DNA of 64,000 nt, taken from contig OX345636.1 in the NCBI GenBank assembly GCA_947044365.1, positions 7,770,001 through 7,834,000 on the forward strand. The letters run 5' to 3'. A program made the position numbers and the translations under genes. The stretch is from Petrosia ficiformis. Lineage: Eukaryota > Porifera > Demospongiae > Haplosclerida > Petrosiidae. This document shows positions 1 to 64,000 of the stretch, piece after piece (within the stretch, counting starts at the first letter, position 1; every line of letters begins with the position of its first letter). Under the pieces are notes generated by a model. That model ran no database searches, had not been told where the DNA came from, and saw nothing but the letters and a program-made list of their open reading frames with translations.

Positions 1-30
1 CCAATCATCAATTATTAAAAGTATGGTAGG

Positions 31-300
31 AATTACTATTGTATGATGACAATATACATTTATTAGTTATGGTATACTATAATTACTATTTTATGATGAC
101 AATATGCATTTATTAGTTATGGTTTACTATAATTACTATTGTATTATGACAATATGCATTTATTAGTTATGGTTTACTATAATTACTATTGTATTATGAC
201 AATATGCAGTTATTAGTTATGGTATACTATAATTACTATTGTATGATGACAATATGCATTTATTAGTTATGGTTTACTATAATTACTATTTAAAACCAGT
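31..300. repeat. 50-bp tandem repeat, about 5 copies
   Basis: The phrase AATTACTATT recurs at 31, 81, 131, 181, 231 and 281, an exact 50-bp period. Each unit carries a few substitutions (for example gtatgatgac versus gtattatgac). No coding potential is visible. Confidence 0.95.
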
Positions 301-779
301 AATAACAACAACAATTCATTGATAAAGACTAAATGTTTTACATTATATGATACTTAAGAGGAATGAATTGTATATGTGGAAATGATGAAAGGCAATGAAT
401 ATAAAGTATATGATAATGAGATAAATTAGATTGGGAAACAAAAATAGTTTGAAATGAAGTGTTTTTGTATATACCTGAAATGAATGAACATGTGCATTGA
501 ACCTAGAGTACAAGATACATGTCTTTCAACTCTAAAAAGGGTTTCTTGAGCTGTGGAAGTCACTTTCCCAACTATATTATCTAATGAACACTGACTTAAG
601 TGATCTACTTCCTTTTGAGTAGAAGACTTTGGCATTTGAATATTATCAGATAGGGTATCACTATTTAGTTCTGGTATATTTTCCTGTGGTGCCATTGGAT
701 ATGATGGACATAAATGGTCAAAATGTTTTTGTCTTAAGTGCATCTGACATGTACTGTATGTGTATATGTCATATATGGT
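301..779. other. Non-coding spacer
   Basis: A minus-strand open frame of 154 codons covers 426-890, but half of it lies in the tandem array that follows and its residues there are the Tyr/His/Thr pattern of the array. I see no splice structure or family match in the unique half, so I do not call a gene. Confidence 0.5.
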
Positions 780-2205
780 AGCACGTGTGTGTGTATGTGT
801 GAGTATGTGACTATACGTATACAGTAGTACAGGTGTGTGTATGTAACTATACATATACAGTATTACATGTGTGTATATGTGACTATACATATACAGTAGT
901 ACATGTGTGTGTATATGTGACTATACATATACAGTAGTACATGTGTGTGTATATGTGACTATACATATACAGTAGTACATGTGTGTATATGTGACTATAC
1001 ATATACATTGTACAGTAGTACACGTGTGTATATGTGACTATACATGTATATGTGACTATACATATTCAGTAGCACATGTGTGTGTACATGTATATGTGAC
1101 TATACATAACATATTCAGGAGTACATGTGTGTATATGTCTTATACGGTAGCACATGTGTGCGTATATGTGACTATACGTATTCAGTAGTACATGTGTGTA
1201 TATGTCTTATAAAGTAGCACATGTGTGTGTATATGTGACTATACATATATAGCAGTACATGTGTGTATACATGTATGTCTTATACAGTAGTACATGTGTG
1301 TGTATATGTGACTATACATATACAGTAGTACATGTGTGTGTATATGTGACTATACATATACAATAGTACATGTGTGCGTATATGTGACTATACATATACA
1401 GCAGTACATGTGTGTATATGTGACTATACATATACAGTAGTACATGTGTGTATATGTCTTATACAGTAGCACATATGTGTGTATATGTGACTATACATAT
1501 ACAGTAGTACATGTGTGTGTATATGTGACTATACATATACAGTAGTACATGTGTGTATATGTGACTATACGTATACATTGTACAATAGTACATGTGTGTA
1601 TATGTGACTATACATATACAGTAGTACATATGTGACTATACATATACAGTAGTACATGTGTGCATATATGTGACTGTACATATACAGTAGTACATGTGTG
1701 TGTATGTGACTATACATATTCAGTAGTACATGTGTGTATATGTCTTATACAGTAGCACATATGTGTGTATATGTGACTATACATATACAGTAGTACATGT
1801 GTGTGTATATGTGACTATACATATACAGTAGTACATGTGTGCATATGTGACTATACATATACAGTAGTACATGTGTGTGTATATGTGACTATACGTATAC
1901 AGTAGTACATGTGTGTATATGTGACTATACATGTATATGTGACTATACATATACAGTAGCACATGTGTGTGTATATGTGACTATACATATACAGTAGTAC
2001 ATGTGTGTGTATATGTGACTATACATATACAGTAGTACATGTGTGTGTATGTGACTATACATATAGAGTAGTACATGTGTGTATATGTGACTATACATAT
2101 ACAGTAGTACATGTGTGTGTATATGTGACTATACATATACAGTAGTACATGTGTGTGTATACGTGACTATACATATACAGTAGTACATGTGTATGTATAT
2201 GTTCT
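780..2205. repeat. Minisatellite of about 38 bp, 1.4 kb long
   Basis: The unit reads roughly gtgactatacatataca then gtagtacatgtgtgtgtat, repeated more than 30 times with length variants; shorter units lack one TG step or the CATATACAG part. Tyr/Cys/Ile/Val-rich open frames on both strands here (979-1188 plus, 1777-1962 minus) are products of the array. Confidence 0.95.
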
Positions 2206-3890
2206 AGGCATAAACAAAAATTTGATATTCACGCCTTCGTTCGCATCATGCATACTTCAAAGCATAAATTAATAAATTAATTATTAGTTATTCAATTAAC
2301 CTTGTAAACCTAATGAGCGTGGGCGTTAGTCTCGATTTCTTTTTTTACTGCAGAATTCAATTCTACATTTCAGAAAAAGTGTTTGTCTAAATATACTTTC
2401 TATCAAATTTGTGTTTAGTTTTTGAGTTATTTGCAAAAGAAGTTTCCGATGTTGCAAACTTTGAAGTGTAATAAAGTCATGAAGAATCATTGTATTGACA
2501 TAGAAATTCAGATATCAAGCTACTGCAAAAATACAATTTACAAAATAGAGAGATTTTTAAAAATAAGTCTTTACTTTTGTTGTAACAATTTATTGAATTT
2601 TCAGATTTCTGACAATGGAATTTATCAGTGGGTTTACATTTTTAGGATAAAAACTCTCTATTACATTTGAGATAGTTTGCTAATGTATCTTGTTTGTACT
2701 TCGTATCTGCGAAATTTACTTTTATTTACCTTTTATTAGAAAGAGTGTTCTTGGATGCGTTGTTGTTCAAGAATCGTCCATTTTATAATAATATTTTTAC
2801 AAAAATGTGTATGTCTATCGGTAATAAAAATGGTATTTACATAAATTTTGCACGTCTATCGGTAGAATAGACTTAGATAATAGTGGTGACGAATTATTAC
2901 ACTTTATTTCTAAATGAACGAATTACTGTGGGAGGAGATTAGAGTTATTATATGCGGTATCCTTGTGATAAGTATATTATAAGGATTATAGAACTTTTTT
3001 GTCAAGACTCTACAACAAAGCGGAAAAAGGTAAAATATAGTACATATAAACACCTAACATTATACAATCAGAGCCTCTGAGAGGACTATATAGACATATA
3101 TTATTATGTAGCCCTTTTGTTTGATGTTGTAATAAGCTGTTCATGGGGGTTGGTGTAAAATTTGCAAGCCCTGTGTTCTGTAATAATAGTAATGCTATGC
3201 TGCTGTAATCATGGATGCCTCTAGAACCTGGAATCCAAAATTTTCTGTGTGTGTATGGGACAACATGCCTCAGACCCCTACATGCATTACACAATCTGCT
3301 CCTAGTCTCATATAACCAGACCCAACCCCTCTGCAATATGATGGGAAAGACATACTGTGTTCACTGAATCAATGTGAGGCGAACACATATATATTTGTTC
3401 AGTATTGATAAATTATGATTACTGTCCAACAGCTTCATCTTTTTTGGATGATTCTTCATGATTTCCTTCTACTTTTGATATTCAATCAGCTTAAAATTCC
3501 TTTTTGAGTATATACATGTACAGCAAAAAAGACATTTTCTTCATCAAAATTGTCACTTTTTATCTCTGACTCTTTAAAGTTCAATAAAATGATTCCCGAA
3601 ATAGTACTTCAAACTACTGCAATAAGACAACAAAAAGATTTATTTAGCAACCCTTTCCATAACATCTATTAAAATTTTTGATTTTCGAAATTTATCTCTG
3701 AGTATATGCTTTCAGAATTGTTCAAGAACCCTTTATTTTATTAATTAACTAAAATTTGCATGTCTAAAATAAATGGTTAAATTTTGTTGTCAATGTCATG
3801 TGACAACAAAATCACATTGTCACATGATTGTGTTGAATTACAAAAAGTATAATTATTATTATTATTGATTAACCTTTTTTCTGAAGAAAA
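2206..3890. other. Upstream region of the transposase/PHD/OTU gene, no gene seen
   Basis: Unique AT-rich DNA. Frames of 82 codons (2422-2670 plus) and 108 codons (3010-3336 minus) have no recognisable domain or splice context. The core promoter of the gene beginning at 3891 should lie here, but I see no confident TATA box close to the start codon. Confidence 0.4.
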
Positions 3891-3953
3891 ATGGGACTAA
3901 CGAAAAAACAGATGAAGCATTTAAATGAAGCTAGACATCAAAAGAAAGAAAAG
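3891..3953 (+). CDS. Exon 1 of the transposase/PHD/OTU gene
   Basis: The start ATG opens 21 codons, very Lys/Arg/His-rich, then a GTACAT donor. Phase 0 at the exit matches all six later exons. This start is chosen because it is the only ATG upstream that links to the phase-0 chain. The 1.9 kb intron after it holds an AT microsatellite and a MITE. Confidence 0.7.
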
Positions 3954-4377
3954 GTACATATGTAATTAAATATTATTCCTATAAAACCAATGTATGTATA
4001 TACATTGTATATATGACATTATATGTTTATATACATATATGAGGGCGGGGTAAAAGGTTTGAATGTTCGAACCTCTGATTGTTTGCTGCACATTTTTAGC
4101 TGAATTTCTACCTTCAAAGCTTTGCCACACTCGCTTTGATATTTTGAATATGTGTACTTCTAGTGAAGAATGTGGGTGTGTTCCTGTAAAGTTGAGGCTG
4201 TGTTGTTGGCTGAATCCAAGTAGAAACAGTGACAGGAACAAGACTAGTGCTTGTTATAAAGCAATAATAGTTGATAAAAATACATGCGAACCTTTGAATA
4301 TTGTTTTTATTGCTTTGAATGTTGTTTTGCAACCTTCGTTCCAGCCCTAATATATATTATATATATATAAATTATTA

Positions 4378-4432
<55 letters not shown>

Positions 4433-7400
4433 ATATATATATTATATATATATATATAATATAACATTGCATGTACATATTAGTTTTTATGTTTGTATGT
4501 ACAGTGTATGAATACAACATAAGGCATGGTAATTTGGACACAAATTTAGTTTGCATATACATGTAGCCAAATTCACACTAGTCGCAAGTACATGTATAAG
4601 TGCAACTCACAGCTGAGATGCTGCTTAGTACATACAGTGTAAGTGCACCTTGTGTAACTTCACCTGTAAAAAAAACTTCAAAGCTTTGCTACCACACCCT
4701 CTTTAATGTGGCAAGGTAATTAGTAGTCTTTTAGTAAAGTAGAAAAGAACTGATGACGAAATAGACAAAGAACCTATACCTTTGAATTTTTGGAAGGGTT
4801 TCCTGCCTCTTGTGGCCAATGGCCGAGGGGTCTATGCAGGCATGCCTGCTAAGCACCTTGGTCATAGAAGGGAGGGGTTTAGAGTCTAACGTTTCTCAAT
4901 AAATACAAGTATAACTCCATCTACACACAAATTTTTGTAGGAGGAATGGTCTGGTCTGCTTAGCCTAATTGTAGTAGTTGTGCCCTGTTACCAACAGTTT
5001 ATCCAATCAAATTATATGTTATGTCAGGATAGAAAATGGTTTCCATGCTTCAAATTTTAAGAAACCTGCTTCTGATATGCACACTAGAGTAGTATCTATA
5101 TACATGTAGTTTTATGTGTAGGAATGACATTGTCATAACTACTGGTAAACAAATTGTACTTCATATTGTGAGCATCATGGCTACTGTTTCCAGGCTTTCA
5201 GGCTGCAGTGAACCCTGCCCACAGTGGCATGGTAATTAGTAGGCCTTTAGTAAAGTTAAACAAGTGTATATAGAGAAAAAAGTATCCCTATGATTGCTTT
5301 ATGGTGTCCAGCATTCAGTAATCATGGCTGACTTTATCATGCCCGAAACACAACAGTCTATTATAGTTATTATTTTGATTATATACTCTGTTTACCTTTT
5401 ATAGAACCTTGTAGAACTTTAAGAATACATTTCAGGTAGAATAGCTAGCTATTAGTTCCAGTGTCTACGTAAGCTACACAGCTTTCTTTCTGCTGGTGTG
5501 TAGAGCTTGATCGCGCGTTCTTTTTCGTTCCACGCCCATTAATTGACCGAGCCCCCGGGAATGATGTAACTTCCTTAACTGCGTATACAACGCATACTCG
5601 CGTAGGTGACACAAGAATATATATATACATGTATAAACATACATCGAACCCGTGGGAAAACAATCATAGGGATGGCCCTACGGGCCATAAAAAATTACCG
5701 ATGATGAAATTTTACTAAACTACAATAATTAAAGACTACATCACATCTCTTTATCCATCTACATGTATATGTATCCCTACTGTGATACTCATAAATACAT
5801 ATGTATTTTATACTAAGTCACTTTATTCTTACAGGAAGTAACTTCGAAAGAGACTCCGAAATCAGTGGATAAACATGTATGTCTATGTGTCATGTGTGAT
5901 GTAACATATTGCATGTATATATTTATATAATATATGATTATATTATATATATACATGTATATATGCACGCAGTAAGTGACACAGAAATGATAATTCAGAG
6001 TCAGAAATAACAGGCGGCCATCTGCCATTATCCGTGCATGTCAGGACAATGACTGAGCAAATTACTGCATGCAAGGACATTATGGCAGTTATGTTTGTAG
6101 AATGTAAATATTCGCAGGACTGTTAATGCCAGGTGTTTCATATGAATCTTGTCACCTCTAGTTCTCACATTTTATAAAATTGTAGATTGTAACTTGATTG
6201 CTTTGCTGGAAAGTTGAGTTGTTAAAAAACAGCCATGGTTGATACAAAAAAGTACATGTACCAAGACAGAAATACAACAAATCTTCGTTGAGATTTGCGT
6301 AATAAGTGCTTTCCTTTCTTTGTAAGCAGCAATTTCATAATTTTCAAGTTAATAATTCAACACATTATGAACATGTAAAATAGCCAGTTTGTAAAACATA
6401 ATTATAATTAGACACAGAAATCTATAATATAGTAACATACATATATACAATGTACAATACATGTACAGGCATTCCACTACTGTTTGGTGTAGTTGTTATT
6501 GTACAAGAATAAAATAAATAAGGATATAGGGGTATCAAAACTGAAAAACACAGAAACAAGATTAGGATAGTACCTTAGCAATGAAATTACACACCACTTC
6601 CACCCTACATACATGTATATACATGTAAGTACTGTATAGCTAGTTTTTTTGCAAGTCCGCTTTTCGTTAACATGTTATTTGCTAGAAACTAACATGTAAG
6701 ATTCATGTTAAACACAAACAAAGATCATAGATACATGTAGATGGTGAGAGAGAAAATAAACTGAGTCGCAAATTTTACATACACTGATAGATCCTTCTTA
6801 AAGACTTTGACTATTTAGAATATTAATATTATAACGAACAAAGTAACAATAGCAACAACTATCTCTTACAGAAATCAACCTGCCTACAGAAACCAGAATG
6901 GTCTATATCATGTGGTACACATGTGGACAGTCTAGAAAATTCTAGATACATGTAAATCCATCCCACATGGTACTAATTGAATGTTCTATATCATGTGGTA
7001 CACATGTGGACAGTCTAGTAGATACATGTTAATCCATCCCACATAGTACTAATTATATAAATAATCATGTCAATATTAATCCAGTCTATACACATAGTTA
7101 CTTACTATGTGTTACTTTTCTAAGCCAGGGTGGCTGCTTTAGTATTTTTGTTTTATGAATTTTATAACCCATTTAGCTGCTGTTTATTTGTTAATCGTTT
7201 CTAAGCCTTTTGCTAATTTTCATGTAATGTATACACTATACAGTCCTGTTGGTTGTAGCGATTGTAGCCCTACTGTACATTTCTTTATGTGCTACATACA
7301 TGTACATGTATATACGGCCATTAATTGACCGAACCCCCTGGAATAACAGAGCTTTAATTAATGTACATACAATGTCATGTACATGTATATGTGCAATAAC

Positions 7401-10400
7401 ATGTATCATGTATATATGTTACACATGCATGCTTTGAAAGTAACCATATAGGGATAGCCCCGTGGTCCATAAAACTACAAATATTCATGTTGTACTGCAC
7501 ATACACTTGAACTACACGTGTACATGTACAATGTACAATGTATAAATATTCATGTGCATGTATACATGTTAGCTACATATACATGTATGTACAATGTACA
7601 AATGTTCATGTAGCTTGTACTGCACGTATATATTTATACATGTACATGTTAGCTACATACATATACGTGTACATACAATATACAATTGTACATGGTCATG
7701 TACATACATGTATCTGCCTGTAAATAATATTGTCATTATGCAATTTGTTGTTGAGCCCGTGCTTTGGTGATTATTCTTTTGGGGGGACTCTTCTTAGAGT
7801 CCCTAAATTTAATACATCAAGCAATTTCTTGATTAATAACATAAATATAGTTCTCTGTATTTTGCTTTATATTTTAATGTACTTTCAGGATCCAGATATT
7901 TGTTTAATGTTTGCACATGTGCAGAAATTGAACATGTGACATTATAATTGAAATTATAATTCCAATATAATGGCTGCGGAGACGTTTCTTGCTCTGTGTT
8001 ACCGGGCTTTCCATACCTGTAGCGTACTGAAGGGATAGTTATAAACAAGATATATAAAGAAAAAAGTATCCCTATGATTGCTTTGTGGTGTCCAGCATTC
8101 AGTAATCATGGCTAACTGATGCCTGAAACACATCAGCCTATTATAGTTATTATTTTGATTATCTACTCTGTTTACCTTTTAAAGAACCTTGTAGAACTTT
8201 AAGAATATATTTCAGGTAGAATAGCTAGCTATTAGTTCCATTTTCTATGTAAGCTACACTGCTTTCTTTCTGCTTATCTGTAGAGCTTGAGCGCGCGTTC
8301 TTTTACGTGCCACGCCCATTAATTGACCGAGCCCCGGGAATGATGTAACTTCCTTAACTACGTATACAACGCATACTCGCGTAAGTGACACAAACATATA
8401 AATATATATATATAGTTCGAACCCGTGGGAAAGCAATCATAGGGATGGCCCTACGGGCCATAAAAAACTGCTATTCTATATTTCCAACTACCTTGTAGGA
8501 TACCCATTCTAAACCAAGTTGCCACTTTTGTTGAGCCACTTTAGAACATTGAGTGAGAACTACATGTACATTAAACTGTTTGATGAGTGATTTATCTGGC
8601 ACAATAGGGCAGTAATTATTATCTTAATGATAGAATACAATGCTGCTAATATGCATGTTACATGACAGTCTTTGTGTCAGTCTTGTGTGGATATTAATTT
8701 AGGAATGTAAAGCAAAACATTAATCGTCGGTAGAGTAAACCACATACATTTTGCACATCGAATTTTTTTTCACATTTATTAATTGTAACATGAATTATTT
8801 TCGATTTACATTGTGTTTTTTCTGTGATACAGACATTAATTAGTGTAGTTGTGTATATATATATATATGTATATATACATGTATATACAGAAGTGTGGAA
8901 ACATTGAGCCAATTACCGGACATTTTGACCTATTTTCACCACTCTTGTCCTGCTCCCCATATACTTTGTATACAGCTCTGTTTCAATTTACCGGACATTC
9001 ACTACTGTGATACTCATAAATACGTTATTTATTTAAGTATTTTATACAAAGTCGCTTTATTCTTACAGGAAGAAACTGTGATTTCGAAATCAGCGGATAA
9101 ACATGTATGTCTATGTGTCATGAGTGATGTAATATATTACATGTATATTTATATAATATATAATATATATGCACACACTATGTGACACAAAAATGTTAAC
9201 TTTCCATTAGCAGTAAGTATTTAATGAATGTACATGTATTTGGTATAGGCGAACGTTTCATAATCCTGGGCTTCAAAATCCTCTTACTTCATCTGTCATC
9301 TTTAACGGATGGCCTGATCCTCCTAGTTATGCAACCATTTTCAATAAACTTGCAGAGAGACTTATACATTCCTATCTGGCTACTATGCAACCCTTCTTGT
9401 TCCAGATTCTTCTGTATAGTTGGAGGTATAAAGAATAAAACACATGCTGTAGTAGTATAGAATATGCTGTTTCTTGTAACCATAACTCACAAAGAAATAA
9501 ACTTGAAAAACTGCTAAATGTAATTTTGATTGTGTGAATTTTTACTCGTGCTGGTTGGACATCATTTAAACAAATGCTCTATAAAATGCAATTCAATTAA
9601 GCACGATACCTAATGCCTTTCAGGAATTGTATTACTTATGACACACCCCTTTGTGAAACAACTGAAACTACCATGCCAAGTTGATATTTTATGCTATAAT
9701 TAATAATAAACTTTTTTTATTTAGAATAATTCAGGAACAACTAAGGAAAAGAAAGAGGTACACATACACACACATGTATACATTCTTGCAGAGTACCTAC
9801 ATTTGTACATTCCATCATGGGGGGGGAGGGAATGATTGAACAAGTGATATTGAAAAACAAGGCCGAAGCAAATCATATGGATTACAGAAGGTCATGGTCG
9901 TTGCTAAATACATGTAGTTAGCTAACGGAGAACAATATGGTGAAATCGCAAACATATTCTTTCATGGACAGGGTGTACGTAATGTATTTCAAATTCTTGC
10001 ACCATTGCATTCATGTGGAAATCATTCACAAAAGAAGTATTGCCATAGAATATAATTCTGCAGTGTTCACTGGTGGGGTATATGACCACTAGTTTAAGAG
10101 ATAATTATTGGTTATTCAGTATAGTAAGCCCAACACATGCCCATGACTGCATTTATTTACACTGAGCCATACCTTTCTTTTTGCTTGTTTGTTGTTGCAT
10201 TATCTTATTTGCAACATAATTAATCTTCCGAATTTTGGAATATTACTGTCTTTCTCGGCTTGCAGAGAACAGAACAGACAACAATAACACGAAACTTCCT
10301 TTGCAAGTCTGAATTTAAGTGTACTCGTCAGAATTACTGACCTGGAATATTCAAAAAACAAAGAGCTTTTGTGTGATATGAGCTGTTACAAACAAGTTAT

Positions 10401-13400
10401 CAAATCTGTACATGTACTTTATCTACATACATGTATTTACATTTACAAGTTTACGCTTTTATAGGGTGATGTTTCTGCAATTATATGTAACAGAGACAAT
10501 AAACATGTAAGTGTATCTTTTTACATATACATACATGTATTATGTGTAGGAAGCAATCAAGTCTCCTTTTATTTTCATTAATACTTGATGTTCACCATGA
10601 CCTCAGAAATGTGTTTAACTGATCATCTTACCTGCACCAATTTCATATAATTATCCTTCTTGTTCTTTTTTGTGTATGTCGATTTTTGATCCCTGAACAG
10701 TATTATTTTTTACCAAATTCGCTAAATTTTTCCTTCCTGTAATTTTCACGGCATAAAGTATATAGTGGAACCTCTCTATTCAGGACTCTCTGGAATAAGT
10801 ACACACCCGTATTAATGACATTTAGACGTCCTTTATTATACAACTTCACCCCTGAAATGAGGACAACCTCTATAATTATGATTACTTGGTCCCAATGGTG
10901 TGAAGGTTCCATTGCATACATGTACATGTACGTATTTGTATAATTATAACATACAATGCATATATGTATATAACACTAATATGCATGAAAACTGAGCTAG
11001 AATGTGACAGAAAGATTGAGCCAGTGACCATGCTGTAACCTCAGTTGTATTTGATTTCAAGTGCTTCTACAGTGTTGTGAGGGTTTGCTAATTTTGTAGT
11101 TATACATAATATATATAGCACCTACACATAATTTTGTTGTAGTGAATTTTAAAATTTTACTGTACTTCTTATGCTACATACCAGATCCATATCTCATATG
11201 TAGGGGAGGGTCTGGCTACACAAGACTATTAATACTTTGATACTAATGCTCTTCACTTCATTTGTATAGAAAGATGGTATTCCTTCACCGTTAGAAGAGA
11301 CTTTATCAGAGGTGTGTCTATCTGTTATATACATGTAATTATACATGCAGGTTTATTTTACCCTACAGGCAGTATTTCAAGATGAAGAAGAGGATCGTGA
11401 TACATCGTTTGTAAGTGAAAACACAGATTCACTGTACCTCCCAACACCACAAAGAAATTGGGTAAAAAATATCAAGCCAATAACACTGCCAAAAAAGCTT
11501 TTTGTTGGAAGCCTTACTGAAGTAGATACATTTATTAAAATGACGAACGAAATTCGCCACTGTGTAACACCTGGTTGTAAAGGACAATTAGTTCCTTTGT
11601 CATTTGATACAAAGGGCTTGGGGGGTGCAGTTAAGGTTTATTATGGATGTGATGGCTGTGATATTTCAACTGTGTGTTTTGAAAGCTCACTGAAAAGTGA
11701 GTTACTTACCAGTAGCGAAATAGGTGCAGCCATTCAAGTAGGTTTTATTGTATCGGGCTGTATGCATGCAACCTACTGTAAAGTACTAAAGCTGTCCCTT
11801 GGACTTGATGCCGTCCGTATGGATAAATTTTACTCAACCGTCACAAGAATGTACCCTGTAGTGAAGGAGATGGTTGACGAGATGTGTGAGGAAGCTAAAG
11901 AAGAGATGAAGACAATGGATGAACACACTCTTGGCTCGTGGAAGCAGGCAGTAACAAGTGCAGACGCAGCGTGGATGACACGTGGTTACCACTCCAAAAA
12001 TGGCACATTCAGTGTTCGTAACTACTATAATGGAGCATTGCTGTATTACAAACACTTGTGCCAACGTGGTAGTGACAATATAGTAGAAGGAGAGCTATAT
12101 AAAGGAACATCTAAATCCATGGAAGGATTTGCAGCGCGAGAGGTTATGCATCGAGCTAGAGAGGAAGGGATGAAACTCGCTGTCCATTGGCAAGATTCAG
12201 ATTCATCTTCTGCAAAAGCAGTAGCGGAATGCTTTCCTGAATGCAAAATTATGATCTGTGGTGGCCATGCCGGCAAAAATCACTTAAAAGCTCTGGAAAA
12301 TTACTCCAAGATGAAGGCACCTTCGATAGATTTGATTAGAAAGCATGAAGACAGGTTCCCTCTAATAAATGGAGCACGCTGCCACTGTCCTAATCGCCAC
12401 AGCCAAGGTTGTGGTTGTATTACTGATGCTTTTATCATGAGAGCACGTAATAACTTTTCTTACATTCTGACAGACTCTAAGTCTGCTGAAGAATTTGCGA
12501 AAAGGCTGAGAGTTCTACCCAGACATGTCCGTGACGAGCACGAGTGGGAAGTGATGGAAGAGGGAGCAGAGCCAACAACAGAACACTGTGATTTTCATCC
12601 TCTCAAAGTGTGTAGCTGTGGCAATTGTGCCGATAAGGAAAACTTTGTGTGTGAAGGAAAAGATTACACTACGCGGTACGGGCTCACGTGTGCGTTTCAC
12701 TCTCTCCTTTATGAAATTGAGTGTGACTATAGAGCCTCAATGGCTGACAGCCTCGTTCATCCCGAGCTGAAAAGAGGCCACTCCAATTGGTTGGAAGCCT
12801 CGCACAACGTATTCATCAGGTTCAGGTCAAAGGACATCAGCCTGGAGAGGCTTCACTACGAGGTTTCCACTAATTTGGCCCTGTTGCAGTCAAACATGAC
12901 TTACATGTACGAGAAACGAGGTCCAAAGTATCACTGGATACCGGACCTGTATAAACGTCTGAATCTTCCAGTGTATGAAGGTATCCAAGAGGCTGTGACG
13001 ACAGCCAACATAAAAAGAAGACAGCAGTTGGGCAGAGCAAAACAAGAGAAGGTTAAGAAAAGGAGAATACAGCTGTTGAAGTTACGAGTGAGAGATGCGA
13101 CAGAGCGTCGTGAGTGGTCAAAGAAACACGGAGGTGACACGTATGGCGAGACCAAAGATACGGATTCCAAAGCCCCCAAGAAGAGTAAAGGTGGTGCCAC
13201 ACAAATAAACATATTGTGCAAGTGTGGATCAACATCTCACAGCCGGTCCACCCACAGGGACTGTCCTCTTAACACCAAGTACAGTAACGTATCGAGTATC
13301 GACCATTCAGAGGACTTGGTTTGTGACAAAGGAGATGTTGTTTACACTGCCAAATATCAATGTTCTGATGATGCAAATACACATACGGTGTTAAGTGACG

Positions 13401-13981
13401 ACGAATCGACCTTTAGTGACTCGAGCCTCGAAGGAGACTATCTCGAGGACAGTATGATATATGACAGCGATGACGAAACACAATGTACTTGTGGTGCTGA
13501 AGGCAGAGGCTGCAGAGCTCACAAGAAAGCTTGCCCCTTGAATCCTCATTTGCTGTATCAAGCGAAACCTGCTGCTTCGACGCCTGTACGTCCTCCAAAT
13601 TCGACCCCTTTCAAAGAAAGGAAACGAAGCAGTCTTAAAGTAACCCCGTTTCCCACAGCCAAGAAGAGCAAACTCTCAACTCCGTGCAGTACCACACAGA
13701 GTGCGAGAGTACTGGCAGAATCCTTCAGTCAAGACTCTTCTTCTCCCGAAGAGGACCTATACTGCTTTTGCCGAGGAAGAGATAAAGGAAATATGGTGGA
13801 ATGTGATGGATGTAATTGCACATTTCATTGGTTTCACTTTGAGTGTGTGGGGATCACTGAAGCTCCCGAAGGTAAATGGTACTGTGATGACTGTTCACAA
13901 GAACTCAATATCGATGACTTGTGTGTCGAATCAACTCCTGTACGTCCTCCTAATTCGACCCCTTTTAATGACAGGAAATGA
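3891..13981 (+). CDS. Mutator-like DDE transposase with zinc knuckles and PHD finger; multi-exon gene up to an internal TGA
   Basis: Seven exons join in phase 0: 3891-3953, 5835-5876, 9069-9104, 9725-9757, 10465-10506, 11270-11311 and 11369 onward. Each has an AG acceptor and GT donor. The first six give an 86-residue Lys/Glu-rich leader starting MGLTKKQMKHLNEAR. The large exon resembles Mutator-like transposases of animals: an N-terminal Cys cluster (HCVTPGCKG, YYGCDGC), then acidic residues that could form a DDE triad: DAAW (codon at 11963), DSDSS (12194) and WLEASH (12794). GGHAGKNH follows the second Asp. Two knuckle-like motifs start near 13216 (CKCGSTSHSRSTHRDCPLN) and 13484. A PHD finger (C4HC3) lies at 13763-13906. 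Translation to the TGA at 13979-13981 gives 956 residues. It could be an active transposase or a domesticated chromatin protein. The domain reading is by eye; the exon chain is strongly supported because every junction keeps frame. Confidence 0.82.
4372..4466. repeat. AT microsatellite
   Basis: Almost uninterrupted (TA)n with one TACATG interruption, inside intron 1 of the transposase/PHD/OTU gene. The Ile/Tyr-only frame read across it on the minus strand is an artefact. Confidence 0.95.
5271..5693. mobile_element. MITE family A, full copy 1
   Basis: It starts near tatagagaaaaaag followed by tatccctatgattg and ends caatcatagggatg followed by gccctacgggccat. The inner ends are inverted copies of each other (tatccctatgattg versus caatcatagggat), giving a 420-bp non-coding element. 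Other copies are at 8051-8466, 17812-17873, 20192-20276 and 31221-31565. The 72-codon minus frame inside it recurs in copy 2 and is probably not a gene. Confidence 0.75.
5835..5876 (+). CDS. Exon 2 of the transposase/PHD/OTU gene (14 codons)
   Basis: TTCTTACAG acceptor, 42 nt encoding EVTSKETPKSVDKH, then GTATGT donor, phase 0 at both ends. Exon 3 at 9069 and its flanks are a duplicate of this exon. Confidence 0.65.
5877..6890. other. Intron 2, first part: no feature seen
   Basis: AT-rich sequence with scattered TACATG palindromes. I find no exon or mobile-element end here. Confidence 0.4.
6895..7060. repeat. Two-copy tandem duplication of about 95 bp
   Basis: The stretch tatatcatgtggtacacatg then tggacagtctag ... 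atccatcccacat(g/a)(g/t)tactaatt occurs twice in direct order. The first copy carries a short extra gaaaattcta step. It lies inside intron 2. Confidence 0.85.
8051..8466. mobile_element. MITE family A, full copy 2
   Basis: Same ends as the copy at 5271-5693: tatccctatgattg at 8067 and caatcatagggatg near 8434. The interior matches through cccattaattgaccgagcc and acgtatacaacgcatactcg. It stands about 600 bp upstream of exon 3, as copy 1 stands about 140 bp upstream of exon 2. Confidence 0.75.
9069..9104 (+). CDS. Exon 3 of the transposase/PHD/OTU gene (12 codons), duplicate of exon 2
   Basis: TTCTTACAG acceptor, EETVISKSADKH, GTATGT donor. About 60 bp upstream and 60 bp downstream also match the surroundings of exon 2 (tactgtgatactcataaata upstream, ctatgtgtcatg downstream). 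This exon therefore arose by local duplication, and because both copies are phase 0 the reading frame survives. Confidence 0.65.
9223..9441 (+). CDS. Possible coding fragment in intron 3, unidentified
   Basis: The frame through AAT CCT GGG CTT at 9262 stays open for about 70 codons without an ATG and reads like protein (GLQNPLTSSVIFNGWPDPPS, then SYATIFNKLAERLIHSYLAT) before TAA. The composition is less biased than the flanks. I do not recognise the family; it could be a relic of an inserted gene or chance. Confidence 0.25.
9725..9757 (+). CDS. Exon 4 of the transposase/PHD/OTU gene (11 codons)
   Basis: TTTATTTAG acceptor, NNSGTTKEKKE, GTACAC donor, phase 0. Lys/Glu-rich like its neighbours. 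Confidence 0.6.
10465..10506 (+). CDS. Exon 5 of the transposase/PHD/OTU gene (14 codons)
   Basis: TTTTATAG acceptor, GDVSAIICNRDNKH, GTAAGT donor, phase 0. It ends in the same DNKH/ADKH/VDKH pattern as exons 2 and 3, so these short exons may be an old repeat family. Confidence 0.6.
10763..10918. mobile_element. Short MITE with Tc1/mariner/pogo-like ends
   Basis: Left end agtggaacctctctattcag resembles pogo/Tigger termini. The right end ggtgtgaaggttccattgca carries the inverse AGGTTCCA. About 155 bp, non-coding, within intron 5. Target duplications are not clear. Confidence 0.4.
11270..11311 (+). CDS. Exon 6 of the transposase/PHD/OTU gene (14 codons)
   Basis: TTTGTATAG acceptor, KDGIPSPLEETLSE, GTGTGT donor, phase 0. 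A 57-bp intron separates it from the large exon, whose acceptor is CCCTACAG at 11368. Confidence 0.65.
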
Positions 13982-14287
13982 AGCAGTCTTAAAGTATCCC
14001 CGTCTCCCACAGCCAAGAAGAGCAAACTCTCAACTGCGTGCAGTACCACACAGAGTGCGAGAGTACTGGCCAAATCCTTCAGTCCAGACTCTTCTTCTCC
14101 CGAAGAGGACCTATACTGCATCTGCCGAGGAAGAGATGAAGGGAATATGGTGGAATGTGACGGACAAAATTGCACGTGGTTTCACTTTGAGTGTGTGGGA
14201 ATCACTGAAGCTCCCGAAGGTAAATGGTACTGCGATGACTGTTCACAAGAGCTCAGTATCGACGATTCGTGTGTAGAATGCATAGGC
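13580..14287 (+). repeat. 354-bp in-frame tandem duplication carrying a PHD finger
   Basis: Copy 1 starts at 13580 (acgcctgtacgtcctcc) and copy 2 at 13934 (actcctgtacgtcctcc), exactly 118 codons apart. Each encodes a Pro/Ser/Lys linker and a PHD finger. Copy 2 lacks 6 bp in the finger (CDGQNCTWFH against CDGCNCTFHWFH) and carries TGA where copy 1 has CGA. Confidence 0.92.
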
Positions 14288-14890
14288 GAAAGCCCAGCCA
14301 CAGTAACTGTGACCGGCCCACTGCCCACTGAAGAGTGGAAAAGTGCTGCCAGAGATGTTATTGCTAAATTGTCTCGTTGTGAACTAACTGCTCGGTCTCA
14401 ACGAGTCCAGAAAATTCCCTGTAGAGATATCGAGCCCCACATTCGTGATAGAGTTCGGGGCGATGACAACTGCCTATTCAGAGCTTTATCTAAAGAAGTT
14501 ACAGGAACCGAATCTAACCACCAAGCTGTTCGTCAAGCAATTGTTAATTTCATGACACACAAAGATAATGCTTACCGTTTCTGTAAGGACTGCTTTGCAG
14601 GTGACACTCTTGAGGCAAACCTTTATGAGCCTATTAAGAGTATGACCGGTTACATCAAGGAAAAGAAGCTGGATCAGCGTGGATGGGGAACTGACCGCGA
14701 GATTAGAGCTTTTGCTACCCTGTGTCAGATTGATGTTTGTACATACTCTGACAATGGGTCCAGTCGTGCTTGGCTGAAGTTTTCCCCCCTCTTTTGTAAC
14801 GAGCACTGCATGCCCAAGTCAGACTACAAGATCTACCTATTCCACACAGAGGAAAGGAACCACTACGATCGTGTGGTTCCTTCTGTATAA
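13982..14890 (+). CDS. In-frame continuation: second PHD finger and OTU cysteine protease domain
   Basis: After the TGA at 13979 the same frame remains open for 302 codons to TAA at 14888. It encodes the end of the duplicated linker, PHD finger 2 (14116-14253, starting LYCICRG) and an OTU-family deubiquitinase domain. The OTU signature is GDDNCLFRAL with the candidate nucleophile Cys at 14471-14473. The candidate catalytic His is in NHYDRV at 14861. OTU proteases cleave ubiquitin from substrates. Seen with the upstream exons, the ancestral product was probably one protein of about 1,258 residues. Today it would need stop readthrough, an internal start (ATG at 14147 is in frame) or skipping of the stop; otherwise this part is a pseudogene tail. 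Coding quality after the stop looks undamaged. Confidence 0.8.
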   Translation, partial: SSLKVSPSPTAKKSKLSTACSTTQSARVLAKSFSPDSSSPEEDLYCICRGRDEGNMVECDGQNCTWFHFECVGITEAPEGKWYCDDCSQELSIDDSCVECIGESPATVTVTGPLPTEEWKSAARDVIAKLSRCELTARSQRVQKIPCRDIEPHIRDRVRGDDNCLFRALSKEVTGTESNHQAVRQAIVNFMTHKDNAYRFCKDCFAGDTLEANLYEPIKSMTGYIKEKKLDQRGWGTDREIRAFATLCQIDVCTYSDNGSSRAWLKFSPLFCNEHCMPKSDYKIYLFHTEERNHYDRVVPSV

Positions 14891-15600
14891 AATCACAGAG
14901 TACATGTAATCGGTACGAACCACTTACACATAGCAGATGTGGTGGGAACAGTGAGTACATAACTCATGTACCACGTGTGGGTGGCATGTATGTATTCATT
15001 TGGACCAGTCACATGTATGTACATGTACACGTGTGGGTGACATGTAACGCAATGTGTATGTGCTCAGTGTTGGTGTCGTGTATCACGTGTGGGTGGCGTG
15101 TATACCGACACTGATTGATTGTGTAGCTTTTACAGACTGAAGACTGAAGTATAGAGTAAAAAAGAAGGAATGTATTTTTTTGTTGAGTTACAACAGTATT
15201 TACAATTAATCTAGTGTATAATTTAAACTAACCCCTTTGCCCTTGCTGGCCGAGGGCAATGGGGATATTATTTCTCTCCATCTCTCTCTTGCTCTCTTTG
15301 CTATATGTTTCAAACATCTTCATGTGTACCAATGACTGGCTATACGTAATATAGTCACGATGCTTTTGACATACGGTTTTGTTTGAAACATGTAGTAGGA
15401 TAGAGTAGCAAGGGAGAGACATAGTTTTTTTTGTTGTTGTTATTGCACAAAGTTTCACTTGCGTATCTGTTGTGTTTGTGTATTGTTCTAAGGTTGTTGT
15501 TAGGCTTTTATAAATCTACATGTACATGTATGTGTCATATCAAGACCAAGATGTCTGGTTTAGGGCTGCAAGTACACACCCATCTTTGATGGTTTAAGAC
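14891..15600. other. Downstream region of the transposase/PHD/OTU gene, no gene seen
   Basis: A short run of gtgtgggtg(g/a)c(a/g)tgta repeats lies at 14975-15110. The rest is unique AT-rich DNA. No clear AATAAA could be tied to the gene. Confidence 0.4.
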
Positions 15601-15621
15601 GTGTGCTTGTGTGCTCTTTCC

Positions 15622-15950
15622 AGACTTCCTGTACGCACCCCGTCATTAGACGGGTTTACAAGTAGCGTACATGGATCAAGACCACAAGACCAAAACTTCC
15701 TGTACGCACCCCATCGTTTAGATGGGTTTACAAGTAGCGTACAAGGATCAAGACCACAAGACCAAGACTTCCTGTACGCACCCCATCATTAGACGGGTTT
15801 ACAAGTAGCGTACATGGATCAAGACCACAAGACCAAGACTTCCTGTACGCACCCCGTCATTACACGGGTTTACAAGTAGCGTACATGGATCAAGATCAAG
15901 ACTTCCTGTATGCACCCCATCGTTTAGATGGGTTTACAAGTAGCGTACAG
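15622..15950. repeat. Tandem repeat of about 72 bp, five copies, each able to form a hairpin
   Basis: Each unit holds cctgtacgcacccc, a short loop, gggtttacaagtagcgtaca, then a spacer gatcaagaccacaagaccaa. TGTACGC pairs with GCGTACA, and the inner CCCGTC or CCCATC pairs with GACGGG or GATGGG. In copies 1, 2 and 5 the inner arms change together. Copy 5 also loses part of the spacer. Confidence 0.9.
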
Positions 15951-16179
15951 GAATGACAATGGTGGGAATGACAATCCCTACCCTACTGTGAACCACTCAA
16001 CGTGTGTTCACAAGGGATTGTGCATCTCTTACTCTGTCGTGATCCATCTTGTATGGTGAGCTTCCTAGTGCAATCCTGATGGTGAGCAGCCAGCTCGCAT
16101 GTCAATGAGACATGTGTATGAGACGCTGGTTTAGGGATAAGCAGAGTGAGAGAGGGTGGCAGGGAGGGGGGCTTGCGAC

Positions 16180-16420
16180 ACAGTGACACCTTCTCGCGAT
16201 GGTGCAGGCCGTCACTCTCTTTGCAGACATACATGTATGCAGGGTATGGATACAGTGAGCCGATTTTGTGATTTTCACATTTTAGTTTCTTGTGTCTTGC
16301 TTCTTGCATCGTTGGACAACGCCCTGCTGGAATGGCTGTTTCCAGTGGAAACAGCCTTTCCAGCAGGGTCTTTCCACACCACTGCATAGTCTACAAAGAG
16401 TGTGCTGAGATCACTGTAAA
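16180..16420. repeat. Dispersed repeat containing a 47-nt hairpin
   Basis: From gtgcaggcc to ctacaaagag it matches 38960-39145. The hairpin at 16322-16368 has 22-nt arms with a single mismatch around an AGT loop. The second copy lacks the loop and second arm. Confidence 0.8.
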
Positions 16421-16456
16421 CTGTTGTGGGGCTACTGTTAGTTCTCACATCAGTTT

Positions 16457-16624
16457 AGTAGTGTTGTTTTAGTTAAATATAACTACATCCCCTTTCAGTA
16501 GTACTACCTAGCGTATAACTAAAGCCATATGGCCCATAATGGGCACTTTTTGAAGTTAGTTTGCGGCATACTGTAACTGTAACAAAGAAGTAGTCATTAT
16601 CGTCATACTAAAACAGCACTACTG
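16457..16624. mobile_element. Small MITE with 17-bp terminal inverted repeats
   Basis: Left end agtagtgttgttttagt, right end actaaaacagcactact: inverted with one mismatch. The interior carries the tagttaactataac motif also seen near 17660-17760, 31080-31170, 38840-38875, 44160-44260 and 60915-61165, which are probably relatives. Confidence 0.65.
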
Positions 16625-17035
16625 ATTTAAGCAAGCCTCACTCTTACTCTGTATTTTACATTGAGGGACTAAATAATTGTTGTTCACCTTTTTTTAATTG
16701 AATATATGTAGGTGAAGAACAAACAAGCAAGTGGACACACAGAAAACTATGGTATTGTATTATTTGTATAATTGTAAATAGGCTAATTATGAAAAAGTGC
16801 ATATTACTAGCCTACAGATGATATGTACAGTATGTGTGTAAGTGTACTCAAGCCTACAATTGATATGTACGTGTACTGTATAGTGTGTACACCTGATATG
16901 TACATGTATGTGTATGCTGTACAGTGCGTACTTAAGCCGACAATTAATATGTACATGTACTCGAGCCTACACTTGACATGTACATGTATGTGTGTAGTAA
17001 TCCATAACAGTAAGTAATAGTAATAGTAATCTACT

Positions 17036-17240
17036 AGGTTATAGTAATAGTAATATATTACATTGACCTCAGAGGTAATAGTAATATATTGTAATTGACC
17101 CCATGTCTGTAATATGTATTTAATGATCTTATGACGTTAAACTATACACTATAGTACATGTAAGGGTATTAAGTTACAGTATAATCATGCATTAACCTTA
17201 TGATATTAACTATAGTATATTAACCTTATAATATTAAACT
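17036..17240. repeat. Degenerate repeat rich in taatagtaata
   Basis: Several loose copies of ggtaatagtaatatatt and of the ttaaccttatgatattaaacta phrase, which recurs at 28520, 32940 and 39320. Non-coding. Confidence 0.5.
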
Positions 17241-17434
17241 ATACGTAATGGTTATAAGATGCCAGGCTAGGTGGCCATATGTCAGTATGTACATGTACGT
17301 GTATGAAAACATGTTCATGTATGTGTATTGTGTCGCGCATTTTATTTTAATTCATAAAATCATAGTAAATTTGGTTAGTTGTAGATATTTGAATAATAAT
17401 TATTATTTTACATGTATTTTTTTGTGTTTTTTAG

Positions 17435-17514
17435 AGTTAGCAACTTACAAAGGCTCCTATTCTTCATCGACCAGCAGGAATATATATATGAGATACACAT
17501 CTGATGAATACAAG
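17435..17514 (+). CDS. Candidate isolated exon, unidentified family (copy 1)
   Basis: TTTTTTAG acceptor and GTAAAT donor enclose an open frame ending RYTSDEYK. A diverged copy sits near 30832-30909, with the same downstream sequence and MITE A remnant in both. I do not recognise the protein. It may be an exon of a gene that was duplicated and then decayed. Confidence 0.35.
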
Positions 17515-17811
17515 GTAAATACAAGGTAAAAGACCACACCCCTAATTAAATTTGTTATTCTACATATACATGTACATGTATGTTGACTGGATGTGTGATA
17601 ATTGATATAGTTATAGTGATCGTAATTAATGTAGTGTATAACAATAGATGTTTGGTTTTATTAGTCTTGGTTGTTTTAGTTGACTATAACTATATCTAAA
17701 ACCCCTTTTATTAGTCTGGGTGCTATGACTTTTAGTTAACTCAACTATAACTAAATTACAATTATATATTGTAAAAATGTTACTGTAATTAACGCAACTG
17801 AAACAAGGTAT

Positions 17812-17873
17812 GTAGAGAAAAAAGTATTCCTATGACTGCTTTGTGGTGTCCAGCATTCAGTAATCATGGCTGA
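17812..17873. mobile_element. MITE family A fragment, left end only
   Basis: Matches the first 60 bp of the element (gagaaaaaagtattcctatg then ctttgtggtgtccagcattc) and stops exactly where HSP70-like sequence begins. Confidence 0.7.
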
Positions 17874-17875
17874 GT

Positions 17876-18276
17876 TTGGGAATCGAGCTAGCTAATGGCA
17901 AAATGAGTACTCTTATAAATCGTAATACTACTATACCATATTCTCACTCACGAGTTTACAAAAATAACGAAGACTATCAGACTGAAGCTGTTATAGAAGT
18001 CTCTGAGGGAGAGGAGAAAATAGCAAAGAGTAATCGTTTGTTGGGAAGATTCACATTGCCTGGTTTGCCTCCAAGATTACGTGGCCAGGTTGAGATCCCA
18101 GTTGCTTTTTCACTGGATGCAAATGGTGTTTTGGAAGTGAGCGCAACTGTTAGTGGTGAAGCTGGATCCACAAAGAAGCTAGTTATTAAAAAGACAAAGG
18201 TCTTCTCACTGATGATGAGATTAAAAGTAAGAAAAAATTGTTGGCTAGCAGGAAAAAAAATGCAAAACTCAACTAG
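17876..18276 (+). pseudogene. HSP70 fragment: substrate-binding domain with a frameshift
   Basis: The frame opening LGIELANGKMSTLI and running through RGQVEIPVAFSLDANGVLEV and SATVSGEAG is the beta-sandwich substrate-binding domain of HSP70 chaperones. After KKTK near 18198 the match moves by one base (LLTDDEIKSKKKLLASRK) and stops at TAG 18274-18276, so one base appears lost. The ATPase domain and C-terminal lid are absent; the sequence starts abruptly at a MITE edge. With no start codon of its own and a frameshift it is best read as a gene fragment. It might once have belonged to one of the expanded HSP70-like families of sponges. Confidence 0.8.
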
Positions 18277-18855
18277 TTCTTTTAATGTATTGATTTGTGA
18301 ATGTAAAAATATATTATAATAGGTAACAGTTATTGAAGTATAAAAATTACAATTGATATCACCTTGGTAATGGTTGTAAGAATGACTTTCTTTAAAGGCA
18401 GTGTCTTTGGTATGTCTTGTGGAATTACTTCACTTGTTAGCCAAACCTCTTGTTAATAATCACAATCCACATCTTTATGCTATGGTTATGATTTAAGTAT
18501 TGCCATGGTAACCAACCAAAGGCAATAGTTTACTCGGTAAGTAAATGAAACATAAACAAATACCTATCTGCACATTTTAATTTGACTCTATACATTATTG
18601 AACAAATCTTCCCATGTTAACACCTAATATACCCTTATTATCACTACATGCTGTGCATTTTTGAACTTTTATTAGACATAGTAAGACCTCATGTTAAATA
18701 TGTAAACAAAAAAAAAAGGGTATTTCTTGAATATTATAATTGTGATGTTGTGAAATTTTCACTACTGCATGTACATTGCCAAAAGTGTAGATGCATACAG
18801 TAATACATTTATAAACTAAGGGACAGAAACTTATTGTTGTATAATTACTATATAG

Positions 18856-18924
18856 ATTGTGGAGGCTCCCTGATGATCTACTGTGTGTAACATTAGCACA
18901 GTTTGAAGAATGTCTCAATACCTG
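18856..18924 (+). CDS. Candidate exon, unidentified (joins 19052)
   Basis: TATATAG acceptor, open frame LWRLPDDLLCVTLAQF continuing EECLNT, and a GTAAGT donor. It joins in frame to the exon at 19052-19157 through a split Cys codon. A shortened copy lies at about 35850-35880. The family is unknown to me. Confidence 0.4.
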
Positions 18925-19051
18925 GTAAGTTTAACAAGCATATACACATGTACATACTTACACATTAGGGTTAACATGTGGTTCTGCAGACTAATTTATG
19001 TAAGGTCAACATGAGGTCTTTTCAAGTGTTTACTTAATCTTGTAACCACAG

Positions 19052-19157
19052 CGGTACAGGATGGATGAGGGATAGAAGAGAGCCAGAAAACATTGCATGT
19101 GCATGTGCAAACTTTACTGACACACACACAGAATTTGTGTGTCCAGATACTACGTTT
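19052..19157 (+). CDS. Candidate exon, unidentified, Cys-containing
   Basis: ACCACAG acceptor; frame GTGWMRDRREPENIACACA then NFTDTHTEFVCPDTTF; GTAAGA donor. The counterpart at 36018-36170 is broken by a (CA)n expansion and by a shift that turns the Cys-rich part into Met/Cys/Lys. The two copies together suggest a real ancestral exon. Confidence 0.4.
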
Positions 19158-19338
19158 GTAAGAAGTATGATTGATATATGGGAAGTGTTGCATTGTCTTT
19201 TTTTTGTATGTATATCAATCTTATTTCTCAGAAATGTACATAGTATGTATATGTATGTATGTTGTGTTATGTTGTGTATGTTGTGTATGTATGTTATGTA
19301 CATGCATGCATGTTAACAATATTGTGTGAGCAGTTTTT

Positions 19339-19431
19339 ATGATGAATTGGCTCAGTATAATTGCTGAGCACCTTAGTACGAGGCAACTAATCTGGGAGTG
19401 TACTCAGTGTAGTGAAATCTCGACCTTAGTT

Positions 19432-19470
<39 letters not shown>
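19339..19470. repeat. Dispersed repeat ending in an AT microsatellite
   Basis: From gctgagcaccttagtacg through gaaatctcgaccttagtttg to (TA)n. The same unit occurs inverted at 44895-44975 inside an intron of the nuclease-like gene. Confidence 0.8.
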
Positions 19471-19473
<3 letters not shown>

Positions 19474-19548
19474 GTGGGACAATCATTGGAATACTTTATG
19501 TCTTGTTTGTTCCATCAATTAGTATATTATTTTTTGCTTTTCTCATAG

Positions 19549-19643
19549 TTTCCAATCCAGCTCTGTTTGTGTCAAAGGGTGATACTTACATTAATGTAAC
19601 CAATACAACAAGAAGACCTTAGGTTGACTTACAGATATCCAGG
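19549..19643 (+). pseudogene. Candidate exon with a one-base deletion (copy 1)
   Basis: TTTTCTCATAG acceptor; frame SNPALFVSKGDTYINVTN, then a one-base loss relative to the copy at 37869-37964 puts TAG in frame. The remaining sequence still encodes LRLTY in the shifted frame and a GTTAG donor follows. Unidentified family. Confidence 0.45.
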
Positions 19644-19649
19644 TTAGCC

Positions 19650-20190
19650 TCTGGGTGTACTTAAGATATTGCTATGGGGCTAAGTGTTAGCTGTTGATAT
19701 TGCTATTCACACACTTGTAAGGATAATCTCAACCCAGAAGAGGAATGGAGGTGGACTTTAAATTTATTCACATTAATAAAATTTTGAGAATTAACCATGG
19801 ATGTCATCAGTAGCATTTTTGAAGCCCTTTGATATTTTTCAACCACATTTCTAGTTTTCTACGCAAGACAGTCTACTAAATGTGCTTTAAGTTTGTGCAA
19901 AAATCCAAAAGTTATAAGCAATCCAACTTACAAAGACGCTAAGTGTGGGTGTTGGTACTGGCCAACGCACTTTCAAACACTCGCCTTGTTGCTTTCCTCC
20001 CACTAGCAATCCATGATTTTGGTATCTATAACATTGTTAGAAGGTCCTCTGTCTAGTAAGTTAAAGGTTTGTGTTGTGTAAAATATAAAAGTTATGAAGG
20101 AAAATATTTAGTATGTACATTCGTGAATTAATTGGTAATTTTGAATTTGATCTAAAACCACCAAACTGCCAATTAAACAAGTGTATATAC
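19650..20190. other. Repeat-derived spacer
   Basis: Parts match 41090-41560 (cactttcaaacactcgcctt, agaaggtcctctgtct, caccaaactgccaattaaa). No gene seen. Confidence 0.5.
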
Positions 20191-20191
20191 T

Positions 20192-20276
20192 ATATAGAGA
20201 AAAAAGTATCCCTATGATTGCTTTATGGTGTCCAGCATTCAGTAATCATGGCTGACTTTATCATGCCTGAAACACT
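20192..20276. mobile_element. MITE family A fragment, left end
   Basis: Same left end as the full copies (tatagagaaaaaag then tatccctatgattgctttat), truncated after catgcctgaaacac. Confidence 0.65.
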
Positions 20277-20481
20277 TTGGAAATTTTGTCATGTTATTCT
20301 GGGTTTATTGGTAACTTGATCAGAAAAAGACCAAGACTAAAAGTGGTAATTATTGCCAAACTAAAATAACACTAGTGTCATGTAGTGTATAGCCATAAAT
20401 GTAGTACATTTTCCTGAGGTCAAGATGAACGTGAATGACCTTATGATACATGTACATTTGTTTTATTCATTTACATTGTAG

Positions 20482-20536
20482 ATACTAGAAATTGATGAAG
20501 TTCCAATGGCTGGACGAAAGAAAAGAAGAATTAGTG
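20482..20536 (+). CDS. Candidate exon ILEIDEVPMAGRKKRRISG, copy 1
   Basis: ACATTGTAG acceptor, 55 nt, GTATGT donor. Basic stretch GRKKRR. A direct duplicate at 28333-28386 is one base shorter and therefore frameshifted. About 100 bp upstream and 90 bp downstream are duplicated as well. Confidence 0.4.
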
Positions 20537-20724
20537 GTATGTAATACATGTACATGTAACTACATGTATTATTTACATGTGTGTTGACAATAATCCATGC
20601 ATGCAAGCAAGTACATGTACATGGGAGCTCTGCCTCAAGATACTCCCATAGAGTATTAAAGACTCTTGGTGGGCTTTGGGGAGACTAGTCTATGTACTAC
20701 GGTCCTGCATGAGGGAAGTACATA

Positions 20725-21428
20725 CAGTAGAGGTCATAAAGAAGTTAACGTTTCGTAATCGTTCTACGATCGTTTTACGGCTCCATTCGTTGCAAATTAC
20801 AGTTGCAATCGTTTTAAAAAACGAATCTGATCGTTTGCATTAATTAATAATTAACTTGGGCGTTTCTGTTTTTCCTAAAAATATGTGGGGGCGGATCGTT
20901 TAACATCTACGTAATTCTTTTCACCTCCATAACTCTCGTATTTTATGAGATTGAAGATTCTAAATTTCTTTGCTGGACATAAGAGTTGTTAACAAAGCCA
21001 ATGATGTCAAACTTATGCTTTGTTATCACCAGGAAGAGTCCAAGGCGAGCGCTTGAAAGTATAGTAGTACCATGGGCAACGCCCACCTCTGTACAACCTT
21101 GTATAACTTATGCATTTTAAACAGCAATGACTTTTAACTCACATATCTGGACAGAAGATCTTTTAAGAAAGCCACAGATACCAAACTCATGCTCCGTTAG
21201 CTGCAAGAAAGCAGCAAGGTGAGCGTTTGAAAGTGTAAGTAGTCACCGGCAACGTCCATATTTGGCATTCATGTGATTTCTTGTTGAAACGTGCATGCGC
21301 AAAGATTGCTTTAACGTTTTTAAAAACGATTATAATCGTAAAAACGATTCTAAATCGTAAAAACGGAACGAATCAGAGAATGATTGTAGAACGATTACGA
21401 AACGTTAACTTTTTTATTGCATCTACTG
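20725..21428. mobile_element. TA-flanked element with mariner-like inverted ends
   Basis: Left end CAGTAGAGGTCATAAAGAAG and right end CTTTTTTATTGCATCTACTG are inverted, with TA immediately outside on both sides. The inner terminal repeat gttaacgtttcgtaatcg is perfect. The ends contain many inverted copies of the word ACGATT/AATCGT. At 704 bp with no transposase frame it is a non-autonomous DNA element. Confidence 0.75.
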
Positions 21429-21608
21429 TACCTCCACTATGCTGACCAGAGTTTATGGATTATTATCCATGTGACTATAATATTTACATGTATATCTACT
21501 ATGGATGGAAGAGCTAATGGCTTCATTGCCTCGCCACCCGTCAGTACATGTACATAGTAGTGTCCATCTCTGGACATTAGTTTGACAGGCTACTTTCGGA
21601 GTAGAGTC

Positions 21609-22520
21609 TTACCTTAGACCTGTACCCAGTACAGTTCTACCTAAGCTATGACTGTCTAAGGTGTCTACTGATGATTGCTCCCTACAGAAGCTTGTGGGCA
21701 TAAAGGCCAACAGGAGGGAGGGGTTCAGCTCAGACCAGTCCATGGCGGGGTTGGCAGCTGCCTGTGAACGGAAGGCATAGTCGTAGGTCCGCCATCCATC
21801 ACCCCCGAAACGTCCTGCTTCTTGGACGATGTTCCTGAGGTATGCCAGGCGGCCTTTTGTTAAGTCAGGCCTGGGCTCCGACATAATGGCTTGTGAATGC
21901 ACAGACCCATGACCTCATTGATGCCACCTCCCTCTGCGTGGCCTGCTAGCGTGGTACTTGGCCAACATGGGGCGGGAAAGCTTCCAGTCTCTCCATCAGG
22001 GCGATATTGTCTGGGAGAAGCTCCCTCGTGTCGATGAAGTGCAGTGCCTGGATCTTCGCCACCAGCTTTGCTGGGATGGGTGTTGAGGCCTTTGAGAAGA
22101 TGAATGGCGCCGGGGAGCAGGCTCCAGCTGGAGTGAGAGGAGCCAGCAGAGTAGTTAGGCTGCATCGGTGCATCCCTCCTCTGGCAGCGGGGCTGGTAGT
22201 GAGGGCAATGGCAGAGAATTTGAGAAGGTTTGAAGGTGAGCTAGGGAGCTGGCTGGCAGGGGAGCTGTAGCAAGAAATGATAGAATACATGATAACTGGA
22301 GAATAATGGATGAGGCTTTTGCTGGCCACAAGAGCTGACTGGCTAGCTGACATGCACACACACTATTCTAACCTTGTGAGCTTGAGGGCGAGCTATTGTC
22401 CTGTCTTCCCGTTAGCTCAGAGGATATGAGCTCTCTCTGTAGACTATCGTCCTGCAACGGAGTTGGAGGCACTGTGCCTCCGCCGGCTATGGGAGTTTCT
22501 GGGTCTTGAGTTTTTGACAT
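21609..22520 (-). pseudogene. Retroelement gag-like region, frameshifted
   Basis: Minus-strand reading starts at ATG 22520 with a Pro/Gly/Thr-rich peptide (MSKTQDPETPIAGGG), which meets TAG near 22372. Further on one frame gives AKLVAKIQALHFIDT then RELLPDN, and another gives WVCAFTSHY, LRNIVQEAGRFGGDGW and TYDYAFRSQAAANPAMDWS. This order resembles gag-like proteins of sponge and cnidarian retrotransposons. At least two frame changes separate the pieces and no reverse transcriptase follows, so it is a dead fragment. Base composition is clearly more GC-rich than its surroundings, which marks it as a recent arrival or a different lineage. Element class (DIRS/Ngaro or gypsy) cannot be told from this part. 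Confidence 0.6.
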
Positions 22521-22597
22521 GGAGAGACTTAGAAAAAAAAGAAAATGACCTGTTCTGATTGTCTGCTGTGTTTTTTAGACTGAGGTACGGCACATGG

Positions 22598-22620
22598 ACT
22601 CCATGTATTTATATTGAGAG
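22598..22620 (-). promoter_or_regulatory. Possible promoter of the gag-like retroelement
   Basis: On the minus strand a TATA-like stretch (ATATAAATAC) lies about 90 bp upstream of ATG 22520, inside the GC-rich element. Confidence 0.3.
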
Positions 22621-22699
22621 GGGGCTCCGCCTCCTATATGGCCATCTTAGCTAGCTAACAAAGCTGGCCGCCTGGGGATCCCCCGTTAACTCTGCTTAA

Positions 22700-23600
22700 T
22701 AACCAGTATCATGTACACAAATAAGTAAATAAATAACCAGTCAAAACTGTCTTATCTTCTAGAAACATAAAGTGGTATATGTTATAACTAATATCAATTG
22801 CTCTTCCTATATGGTAATGGTTGTCCATATGTACAACTTCTTTCTGCAATCAGCTACAACTCTAAACTTCTCTTCAGGCCAAACAGGAGAAATTGCCTTT
22901 TTCACATTTTTTGTACACTTCATGGCCTTCTTTTAGGGTGTTGGTGAGTAAGATTACAGCAAAGACTGCATTCGTTGCAAAAAATAAATAAATAATAGTG
23001 TAATAAGCATAATGTAATAGTGTAATTTTTACTCTAACCCCATCATAATAGTCACATGATGATATTATAATAATAATAGTCACATGACAAATTATCATAT
23101 AGTCACATGACAAATTATCAGTTATTAGGTGGGAATATTTGAGTGTTCATTGTGGTAGAAGGTAAACTAGGTGGTAGGCTGTTTTTGGTCCACGAGGGAG
23201 AGTTATCATTGAGGAGAGACCCTTGTCCCAATGGTGAAGGGGGTTTTCTTTGAAATACAGGTGGTAGCATCAGTGTAGGCTGGCCAGCACCCAACTCTGG
23301 TTTAGAGGGTGGAGCAATGGGTGTGGTTGACATCTATGACATCATTGAAGTCTGTTGTGTGGGTTGAATTACACTGGAACTAGTTTCAACAGTTGACTTC
23401 TGTTGCTGTCCTGGAGGTCTCAAAGGCTCTTCCAAAACCTTCTTTAGTGCCACACCCCTACCACTTCTGCTGTATATACATGTGCACTGTACAGATCTAT
23501 TTATCTTTCATCTATTCATTTTATTCACGTGTATTATTCTATCTAGTATTTGTACCTTTATTTCAGCAATTAAGTATCGTATATAACACTTTCTTTTGAT
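22700..23600. other. Spacer, no gene supported
   Basis: AT-rich DNA with short tandem copies of gtcacatgac(a)aattatca at 23050-23125. A 71-codon minus frame at 23118-23333 is Pro-rich (TPIAPPSKPELGAG), but I see no splice sites or family for it. Confidence 0.35.
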
Positions 23601-23603
23601 TAG

Positions 23604-23840
23604 TTGTTGAGCACATCAGAGGAAGTTGCAAAGCTTCAGATAGAACTAGAGGAGATGCAACCATTGCTTGAACAAGCGCAAATAGAAACTGATGAGTCAA
23701 TGGAACAGATTAAGAAAGACACAGCTATTGCAGAAGAAACAAAAGAAGTAGTTCAAAGAGAAGAAAAAGAAGCAAATATTAAACTTGAAGAGACAAAAAC
23801 CATTGCTGATGATGCACAATTCAATTCAATACAACCTGGC
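23604..23840 (+). pseudogene. Dynein heavy chain fragment: stalk coiled coil 1
   Basis: After a TTGATTAG acceptor the frame LLSTSEEVAKLQIELEEM, QPLLEQAQIETDESMEQ, ending EETKTIADDAQ is the first coiled coil of the microtubule-binding stalk of an axonemal-type dynein heavy chain. The expected continuation (DLDEALPAL-like) is absent. Instead FNSIQPGQEDV follows, which is shared with an unrelated repeat at 33170-33200, so the exon is joined to foreign sequence. With no flanking dynein exons in order it is a fragment. Confidence 0.8.
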
Positions 23841-24654
23841 CAAGAAGATGTCTGTAAGTTTATGCATTTGTATAATTGAGGCGAGCCTGAGCGAGCCCCA
23901 CACTTATCAGTTAGCTGGAAAGTTTGTATAATATTACATGTATATCTATGTTTGCGTAGTAGGTATTAAAAATCTAAATAAGTTCAATCATTTTGAAAGC
24001 CACGTGTTTGAAGCGGTGTTTAACCACATAGGCTTGACATGCGCTGTCTCAGCCATGCCTAGTTTACATGACACATTGCATAAGGTGTTTGGAAACCTCA
24101 TTAGTGTACTAAACTTGATATCAAAGAGAAACAATGGTTAACAATAACAATTGTAACTTTTATCACACACACACACACATTAATTACACATACATCCGTC
24201 AAAGTCAGCACTAGGCTTAAGTGTACATATACAATAATAATACGTGCATGTAGTGTATACTGTACATACATGTATTCATGTACATGTACATATGAGTGTC
24301 ATGTGTATGATTATGCACATAAGAGTATTCTCATTATCTATATCACTTTTATCATCTAATTAATTGTTACATGTAGTTGAAGATAAATTATGTTATGTGT
24401 ACATGTACATGTACATGTATATCATACATGTATATAGGAGCCACTTTGGCTTTGTTGATATTTTTACAAGTTATTGTGCAACTATGACCTGGTACCCATT
24501 TTTATATTCATGTAACAAATCATATTTAGACCGATTCAAACACATATTTTATAGAATGATAGATTTATGTGTTCACAATATCCTTTTATTCATTTTACAC
24601 AGGGTGAGTATTGTAATGATCTAATTCATCTGTGGCACGAGGCACGAGAAGCTG

Positions 24655-24742
24655 ACAGAGTTTGGAGTACCACGTGGAAAATCAGCTAGTTTGATAGCTA
24701 CTCTTGGTGATCCTTTAAAGATAAGAAGTTGGCAAATAGCAG
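24655..24742 (+). pseudogene. Dynein heavy chain fragment: start of AAA5
   Basis: Frame KLTEFGVPRGKSASLI then ATLGDPLKIRSWQIAG, ending at a GTACAA donor. It matches the conserved stretch before AAA5 of axonemal dynein heavy chains (family pattern: small residues, TLGDP, KIR, W, IAG). The acceptor side is unclear. The microtubule-binding tip and second coiled coil expected between this piece and the one at 23604 are missing. Confidence 0.75.
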
Positions 24743-25029
24743 GTACAAGTACCCTCTTTAGTTTGGAACTACATGTACAAACAATCTATTTGCCTGAACC
24801 ATTTTCATATAATTATCCTTCCAATTCTGTTTGTATATGTTTCAATCCATGGAGGTTTCATTATTTATAGTATACCCATGTATTAGCTCCTTGTGACATT
24901 AAACTACAATGTATACACTACATGTACATGTACATGTACATCACATAATAAGTCAGCACATTCTAATTTTGACGCTATATCATGAGTTCAAACATACATG
25001 CACTTTACATGTACATGTACATGTTTCTT

Positions 25030-25190
25030 CAAAAAATGTAACCCAAAAAGCATCTGAACAAGGTTGGGAGACTAACATAGGACCCAAAATTAAACAAACC
25101 ACTTCCATATAACCCAACATACGTACAGCTCTTTGTATTTTGCTGTATAGTGGTGTAAGTGCTTATGTACGGTTATATGGAAGTGGTTAG
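25030..25190. mobile_element. Diverged copy of the foldback MITE of 35250
   Basis: aaggttgggagactaacata, accacttccatataaccc and the inverse gttatatggaagtggtt are shared with 35250-35555, spaced around tacagctctttgta. Confidence 0.7.
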
Positions 25191-25194
25191 TGTA

Positions 25195-25450
25195 ATATGC
25201 AGATTAAATTTATGCTTCATGTTATAATTAAACAGCTGAGAATCTAACCCACAAAAAAGTAAAGTATATGAAATCATTCCCAAAGTTTGTTTCAAAATTT
25301 AAGAAAATCATCCTATTTGATTCTGGGATATTATACATGTACACAACAGTATTGTCCCCAGGAAAATAATAGAGTGGTGATTCCATTAGCCCTACCCAAA
25401 GCTCCACCTATTTCAAACTGACCACTCCCCTGCATTTTCTCCTGATCCAT
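25195..25450. repeat. Dispersed repeat, inverted copy at 53640-53895
   Basis: From gcagattaaatttatgcttc to ccctgcattttctcctgatc it is the reverse complement of the second copy at high identity. Each copy lies downstream of a dynein-like exon in the same transcriptional direction. Confidence 0.85.
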
Positions 25451-25537
25451 CTCTTTCCTTTCCTTATGAAATAGCCTTACATTCAATTATGTATATTGTA
25501 CATACAATATACTGTAACAAATACATGATATTATCAA

Positions 25538-25686
25538 AAGAAAGAAAGAAAGAAAGAAAGACACCTGAGAAAGAAAGACACCTGAGGCAATGGAAAAATG
25601 AAAAAATGAGAGTTGCCTCAGGTGGGATTTGAACCCACGACACACTGTACTCCAGACGGATGCTCTACCAACTGAGCTACCAAGGC
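25538..25686 (-). mobile_element. tRNA-derived SINE with CTTT tail (minus-strand copy)
   Basis: Read on the minus strand: a tRNA-like head (complement of 25614-25686), the body actctcattttttcattttt, a caggtgtctttctttc step and a (CTTT)n tail. A-box tagctcagttgg and B-box gggttcaaatccc are intact. Confidence 0.8.
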
Positions 25687-25824
25687 AGCCCAGCTGGCAG
25701 GGTCCGAATCAAGGTTTAACCAAATACATGCATAATTATATGTACATAACTGCTATGGTCAAGATTCACATCATTACTATCTTTACTGTTGTGATTTATA
25801 GAGTTATGAAGTATTAAGAGATAG

Positions 25825-25894
25825 TCTTACCCGCACTGAAAGGTAAATTCACAGCAGGAGGAACTCCATTTGACCCATTAACTCATGAATGGTA
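25825..25894 (+). CDS. Candidate isolated exon, unidentified
   Basis: The frame VLPALKGKFTAGGTPFDPL then THEW ends at a GTAAGC donor. The acceptor is not clear. It lies about 1.1 kb after the AAA5 dynein piece, but I cannot place it in dynein. Confidence 0.25.
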
Positions 25895-26056
25895 AGCAAA
25901 TGTAATTGTATACAGTGTACATGTACACCAATATATACAATAATTATACTAGTGCTATAACTTACATTACACATGAGGAGATGGAAAGAAAGAAAGTTAT
26001 TGGTATTGGGATATAATTATACATTACACTAATCTCTATAGCCTAATATGTCTGAT

Positions 26057-26645
26057 CAGGAGCCCATAATGACGTTGACCACAAAGCGTAAGAGTAGGAG
26101 CGGGAAACGACCACGCATTTAATTAAATTGGTCAAACTATCTGTCTGACCGTCTGTTACTATTTTTAGAACCCACGTGTATACAACTTCGTTAAATATGG
26201 CGTCTACACTTCGACGATCTTCAAGGTTAGCTATGAAACGAACACGTATAGAAGCATAAATGGAGTCAACTACTATCAGGAAAGTGAGAGCATGCTTTGG
26301 GGAAGCCGAGAAACAAGAGTGTTTGACATCATTGCCTTCTGAAATGATTGCAGTGAAGGCTTCCGACTACTTTGTCAATGACTTGACTAGGAACATCTTC
26401 ACAGTCTACACGAGCCAGAATATCGCTCAATTCTTTTCTCTGTTATACAGGAAACTTAGTCAATGTAGTACGGTATATAGTAACTGTTGATTTTGTAAAA
26501 GCCATATTTCACGAAGGCGTGTACACGTGGGTTCTAAAAATAGTAACAGACGGTCAGACAGATAGTTTGACCAATTTAATTAAATGCGTGGTCGTTTCCT
26601 GCTCCTACTCTTACGCTTTGTGGTCAACGTCATTATGGGCTCCTG
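26057..26645. mobile_element. 589-bp DNA transposon with 145-bp inverted repeats
   Basis: It starts CAGGAGCCCATAATGACG and ends CGTCATTATGGGCTCCTG. The arms 26057-26201 and 26501-26645 are inverted with about five mismatches. GTCTGAT flanks both sides (26050-26056 and 26646-26652). The corresponding place in arm B near 63915 shows a single gtctgat, the empty site, so this is a clean insertion with a 7-bp (possibly 8-bp) target duplication. The interior carries one 76-codon frame and no recognisable transposase. Confidence 0.9.
26260..26490 (+). CDS. Small frame inside the 589-bp transposon
   Basis: 76 codons from MESTTIRKVRACFGEAEKQE to QCSTVYSNC, filling most of the space between the inverted repeats. 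An upstream frame at 26199 (MASTLRRSSRLAMKRTRIEA) ends in TAA just before it. No family recognised. It could be a captured gene piece or the relic of a longer protein. Confidence 0.3.
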   Translation: MESTTIRKVRACFGEAEKQECLTSLPSEMIAVKASDYFVNDLTRNIFTVYTSQNIAQFFSLLYRKLSQCSTVYSNC

Positions 26646-28224
26646 GTCTGATATATATATATATATACATGTATATATTTATAGCACTTTGACGCCTAAC
26701 ATCAAAGGTACCAACAGTTCTATATTTTCCATATAGCACACTTTTTTTTACCACATCCTGTTCTATATTTTCCGATTATTGTCTAGAAAACAACGCGCTT
26801 ACCTCGGGTTTAGTGCAAGAACACTAAGTACTTCATTTTTCTTCTCCATTGCATCAATCCAAAGTACTATAAACCAGTTAAAGCACCGGGTTTGTTCGTG
26901 TTGTCTTGGAAAATATAGCTCATAAAGTACTTGGCTACTCCTCGTGCTTTATGAGCTTCTCGACCCCATATGTATTAAATATTACTAACTATTAGCTACT
27001 AATGTACATGTAGTATGTGTGTTTCTTACTGCCCATGCCCATTGTCTCTATTTCCCGACTGATAACTCAATGCCACCATTTTTATATATATACATGTACA
27101 CACTATCATGAATTTCTTTAATGACAGGAAATTATTAATTGTTAGGTTATACCACTTGAGACTAAACAATAGAGAAAGTCAATGATTTACCCAACCAGTA
27201 GTTTTGGTATTAGGTTTCTGTTATGTCAGCAAATTTTGTCACAATCTTAATTCATTTGTGTTGTTATATATATAAAGTTGGTTATGATTGCCTCACTCAT
27301 AAAAATTGCATAATTTTTATTTATAAGACTAAAATTCTTGTCTGCGTAGAACTGACCTTTTAGTGTTGGATACAGATCTGTACCTTTGTTTATCTCACAG
27401 CATCATTATTTTTTAAGTTAAAAAGTATCCAAGGAAGGGGCCAATGCCTATTATCGTTAGCAGTAATTACTGTTGTAAACACTTTATATCCTCTATACCT
27501 ATTTATAATAATTAAAATTGAGGCATGGTAAACTGTAATATTGGATTGTTATCATCGATACCAGCATTTTTGACTTATAGGTGGCAAATTTTGTGTGCGA
27601 CAATATCAAAATAACACATCCCAAACATGATTTTTTGTCATTGTTAGGATGTCTACCATTAATATTCATGCAGTTACTAACCCAAACCTGCACCACTATC
27701 TTTATCTGTATTTGTGCTCCACTGTGTATGTGTATTTACTAGGGTTGGGATCTGAAATCGATTATCAAATCAGAATAGGACAATTTTAATACAACGATTA
27801 ATAATGTGAATATGTATATACATGTGTTTATAGAGTGGATCTGTAGCATTAAGTTCATCATACTCATACTCTTTAGCTATTTGAATTTAGAGGCCATATC
27901 CTTGTATTTATCACATGATTATCACACAATGTGGTATAACATACTACACAATATGAATACAACTTATAACCTTTTCAGCAACATGTAAGGAATAAAGTAC
28001 TGCATTAGTGAGGTGTGCCATGACTTGTAGTCACACATATTGTATTATATACATGTGTTATTTGTAAGACTGATAATTATTGTAATTGTTGTAATATTAT
28101 ACATAATATAAGATGTGCACCCTGCCCAGGGATGGATACAGTACTGTTCCCTGGTCAGTCCGAAATTATTTCCGAAAGTTGAGATATCTGCACAGCCTTT
28201 TCGGCTATTTTCGGCATAAAACTA

Positions 28225-28480
28225 TGTAGTGTATAGTTTAATTCCATAAATGTAGTACATTTTCCTGAGGTCAAGATGTACGTGAATGACCTTATGATGC
28301 ATGTACATTTGTTTTATTCATTTACATTGTAGTTACTAGAAATTGATGAAGTTCAATGGCTGGACGAAAGAAAAGAAGAATTAGTGGTATGTAACACATG
28401 TAACTACATGTATTATTTACATGTGTGTTGACAATAATCCATGCATGCATGTACATGTACATGGGCACTCAGCCTCAAGA
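28225..28480. repeat. Direct duplicate of 20385-20625
   Basis: tgtagtgtatag, ccataaatgtagtacatttt and cctgaggtcaagatg(t/a)acg match in order, followed by the exon-like unit and ttgacaataatccatgcatg. Confidence 0.85.
28333..28386 (+). pseudogene. Copy 2 of the ILEIDEVPMAGRKKRRISG exon, frameshifted
   Basis: Same acceptor and donor as at 20482-20536, but gttcaatgg replaces gttccaatgg: one C is lost and the frame breaks after EIDEV. Confidence 0.45.
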
Positions 28481-29354
28481 TACTTCTATGTATAAGTTAT
28501 TGAGTTACTGTATAATCATGTATTTAACCTTATGATATATACTATAGTATACATGTATACATGTATAAGTTATTTAGTTACAGTATAATCATGTTACAGT
28601 ATAATCATGTATTAGTGCTGTAGCAGATATTCGGATTATCTGAAATCCATTTTCATTATTAACAAATATTTTGATCCATATATCCGTTCAATTTAATGAA
28701 TGGTGCTTTCATCAAACTTTCATTGTAGTTAAATACTCAAATAATGACAATTATAAAATTTTAGTAGTTAAAAATAAATATTGTGAACCTGTTTTGCGAT
28801 GTTTTTATAGCATTCTTGCACCTGGAACAGGTTTTTTTTTTTTACAGTACATGTATGTACTGTACCTTGATTATACACTGTATGTCAATAGAAGGTCACC
28901 ATTAATTAGTCATTAGTTTACTACGTAATTGGTGTGCAATGTGAGACAGTAATTACTGATAGTAGAACTAAGGTAATTACTGTTACTGTATGGCGACATT
29001 TTATTGACATATACTACATGTATATTTACATTATTATTGGTAAGAGTATGTACATGTACCTGTACTTGTATATATTTTCTATTTATACATGTAGCTGAAA
29101 CTGATTTCTCTACTACTGGAACAATGGACAATTCAAAGGCAGCCATCTACTAACAGTAGTAAGTTAATACTCATTTTACATTGTGTATGTGTGATTGGCT
29201 CAGGGAATATCAGATTTATGGTTCAAAATCAAAAGCTTAGCTCATTATTTAGTCATTTTGTACAAGAAGCATACTAAACTTGATATCAATTGTTGCTCTT
29301 TCAGGACTCAAAATTTACAATGTACATGAAAGCCTAGCATGCTAGCAATAGCAC

Positions 29355-29520
29355 ACACAACAAACAAACAAGCAGCCACAATGGCTTCATTAAACATTAG
29401 AGCAGCCACTTTGGCTTGAAAAATAAAAACCAGCAACATGGCTTAGAAAAATAATAATCAGCCACCATCGAATAAGCAGCCACAATGACTTAGATAATAA
29501 GCAGCCACTATGGCTTAGAA
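29355..29520. repeat. Short tandem repeat agcagccac(a/t)atggctt
   Basis: Units such as aagcagccacaatggctt, with aaaaataataatca spacers, repeat about six times. The same array is at 40155-40280. Confidence 0.85.
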
Positions 29521-29757
29521 CAGTGTTAGCACCAGAAAAATAATGTTGGTCACCACTTGTGTATGTCGTTTAAATTGAAATACATGTATTTGAAGCAAGA
29601 GTATATTTCTGAATGAAAATCATGTATTATATATGCCAACAACTGAATAACAGGACTGATACTAAAAATAATAATAGATATTGGAGTGACCACCATGCTT
29701 ACACACATAAAACACGACCATCTACATAAAAACTCACACAATCATTCAATCTATTAG

Positions 29758-29853
29758 GCTTCTTGGATTGTGGGATTGACTCAGTTTCATCTTCTACATT
29801 TCTGGAGTTAGAACTTGAGCCAGAAGGAAGAAAGTATGATCGTAACTCGGATC
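29758..29853 (+). CDS. Candidate exon in the copy-1-only insertion, unidentified
   Basis: CTATTAG acceptor; frame FLDCGIDSVSSSTFLELELE then PEGRKYDRNSD; GTAAGT donor. Acidic then basic, family unknown. It is absent from the second copy of the duplication. Confidence 0.35.
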
Positions 29854-30030
29854 GTAAGTCAGCCATTCCTAAATGCGTGTGCACACCCACTTATTTATTA
29901 TTCATTATTAATTACAAAATGGAGGATAGAAGAAACGCGGTCGTTGTTTGACGGAGAGACGACCACTGGCTTAGAAAATAAACAGCTATTGAAAGGGGTT
30001 TAGCTAAATCAATACTAGTACTTATATGTA

Positions 30031-30496
30031 ATTATGTTTGTGTGTCTGTGTCTGTGTGTTTGTGTGTCTGTGTGTTGTGTTTGTATTTGTGTGTTTGTGT
30101 TTGTGTGTCTGTGTTTATGTGTCTGTGTGTCTGTGTTTGTGTTTGTGTGTTTGTCTGTGTGTCTGTGTTTGTGTTTGTGTTTGTGTGTCTGTGTTTGTGT
30201 TTGTCTGTGTGTCTGTGTTTGTGTTTGTGTGTCTGTGTTTGTGTGTCTGTGTTTGTGTGTCTGTGTTTGTCTGTGTGTCTGTGTTTGTGTTTGTGTGTCT
30301 GTGTTTGTGTGTCTGTGTTTGTGTGTCTGTGTTTGTCTGTGTGTCTGTGTTTGTGTTTGTGTGTCTGTGTTCGTGTTTGTCTGTGTGTCTGTGTTTGTGT
30401 GTCTGTGTTTGTGTTTGTCTGTGTGTCTGTGTTTGTGTTTGTGTGTCTGTGTGTTTGTGTGTCTGTGTCTATGTGTCTGTGTTTGTGTCTGTGTGT
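30031..30496. repeat. TGTGTC/TGTGTT array, about 465 bp
   Basis: Irregular mix of gtgtctgtgt and gtttgtgttt steps. It is open in five frames and gives false Cys/Val/Leu or His/Thr/Gln proteins. Copy 2 of the duplication has only about 105 bp (40347-40452). Confidence 0.95.
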
Positions 30497-30747
30497 GCCG
30501 AGCAAAATCCAAGTCATACCTCCTCGTGGTGCTCAGTGGGAACAGCAGATTTATCTGCTGGCTAACATGACTGGTAATGATAGCAGTAGTAATTTTTCTC
30601 TCTCTAAAGCAACACTAACATGCATGTCCTGAATACTGAAGTGAGTATGCAGCACTATATGTACATGTATATTCATAATTACATACACATGTACTGTACA
30701 TATAGGTAGATACTGAATGGACAAAATGACATCTTTTCTTTTCTTAG

Positions 30748-30909
30748 ATGATATGTCAGAGTTGGAGACCTCCAAACAGAAAGTCACTACCCCTTATCCT
30801 ACTAAACAACTCAAAATATGGTTATATAGAGTTAGCAACTTAGCATTGTGCAACTTACAAAGGCATCTACTAGCAGGAAAATATGAGATACACATCTGAT
30901 GAATACAAG
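30748..30909 (+). pseudogene. Decayed exon segment related to 17435 and 31640
   Basis: TTTTCTTAG acceptor at 30747. ctccaaacagaaagtcacta recurs in altered form at 31650-31680, and the second half (agttagcaactta ... tgatgaatacaag then GTACAT) matches 17435-17514. The frames are interrupted. Unidentified gene. Confidence 0.35.
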
Positions 30910-31220
30910 GTACATGTAAATACAATGTAAAAGACCACACCCCTAATTAAAATTTGTTATTTTATATGTACATGTACATTTATGTTGACTGGATGTATGA
31001 TAATTGATTTCATTATCCTAATCTAGTTAAATAATCGTAATTAACGTAGTGTATAACAATAGATGTTTGGTTTTATTAGTTTTGGTTGCTTTAGTTGACC
31101 ATAACTATATCTAAAACCCCTTTTGTTAGTATGGTGCTATGACTTTTAGTTAACTCAACTATAACTAAATTACAAGTATATATTGTAAAAATGTTACTGT
31201 AATTAACTCAACTGAAACAA

Positions 31221-31565
31221 GATATGTAGAGAAAAAAGCATCCCTATGACTGCTTTGTGGTGTCCAGCATTCAGTAATCATGGCTAACTTTATCATGCCC
31301 AAAACACATCAGCCTATTATAGTTGATTATATACTCTGTTTACCTTTTAAAGGACCTTATAGAACTTTAGGAATATATTGAATAGTTAGCTATTAGTTCC
31401 AGTTTCTACGTAAGCTACACAGCTTTCTTTCTGCTAGTCTGTAGAGCTTGAGTGCATGTTCTTTTACACGCCACGCCCATTAATTGACCGAGCCCTGGGA
31501 ATGACGTAACTTCCTTAACTACATATACAATGCATAATCACATATGTGGCCACAAACCTATACAT
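31221..31565. mobile_element. MITE family A, right-truncated copy
   Basis: Left end gagaaaaaagcatccctatg, interior to cataatcacatatgtggcca. The right end with caatcatagggat is missing. Confidence 0.65.
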
Positions 31566-31969
31566 GTACATGTATATATATATAGATATATCTAGACGAG
31601 TGTGACAAAGTGACATCTTTTCTTTTCTTGATGATATTTCAGAGTTGGGGACCTCCTAAACCAATAGACAGAAAGTCACTACCCTATATCCTAGTAAAGA
31701 TCGTTTACAGATATAATGGTCAAAATATGGAAACTACTTATATATTTAGACAGGTGTGTGTGTATGTGTGTGTGTGTGTGTGTGTGTTTTTGTGTATGTA
31801 TGTGTATGTGTATATATGCAGGTACATGTATTTATGTACATGTACATGTATCACAGTTTTTTATATGTTTTAAAGCATGGGTCAGATTGGCTCAATAACG
31901 GTTAGTGGGTCAACCATTGGGAATACATCTTGAGCCAATTAACAACAAGTTAATGCTGTTACTGACAAT

Positions 31970-32266
31970 TAGTGATGCACCGATAATCAGATCGGTAATC
32001 GGTATCGGTCATTATCGGCCATTATTTTTAGTATCGGTATCGGTTATTTATGAAAAATGTAACCAATATTGTAAAAAGTGTACCAATAATGTCATTTCAG
32101 GTGATTAAGGCACCATTAATTGCTTTTAGAATGCTCATTTTCATTGAAAAAAATCAGAATCCAGAAGGTAGATTTAATATCGGATCAGTATCGGTTATCG
32201 GTACATATCTAAAGTAATTATCGGTTTATCGGAATATCGGTATAATCTCATATCAGTGCACCACTA
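31970..32266. mobile_element. hAT-type MITE with 8-bp target duplication
   Basis: Ends TAGTGATGCACCGATA and (inverted) TAGTGGTGCACTGATA. CTGACAAT lies directly outside on both sides (31962-31969, 32267-32274). The interior has repeated tatcggt words near both ends. 297 bp, non-coding. Confidence 0.9.
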
Positions 32267-32274
32267 CTGACAAT

Positions 32275-33845
32275 ATAACCATAATTACATTTGTAACTGT
32301 GCCATTTGCCTAAAGAGAGAACTGTGCAGTGCTAAATAAGAAGCTCTTTGGGCCAATGGTGCACCGTATGAGCATATCATGAATACTGATGTATATACAT
32401 GTACATGTACATGTACATTTATATATACATGTACATGTACATGTACGTGCAGGGTTTCTTTTAGAGGGGGGGGGGTGGACAAAAGCTTTACTCAAGACAG
32501 AGAAGGACAAGGACAAAATTACGTATTTAAATTTTAGTCACTAAATGTAACATTTTTATCATTCTTAATCAAATATAATTTCAGAAGTATAATTGTTATT
32601 TAATAAAACTTTACTGGAATAAAATTAGATTGATTAACACAATGTGTAATTCATACTTAACACTTCAATTCAAATGTGTACAAATTTACACCTAAACTCT
32701 TCCCATGAAGTTATAGGATGGATTTGTATTTTTCAAATTCTGGACAGTTAGGAAATCATTAAAAGAAGCTGTTGGCAAATATCAATTTATGCAACCAAGT
32801 AACAATATGTTACATTATGTAATTCAGTTCACATAAATAAGTATTTTTAAATTGTTTCACGCATGTGCAATTCAACTTTGCCACGTAGGCGAGGGTCTCG
32901 TCCCGACGGTGCTCATTGAGTTTGTATTAACTATTAATTACCCTTATGATATTAAACTATACATTACAGGTATACATTATTGAGTTACAGTCATGTATTA
33001 ACCTTGTAACATTAAGCTATGCACTATAGTACATATAAAGTTGTCACATTTTAATTCTGAATGTGAACAAGACAAAAACACACACATTTCCCTTCCTACA
33101 GAGTGAAGTACGTCCTCATCTTAAAAATGATCCTGATAGTCCTATGTTGTTGAGGATCCAATAGCTGGTATTCAATACAACCTGGCCAAGAAGATGTCTG
33201 TAAGTTTATGTAATTACGAAATATAATAGCTGAGATGTCCCCAGAAAATTATGGGCACATCTAAGCACATATAATACTCATACAAATAGCATGTCATGGC
33301 ATGAGAAAGTCAGATTATATAAATGATGACACCACAAAGGTTCTCCACCTGCTATGTGGCTACATTCTTACATAATTCATGAGGTTGCCCACAATCACAG
33401 CCTCTGGGTGTGTTATACATGTCTATCTGATCAATTCTCTCATACATGTGTATGTATGTAAGTATGTACATGTATGTATGTATGTATTTTTGTATGTAGT
33501 ATGTATGTACATGTATTTTAAAGCACTAAGGTATTTGGATTGAAATATTGGTTTCCTTAGCCAGTGAATATTTGTAAACCAAGCCATTTTACTATTAGTC
33601 ACATATTTATTAATGTAGCCTTAGTGTTTTTATTATCCATTCTGTGTTCTAAAAGTCTGGACATCCTGTTACCATTTCTGTCACCAATTTATTGTAATAT
33701 GGAATTTGTTACTTGCTAATGTACAGTTTATTCAACTTTGATTTTGTAAATTATTATAAATTATGTCCTCAGTTCACTTTAAATACATGACCCATGCTCT
33801 TTTAAGAAATGATGAATATATAGTGAATGCACAGCACAAAGTTAT
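32275..33845. other. Repeat-poor spacer with one decayed exon
   Basis: Mostly AT-rich unique sequence. At 33102-33200 a TTCCTACAG acceptor leads to EVRPHLKNDPDSPM; after a one-base shift VEDPIAGIQYNLAKKMS follows and ends at GTAAGT. This looks like a frameshifted exon of an unknown family, and its end is shared with 23827-23860. Confidence 0.4.
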
Positions 33846-33847
33846 GT

Positions 33848-33988
33848 AATATATAACATGGCTTCAAGGTGTGTATCAGCAATATCAGATCTGAACCCCG
33901 AGATAGCAGCCCGAGGCGAAGCCGAGGGCTGCTATCGAGGGGTGAAGGGCTGATATTGCTGATACACACTGGGAAGCCATTCTATATA
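33848..33988. mobile_element. Foldback MITE with nested palindrome
   Basis: The outer arms tatataacatggcttc / gaagccattctatata and gtgtatcagcaatatcag / ctgatattgctgatacac are inverted. The inner arms ccccgagatagcagcccg / cgagggctgctatcgagggg form a second hairpin. About 140 bp. Confidence 0.8.
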
Positions 33989-34308
33989 TAATATATTCTT
34001 TACTTAACATGTACATCAATGTTACCTAACATCTACTGCTCTACACCTCTCAATTTACAACTTGACTGAGCATGCTCAGACTGATGCAATCTATTATGAA
34101 TATCATTATAGGTCTTATATCAGCCCTGTGGTTTCATATCCACCTGTGGTTGGGTGTATATCCTGTATATAACACCTGTCTGTAACTTTGATGTGGGTGT
34201 TATCTATGGATGATATAAGCAGGTAACAATTTTGAAGGTCTTGTATCCAATGGTTTTCCTGTCTTTTGCATAGTAGTGGGTCATTTGTTCACCACTTCCA
34301 TGTCATGT

Positions 34309-34382
34309 ATAGAACGGTTTGGCAAATTAAAATACACATGTATGTAGATAGATACTATCTACAAATATGCCAAACCACTCTA
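34309..34382. mobile_element. Short hairpin element
   Basis: atagaacggtttggca at the left and tgccaaaccactctat at the right are inverted with two mismatches over 16 bp, enclosing an AT-rich loop. Confidence 0.5.
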
Positions 34383-34683
34383 TCAGAGTGTACGGTAGTA
34401 CTCTCTATGTAGGGATGGCACAGAAAAAAAATGGCCGCCCATACATTTTAATTGCAAGTGATGAGCTGAAATCTCTGGTAATATATACACATAAGTTTCT
34501 ATACACACATGCCTGTTCATATCTAGTGTTTTTATGACTACCAATACCTTCTAGATGGCCGAAGATTATCGTTAAGGTAGAGAACCGGCGAGTGGCAAAA
34601 CTGGCAAAATCTTCATCATAATAATTATTATTATTAATATTATTATTTTCCAGACAAATCATTTTTTTGTTTGTTGAACTATC

Positions 34684-34822
34684 ACGATGATTCTAGCACC
34701 ATTCCTGTCGCATTTATATTCTGGTCGTAAAGTATCGAGACGATATCTTCAGATACTATGAAAGAAGAGTTCAAGACAGTCTCAACGACTACAAAGATTT
34801 GATCTGGAATTGGACGCCATTT
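34684..34822 (-). CDS. Possible terminal exon, unidentified
   Basis: On the minus strand TTCCACTTAG precedes an open frame GKWRPIPDQIFVVVETV ending NATGMVLESS and a stop. No family recognised. Weak. Confidence 0.2.
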
Positions 34823-35249
34823 TCCTAAGTGGAATTTAATTACGCATGCGCATTTGTATACTCGTAACATGGAAGCTGAAAAGGTGGAAGTGTTTGGCAT
34901 TGTAATAACATTTGTGAGTTTGTGAGCAAATACGAATATAATAATTATTAATATTAAAGCAATTGTATAATAATATTGTATACTATGATAAGCATTGGAA
35001 TACTGAATGGTTGACACAGTGACTGACACTACTTCTTGTAGGACTGCAGACAGTGATGTAAGTGAATAGAGAATATACATCATCTGTAAGTGAAAGAGAA
35101 TGATAATCAATACATAAATACAAAAGACTGACCTTCATTGATGATCAAATTTTAATGCATTTTTGATTGCATGATTTCATAATGATATATAGTATTTCTG
35201 CAATCTACAAAAAAACATTCACATCGTTTAGAAAAAAAAACAATGAAAA

Positions 35250-35555
35250 CAAGAATAATAAAAAACATTTTCAATAAAAATGAAAGAAGATGTAGGGATG
35301 TCAAAACCCAAAAACCAAGCAAACAATGTTGGGAAGCTAACTTAGGACCCAAAATTAAACAAACCACTTCCATATAACCCTACATAATTACAGCTCTTTG
35401 TATAGTGGTGTAAGTACTTATGTAGGGTTATATGGAAGTGGTTTGTTTAATTTTGGGTCCTAAGTTAGCTTCCCAACCTTGTTTGCTTGCTTTTTGGGTT
35501 TTGACATCCCTACATCTTCTTTCATTTTTATTGAAAATGTTTTTTATTATTCTTG
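35250..35555. mobile_element. Foldback MITE, 306-bp near-perfect palindrome
   Basis: Arms of about 145 bp: caagaataataaaaaacatt at the left is mirrored by aatgttttttattattcttg at the right, and gatgtagggatgtcaaaacc by its complement. Central loop tacagctctttgtatagtgg. Single-arm relatives are at 48629-48690 and 56540-56640, and a diverged one at 25030-25190. Confidence 0.92.
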
Positions 35556-35599
35556 TACAACACTGAAGTGGTGATTATTGGCCCATGACCTTCAAACTG

Positions 35600-36093
35600 G
35601 TTTCCCTACTGGGATTCACTAATTATCTTCCTTGTTAACACCTGATAAGGAATCTAATTATCATACCTTATATTAGTTACCACTTTGTGGTGTGCATTTT
35701 TAATCTTTACCAGAAGTAGGACCTCAGGTTTAGAATCTTCAAATATGTAAACAACAACAACAAAAAAACATTTTGTTTATTAGCTAGCAATATCAGGGTA
35801 TTTCTAGAATATTATATTGTGATGTTATTGTGAAATTTGCACTACTAACATTAACACAGTTTGAAGAATGTTTCAATGTGGTAAGTTTAACAAGCACATT
35901 CATGTGTACATGTAGTCATACTTACAAATTAAGCTAAGGGTCAATACATCCACAGACTACACATTATATGTATGCCTTTTAAGGTCAACACATGAGGCCT
36001 TTTCAAGTGTTTAATAACCACAGCAGTACAGTATGGATGAGGGATGAAAGAGAGCCAGGAAAACATTGCATGTGCATGTGCAAACTTTGCCGT

Positions 36094-36134
<41 letters not shown>

Positions 36135-36200
36135 ACACACACACACACAGAACTTGTGTGTTCAGATACAAGAAGTATGATTGATATATAGGCATCGTCT
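35600..36200. repeat. Second copy of the 18400-19190 segment
   Basis: aacacctgataaggaatc, gtaggacctcagg, gggtatttctagaatatt, tttgaagaatgt and gagagccaggaaaacattgc follow the order of the first copy with many indels. A (CA)n run at 36097-36150 interrupts the exon-like part. Confidence 0.75.
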
Positions 36201-36477
36201 TGTTCCCAAAGGATTGTATGATTATAAAAGATTAACAGGTGGTAGCTGTTAACTCTGTGTGCTCCAATAATGACACTTGTTTTCTGGTTTCTGGTCTATT
36301 TTGCTACCAAGTAATACAAATATGTGAAGGATGCAAGTAAGAACAGTGGAGTTTGTAGTTACTACATGATGTTGGTTGTTTCTCCCCTGGAATCACTGAT
36401 GGTGGAGCAAGTTTTTAATCGTTAGGAATGAATGTCTGCTGCCTTTTTTCTTGTCAATCATATTTCTCAGAAATGTA

Positions 36478-37716
36478 CATAGTATCCAAGTATCCAGACA
36501 CACATGTACATGTATGTACATGTATGATATGTATGTATGTTATGTATGTACATGTATATGTATGTATGCATGTATGTTATGTATGTATGTATGTATGTAT
36601 GTATGTATGTATGTATGTATGTTATGTATGTATGTATGTATGTATGTATGTATGTATGTGTGTTATGTATGTATGTATGTATGTTATGTACATGTATGTA
36701 TGTTATGTATGTATGTATGTTATGTATGTATGTATGTTATGTATGTATGTATGTATGTTATGTATGTATGTTATGTATGTATGTACATGTATGTTATGTA
36801 TGTATGTTATGTATGTATGTATGTTATGTATGTATGTTATGTATGTTATGTATGTATGTATGTATGTTATGTATGTATGTTATGTATGTATGTATGTTAT
36901 GTATGTATGTATGTTATGTATGTATGTTATGTATGTATGTATGTTATGTATGTATGTTATGTATGTATGTTATGTATGTTATGTATGTATGTATGTATGT
37001 TATGTATGTATGTTATGTATGTATGTATGTTATGTATGTATGTATGTTATGTATGTATGTTATGTATGTATGTATGTATGTTATGTATGTATGTTATGTA
37101 TGTATGTATGTTATGTATGTATGTTATGTATGTATGTATGTATGTATGTATGTTATGTATGTATGTATGTATGTATGTATGTATGTTATGTATGTATGTA
37201 TGTATGTATGTATGTTATGTATGTATGTATGTTATGTATGTATGTTATGTATGTATGTATGTATGTTATGTATGTTATGTATGTATGTATGTATGTTATG
37301 TATGTATGTTATGTATGTATGTATGTTATGTATGTATGTATGTATGTATGTATGTATGTTATGTATGTTATGTATGTATGTATGTATGTTATGTATGTAT
37401 GTTATGTATGTATGTATGTTATGTATGTATGTTATGTATGTATGTATGTATGTTATGTATGTTATGTATGTATGTATGTATGTATGTATGTTATGTATGT
37501 ATGTTATGTATGTATGTATGTTATGTATGTATGTTATGTATGTATGTATGTTATGTATGTATGTTATGTATGTATGTATGTATGTTATGTATGTTATGTA
37601 TGTATGTATGTATGTTATGTATGTATGTTATGTATGTATGTATGTTATGTATGTATGTATGTATGTATGTATGTTATGTATGTATGTATGTATGTATGTA
37701 TGTATGTATGTATGCA
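36478..37716. repeat. TATG/TTATG array, 1.24 kb
   Basis: Composed only of gtatgtat steps broken by gttatgtat. It has higher-order blocks near 37200-37680. It is open in three plus frames for over 400 codons each, giving Met-Tyr-Val-Cys proteins that are not genes. At the matching place in the other copy (19240-19310) the array is only about 70 bp. Confidence 0.97.
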
Positions 37717-37868
37717 TGTTAATGGTAGTGTGTAGTAATTTTTAGGTAATAGTCTGTTGTGTTTCAGCATGGGAGGCAGATTACTAAATGTGGCACACCA
37801 CAAAGTAATCATAGGGATACTGTATGTCTTCCATCAATTATTATATTATGTGTTTTCTTTTCTCATAG

Positions 37869-37964
37869 TTTCCAAATCCACATCTGTTTGTGTCAGGGGT
37901 GATACTTACATTAACGTAACCCAAAAGGACCTCAGGTTGACATACAGAGGAGATACATGTCCAG
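37869..37964 (+). CDS. Candidate exon (copy 2): GDTYINVT ... LTYRGDTCPG
   Basis: CTCATAG acceptor and GTTAGA donor. The frame SKSTSVCVRGDTYINVTQ then KDLRLTYRGDTCPG is open. Compared with 19549 it has one extra base and one missing base that cancel, altering residues 2-9, while the end is intact. Family not recognised. Confidence 0.4.
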
Positions 37965-38544
37965 GTTAGAGTTCTATTGTGTGCCCCTGTGTGTGACAAA
38001 ATGACTACTTTTAGTTATAGTTGTAGTATGCCTGGTTTCTCAAACTTTTAGTTTAATTATAGTTTAGGTAATTACTAAAAGGGTAAACAAATACAAAATA
38101 CATGAAAGCCATTGGATACAAACTGGTTAGCCCACAGGGATGAACCTCAGAATGGATTCAGCTCAGCTGCTAATTATCTTCCTTGTCAACACCTGATAAG
38201 GAATCTAATTATCAGTTACTGCTCTGCATTTTTAATCTTTTTGGTAGTAGCTAGCAATATCAGGGTATTTCTAGAATATTATATTGTGATGTTATTGTGC
38301 AATTTTCACTACTGCATGTACATTGTCAAAGGTATAGATGACTAGATGCATACAGTAATAGCCTTTATACATTTGGACATCAGGGTTGGGGTTAAGCACT
38401 TCTTACTTAAGTTTCAAGCTAGCTTAATCAGAAATAAACGAGTGCTTTGAGTAAAAAGATTGGTTTAAGTTATAGTGAAAGTACTGGTACTTACAGCATC
38501 TGAAACTTTTTAACAGCTTTAACCCTTTAATATATTACATATAT

Positions 38545-38553
38545 ATATACATG

Positions 38554-38603
<50 letters not shown>

Positions 38604-38612
38604 TATATAATA
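38545..38612. repeat. AT microsatellite
   Basis: (TA)n with one TACATG interruption. Confidence 0.95.
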
Positions 38613-38959
38613 TGTAATTCATTGATGGATCTATGTGTAAAGTGACAGATAAAAATATTGACAGTTTGCTGTTCAGAAAGAGTTAGTTGATGAATTACGC
38701 CATAGCTTGCCTATCAATGGTTGCATTTTTGTTTGAAGTCCTTTAATATTTATCCACATTTCCATTATCAACCAATTTTCATTTTAGTTAAGATATTGCT
38801 GTGTACTTGTAGTTTTATAAAAGTCACAATGCCTTACTAAAAGGAGTTTAGTTATAGTTAACTAAAGCAACACTAGTGTATATGTACGTATATGTAATTA
38901 TGTAATAGTGTTTGTATTCGTGTGTCTGTGTTTGTGTGTTTGTGTGTGTGTCTGTGTCT

Positions 38960-39145
38960 GGTGCAGGCCATCTCTCTCTTTACAGACATACATGTACATG
39001 TATGCAGAATATGGATGCAGTGAGCCGAATTTGTGAATTATACATTTTAGCTACTTGTGTCTTGCTTCTCACATTGTCAGACAACGTCCTGTAAGAATGG
39101 CTGTTTCCACACCACAGCATATAATAAGTCTACAAAGAGAGTACT
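38960..39145. repeat. Second copy of the 16180-16420 repeat, without the hairpin
   Basis: gtgcaggccatct to ctacaaagag. The sequence reads gaatggctgtttccacacca with nothing inserted, while the first copy has 32 extra bases at this point. Confidence 0.8.
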
Positions 39146-39404
39146 TTTAGTGATTTAAATGTAATTCTCTAGCTAAAGTAAATTGAGTCACACATTTAAT
39201 TGATAATAGTAAATTTGGTTAATAAACATGCCTATTAATGTTACATGCTGACCTTAGTAATGCTTAATACATAGTTTACTTTGTGGTGGCCACATAACAG
39301 TGGGATTAAAGTTATTGATAACTATTAATTAACCTTATGGTATACATGTATACATGTATAAGTTATTTAGTTACAGTATAATCTAGTATATACATGTATT
39401 AGTG

Positions 39405-40500
39405 CTGTAACAGATATCCGGATTATCTGAAATCCATTTTTATTATTAACATTCGGATTAAATATTTTGATCCATATATCCGTTCAATTTACTGAATGGT
39501 GTTTTCATCAAACTTTCATTGTAGTTAAATACTCAAATAATGACAATTATAAAATTTTAGTAGTTAAAAATAAATATTGTGAACCTGTTTTGCAATGTTT
39601 TTATAGCATTCCTGCACCTGGAACAGGTTTTTTTTTGAGTACATGTATGTACTGTACCTTGATTATACACTGTATGTCAATAGAAGGTCACCATTAATTA
39701 GTCATTAGTTTACTATGTAATTGGTGTGCAATGTGAGACAGTAATTACTGATAGTAGAACTAAGGTAATTACTGTTACTGTATGGCGACATTTTATTGAC
39801 ATATACTACATGTATATTTACATTATTATTGGTAAGAGTATGTACATGTACCTGTACTTGTATATATTTTCTATTTATACATGTAGCTGAAACTGATTTC
39901 TCGTGATGGACAGCAGCCATCTACTAACAGTAGTAAGTTAATACTCATTTTACATTGTGTATATGTGATTGGCTCAGGGAATATCAGATTTATGGTTCAA
40001 AATCAAATGCTTAGCTCATTATTTAGTCATTTTGTACAAGAAGCATACTAAACTTGATATCAAAGAGAAACAATGGTTGCTCTTTCAGGACTCAAAATTT
40101 ACAATGTACATGAAAGCCTAGCATGCTAGCAATAGCACACACAACAAACAAACAAGCAGCCACAATGGCTTCATTAAACATTAGAGCAGCCACTATGGCT
40201 TAGAAAAATAAAAACCAGCATCATGGCTTAGAAAAATAATAATCAGCCACCATGGAATAAGCAGCCACAATGGCTTAGAAAATAAACAGCTACTGAAAGG
40301 GGTTTAGCTAAATCAATACTAGTACTTATATGTAATTATGTAATTGTGTTTGTGTGTCTGTGTGTCTGTGTGTCTGTGTTTGTGTGTCTGTGTGTCTGTG
40401 TTTGTGTGTCTGTGTGTCTGTGTCTATGTGTCTGTGTTTGTGTCTGTGTGTGCCGAGCAAAATCCATGTCATACCTCCTCGCGGTGCTCGGTGGGAACAG
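39405..40500. repeat. Segmental duplication, copy 2 (copy 1 28616-30520)
   Basis: Nearly identical to copy 1 through aaatccattttt, catgtatgtactgtaccttg and agcatgctagcaatagcac. It lacks the 445-bp block 29523-29968 and has a short TGTGTC array. Confidence 0.9.
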
Positions 40501-40509
40501 CAGATTTTT

Positions 40510-41920
40510 TATTTAATTATAGGAATATCATTGGTACTTAATATACAGTATCTAAACAATGCCTCTTCCATACATTAGGAAAATCTTTGTGATATGCACC
40601 TCAAGTGTGAAATACTGTCAGGTTTTCCCCCATGCTCCATACATGGAATGGGTTTGTACACAACGTGTTAATATAAAATTTCTTATGTCAAAAATCAAAA
40701 GTTTAAAATATACGGTATTCGCAGGCAAATGTGGAATTATTGCAAAAATTTTGAGCAGGCAAAACGGTGTAGACAAACCTGGCATATTTCCACATGTGTA
40801 ATTTTATATGCATATTTAACTTGATACCCATAATAATCAGATTGGTATTACTTGCTTTTTTGTATCAATTCGAAACTTTTATACTTGTTTTGTAGTAGTG
40901 TAGATTATTGGGAATTTTTTTAATTGCCTTTATTTTCGTTTGTTTGTTTGTTGGTTTGTTTGTGCTATGCAAAGGGAAAATAACCACTTAATTATTTTGA
41001 TATTCTATTTCCAAGGAAGCCAATATTTACATGTGTGCTAAAAGCTTGTGGTAAAGTGGTTTGTTTTGCCACAGCCTCTGGGGTGATTATACACCTTATG
41101 ATTTTGCTATTGTGCTAAGTTTAGTTCTAATTTCTAGCTGTAAACTACGAGTGCCCCACCTTGTAAGGATAGTCTTCACCTCTGGGTGTGTTATACAATA
41201 TGTAATATACATGTAATTATTATGTTATATAATATATCAGCTGGACTTTCTCATGTTTGATCTAGGATAGGTGATGATAATAAATATTGGCTGTTCATGG
41301 AGTAGTTAATTTTACACAGATATCATGTCATGCATATCAACAGTTGCACTTTCAAACACTCACCTTGCTGCTTTCCTCCAACTAACATTTTAATATCTAT
41401 GACATTTTTAGAAGGTCCTCTGTCTACGTAAGTTAAAAGTCTGTGTTGTGTAAAATGTAGAAGTTACAAAAGAAAACGTTTGGATTGTGCATTCGTGAAT
41501 TAATTGGTGATTTTTAATTTGATGGTTTGAATCTAAAATCACCAAACCGTCAATTAAAAAACCGTGTCAATAATATTTTCTTGTACATGTACATGTATGG
41601 GGTATGTGTAGGTTTACAATTTCCTTAGGTAAACCTTTACTCTAAATTTCACTTAACTTTGCACATATATTCCATTTCATTCCGAGTCTTTTAGGGTGGT
41701 AATTTTTGTCACACAATAGAGTCAGACTCAGAGGCTACTACTCGAGTTGTCACTTCATATAAGGATAGTCCCATTACAAACAATAATTTCGTGCTTGAGT
41801 GAGAACAAATACATAACTTCAACTCACATTTACACACTGTTTTTAATTGAATTACTAAATACTTACTGTATAACTATATGTAGTATTACACCTAATCAAC
41901 ATTTAAGTTCTGAAGAAGAG
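40510..41920. other. Spacer, no gene supported
   Basis: An 80-codon plus frame at 40559-40801 (ending SRQNGVDKPGIFPHV) reads like a diverged DDE-transposase or host fragment but has no clear motif. 41090-41560 shares repeats with 19650-20190. Confidence 0.35.
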
Positions 41921-41926
41921 CATCAC

Positions 41927-42139
41927 TTAAAGAACAACGCTCCAGTCTAAATATTTTTTCGTAAAGGCTGAAATCCTTTCTGCTGGTGCTGACGATGCTG
42001 GAATGGCTAGATTGATGAAAAGCCTGGCAAATGCAGGATACTTTTCTTTGTTATCCTTCCAAAATTTTAGAACATTAGACGTCATTGGTGTCATCTGACA
42101 TGCATGGTTGAGATAAATAGTGGGTAACCTCAACCCCAT
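41927..42139 (-). pseudogene. hAT transposase C-terminal dimerisation fragment
   Basis: The minus frame holds LKFWKDNKEKYPAFARL then AIPASSAPAERISAFTKKYL, the hATC dimerisation signature (FW, YP, LA, IPASSAPAER, F). The upstream catalytic region is absent, so it is a relic of a hAT transposon. The usual FS after ER is ISA here. Confidence 0.8.
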
Positions 42140-42549
42140 TTATGTTACTATTTGTAATTATTTGCTGCTTATGGGGAAATATCAGAGATGTACATGTAGA
42201 TAGCAATTTCTGGTACATGTACCTGCTGGATAGCATTGTTATTTTGTGTCATAACATTCTTCACATTATAAAGAATGTTATAAAAGCATGACATTTCTAG
42301 TTAAAGCTTCACACATAACCATTATGTTGTTTAAAACATCACTAAATGTCATTGGCTCAATGTCACCTGATGTGCAAATAATAACTGTTGAGCCATTTTG
42401 CTATTAGTAACTACTATATATAAATGCAGTCTTAATTGGGCTATTTATGATCAGTGTTACAAATTAGGCAGGCAGGCAGGCCCAGGTTAGGTTCTCTGAC
42501 ATTTAATTTAAGGTCAACATGTTTTGACTTAATCTCATAGCCACAGGAA

Positions 42550-42552
<3 letters not shown>

Positions 42553-42600
<48 letters not shown>

Positions 42601-42705
42601 TTTTGCTGCATGTATGCATGTATTAGAGATACATATATGTATGTAGGTATGTATGTATGTACGTATGTAGGTATGTATGTATGCATGTATGCATGTATCT
42701 ACCAA
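42553..42705. repeat. GT microsatellite and GTATGTAT run
   Basis: (GT)n at 42553-42600 followed by imperfect gtatgtatgta steps. Cys/Val and His/Thr frames here are artefacts. Confidence 0.95.
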
Positions 42706-43139
42706 CATACATGTATACTATTAGACTGTTATATTATTATTAAGTCATTGTACTTCATCATGTAGTCTATAGTTGTTTACAGTTTTATATCTCCAATAAG
42801 CTGATAGCTCAGTTTTAATGTCCTTTGTTACTGAGCGTTGAAATTAATTAGTTGAATATTCAACTAATTATATATATAATCAAAAGAACTGTCACATATG
42901 TATATGTTACTATATATGTTATTTACTTGCATTTACTAAAGCACATTCTACTTTGATTCTGGAGGTGCTGACTGTACTAGAAATGGTAAAGTTATATATC
43001 TTCTGACTCATCTGAAACATATAGTAAGTATTTCGGTTTTTCAGTCCAATTGTGAAAGCTCTAGTAGTGTCTATTACCAGTACCTCTGGAGGTACTAGAC
43101 ATGGTACTACATAGAAACTTTTCATAATAATTATTATAT

Positions 43140-43225
43140 AACATTCTGCACAATGTATTGTGAATTTGGGATACACTGTGCTGATGAGACCCAATAGGTC
43201 GAAACAATCTGATTAGTATACATAT
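43140..43225. repeat. Dispersed repeat, copy 1
   Basis: gggatacactgtgctgatga then gacccaataggtcgaaacaa. Inverse or related copies are at 46250-46395 (tandem pair) and 50130-50185. Confidence 0.8.
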
Positions 43226-43356
43226 ACCTCAGATTGTCCACAGTTGCCCTTATAATAAATAAGGCTGTATATAGCACAATAATTATTATTAATTAAAATG
43301 GGTGTGATAGAGCTGTGTACATTGGTCAATTACTCACGTGATCATACCCCCGTTGA

Positions 43357-43365
43357 TATATAAAG
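43357..43365 (+). promoter_or_regulatory. TATA box candidate upstream of the nuclease-like gene
   Basis: TATATAAAG, 283 bp before the start codon at 43648. A CACGTGAT E-box-like word lies 20 bp further upstream. Confidence 0.4.
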
Positions 43366-43546
43366 AGGTGTACGTGTTTAGAATAACCATGTTTCGCCGT
43401 CGTATAACTCTGTCAAGTTTCTGAGTTCTCAAGGTACTACCACGGTCTCTCTGAAGGTTTTGGTTTTTGGTTAGTTCCTTGTGTGTTATAGTTACTGTAT
43501 AGAATCCTCAGTTTTCCAATTGTCTCATGCATGCGTATCATAATCA

Positions 43547-43556
43547 CTCTCTCTCT

Positions 43557-43600
<44 letters not shown>
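43547..43600. repeat. CT microsatellite in the leader of the nuclease-like gene
   Basis: (CT)n of about 50 bp, lying between the TATA candidate and the ATG at 43648. Confidence 0.95.
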
Positions 43601-43601
<1 letters not shown>

Positions 43602-43647
43602 CTTCCTCAAGCTAGTTTGTTACTACAATCATCTTTTACGTGTAGTA

Positions 43648-46097
43648 ATGAGTACACCTCAGTCTTTAGTAACCCATACAACTCCCAAGAGACATAAAAA
43701 TATGTGGCATCACTATTTAAAACATGTCGAATTACCACAAAATATGACAAAGGATGAGTGAGTTTGTGATCCCTAACACACACACACACACGCATGTATT
43801 ATAATCTCTCTATTTAGACTCGTGGACATATTGCTGCCTAGTTTCCCGGACTGTGATTGCTTAATAAAAAATACAGAGAGGATGCAACGGGTGATGCTGT
43901 TGGATTTGGTAGGAGAGAATGAGATGTTGGTACAATCAATTATGAAGTCGATTGACTATGTAAGCATATATACACAAAATAACATTTACTGTCATTACAG
44001 AAGATAGTCACAGTACTAACAGTTGGTACTGTGAGGGTGTGATAAAGCAGGATAAGAGAATGGAGGTGTATGATTTATATCTCATAGAAACATGCATAGA
44101 CAAATTTAATCATGGCAAACACCTTCCTTATACACACTATATTTATATATATATATAATTATAGTTAACTAAACAACACTATATATGTATTAGTTAACTA
44201 TAACTATTATTAATGGCACTTTTAGTAAGCCTAAAATACTTTTAGCTATAAACTAAACTAAACGTTTAAGAAACAGGCATATAGACCATGATACAGTATA
44301 GTTTGCTAATAGTCCTATATACTGAATATATGACAATCGGACACAAAACTCTAGTCCTATATTTTGTATATAGGACCTATTAGCGTTACATATATGAGTC
44401 ATGCCCACTTGAGCAATATCAGGCTTATAATCACCTTCCCCTCAGGCTCAGTGATTATAAACCATGATGGGACATATATATAATTATAATTATAACTAGG
44501 AATACGTATGCGCAGACTGCCTCGCTCGCACTACACTATAGTCGATTAATATCCAGAAAGGTGTGGTTTTAGTCACACTAATTATTTGTCTTTGACACTT
44601 ATAATGGCAGGAAAGAAGAGAGAATTTAGTGATTTGTCATCTTGTGATCCTTGCGATGATGCTAACATACACGGGATTGTCTTGCCTGTCGTTCACTCTC
44701 ATCTAGATCTCGCTGTTTCTGTTCGCTCTTCTGTAGCTCCCGCACTTTGCTTCTTTTTCTCAGTGTAGCTAAGCGTCGAAGGCGTGCTGTAGCTCCCTCA
44801 CTCGTCTCTACATTAGAGCAGTACGCCATCGACAGTACACGCGGTCTATGAATTAACGTGCCTGTGGTCGTACGTTTAATTATTGCATTCCTATATATAT
44901 ATATACAAACTAAGGTCGAGATTTCACTACACTCCCGGATTAGTTGCCTCGCACTAAGGTGCTCGGCAATTATAATTATATACAAAAACTTGACAACTTT
45001 GACTGATTCACAATTACTTGAGGTGTGTCTTGTTATTTCAGAAGGTGACATTCACTGAGTATGGATGTACATGTGCCCCAGTAAGGTTGCACAGACCTAT
45101 GTCCTGTTAACAAATTTTTTAATAATCATCGAAATTGATAAGTAAAGGTCATTCCAGTGATTATAGACAGCCATAATTATAGTAACTTGTGTGAACACAG
45201 TGCCAATGTTGTGGTATGTGATAGTGTTTACTTTCATTGCAGATTACTACTGCTACTGTTCCTCGAAAAACAGTCATTGATAAACTCCAAAGTTCTGTAT
45301 TAAGTCCGAGTTTCCACTTAAACCTTACAGAAAGAGTGGAGCTTTATCAGCAACTCCTGGCAGACCCAAATATAGTGGATGATTTGACTGCATTGGAACA
45401 TATTTTCCAGAACACATACAAGTCCACAGAAAATGAAAAAAAAATCGTTGTGAACTCGTCATTTGAAACTGTTAACAAAATGTTAGATATATACAAATCT
45501 ATAACAGTCGATCTAGCCTTTAAGGAGGCTTCGGGCCGTTCCCTGCTGGGACTTATAATTTCTGAACTAGTTTGTACACTAAAAAAACAAGATTCCAGAT
45601 TTTTATTAAAAGTGGACCATGAATACCGAATAATTGCAACTGGAAAGTCCGGCCCTGACTATGCAGCCGATGTAGCTGCAATTTTTATTGACAAGGTAAG
45701 TACTGCTTTTATTAGTTTGTTATTGTCATTCTGTTTATTTTTCCCCCAGAAAGGGAAAAGGATACCAATAGTTCTGTACGAATACAAACCCCAAGTGCCT
45801 TTGAGCTACAAAGACATAAATTCTTACTATATATGTGAAGTGATGATTCAGGCATATTACTGCGTGAAAATGTTCGGACGTGTAATACATTGTTTGACCG
45901 ACATGTCGGAATGGCATTATTTAAACATTGAATATGATGGGGTACACGATTCTCTAAATATCTGTTGGACCCATTCGTTTGTTGATGAAAATGTTTCTAA
46001 AGCACATGTAAAATTTCTGTGCACAGTGATAGATCCGTTATTTGAAAAGGTCACCACCACCACCGTGGAAAATGCCCAGGAAACGAGCACCTCATAA
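43648..46097 (+). CDS. Candidate PD-(D/E)XK nuclease-fold protein, four exons
   Basis: Exons 43648-43757, 43818-43959, 45243-45695 and 45750-46097. The first junction rebuilds Glu from GA|A (donor GTGAGT, acceptor TATTTAG); the others are phase 0 (GTAAGC ... TTTCATTGCAG; GTAAGT ... CCCCCAG). Joined directly they give 350 residues. Near the middle, SGPDYAADVAAIF then RIPIVLYEYKP has the spacing of a PD-(D/E)XK core: Asp in a beta hairpin and E-x-K (EYK) in the next strand. A Glu/Leu-rich helical region precedes it. Similar cores occur in Crinkler-like and transposon-associated proteins. The 54-bp third intron is a multiple of three without a stop, so retention would insert 18 hydrophobic residues. 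The family call is tentative; the gene structure is firmer. Confidence 0.7.
44606..44690 (+). CDS. Candidate first exon fragment MAGKKREFSDLSSCDPCDD
   Basis: ATG at 44606 opens a frame that continues ANIHGIV. It recalls the starts of a large family of sponge-predicted proteins (pattern DLSSC ... ANIHGIV) known to me only from memory. It is cut off soon after, where the minus-strand candidate begins. Confidence 0.3.
44668..44835 (-). CDS. Candidate first exon, charged helix, minus strand
   Basis: MAYCSNVETSEGATARLRRL then RKRSKVRELQKSEQKQRDLD, then ESERQARQSR and a GTATGT donor. Basic/acidic composition recalls N-termini of Helitron-type proteins, but this is a guess. It overlaps the plus-strand candidate, so at most one of the two is likely real. 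Confidence 0.3.
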
Positions 46098-46099
46098 TA

Positions 46100-46860
46100 A
46101 ATAACACAAATTCATGGGATTTTTTGGTTAACAATTTTGATTAAATTTTTTTTTTGTATTATGTGGTGTGCATGAGTGTGTCAAAAAATAATGATAATTT
46201 GTGGAAGGTTTAGAAATGTTTGTTTGATTTTGTAAAAAAAATATCATGTAGATTGTTTCAATCTCATCAGCACAGTGTATATCCCTTACATTCTAAGTTA
46301 TTTTGAATCAGTAACCTGTGGTAGATTGTTTCAATCTCATCAGCACAGTGTATGTCCCTTACATTCTAAGTTATTTTGAATCAGTAACCTGTGATTCTGA
46401 CTCAACCATTAGCAAATCATAATTTTTCCTAAGCACAACTTCAAGCAAACTTATGAGACAATATCAAATACCCAATTACTACTCAGCACACATCATCACT
46501 CATAATAACAAACCTATATAAGGCTCAGGAAGTTTGAACTCTGAAGCTGTTAAATTTTGCTGTTGTGGCTTATACAATAGACAGCTCTTCCGTCTACTCA
46601 ATTAGTAACTGCTATTGGGACACTCATGACCATATTTGGCATACATGTATATCTACTAGTACTGAAGGTCATGCGTACATGTACAACTATGATAATTGAC
46701 ACCATACAAGCATTGTGACATACTTTCCTAAGCATCATCCACAATTCCCCAATAGCCAATTATTATCTTCATTATAATTAGGTATAACATGTTCAGTTAA
46801 AAATAAATTCAATTTTTTTAAATTCTGGTTGTCAGGGGAGTTCCCAATCCGATCTTTTTC
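46100..46860. other. Downstream of the nuclease-like gene: tandem pair and spacer
   Basis: A 73-bp unit (gtagattgtttcaatctcat ... gaatcagtaacctgtg) is present twice at 46250-46395. No gene otherwise. A polyadenylation signal is not clear; aataaataaca sits just after the stop codon. Confidence 0.6.
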
Positions 46861-46867
46861 TCTCTGC

Positions 46868-47065
46868 TTGTGGCTAAATATTGCTTCAAAGCACTCTCCA
46901 AGCATTTCAAAAAATGTGCTTAAAGTGCTTTCAAAGCACTTTAAGCACATTTAAAGTGCTTGACTCATGTCGGAATTATTTGTAGATACTGATTTTGTGT
47001 ACATGTGACACTATGTAGACTAGTCTACATAGTGTACTACTAGTACTGTATCAATCTTAAAAAGT
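46868..47065. repeat. Dispersed repeat with tcaaagcact words, copy 1
   Basis: gtggctaaatattgcttcaa ... gtgcttgactcatgtcggaa ... gattttgtgtacatgtgac matches 49975-50080. This copy has an extra palindromic aagtgctttcaaagcacttt block. tagactagtctacatagtgt at 47017 matches 49474. Confidence 0.85.
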
Positions 47066-47379
47066 ATTTGAAATATCCTTCTTTAATGAACACAGGCTGC
47101 GCATGTATTATATATATATAATAGTAACTGATTAGAAGAATTTACATGTAGAACCCAATGTTATACAGATAAAAACATATGATTTACCACTTTGTCAAAT
47201 CCACCTACGAATTTGCAAGTAATTAGCATTTTACTTTCTGATCCAGTAATGACAACATATCGTCCCAACGACAAATTATTCATGATAATCACATTTGCCC
47301 ATCTAGAAAGGAAAGAATGTAGGATAATTCCACACACACACATAATTATATATATTATATGTATATATACCATGCTAAC

Positions 47380-47548
47380 AGCCACATCAAAGTTACCGAC
47401 AGGTGTTTATATACGCAATATACACCCAACCGCAGGTGGATAAGGGCTGATATAAGACCTATAATAATATCATAATAGATTGCATCAGTCTGAGCATGTG
47501 CAGTCAAGTCTGATATATATTGATTATATATTATTATATATATATAAT

Positions 47549-47611
<63 letters not shown>

Positions 47612-47620
47612 TCAATCCTG
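47380..47620. repeat. Inverted copy of 34070-34200 plus AT microsatellite
   Basis: caaagttaccgacaggtgtt, acccaaccgcaggtggata and gattgcatcagtctgagcat are the reverse complements of 34060-34190. A (TA)n tract follows at 47515-47607. Confidence 0.8.
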
Positions 47621-48152
47621 TCATGTGATCCACCATGTGGACCCAAATTAACAGCTAAGCAGCAAGCAGTTCACATGGCTTCACCACAGGTAGAAGTTGC
47701 TGACACTTCCTTCTCAGGCAACTAATTTTTGTTACTGCTGTTAATTACTGTTAATACAAAGAGCTATACTTGTGATGTACATGTAATTAACTTTAGTGAC
47801 ATTAATTTGGGACATTAATTTCAGTCCCATTCAAAAATTTGAATTGAATTCAGACACTCCTGGCTCTCCCTCCACCTGCTGCTTATCCACTCTCACCTTT
47901 GTACTCTATGGGTGTGTAGGTGGGTTTGCTTTTTAAATTACTTAAGGACATCTTCTATGAATCTAATTAAAAAGGCAAACCCACAATTACCTGCAGCACC
48001 GTTGATCTCTGATATAGTACATGTACTTAGATCGCTCTAACTCTCATCCTTCAATTGCACAGCTTTACATGAATAATGTACATGTATTACAGGTACAGTA
48101 GTTAACAGAACATATGGGGATATCAAAATCAAACAAGCTCATGAATTACATG

Positions 48153-48415
48153 TAGTCTGCCTAGCCAGACCCAACCTACATGTACATTCACTACGAAAGA
48201 AGGGTCTGGTCCACAGCGTCAAGTACCTGGCAAACTGGTAATTGAATTCACAACTCTAGTAATGACAGCTGGCTTACTAGCAAAGTATAGTTATGAACAA
48301 ATTATAAGTATTTTGATTATGGTTTATAAAAACTCTGGCTAAACTCTTTAGCTAGTACATGTACAGTGGGTGAGACCTCTCCTTCATAGTAAGTTGGGTT
48401 TGGCTATGCGAGACT
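48153..48415. mobile_element. MITE with 27-bp imperfect inverted ends
   Basis: Left tagtctgcctagccagaccc then aacctac; right, inverted, tagtctcgcatagccaaacc then caactta. About 263 bp, non-coding. A lone similar end (gggtctggctacacaagact) occurs at 11209-11228. Confidence 0.65.
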
Positions 48416-48419
48416 AATG

Positions 48420-49675
48420 TACAAGTACATTGTACACATATGTTTTAAATGTATCAAAGCCTTGTTGGCTTGCCCTAACATGTTCCTTCTAACAGGCTAA
48501 ACCCTACAACATTAGGCAATGACAGCCCAACATCAGAAGCCATAGCTGTGGAACCAATTATCTGGTACATGATAAACAGTAGTGGTTGAACTTACACTTA
48601 ATTACATGCATTATATTACATGTATATACAAGAATAATAAAAAAAAACATTTCCAATACAAAAGAAAGAAGATGTAGGGATGTCAAAAACTGTCTAACCA
48701 CACTGTTTTGACAAAGCCACAAAACAAGAATGTGGGTTGTTATACTCAACTATTACAGATATATATTATATCACCTTCAACTGAAAATATGTTGTGAAGA
48801 GTTCCTGCTTGACTGTGTTTTGTAGGTGAATGAAGACCACTTAAGGATTCTTCCTAGGATAAAGAGGTACATGTTTGTATGGCAAAAGGATTATGAAGGC
48901 TGATATGAAATTATGTCAGATCAACATGTACATTGGTTGGCATTATCTGACAGCATTAACTTGATGTCATACACATAAAAAAAAAAAACACAGACACACA
49001 CTTGGGCCCTGGTTGCTTTGAGATATTTTTTTACTTATAATACAGGTGAAGAAACTAAGGTGGAAATTTACATAGGCAAGCATAAACTAAGCTCATGTAG
49101 CACACTATTGACCCAATGAAGTTGATATTTGCCACTTCTCTCTCTGGACCACTGATAGCATTGCCTCTTTTATTAATGTATATTCTCAATGGTGAACACA
49201 CAACATTGTATAGGCCCATACACAAAAAACTTCTGAATCTATTTGTAGACATACATGGGGCAAGCACTTAGTAAAGTGCTTGAAGCTCAATTTCAAGTAC
49301 TTTCTAAGGGCTTGAAGCACAAACACAAGCACTTTTTGACTAAATATACACTCCCTAGCTTCAGAGGATGACAGTTTCTCTATGAAGAAAACAATGTGAC
49401 AGAAAATATATCATAAAATCAACTGATATGAATTTTTGTAAATTTTAGTACTACAATTACTGCTCAGTACTAGACTAGTCTACATAGTGTACTACTAGTA
49501 CTCTATCAATCTTACCATGTGCTTCATCCAATTAGTTGAAACTTTAGTAGATCCAGATATGGTCTCATCACAGTGTTTACATATGGCCTTAAAAGATGCC
49601 TTCCAAAGACTGAGGGTTATTAAAACAGTAGGTAGCTTTTTCTCAGCCATCTTAGCCTAAAAGTGAAAATAGCAG
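48420..49675. other. Spacer, no gene supported
   Basis: Contains a single arm of the 35250 foldback element (48629-48690) and pieces of the tagactagtctacata repeat. Nothing coding recognised. Confidence 0.4.
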
Positions 49676-49689
49676 TATCAAAGTCACTG

Positions 49690-49805
49690 CTCTTTTCACA
49701 CTTTGACAAAGTGTGAAATAGCAGCTGTCAAAAGAATTATCTCCACATGTGAAAATAGCAGCTGTCAAAAGAATTATCTCCACATGTGAAAATAGCAGCT
49801 GAATT
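49690..49805. repeat. Tandem repeat of about 48 bp, 2.5 copies
   Basis: gtgaaa(a)tagcagctg then tcaaaagaattatctccaca repeats in direct order. Confidence 0.85.
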
Positions 49806-49974
49806 AGTGTGAATAGAACTGCCTTGGTACAATTTACACATACTGATTACCAGTATTGATTAAAAATTTATGAATGTATAAAGCACTTCAAGCCTTTGGG
49901 CTTAAAAGTGCTTATAATGTGCACTAATGCTATAATGTGCTTAAGTGCAAGCTCAAGCACAAGCACAATTTAGT

Positions 49975-50185
49975 GCTTGTGGCTAAAAATTGCTTCAAAG
50001 CACCCTCCAAGCATTTCAAAAAATGTGCTTGACTCATGTCGGAATTATTTGTAGATACTGATTTTGTATACATGTGACATTTTCAGGGCAAACCATGGAC
50101 AATCAGAATATACATACACTGATCAGATTGTTTCGACCTATTGGGTCTCATCAGCATGGTGTATCCCAAATTCACAATGCAATAA
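49975..50185. repeat. Copies of the tcaaagca repeat and of the gattgtttcgacc repeat, adjacent
   Basis: 49975-50080 matches 46868-47010. 50130-50185 (gattgtttcgacctattggg tctcatcagca) matches the reverse strand of 43140-43210. Confidence 0.8.
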
Positions 50186-50439
50186 TACACTGACAGATTG
50201 ACACTATGTAAATAGAGTAATTATGTACCTCCAGTATAAGAGATGTACTACTTTCCAATCAACTGGTTGCATCAACTGGTTGCATCAACTATATCAGAAA
50301 AGCTACCACTGCCTTCATCATCTATAAGGTTTCTTTTTTCTTTCGTGTCTAGTATAGTCAGTATACCTCATATACGGTATATCGCATAGAACTCGCGGGA
50401 TCCTATTTCTATTTACACTCGGGTATGACCATAATTATA

Positions 50440-51620
50440 CTTAGCAACATATGCTTACATGTATATGTACATATATATGTATGACTCTACTAGTACTGAG
50501 GGTCATACATGTAGTGCACATATGACCATACTTATACTTACCAACATATGCGTATATGCATATGTACATAGGTATGTATGACTCTACTAGTACTGAGGGT
50601 CATACATGTAGTGCACATATGACCATACTTATACTTACCAACATATGCGTATATGCATATGTACATAGGTATGTATGACTCTACTAGTACTGAGGGTCAT
50701 ACATGTATTGCACATACATGTACATGTATGACCATACTTATACTTAGCAACATATGTGTATATGCATATGTACATAGGTATGTATGACTCTACTAGTACT
50801 GAGGTCATACATGTATTGCACATACATGTACATGTATGACCATACTTATACTTAGCAACATATGTGTACATGTATATGTACATGTATATGTACATATATA
50901 TGTATGACTCTAGTAGTACTGGGTCATACATGTAGTGCACATGCATGTACATGTATGACCATACTTATACACATGCGTACATGTATATGTACATGTACAT
51001 GTACATATATATGTATGACTGTACTAGTACTGAGGGTAGTGCACATATGACCATACATATTTTTAGCAACATATGTGTACATGTACATGTACATATATAT
51101 GTATATATGAGTACTGAGGGTCATACATGTTGCGCACATACATGTACATGTATGACCATACTTATACTTAGCAACATATGTGTACATGTATATGTACATA
51201 TATATGTATGACTCTAGTAGTACTGGGTCATACATGTAGTGCACATGCATGTACATGTATGACCATACTTATACACATGCGTACATGTATATGTACATGT
51301 ACATATATATGTATGACTGTACTAGTACTGAGGGTAGTGCACATATGACCATACATATACTTAGCAACATATGTGTACATGTACATGTACATATATATGT
51401 ATATATGAGTACTGAGGGTCATACATGTTGTGCACATACATGTACAAGTATGACCATACTTATACTTAGCAACATATGTGTACATTTATATGTACAGACT
51501 CTACTAGTACTGAGGGTCATACATGTTGTGCACATATGACCATACTTATACTTAGCAACATACACATACATGTATATGTACATATATATGTATGACTCTA
51601 CTAGTACTGAGGGTTATACA
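50440..51620. repeat. Minisatellite of about 95-120 bp, 11-12 copies
   Basis: Unit contains actctactagtactgagg, gtcatacatgtagtgcacat, gaccatacttatacttagca and acatatgtgtacatgtatat. Unit length varies through the number of TACATG steps. Two larger blocks (50900-51210 and 51200-51530) are near-copies of each other. Confidence 0.93.
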
Positions 51621-51951
51621 AAGGGGAAAAGAAGGAATAAGAAGAGAGGAAGAAGATGAGGAGAAGAGAATGAAAATACATGTAGGTAAAGGAAATGGAA
51701 GAAAGGTGGAGAAGGAAGAGTTAAGGGAGATGAGGAACAGATAAGGAAGAAGAGGAAGTTAGAAGGAACAAATATCAAAAGGAGGTCAAGAAAAGAATGG
51801 GTGGAGGAAAAGGAGAAGACATTGTGCATCACAAAGTACCTTCTAGGTCTGGCAATATGAGAAGCTGAACGTGATCTACAAACTGTTTCAGGATGTGTAA
51901 AATGACGAGGATATGGTTCAGCCACTCCACTATAAAATGTTAAGATGACAC

Positions 51952-51997
51952 CTTGTTCCCATAGAAATGCATACTGAGAAAACATCTTACACAATGA
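51952..51997 (-). CDS. Possible dynein heavy chain tail exon (second of two)
   Basis: CCATTAG acceptor, frame SLCKMFSQYAFLWEQ, donor G|GTGTCA. The ending YAFLW resembles the aromatic-Leu-Trp motif after tail helices in dynein heavy chains. It joins in phase 0 to the exon at 52428-52520. Confidence 0.35.
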
Positions 51998-52427
51998 CTA
52001 ATGGATGTAAAAAGAAACAAATATCACATGTATATATGTACATGTACATGTAGAGGTACATATGTACATGTAATGTTTGAGTACACTAAACATGAATTAC
52101 ATGCTACAATGTACACATGTATATGTGTATATCATAATAAACATAATAAAGTGAATAGTAAACTGATTACATGTACATTGTTTTCCATTTTAATACAAAT
52201 AACTTATCACACATCTACATGTACATGTGTACTTGTACTTGTTTACACACATACACACACCCTAACTATAGCACACACACATGCACCCATACGTGCACTG
52301 TAGCACATACATACACATACAACCTGTATACATGTAAACATACATGCATACATCTGTGGTAATACATATTGATTTCATGGATGATGAACACATAATGATC
52401 AACATACATGTATGAACAGTTAGTTAC

Positions 52428-52520
52428 CTGGCATTGTCTTGCACTGGTTTCTATATGAGCAGTAATCTTCTGTACAACACTCAATACTTCATTATCATTA
52501 CTAATCTCATTGAAATAGTC
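52428..52520 (-). CDS. Possible dynein heavy chain tail exon (first of two)
   Basis: TTTTTTGCAG acceptor, DYFNEISNDNEVLSVVQK then ITAHIETSARQCQ, GTAACT donor; exactly 31 codons, phase 0. The helical pattern and the YLW-type follow-on exon suggest the N-terminal tail (DHC_N region) of an axonemal dynein. This is weaker than the AAA-region fragments. Confidence 0.4.
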
Positions 52521-52559
52521 CTGCAAAAAAAACACAACACATATTACAAATATGAATAC

Positions 52560-52770
52560 ATGTATCATTAACCACATAATATTTCTGACCCCAAGGTGGA
52601 ACAATTACAACCTGCAAGCACATCACATAAGGTAATGTACACAACTGGAAAGAACAGGTTCAAGTACACCAATGTGCAATGGGAGGTCATGTTGATCACC
52701 TCCTGTAAGGCTTGATTTATATCATGCATGCCAAGGCATAAGACAAAAGGGGGGAGTCTTGTGCACATAT
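52560..52770. repeat. Dispersed repeat, copies at 59310-59535 and in part 56720-56830
   Basis: gaccccaaggtgga(a/g)caatta, aagaacaggttcaagtacac and acctcctgtaaggcttgatt are shared nearly perfectly with 59310-59535. The 59 kb copy has two short extra segments. Confidence 0.88.
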
Positions 52771-53375
52771 ATAGATACATACATAGATACATACATACAT
52801 ACATAGATATGTATGTACATGTATGTATATGTGTATGTAGGTGTATATATGCAGGCATTTATGTATGTCTGTACTGTATATAAGTATGTATGTATGTATG
52901 TATGTACATAGATGTGTATGTAGGTGTATGTATGCAGGTATTTATGTATGTATGTATGTATGTACATATATGTGTATGTAGGTGTATGTATGCAGGTATT
53001 TATGTATGTATTTATGTATGTATGTATGTATATAAGTATGTATGTATATGTATTATGTACATGTAATATGTATGTACTATGTTTGTATGTATTTATGTAT
53101 GTACATGTATGTACATATATGTGTATGTAGGTACATGTATGCAGGTATTTATGTATGTATGTATATAAGTATGTATGTATATATGTAATATGTACATGTA
53201 ATATGTATGTACGCAGGTATATGTTTGTATATATGTATGTATCTATGTATGTACATATACATGTATGTGTATGTAGGTATATGTATGGAGGTATTTATGT
53301 ATGTATGTATATAAGTACGTATGAATGTATATGTAATATGTATGTATCTATGTATGTACATATATGTGTATGTAC
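52770..53375. repeat. Minisatellite of about 95-125 bp rich in gtatgtat
   Basis: Unit: tatatgtgtatgtaggt, gtatgtatgcaggtatttat, then a variable number of gtat steps and tataagtatgtatg. About five copies. Open frames on both strands are artefacts. Confidence 0.93.
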
Positions 53376-53639
53376 AGGAGTCCATAATAGAAAAAACATA
53401 AGAGGAGGGAGTGTGAATCGTTCACACATTAATTGATTTTTCCTTCTGCGATCTCTCGCTAGCGGATATACTATTTTTAGCATTTGTAAATCTACCACAC
53501 CCAACGAACATGTTTGAAGACATGGGTACAAATGACTCTGAAAAAAAAAAGAAGCCACGAAAAACGAAATTTCTGAAACGTGACTTGGCATTTTTTTAGC
53601 ATACAAAAAGAATGTAAGGCTATTTCAGGAGAAAGGAAA

Positions 53640-53895
53640 GAAATGGATCAAGAGAAAATGCAGGGGAATGGTCAGTTTGAAATAGGTGGAGCTTTGGGTA
53701 GGGCTAATGGAATCACCACTCTATTATTTTCCTGTTGTGTACATGTATAATATCCCAGAATCAAATAGGATGATTTCTTAAATTTTGAAACAAACTTTGG
53801 GAATGATTTCATGTACTTTACTTTTTTGTAGGTTAGCTTCTCAGCTGTTTAATTATAACATGAAGCATAAATTTAATCTGCATATTACATGTAGA
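53640..53895. repeat. Inverted partner of 25195-25450
   Basis: atgcaggggaatggtcagtt ... taaatttaatctgcatatta is the reverse complement of the copy at 25.2 kb with few differences. Confidence 0.85.
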
Positions 53896-53999
53896 TAATT
53901 ATACTGCCGTACAAATTAAAATCCCCATAACTAAATTTACCAAGTCTGTTGTACAAAAGAAGTGAAGTTGTGTCCTAACAGCAACAGGTATGTACTTAC

Positions 54000-54285
54000 T
54001 CTTGGTCTCATCAATCTCTTTCTCTGTCTTCTCAGCATCAGATACCTTTGCCTGAATCTCACTAGACTTAGTTTTAGATGCTTGCAGTGCAGTGTCTTTA
54101 TCAGATCAACATCATCCACCGGATTACCTTCAGAGTTTGATAATCGATATAATATCTTGTCTTCTATTTCTCTGAGTTCCTGTTTCATTTTGGCATTTGA
54201 TATGATGAGGGCATTATTTGCTTCTTCTAAATCAGGACTTTCTTCAGCTACAACTATACCTCCTAACAGCTGATCCTCTAATCCT
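54000..54285 (-). pseudogene. Dynein heavy chain exon (AAA5-AAA6 region) with a 5-bp duplication
   Basis: ACACAG acceptor, then GLEDQLLGGIVVAEESPDLE, NNALIISNAKMKQELREIED and KILYRLSNSEGNPVDDVD, the conserved region after AAA5 of axonemal dynein heavy chains (pattern GLEDQLLG, ERPDLEE, EIEDKIL, SEGN). At 54085-54094 (plus numbering) CAGTG is doubled, shifting the frame. In the shifted frame the sequence continues ASKTKSSEIQAKVSDAEK then TEKEIDE to an A|GTAAGT donor. So the exon is complete in outline and broken by one small duplication. Confidence 0.82.
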
Positions 54286-54535
54286 CTGTGTAATACATAT
54301 GTAACATGAGAAAGGAGTACATGTACACTGTATATACACTGCATAGTACATTGTGTCAAATGTGACTGTATATAGGTATGTTACAGGCAGCCAACCACGG
54401 GACAATACATGTGAATTGAGAAAGTCAGTTTACTATGTATTATACATTATACTATATGCTGTACATGTACATTGTAAAGTCAGCCTGTTCATACAGATGT
54501 ATGAGATGTTTGATTCGAACACTGCCAACTGGGCT

Positions 54536-54677
54536 GCCTTGGTAGCTCAGTTGGTAGAGCATCTGTCTGGAGTACAGAGTGTCGTGGGTTCGAATCCTAC
54601 CTGAGGCAACTCTCATTTTCGTTTTTCCATTTGCCTTAGGTGTCTTTCCTTCTTTCTACATCTCCGATAACATCATG
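54536..54677 (+). mobile_element. tRNA-derived SINE, copy 2
   Basis: tRNA-like head 54536-54608, body tctcattttcgtttttcca, caggtgt-like step, short CTTT tail, then tacatctccgataacatcat, which is shared with 58330-58348. Anticodon loop ctggagt. Confidence 0.82.
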
Positions 54678-55449
54678 CATACATGTGTACATACATGTAC
54701 ATGTACATGCATACATACCCAGGAGAGAGTGTGAAGTTTACAAGGGTAACTTTAGTAGTAGATACTTCAAGTGTATAATGAAGATTAGGTAGTGCTTGTT
54801 TGAAAGTCTTGGAAAAAAATGGATGAACAGTCTATATGGATGAATGGAAACGAGGTATAAAGATTGATTGATATATGTACAAATTGAGGAAACAGATAGA
54901 TCAATCAAGTACATATATAGCATCTCGTGGTCAGATATAAAATCTGCCCTTCTCCAAAGTGCCAACAAAAAGGTAGGAGAAGCATCAGACATCAACAAAG
55001 GTTTTGTCTTTCGTGAAATATGTTAATTATAACACGCCTACTCGTGCTATATCAGATTTATAATCACCTCACCCTTGGGCATGTATATATATATATATGC
55101 ATAAAGGAACCATCTAGGTGATAAGCAGAGAGGTTGATAATTCAAAGAGGAGTACATACATACATGTAGATAGATAGACATGAAGAAACATGTAGCGATA
55201 TTTAGCTTACTGAATAATTGCATTACACATGCAACGCAGGTACAGTCTGTACATGTACATGTACATCATGTATGATTGTTAATGAGGTACAGTAGCAGTT
55301 ACTTTGAATAGGAAAACAACTGACATTAAAATCTGTCAGTAATCTTGATATTGTTTCTGATAGGCCAATAGTATGTATAGAAACTACATGTACATGTACA
55401 TACATATAAATTGTGTTACATGCATGTACATTGTAAAATAACAATATTT

Positions 55450-55636
55450 ATTATCAAGAGGAAAATTATACAACTAAAGGTCATCATAGACACAATCCCC
55501 CAGGGTTCTATAGCTAAAGAGCTGAAGAAAGGTGTTGTACCACTCTATGCAATGCCATTTTCTTTTGATGTGGTCAAAGGAATGCAACCAAATCACAAAT
55601 ATGCTTTGATTTTTGTGTCAGCACCACTCTGTTAAA
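55450..55636 (+). other. Open stretch, unidentified
   Basis: The frame KIIQLKVIIDTIPQGSIAKE, LKKGVVPLYAMPFSFDVV, ending VSAPLC looks protein-like but lacks splice sites and family, and is opposite to the dynein exons around it. Confidence 0.2.
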
Positions 55637-55822
55637 GTGTGGCTAGCTATATGTACAATATAACACTGAATTCCTAATATATATATATACATGTACACAC
55701 ATAGAATGATGGATTATAAAATGAAGTGACATACATGTACATGAACAGATACACATACTGTATGTAATTAAAAGACAAATTACATGTACATGTACGTGTA
55801 CATGTACATGTCATGTACTAAC

Positions 55823-55972
55823 TTGTCGCAGTAGAATTGGTTCTAGAGCTGGATCTAATCCCTCTCCAACATTTTCAAGCAGGCAAGGTTTACCAAATCT
55901 AACAGCATTCTCTAAACTTCTCAAGAAATCTTTATTAGTTAGTTTGAGGACATCAAGATTGTTGTTCTTTTC
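55823..55972 (-). CDS. Dynein heavy chain exon (AAA5)
   Basis: Minus frame [38 protein letters not shown] and [10 protein letters not shown] ending at a GTTAGT donor. It is the AAA5 stretch of axonemal dynein heavy chains (pattern NNL, KL, DFLR, LEN, FG, LLENVGE, LDP, LEP, LL). The frame is intact, but the acceptor side is uncertain. It precedes the 54000-54285 exon in correct order with an unusually long 1.5 kb gap that should hold further AAA5 exons but does not visibly. Confidence 0.75.
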
Positions 55973-56529
55973 CGTTAGTGGATGAGAAACTACATGAATG
56001 CATGTACAATTTGTACATGTACAATGTAGCAAAAAAAGAAGAAATGGAATACATGTACACTATATTTACATTGCAGAAGAAATACATGTGCATGTACATG
56101 TACATGTGTAGTGACATTGAATCAATACTGGAATCAGTCTATATTGATAAAATGTGTATTAAACAGTTTTGGAACATGTACACTGTAACCAAATACTATC
56201 TGTTCTGTATTGAATAGTAATGGAAGTTAGAAATCAGTTATCATTTTGTACATGTACATAAATATACATATTATGCTGTTGTTATTGATACAAAGAATGT
56301 GACCATTACAGTAGAACTATTACCAGAAAAATATTTGGCATACAATACATGTACATGTGCATGAATCGTACATAGACTTACATGTACATATACATGTAGA
56401 TATTCAGATCTAAACAAAAGGTGCACATATTATTATGAAAATAATTCCATAGAGGTACACATACGTAGGGAAAAGTACTGATACTGTAACTGAAGAAAGC
56501 CCTTGAGCTGAAATGTTCTTATAAGCATT

Positions 56530-56642
56530 AAGAAAGACGAATCTACATGAAAGATGTAGGGATGTCAAAACCCAAAAACCATGTGAAGTTGTGAACAAGG
56601 TTGGGAAGCTAACATAGGACACAAAAAACTAAAAACTTACAT

Positions 56643-56685
<43 letters not shown>

Positions 56686-56690
56686 TTTTA
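56530..56690. mobile_element. Single arm of the 35250 foldback element and AT microsatellite
   Basis: gatgtagggatgtcaaaacc, caaaaacca and aaggttgggaagctaacata match the arm at 35290-35345. (TA)n follows at 56644-56681. Confidence 0.8.
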
Positions 56691-56847
56691 TTTATTTATT
56701 ACCATCTAACCTCACGTAAGTTACAATCATAATATAGTCAATATTTCTAACACACAAGGTGCAACAATGAAGGTGGAAATGTATAATGCATTAACCATAC
56801 AACCAACCCCAAGATGGAGCAATTATGGAACCTTGGACCCTGCCACG

Positions 56848-56992
56848 TCTTTGCATATGATCTGGTTTGAGTCCAGTGCTTATCTGCCATAACATTATAA
56901 TGAGTAGGTGCGACAGTACCCTGACGAACATGTTGACTCACGAGAAAAAAGTCATACCATCCTTTTCGTGTACCTACTTTGGCTGTTGTATT
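56848..56992 (-). pseudogene. Piwi-domain fragment with a one-base insertion
   Basis: After a possible ACAACAG acceptor the minus frame reads [18 protein letters not shown] then [15 protein letters not shown]. The next frame continues [11 protein letters not shown]. This is the PIWI domain of Piwi-class Argonautes just before the last catalytic region (family pattern WYDFF, SQ, RQGTV, PTHYNV, GLKPDHxQRL). One extra base near 56882 breaks the frame, and the following LCHLYYNWP-like part is replaced by a dispersed repeat. It is therefore a gene fragment. Piwi proteins bind piRNAs and silence transposons. Confidence 0.82.
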
Positions 56993-57019
56993 TGTACAAA
57001 AGAGGATATCCACAAGTAA

Positions 57020-58215
57020 TTTTGGTCAGGGACCTCAAGGAAATCAAAACCCTCCTCCAGGGAATACCAAGATTCTACATTTAGTAGTGCAGTAGTATTT
57101 TAATTGAGACATTTTTGATTAAAGGGCTAGTTATTCTAATGGAAATTTTTACTCCGGTACCAAGTACTAATTGGGTATTTAATGAAGTCCTGCTCTTCCG
57201 CAATCAGAGGTTTGAGGTACATGTATTTTTAGTAACAAAATTAAATACCACTTCCAAGCAACCCTGTTATAGCTAGATTAAAACTATGCTTTTGTTGCTA
57301 AGGTATCCAGATCCATATTTGAGAAAAACAGGACTACAACAAATACCCAATTAGAATCATAACTAGAAAAGAAATGAAAATGTTCCATATAATGTTTATA
57401 AATGTACATGTGCATAAACATTTAATTAGTATGTACATGTACACACATAATGCATACTTCTTGTATAGGTATACACACGTATATGTACATGTACATGGAG
57501 TGCTCAAAAAAGCATCCAGCAGAAACATCGGGAAAATACAATACCGTAAACGTAGAAATTTTCGAACAGACAAAAGTGTTCATTTGAAGAGTAATAAGGT
57601 GAGGAGGCAATGGTAGAAAATAGTAAGTCTACACAACATGGCAGAGCAAGAGCTGAATACATTCTCTGTTTCTTTTAACTTGACTCAGACAACACAACAC
57701 TACTGTACAAAATCAATCACTGTTATATAGTAAATGTTCTGAAATATTCTAAAACATGTGCACAGATAACAATCTAGAAAGTTCTAGAGACACATGTCCC
57801 AACACCTTTTACCCAATAAGTGTGAACTAGTTATGATCAACATTTAAAGTACATGCCTATATTTCCAGCCATGTGATAGTGATTTAAGAATTGCATTCTA
57901 TACAGCTACATGTGTAGCTGCTAGTTTCACATCATGAGTGGCAACTTGACATGAATTCCTAACATCAACAAAGTATACCTTAGTTTATGTATGCAGTAAA
58001 CTCCTCAATAGTTATCACAGTAAATTGCGATTTATTTGTTAACTGAAAGTCATAATGCCTTAATAAAAGTGGTTTTAGTTATAGTTAACTTAAACAACAC
58101 TTTTAGTTCTAGTACTAATTCTAGTTCTAGAACTGGAACTAAAATTAAAATGGTGGTACTAAAATTACTTTAAGTTCCAGTACTTAAGAACTGGAACAAC
58201 ACTAATATATATATA
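57020..58215. other. Spacer, no gene supported
   Basis: AT-rich. A short basic frame at 57500-57616 (GKIQYRKRRNFRTDKS) ends in TAG without splice evidence. 58020-58200 contains inverted ctagttctagaactgg words and the ttagttatagttaact MITE motif. Confidence 0.35.
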
Positions 58216-58224
58216 CCTGTACAT

Positions 58225-58264
58225 GAGGCAACTCTCATTTTTCATTTTTCCATTGCCTCAGGTG

Positions 58265-58331
<67 letters not shown>

Positions 58332-58350
58332 ACATCTCTGATAACATCAT
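58225..58350 (+). mobile_element. Headless copy of the tRNA-derived SINE with long CTTT tail
   Basis: gaggcaactctcatttttca, ccattgcctcaggtgtcttt then (CTTT)n of about 70 bp and tacatctctgataacatcat. The tRNA-like head is missing except its last bases. Confidence 0.8.
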
Positions 58351-58423
58351 GTACATACACTGTACATAAACATACATATATAATAATTGTACATATAATA
58401 ATGATTGTACATGTACACATTGT

Positions 58424-58475
58424 CTCAGGTGTCTGTCTTTCTTTCTTTCTTTCTCTCTTTCTTTCTTTCTTTCAG
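58424..58475 (+). mobile_element. SINE tail fragment
   Basis: tgtctcaggtgtctgtcttt and a CTTT run only. Confidence 0.55.
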
Positions 58476-58577
58476 ATATCATATGTATATACTAAGGTTT
58501 GGTGTTGGTGTCTTTGGTGGTTTAATTACCCCGGCCTTCACCTAAAAGCCTAGTATTCGAACCCTGCCAGCTGAGCT

Positions 58578-58698
58578 GCCTGGGTAGCTCAGTTGGTAGA
58601 GCATCTGTCTGGAATACAGAGTGTCGTGGGTTCGAATCCCACCTGAGGCAACTCTCATTTTTCATTTTTCCATTGTCTCAGGTGTCTGTCTTTCTTTC
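58578..58698 (+). mobile_element. tRNA-derived SINE, copy 3
   Basis: Head 58578-58650 with A box tagctcagttgg and B box gggttcgaatccc; body actctcatttttcattttt; short CTTT tail followed by cagatatcatatgta, as at 58472. Anticodon loop ctggaat. Confidence 0.82.
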
Positions 58699-58759
58699 AG
58701 ATATCATATGTACATGTACAATCTATATAATATATATCTATATAAAATTACAATAATAA

Positions 58760-58884
58760 TTTGTGTCCTCGGATGTGATATAGCCCTCGCAGGCTCGGGC
58801 TAATCACATCCTTGGACACAAAACTCAGGTCCTATATTTTGTATATAGGACCTATTAGCATACTGTATATAATAGACATATATA

Positions 58885-58920
<36 letters not shown>

Positions 58921-58955
58921 TGTATATTATATAGTATGCTAATAGTCCTACATAA
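58760..58955. repeat. Palindromic repeat related to 44310-44400
   Basis: ggacacaaaactcaggtcct, atattttgtatataggacct and attagcat are shared with 44338-44392. atgctaatagtcctacata at the right end mirrors the left part. A gtatgtat run lies inside. Confidence 0.7.
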
Positions 58956-59309
58956 CATTCACTCCACCACCATTGTTTATTTATTATCACATGCAGTATA
59001 ATTATAATAATTATGTTATTATGGTTGTAATTTCATTATAATTACTAATTGCTATCAATAATCTGTTATGTACATGTATATGTATGTGAAGATTTGGGAC
59101 AGTTGAAAGATACATGTAGATACACATGTATCCCTTTATCATGGGGGAAGGAAGAGGTATGGTGGTGGGGGCACTTGACTATACATGAGTAGAGGTGGAC
59201 CTTTTTCACCTGATCCAAAAGTCATGTCTATTCCACATGTATTTATTTCTCACATCATATAACCAATATTTCTAACACACAAGGTGAGGTGGAAATGTTT
59301 AATGCATTA

Positions 59310-59535
59310 ATCATTAACTATATAATATTTCTGACCCCAAGGTGGAGCAATTAGAGCCTGCAAGCACATCACATAAGGTGGTGTACACAACTGGAAAGAA
59401 CAGGTTCAAGTACACCAATGTGCAATGGGAGGACTTTTGGGCATGTTGATCACCTCCTGTAAGGCTTGATTTATATCATGCACCTCAAGACATGCCAAGG
59501 CATAAGACAAAAGGGGGAAGTCTTGTGCACACCTA
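59310..59535. repeat. Second copy of the 52560-52770 repeat
   Basis: Same order of blocks; extra segments acttttgggcatg and acctcaagac relative to the first copy. 59265-59310 also matches 56735-56790. Confidence 0.88.
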
Positions 59536-59539
59536 ATGA

Positions 59540-60560
59540 AAGGCAAGTGAAGACATGTTCAAACCTTCATTCATTGGAATTTATTTGAAGTTAAAAGATT
59601 TCCTTTGAAAGTCTTACTTTAAAATTTTACTTGTACATGGAGTTAATATTGCAGACATGTTCCAGGAAAATTGCATGCTGCTTCTGTCCTTTCTCAGTAG
59701 AAACAGCAATTGGAACAAGTCTAGTACTCGTTATAGAAAATAATCTAGTTTTTGGAGGCTTTCTATTATAGGGCTGAGCAATATTGTTATTATTATATCA
59801 CGATAGATAATTGCCAAAATTATCACGATAGCGATAATATCACGATAATTTAACACCTGCAAATGAATTAATTATTTATTTCATTAGTACGTACGTACAT
59901 GTACATGTATGTGTACGTCATTACATGCACATTGTAGCTAAAATTCTAAATCACATTCTTCTGTTTTTAGCTTACTTTTATGAGACTAATCTATAAGCTT
60001 AATGATGCCTCCACAGAAAGTTCCACGGAAAGTTGAAAGCTGGAAAGCTAATATGCCAGTAAAAAGTTGATGTTGCTCATGAGTGATTTATCGACCAAAC
60101 ATGACACAAATATTAGAGTGGGAAAACAAATATTTAAAATTTTCATGGACAATATCTATACAACAAAATTCACGATATTGAAGTACACACAAAAATTATC
60201 GTCTTATGGTCTATATACATGTAGACATACATATATGCATACAGAGAGAGAGACAGACACATACACACATGTATCACTTACACAAATGGTTTAATATAAT
60301 ATACTCTATAAAAAAGGTATTTATTCTAAATCAAATAAAATCTTGTGGTCTGAGCAATTAAGTTAAGTCTCAAAGTACATACATGTAATAAAAATCAGGC
60401 CAAAAAAGCTAATAATGCCTATGTGTATAATCTCACATCTCAAAGGAAGCCTTAGGTCTAAGAGATCCAGGCTTGCATCTTCAAATAGGCAGTTCTGTGG
60501 TTTCTCAAAATGGGTATAAAAATACTGAACATTTACAAATAAAGGTCAGATAGAAGAGCT
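59540..60560. other. Spacer with a possible hAT-like relic
   Basis: tagggctgagcaatattgtt then repeated tatcacgatag words (59770-59855) resemble an end of a dispersed DNA element, and acgatattg reappears at 60172. Nothing coding. Confidence 0.35.
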
Positions 60561-60563
60561 ACA

Positions 60564-61832
60564 ATGGGTGGTGGAAATAGCAAAGTTGAAGAAAAGACAG
60601 AACAAGTTCAATCATGTGAAAAAAAGACAGAACAAGTCCAGTCAGTCGAGATAACAAGTGAAAAAGCAGGAGTAAGTATCACAACATGAAATAAGATGTT
60701 ACTACAATATTAATATTGTTATATAGCAAAGAAATGAACTCAAGTACTGTTGCAATATTGCAACATTGCAACAATAACACTCCTGCTACATGTATCGGGT
60801 GTACATGTACATGTAGCTGAGTTCTTGTTTGCTATACAGTTTGTGTACATGTATGTGACTGTGCTAACGTTAAAACTACACAGTACAAACATGTATCATG
60901 TATCTCATACATTTTAGTGTTGTTTTAGTTAACTATAACCAAAATTTAGTAAGGCATTGTGACTTTTAGTTAACTAAACTATAACTAAATTACAGGTCTA
61001 GTGTAATAACTATAACTAAAATGAAAATTGGCTAATAATGGGCACTTCTAGTTAGTTAACTAAAATGCTTTTAGTAAGCCAAAAATTGTTTAAGTTAACA
61101 AATTAAAATTTGAGAAACTATAAGTATAACTAATGGTCATTATTGTCATACTAAAATAACATACATGTACATGTATATTTACAGTGTGAGAGAGAAAAAG
61201 AATGTACATCATGTCAAAGAACTAGAAATGATGAAAACATGGAGGAAAATGAAGAAAGTAAGAAACTAAAAGAAAGAAGAAGCGAGCAACAAGAAAAAAA
61301 AAGACACAACGAACTAAGAAGAAGAGAGGATGAGGACCATAAATGGAGGCAGCAGATAAGACAAAAAGAAAAAGAATACTACAACTTGAGAAGAAGGATA
61401 ACAGAAGAAGAATACAGGTGGAGAAAGGAAAGAAAAAGAAGAGAAGATGAAGACTATAGGTGGCAAAAGGAAAGAAAAAGAAGAGAAGATGAGGACTATA
61501 AGATGAGGAGAAAGGATGAAGAGAAAGAACAAAGGATGAATGAAAGAGATTATCGGCCTCATGTGGTATGTATGTCTTCAATACCAGCACCTACATGTAT
61601 GATACCAACTATGCCTAGTGCACATGGCATGACTAGTGGTGTGCCTAGTGCACATGGCATGACTAGTGGTGTGCCTAGTGCTGCACCTACATGGATGATA
61701 CATGGCATGACTAGTGCTATGCCTAGTGCACCTACAATGCTACCAATGTCTACAATACAAACTACGCCTAGTGCACCTGCAGGTACATGCAGTGTGTCCA
61801 GTCAATGCACTGGCCATTCATCCCTTTTGTAA
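60564..61832 (+). CDS. Unidentified 251-residue protein: myristoylation-type start, charged helix, SAHGMTSG repeats
   Basis: Exon 1 60564-60671 (36 codons, donor GTAAGT) and exon 2 61185-61832 (acceptor TATTTACAG), both phase 0. Residues 1-7 MGGGNSK fit the N-myristoyltransferase pattern (Gly2, Ser6, Lys7), suggesting membrane attachment. A short duplication KKTEQVQS/EKTEQVQS follows. Exon 2 opens CEREKECTSCQRTR, then about 110 residues of Arg/Lys/Glu/Asp with repeated RREDEDY(R/K)W units, expected to be one long helix or coiled coil. The last 85 residues are Met/Ser/Pro/Thr-rich with direct SAHGMTSGVP repeats. No enzyme domain. Minus-strand Phe/Ser/Leu frames here are shadows. The 513-bp intron holds a ttagttaactataac MITE remnant. 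Confidence 0.72.
60915..61165. mobile_element. MITE remnant with ttagttaactataac motif
   Basis: It starts tagtgttgttttagttaact and ends attgtcatactaaaataaca, partly inverted to each other, like 16457-16624. It lies in the intron of the gene at 60564. Confidence 0.55.
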
Positions 61833-62272
61833 TTAAAAGTTCAAATAGTCTAGGCATTCAGTTATGTTAGGATTATATTATATTGTTATATATTGTTTAT
61901 TGTTTATTTACTACTTATTTTATTCATTTCTTTATTAATTATGTGGTTATTAATTAGTTATAATTAATTAAAAAACATGTAATAGTTTTTTTTGGAAAAG
62001 ATTGGTTGAACTGAATCTGGTTGAATCTAGAGGGAAACTGTTCCTTTATATGTAAACTATATAATTCTCCAAACCCTCTTTTTAATTTAATAAAAGGGCA
62101 TGTAAGTTATGTCAAAACCAAAAAAGCACAGAAACAAGATTATAAATTCCCGTACAGTTTTAAAAAGAACAATTTCGTCACAAATCATCACAAAAATATG
62201 AATATAATTAATATAATGAAATTCATTGCAATTTTTACATCATACTATGAATATAAACTAGAAAAATGGAGG
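61833..62272. other. 3' flank of the charged-protein gene, no gene seen
   Basis: AT-rich. An 89-codon plus frame at 62021-62290 is Lys/Asn/Ile-rich and runs into the inverted repeat, so it is not called. Confidence 0.4.
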
Positions 62273-63978
62273 ATTTTATGCCAAAAATAGCCGAAAAGGC
62301 TGTGCAGATATCTCAACTTTCGGAAATAATTTCGGACTGACCAGGGAACAGTACTGTATCCATCCCTGGGCAGGGTGCACATCTTATATTATGTATAATA
62401 TTACAACAATTACAATAATTATCAGTCTTACAAATAACACATGTATATAATACAATATGTGTGACTACAAGTCATGGCACACCTCACTAATGCAGTACTT
62501 TATTCCTTACATGTTGCTGAAAAGGTTATAAGTTGTATTCATATTGTGTAGTATGTTATACCACATTGTGTGATAATCATGTGATAAATACAAGGATATG
62601 GCCTCTAAATTCAAATAGCTAAAGAGTATGAGTATGATGAACTTAATGCTACAGATCCACTCTATAAACACATGTATATACATATTCACATTATTAATCA
62701 TTGTATTAATTGTCCTATTCTGATTTGATAATTGATTTCAGATCCCAACCCTAGTAAATACACATACACATACACATACACAGTGGAGCACAAATACAGA
62801 TAAAGATAGTGGTGCAGGTTTGGGTTAGTAACTGCGTGAATATTAATGGTAGATATCCTAACAATGACAAAAAATCATGTTTGGGATGTGTTATTTTGAT
62901 ATTGTCGCACACAAAATTTGCCACCTATAAGTCAAAAATGCTGGTATCGATGATAACAATCCAATATTACAGTTTACCATGCCTCAATTTTAATTATTAT
63001 AAATACATGTAGGTATAGAGGATATAAAGTGTTTACAACAGTAATTACTGCTAACGATAATAGGCATTGGCCCCTTCCTTGGATACTTTTTAACTTTAAA
63101 AAAAATGATGCAATGAGATAAACAAAGGTACAGATCTGTACATGCATAGTATTAGTTGAGTTGAGTGAGTATGCCTCATTCCAACACTAAAAGGTCAGTT
63201 CTACGCAGACAAGAATTTTAGTCTTATAAATAAAAATTATGCAATTTTTATGAGTGAGGCAATCATTTATATATATAATAACACAAATAAATTAAGATTG
63301 TGACAAAATTTGCTGACATAACAGAAACCTAATAACAAAACTACTGGTTGGGTAAATCATTGACTTTCTCTATTGTTTAGTCTCAAGTGGTATAACCTAA
63401 CAATTAATAATTTCCTGTCATTAAAGAAATTCATGATGATAGTGTGTACATGTAAATATATAAAAATGGTGGCATTGAGTTATCAGTCGGGAAATAGAGA
63501 CAATGAGCATGGGCAGTAAGAAACACACATACTACATGTACATTAGTAGCTAATAGTTAGTGATATTTAATACATATGGGGTCGAGAAGCTCATAAAGCA
63601 CAAGGAGTAGCCGAGTGCTTTATGAGGCTTTGAGACCCCACCCCCAGTGCTATATTTTCCAAGACAACACGAGCAAACCCAGTGCTTTAACTGGTTTATA
63701 GTACTCTGGATTGATGCAATGGAGAAGAAAAATGAAGTACTTGGTGTTCTTGCACTAAACCTGAGGTAAGCGCATTGTTTTCTAGTGTTATAAACAATAT
63801 CCGAAAAATATAGAACAGGATGTGGTAAAAAAAGTTTGCCATATGGAAAATATAGAACTGTCGGTACCTTTGATGTTAGGCGTCAAAGTGCTATAAATAT
63901 ATATATATATATATCAGACATATTAGGCTATAGAGGTTAGTGTAATGTAAAATTATATCCCAATACCAATAACTTTTA
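62273..63978. repeat. Arm B of the 1.7 kb inverted repeat
   Basis: Reverse complement of 25994-28221 without the 589-bp transposon. A short gagttgagtgagtatgcctc insertion near 63157 is specific to this arm. The sequence continues to within about 20 bp of the window end. Confidence 0.92.
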
Positions 63979-64000
63979 TGAATCATTTGTCACAATATAA

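Follow-up and report, generated by a model that had tools for sequence, protein, structure and literature searches.

A probable very large Mutator-type transposon in the sponge Petrosia ficiformis, with PHD and OTU domains in its transposase gene

The gene at 11369-14887 of the window, by which we mean the whole 64,000-nucleotide stretch of the Petrosia ficiformis genome analyzed here (C1:7770001-7834000), probably encodes the transposase of a very large DNA transposon of the Mutator superfamily that is young and present in many copies. We put the probability of this reading at about 0.7. It draws on a predicted DDE/RNase H core near ISCth4, with zinc knuckles, PHD fingers and an OTU domain in one frame of sister copies, and on a left terminus that recurs in the genome, lies 1.6 kb upstream of exon 1 and keeps a fixed offset from the gene. 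Copies elsewhere track the window in order over tens of kilobases, one of them (copy F) in shortened form, and a host fragment of an axonemal dynein heavy chain gene (DNAH1) has been amplified along with the unit. The copy number, the open frames of sister copies and the PF20700 matches of two related proteins, P0073 and P0071, also argue for it.

Table 1. Features of the window, in window coordinates
Feature	Coordinates	Strand	Details
Left terminus of the mobile unit	2296..2343	+	TTAA, then CCTTGTAAACCTAATGAGCG...; flanking DNA to its left unrelated
Part of the unit followed in order, with gaps, by copy A	2296..43252	+	Copy A: C1, left end 16823596, minus strand
Micro-exon 1	3891..3953	+	63 nt; MGLTKKQMKHLNEARHQKKEK
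Micro-exon 2	5835..5876	+	42 nt
Micro-exon 3	9069..9104	+	36 nt; like exon 2 and its flank
Micro-exon 4	9725..9757	+	33 nt
Micro-exon 5	10465..10506	+	42 nt
Micro-exon 6	11270..11311	+	42 nt, then 11369 onward
Large exon, window copy	11369..13981	+	Transposase core, knuckles, PHD 1; ends at TGA 13979-13981
Predicted catalytic core	11963..12796	+	D199 (11963-11965), D276 (12194-12196), E476 (12794-12796); 45-sequence alignment, structure model
Zinc knuckle 1	13216..13264	+	CxC...H...C; CKCGSTSHSRSTHRDC
Zinc knuckle 2	13484..13534	+	CxC...H...C; CTCGAEGRGCRAHKKAC
PHD finger 1	13763..13894	+	PF00628 24.5 bits, cut-off 24
PHD finger 2	14117..14242	+	3' of the stop in the window copy; PF23011 36.6 bits, PF00628 26
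OTU domain	14456..14866	+	3' of the stop in the window copy; PF02338 25.6 bits, cut-off 23.3
HSP70 gene fragment	17864..18316	+	PF00012 94.1 bits
DNAH1 fragment	23467..23818	+	Intron and partial exon; 93.2% to C2:4210150-4210749
Stretch in common with copy E	47158..54385	+	95.7-97.4%; copy E: C1, 9.77-9.79 Mb

Domains and exons of the transposase gene

Within 11369-14887 lie the transposase core and a pair of zinc knuckles, followed by a duplicated PHD region and an OTU domain. In the window copy, an in-frame TGA interrupts the gene ahead of PHD2 and OTU. The large frame begins at 11339, is closed by this stop (13979-13981) and continues in register over 13982-14887, so this copy codes for one PHD finger and no OTU domain. 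The initial annotation had proposed a chain of seven exons, and its coordinates, AG/GT borders and phase hold, but 11369-14890 is not a single open exon. Likewise, the proposed fusion of a transposase with chromatin-reading and putative deubiquitinating domains applies to the family, as seen in sister copies, and not to the window copy. The latter's product would be at most a protein ending after the first PHD finger, and sister copies would be needed for the rest.

The candidate DDE triad of a Mutator-like core, as first proposed, is supported as D199/D276/E476 by the alignment of 45 sequences and by a structure model. In the predicted model, D199 lies on strand 194-202, D276 just past strand 270-275 and E476 on helix 473-482, and C297 and H300 sit between D276 and E476. 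Modelling predicts an RNase H-type DDE transposase fold for the core, closest to that of ISCth4 and with the triad in place, which would give it the DDE triad in an RNase H fold by which the Mutator superfamily is recognized. The Foldseek match has an E of 1.7e-6 yet low TM-scores (TMq 0.20).

A profile search, one of the checks suggested in the initial annotation, matched PHD and OTU models, but at E<=1 no Mutator, MULE or integrase model matched the window protein. PF10551 matched 40 other places in the genome, with the window gene absent among them. Our own scan of eight related proteins found the Mutator profile PF20700 above cut-off in P0073 (62.9 bits) and P0071 (49.9 bits) and no match in P0010 and P0060, although both are listed with PF20700. 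The same scan found OTU in P0007 and P0086 (below cut-off in P0004) and Ulp1 in P0028. Precomputed domains among 120 listed of 128 related proteins include PHD in 30, OTU in 6, Ulp1 (PF02902) in 7 and PF20700 in 8; the two named relatives of the window protein are from Halichondria panicea, at 47-49% identity. The absence of a Mutator Pfam match in the window protein, P0010 and P0060 without PF20700 and the TMq of 0.20 are counted against the transposon reading.

Both of the CxC...H...C knuckles described earlier are present and are echoed in the consensus of the 45 aligned sequences. The PHD fingers and OTU domain also pass their Pfam cut-offs, the PHD in both halves of the frame, with the reservation that PHD2 and OTU lie beyond the stop in the window copy. 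The double PHD reflects a tandem duplication: a ~355-bp segment is present twice, at 13577-13931 and 13931-14279, with 89.9% identity. The closest solved chains to PHD 2 are ING/YNG PHD fingers (YNG2, ING3/4). At the two ends of the PF02338 match are the motifs GDDNC (Cys 14471-14473) and NHYD (His 14861-14863), so that the match holds the catalytic Cys and His motifs of OTU cysteine proteases and such an activity is predicted. Among solved chains, the OTU domain has weak matches to OTUD3 (E 8e-4) and OTUD1 (E 6e-3).

The six micro-exons all have lengths divisible by 3 and AG/GT borders, and they are in phase; their joining to the large exon is plausible on these sequence grounds. With thresholds set post hoc from the exons themselves, the sense strand of 3954-11368 is enriched in micro-exon-like segments beyond chance: we counted 11, whereas 60 first-order random sequences have 2.7 on average (10 at most) and the antisense strand has 2. 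Relative to the window, copy A keeps exons 1, 2, 4, 5 and 6 unchanged, and its exon 3 differs by a 6-nt in-frame indel. Substitutions between the two fall at 28 of 5236 intron positions and 0 of 258 aligned exon positions, and because 1.4 would be expected in the exons, the latter count alone is not significant. Exon 1 has copies at 37 places in the genome; among the 20 that were read, none has lost the ATG or the G that follows the exon, and the frame is open in 15, shifted in four and broken by a stop in one. Codon changes in exon 1 (38 replacement, 18 silent) give no clear coding signature. We dropped both this substitution pattern and the 0-of-258 count as proof of coding, since they are too weak.

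The spread of tiny exons over 7.5 kb had been taken to favor a host gene. This argument fails because the exon-bearing region sits inside a repeated mobile unit: the sparse micro-exons are a feature of the mobile element and no sign of a host gene. Many introns and the host-type PHD and OTU domains would suit a host gene whose core was domesticated from a transposase, but the tens of copies, up to 99.96% identical and with differing flanks, and the interruption of the window copy make this very improbable. For the window locus it is contradicted by copy number, unrelated flanks and the fixed offset from the left end.

Recurrent left end and extent of the unit

In the searched genome (191 Mb, 29 contigs), the transposase part matched 61 places, of which seven, counting the window, are at 100%, and the PHD2-OTU part matched 131 places, eight of them at 99-100% with the window included. 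Among these eight near-identical copies, the window copy alone has the stop; the other seven have an open frame of 1181-1183 codons. Relative to the window, dN/dS in the PHD2-OTU half is 0.26-0.57 in 12 of 12 diverged copies, which indicates constraint on this half and is counted for the transposase reading. A search for terminal inverted repeats (TIRs) and copy number had also been suggested; the gene is indeed multi-copy, but a TIR was not found.

A 401-bp probe (2260-2660) gave 41 matches, starting at query 34-40 in 17 and at query 66-77 in about 11. Of 22 left flanks read, 14 have the exact terminus CCTTGTAAACC and 8 a related one (3-4 mismatches), and the DNA to the left of the terminus is unrelated among all 22. 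Exon 1 starts 1.6 kb inside this left end (2296), which recurs ~40 times.

Offsets were counted with 40 of the 41 left-end matches (one second piece of a match was dropped), 42 of 48 rows for a 41.3-kb probe, the best 22 of 131 OTU matches and the best 6 of 17 DNAH1 matches. Exon 1 lies downstream on the same strand at 28 of the 40 left ends, 23 of those at 1505-1581 bp, and is without a match at 12. With the best 22 of 131 OTU matches, OTU is found 8.1-14.8 kb downstream of 12 left ends and is absent within 30 kb at 28; these two shortfalls, 12/40 and 28/40, are counted against the transposon reading. The 41.3-kb probe matches 6.6-39.5 kb downstream, on the same strand, at 14 of 40 left ends. 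Opposite-strand controls gave 0/37 for exon 1, 0/22 for OTU, 0/6 for DNAH1 and 1/42 for the 41.3-kb probe.

No right end of the unit and no 8-11 bp target duplication were found in the sequence examined. An inverted copy of the left 200 bp does not occur within the window, and a search with exact inverted 15-mers gave no partner for a left end. Flank matches of 8-mer size occur only in copies D, E and F; the window and copy A have no match of at least 9. A one-mismatch terminus variant (TTTT in the middle) is present at 15 places, two of them opposite a left end (~86 and ~117 kb); we took it for another repeat. The failure to find a right end, TIR or 8-11 bp duplication is counted against the transposon reading, as are the shared TTAA|CC ends, which would fit a TTAA-targeting transposase too. 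TTAA targeting is a trait of piggyBac.

We weighed whether the Mutator gene is a passenger in a large unit mobilized by another enzyme, either a TTAA-targeting or a rolling-circle transposase. TTAA precedes CC in 9 of the 14 exact left termini, the conservation of one terminus beside a variable far side is what one-ended movement predicts, and an inverted terminus was not found (in the window, or by exact 15-mers against left ends). However, the Mutator gene is the recurrent coding feature beside the terminus, and among the part of the ORFs screened, the shared part contains no other transposase gene beyond a hAT dimerisation fragment (41930-42139). On balance we hold a passenger role to be rather improbable.

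By blastn, the window matches copy A at 97-99% over 2293-7054, 8999-18129 and 19137-41712, and further at 86.6% over 41713-41930 and 90% over 42911-43252. Copies A and B are 99.964% identical across the 27,865 bp compared. In the shortened copy F, the left end connects to matches scattered across 32.7-43.6 kb, a pattern resembling an internal deletion. At 43.6-47.2 kb there are three versions (window, D/E and A/F) after a common stretch, and past ~43.6 kb an ATG comes next in the window and D/E; to judge from these alignments, a common upstream region may stand ahead of different cargo genes. Seven relatives were found for a 290-aa ORF at 45225, in which Pfam identifies no domain. The probe 59500-60100 was dropped as a unit marker because its matches form separate clusters too.

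These comparisons also bear on whether the gene could belong to a compact Mutator-type element (~2.3-17 kb) within a larger repeat family spread otherwise, moving with the small unit only. Copies diverge past 43.6 kb, and a 71-bp tandem repeat at 15622-15949 recalls Rehavkus, in which a minisatellite is described as preceding the 3' TIR (PMC6446971), although no TIR was identified after the repeat in the window. However, 24 of 30 loci go on matching beyond 16,000, and for this reason an element end at ~16 kb after the repeat was rejected. Shortened copies pair the left end with sequence from 32.7-43.6 kb, and the strand bias of the 41.3-kb probe (14/40 against 1/42) also speaks against a compact element, which we consider unlikely.

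Captured host DNA

The DNAH1 fragment aligns to C2:4210150-4210749 over 353 columns, intron included, and the match breaks off inside the exon. This locus is the probable donor; in the genome search it matches at 89% and is not near any listed left end. Six copies of the fragment at 98-99% (the best 6 of 17 matches) each have a left end at a distance of 20.4-22.2 kb, and two more places match at 80-81%. In a search of solved chains, DNAH1 is the best match for 23467-23818 and also for 53940-54380 (minus strand). The window further contains an HSP70 gene fragment (Table 1), and 18130-19136 is missing from copies A and B.

Pack-MULEs likewise carry host gene fragments with intron sequence inside a multi-copy element, and the DNAH1 intron and partial exon, at 93.2%, is a host gene fragment captured as DNA in the same sense. 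In a Pack-MULE the fragment is flanked by two TIRs, whereas here the left terminus alone is seen, and those reported are at most 7 kb long (PMC6431247). One survey describes none in 100 animal reference genomes and argues that Ssk-FB4 of fly populations is a Pack-MULE (PMC8277862).

Proposed mechanism and known relatives

We propose that the transposase would bind the element ends and then cut and join through D199/D276/E476. The ING-like PHD fingers could anchor the complex on active chromatin; they retain the Tyr, Met and Trp of what we take, from ING proteins, to be the H3K4-methyl pocket. The OTU domain might strip ubiquitin from the transposase, or from chromatin or repair factors at the cut, and host gene pieces may be taken up as DNA in Pack-MULE fashion. 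PHD and OTU may serve to target or protect the element's own insertion, as the initial annotation had suggested.

With the Mutator superfamily (MULEs, PF20700), the unit shares the predicted RNase H-type DDE core, a CxxH between the second D and E, a zinc-binding stretch ahead of E and relatives above the PF20700 cut-off. It differs in that a TIR and an 8-11 bp duplication were not found here and in its size of at least 40 kb. Mutator-superfamily TIRs range from 14 to 500 bp and are absent in non-TIR MULEs. Arthropod MULEs are given as 1.4-10.0 kb (PMC13359780). Rehavkus, compared by description alone, shares a PHD finger on a Mutator-like transposase and a minisatellite in the element, and differs in the OTU domain and in its 3' TIR, which is not seen here; its known hosts are listed as insects and annelids (PMC6446971).

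Ginger1 transposases are reported to carry an OTU or Ulp1 domain, and sometimes a PHD, at the C-terminus (PMC2836005). Their core, however, is Gypsy-integrase-like, whereas the window protein has no integrase match and ISCth4 as nearest fold, and their lengths are 2.6-7.1 kb (Table 1 of PMC2836005). The same authors report that Mutator elements from hydra, lancelet and plants carry Ulp1, and they proposed a role in ubiquitin removal for OTU and Ulp1 during transposition (PMC2836005). PHD, Ulp1 and OTU on transposases are therefore already in print, and the protein is a new combination within a known kind; the unusual parts of the element are its size and its captured host DNA.

Giant cargo-carrying elements are known in eukaryotes from Teratorn, described as a piggyBac/herpesvirus fusion in fish, and from Starships, described as tyrosine recombinase elements in fungi. 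In the open-licence literature searched, we found no giant element of Mutator type from a sponge or any other animal, and an animal Mutator-type element of at least 40 kb with captured host DNA would be beyond the published sizes found there. We can tentatively picture, as a possibility short of probable, a 40-100 kb animal Mutator-type transposon that is still moving, has its own histone reader and deubiquitinase, takes up host DNA from DNAH1 and HSP70, and exchanges the cargo genes that follow a common upstream region. Such an element would play in animals, with different enzymes, the part that Starships play in fungi.

For cut-and-paste transposons of eukaryotes, efficiency is described as falling above ~6 kb of cargo (PMC6431247). 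If our reading is true, a recently amplified Mutator-type unit of at least 40 kb is a natural exception to this limit. The PHD-OTU tail offers a testable reason, in that chromatin anchoring and ubiquitin removal may aid the transposition of long elements. The unit would also be an animal case of host gene fragments captured and multiplied, with the probable donor locus at hand.

Tandem repetition in other copies of the unit

Downstream of copy B of the mobile element, a probe taken from about 41.3 kb of the window recurs four times at a spacing of ~17.5 kb (L042/L044 region; C2:5363167-5416366), as if part of the unit were tandemly repeated there. On a smaller scale, a ~205-bp sequence forms a tandem array in copy A (42489-42887; L039-L048) and in copy F (L054/L072), and resembles a cargo-gene exon that has been repeated.

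Fragments and repeats

Features in the window and one left-end fragment elsewhere
Feature	Position	Strand	Remarks
First DNAH1-like fragment	23467-23818	+	
Second DNAH1-like fragment	53940-54380	minus	PF12781, 68.5 bits; DNAH1 best PDB match
hAT dimerisation fragment	41930-42139	minus	PF05699, 33.8 bits
Near-perfect hairpin	16322-16368		common to those copies extending that far
Dispersed repeat	5257-5694, 8042-8467, 31215-31576		mutual identity 84-90%
Left-end fragment L052	C10:3380400-3383600		first 175 bp only, plus 61-bp repeat
Open frame, 290 aa	45225-46094	+	seven relatives

The two DNAH1-like fragments are oppositely oriented, and the second sits at the margin of the sequence that copy E has in common with the window. 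The hAT fragment is likely a nested element. The dispersed repeat occupies introns of the transposase gene and a site further right. In L052, the 61-bp repeat derives from the inner part of the left-end piece. Two diverged copies (L031, L032) retain 84-90% identity around 15962-16695, yet their protein halves only 63-71%.

The 290-residue open frame

A Pfam search with this frame gave no domain match. By eye, its GPD and E-Y-K motifs look nuclease-like. Because two of its relatives (P0122, P0124) apparently come from the same genomes as the transposase relatives P0003 and P0006, the two genes may be co-travelling.
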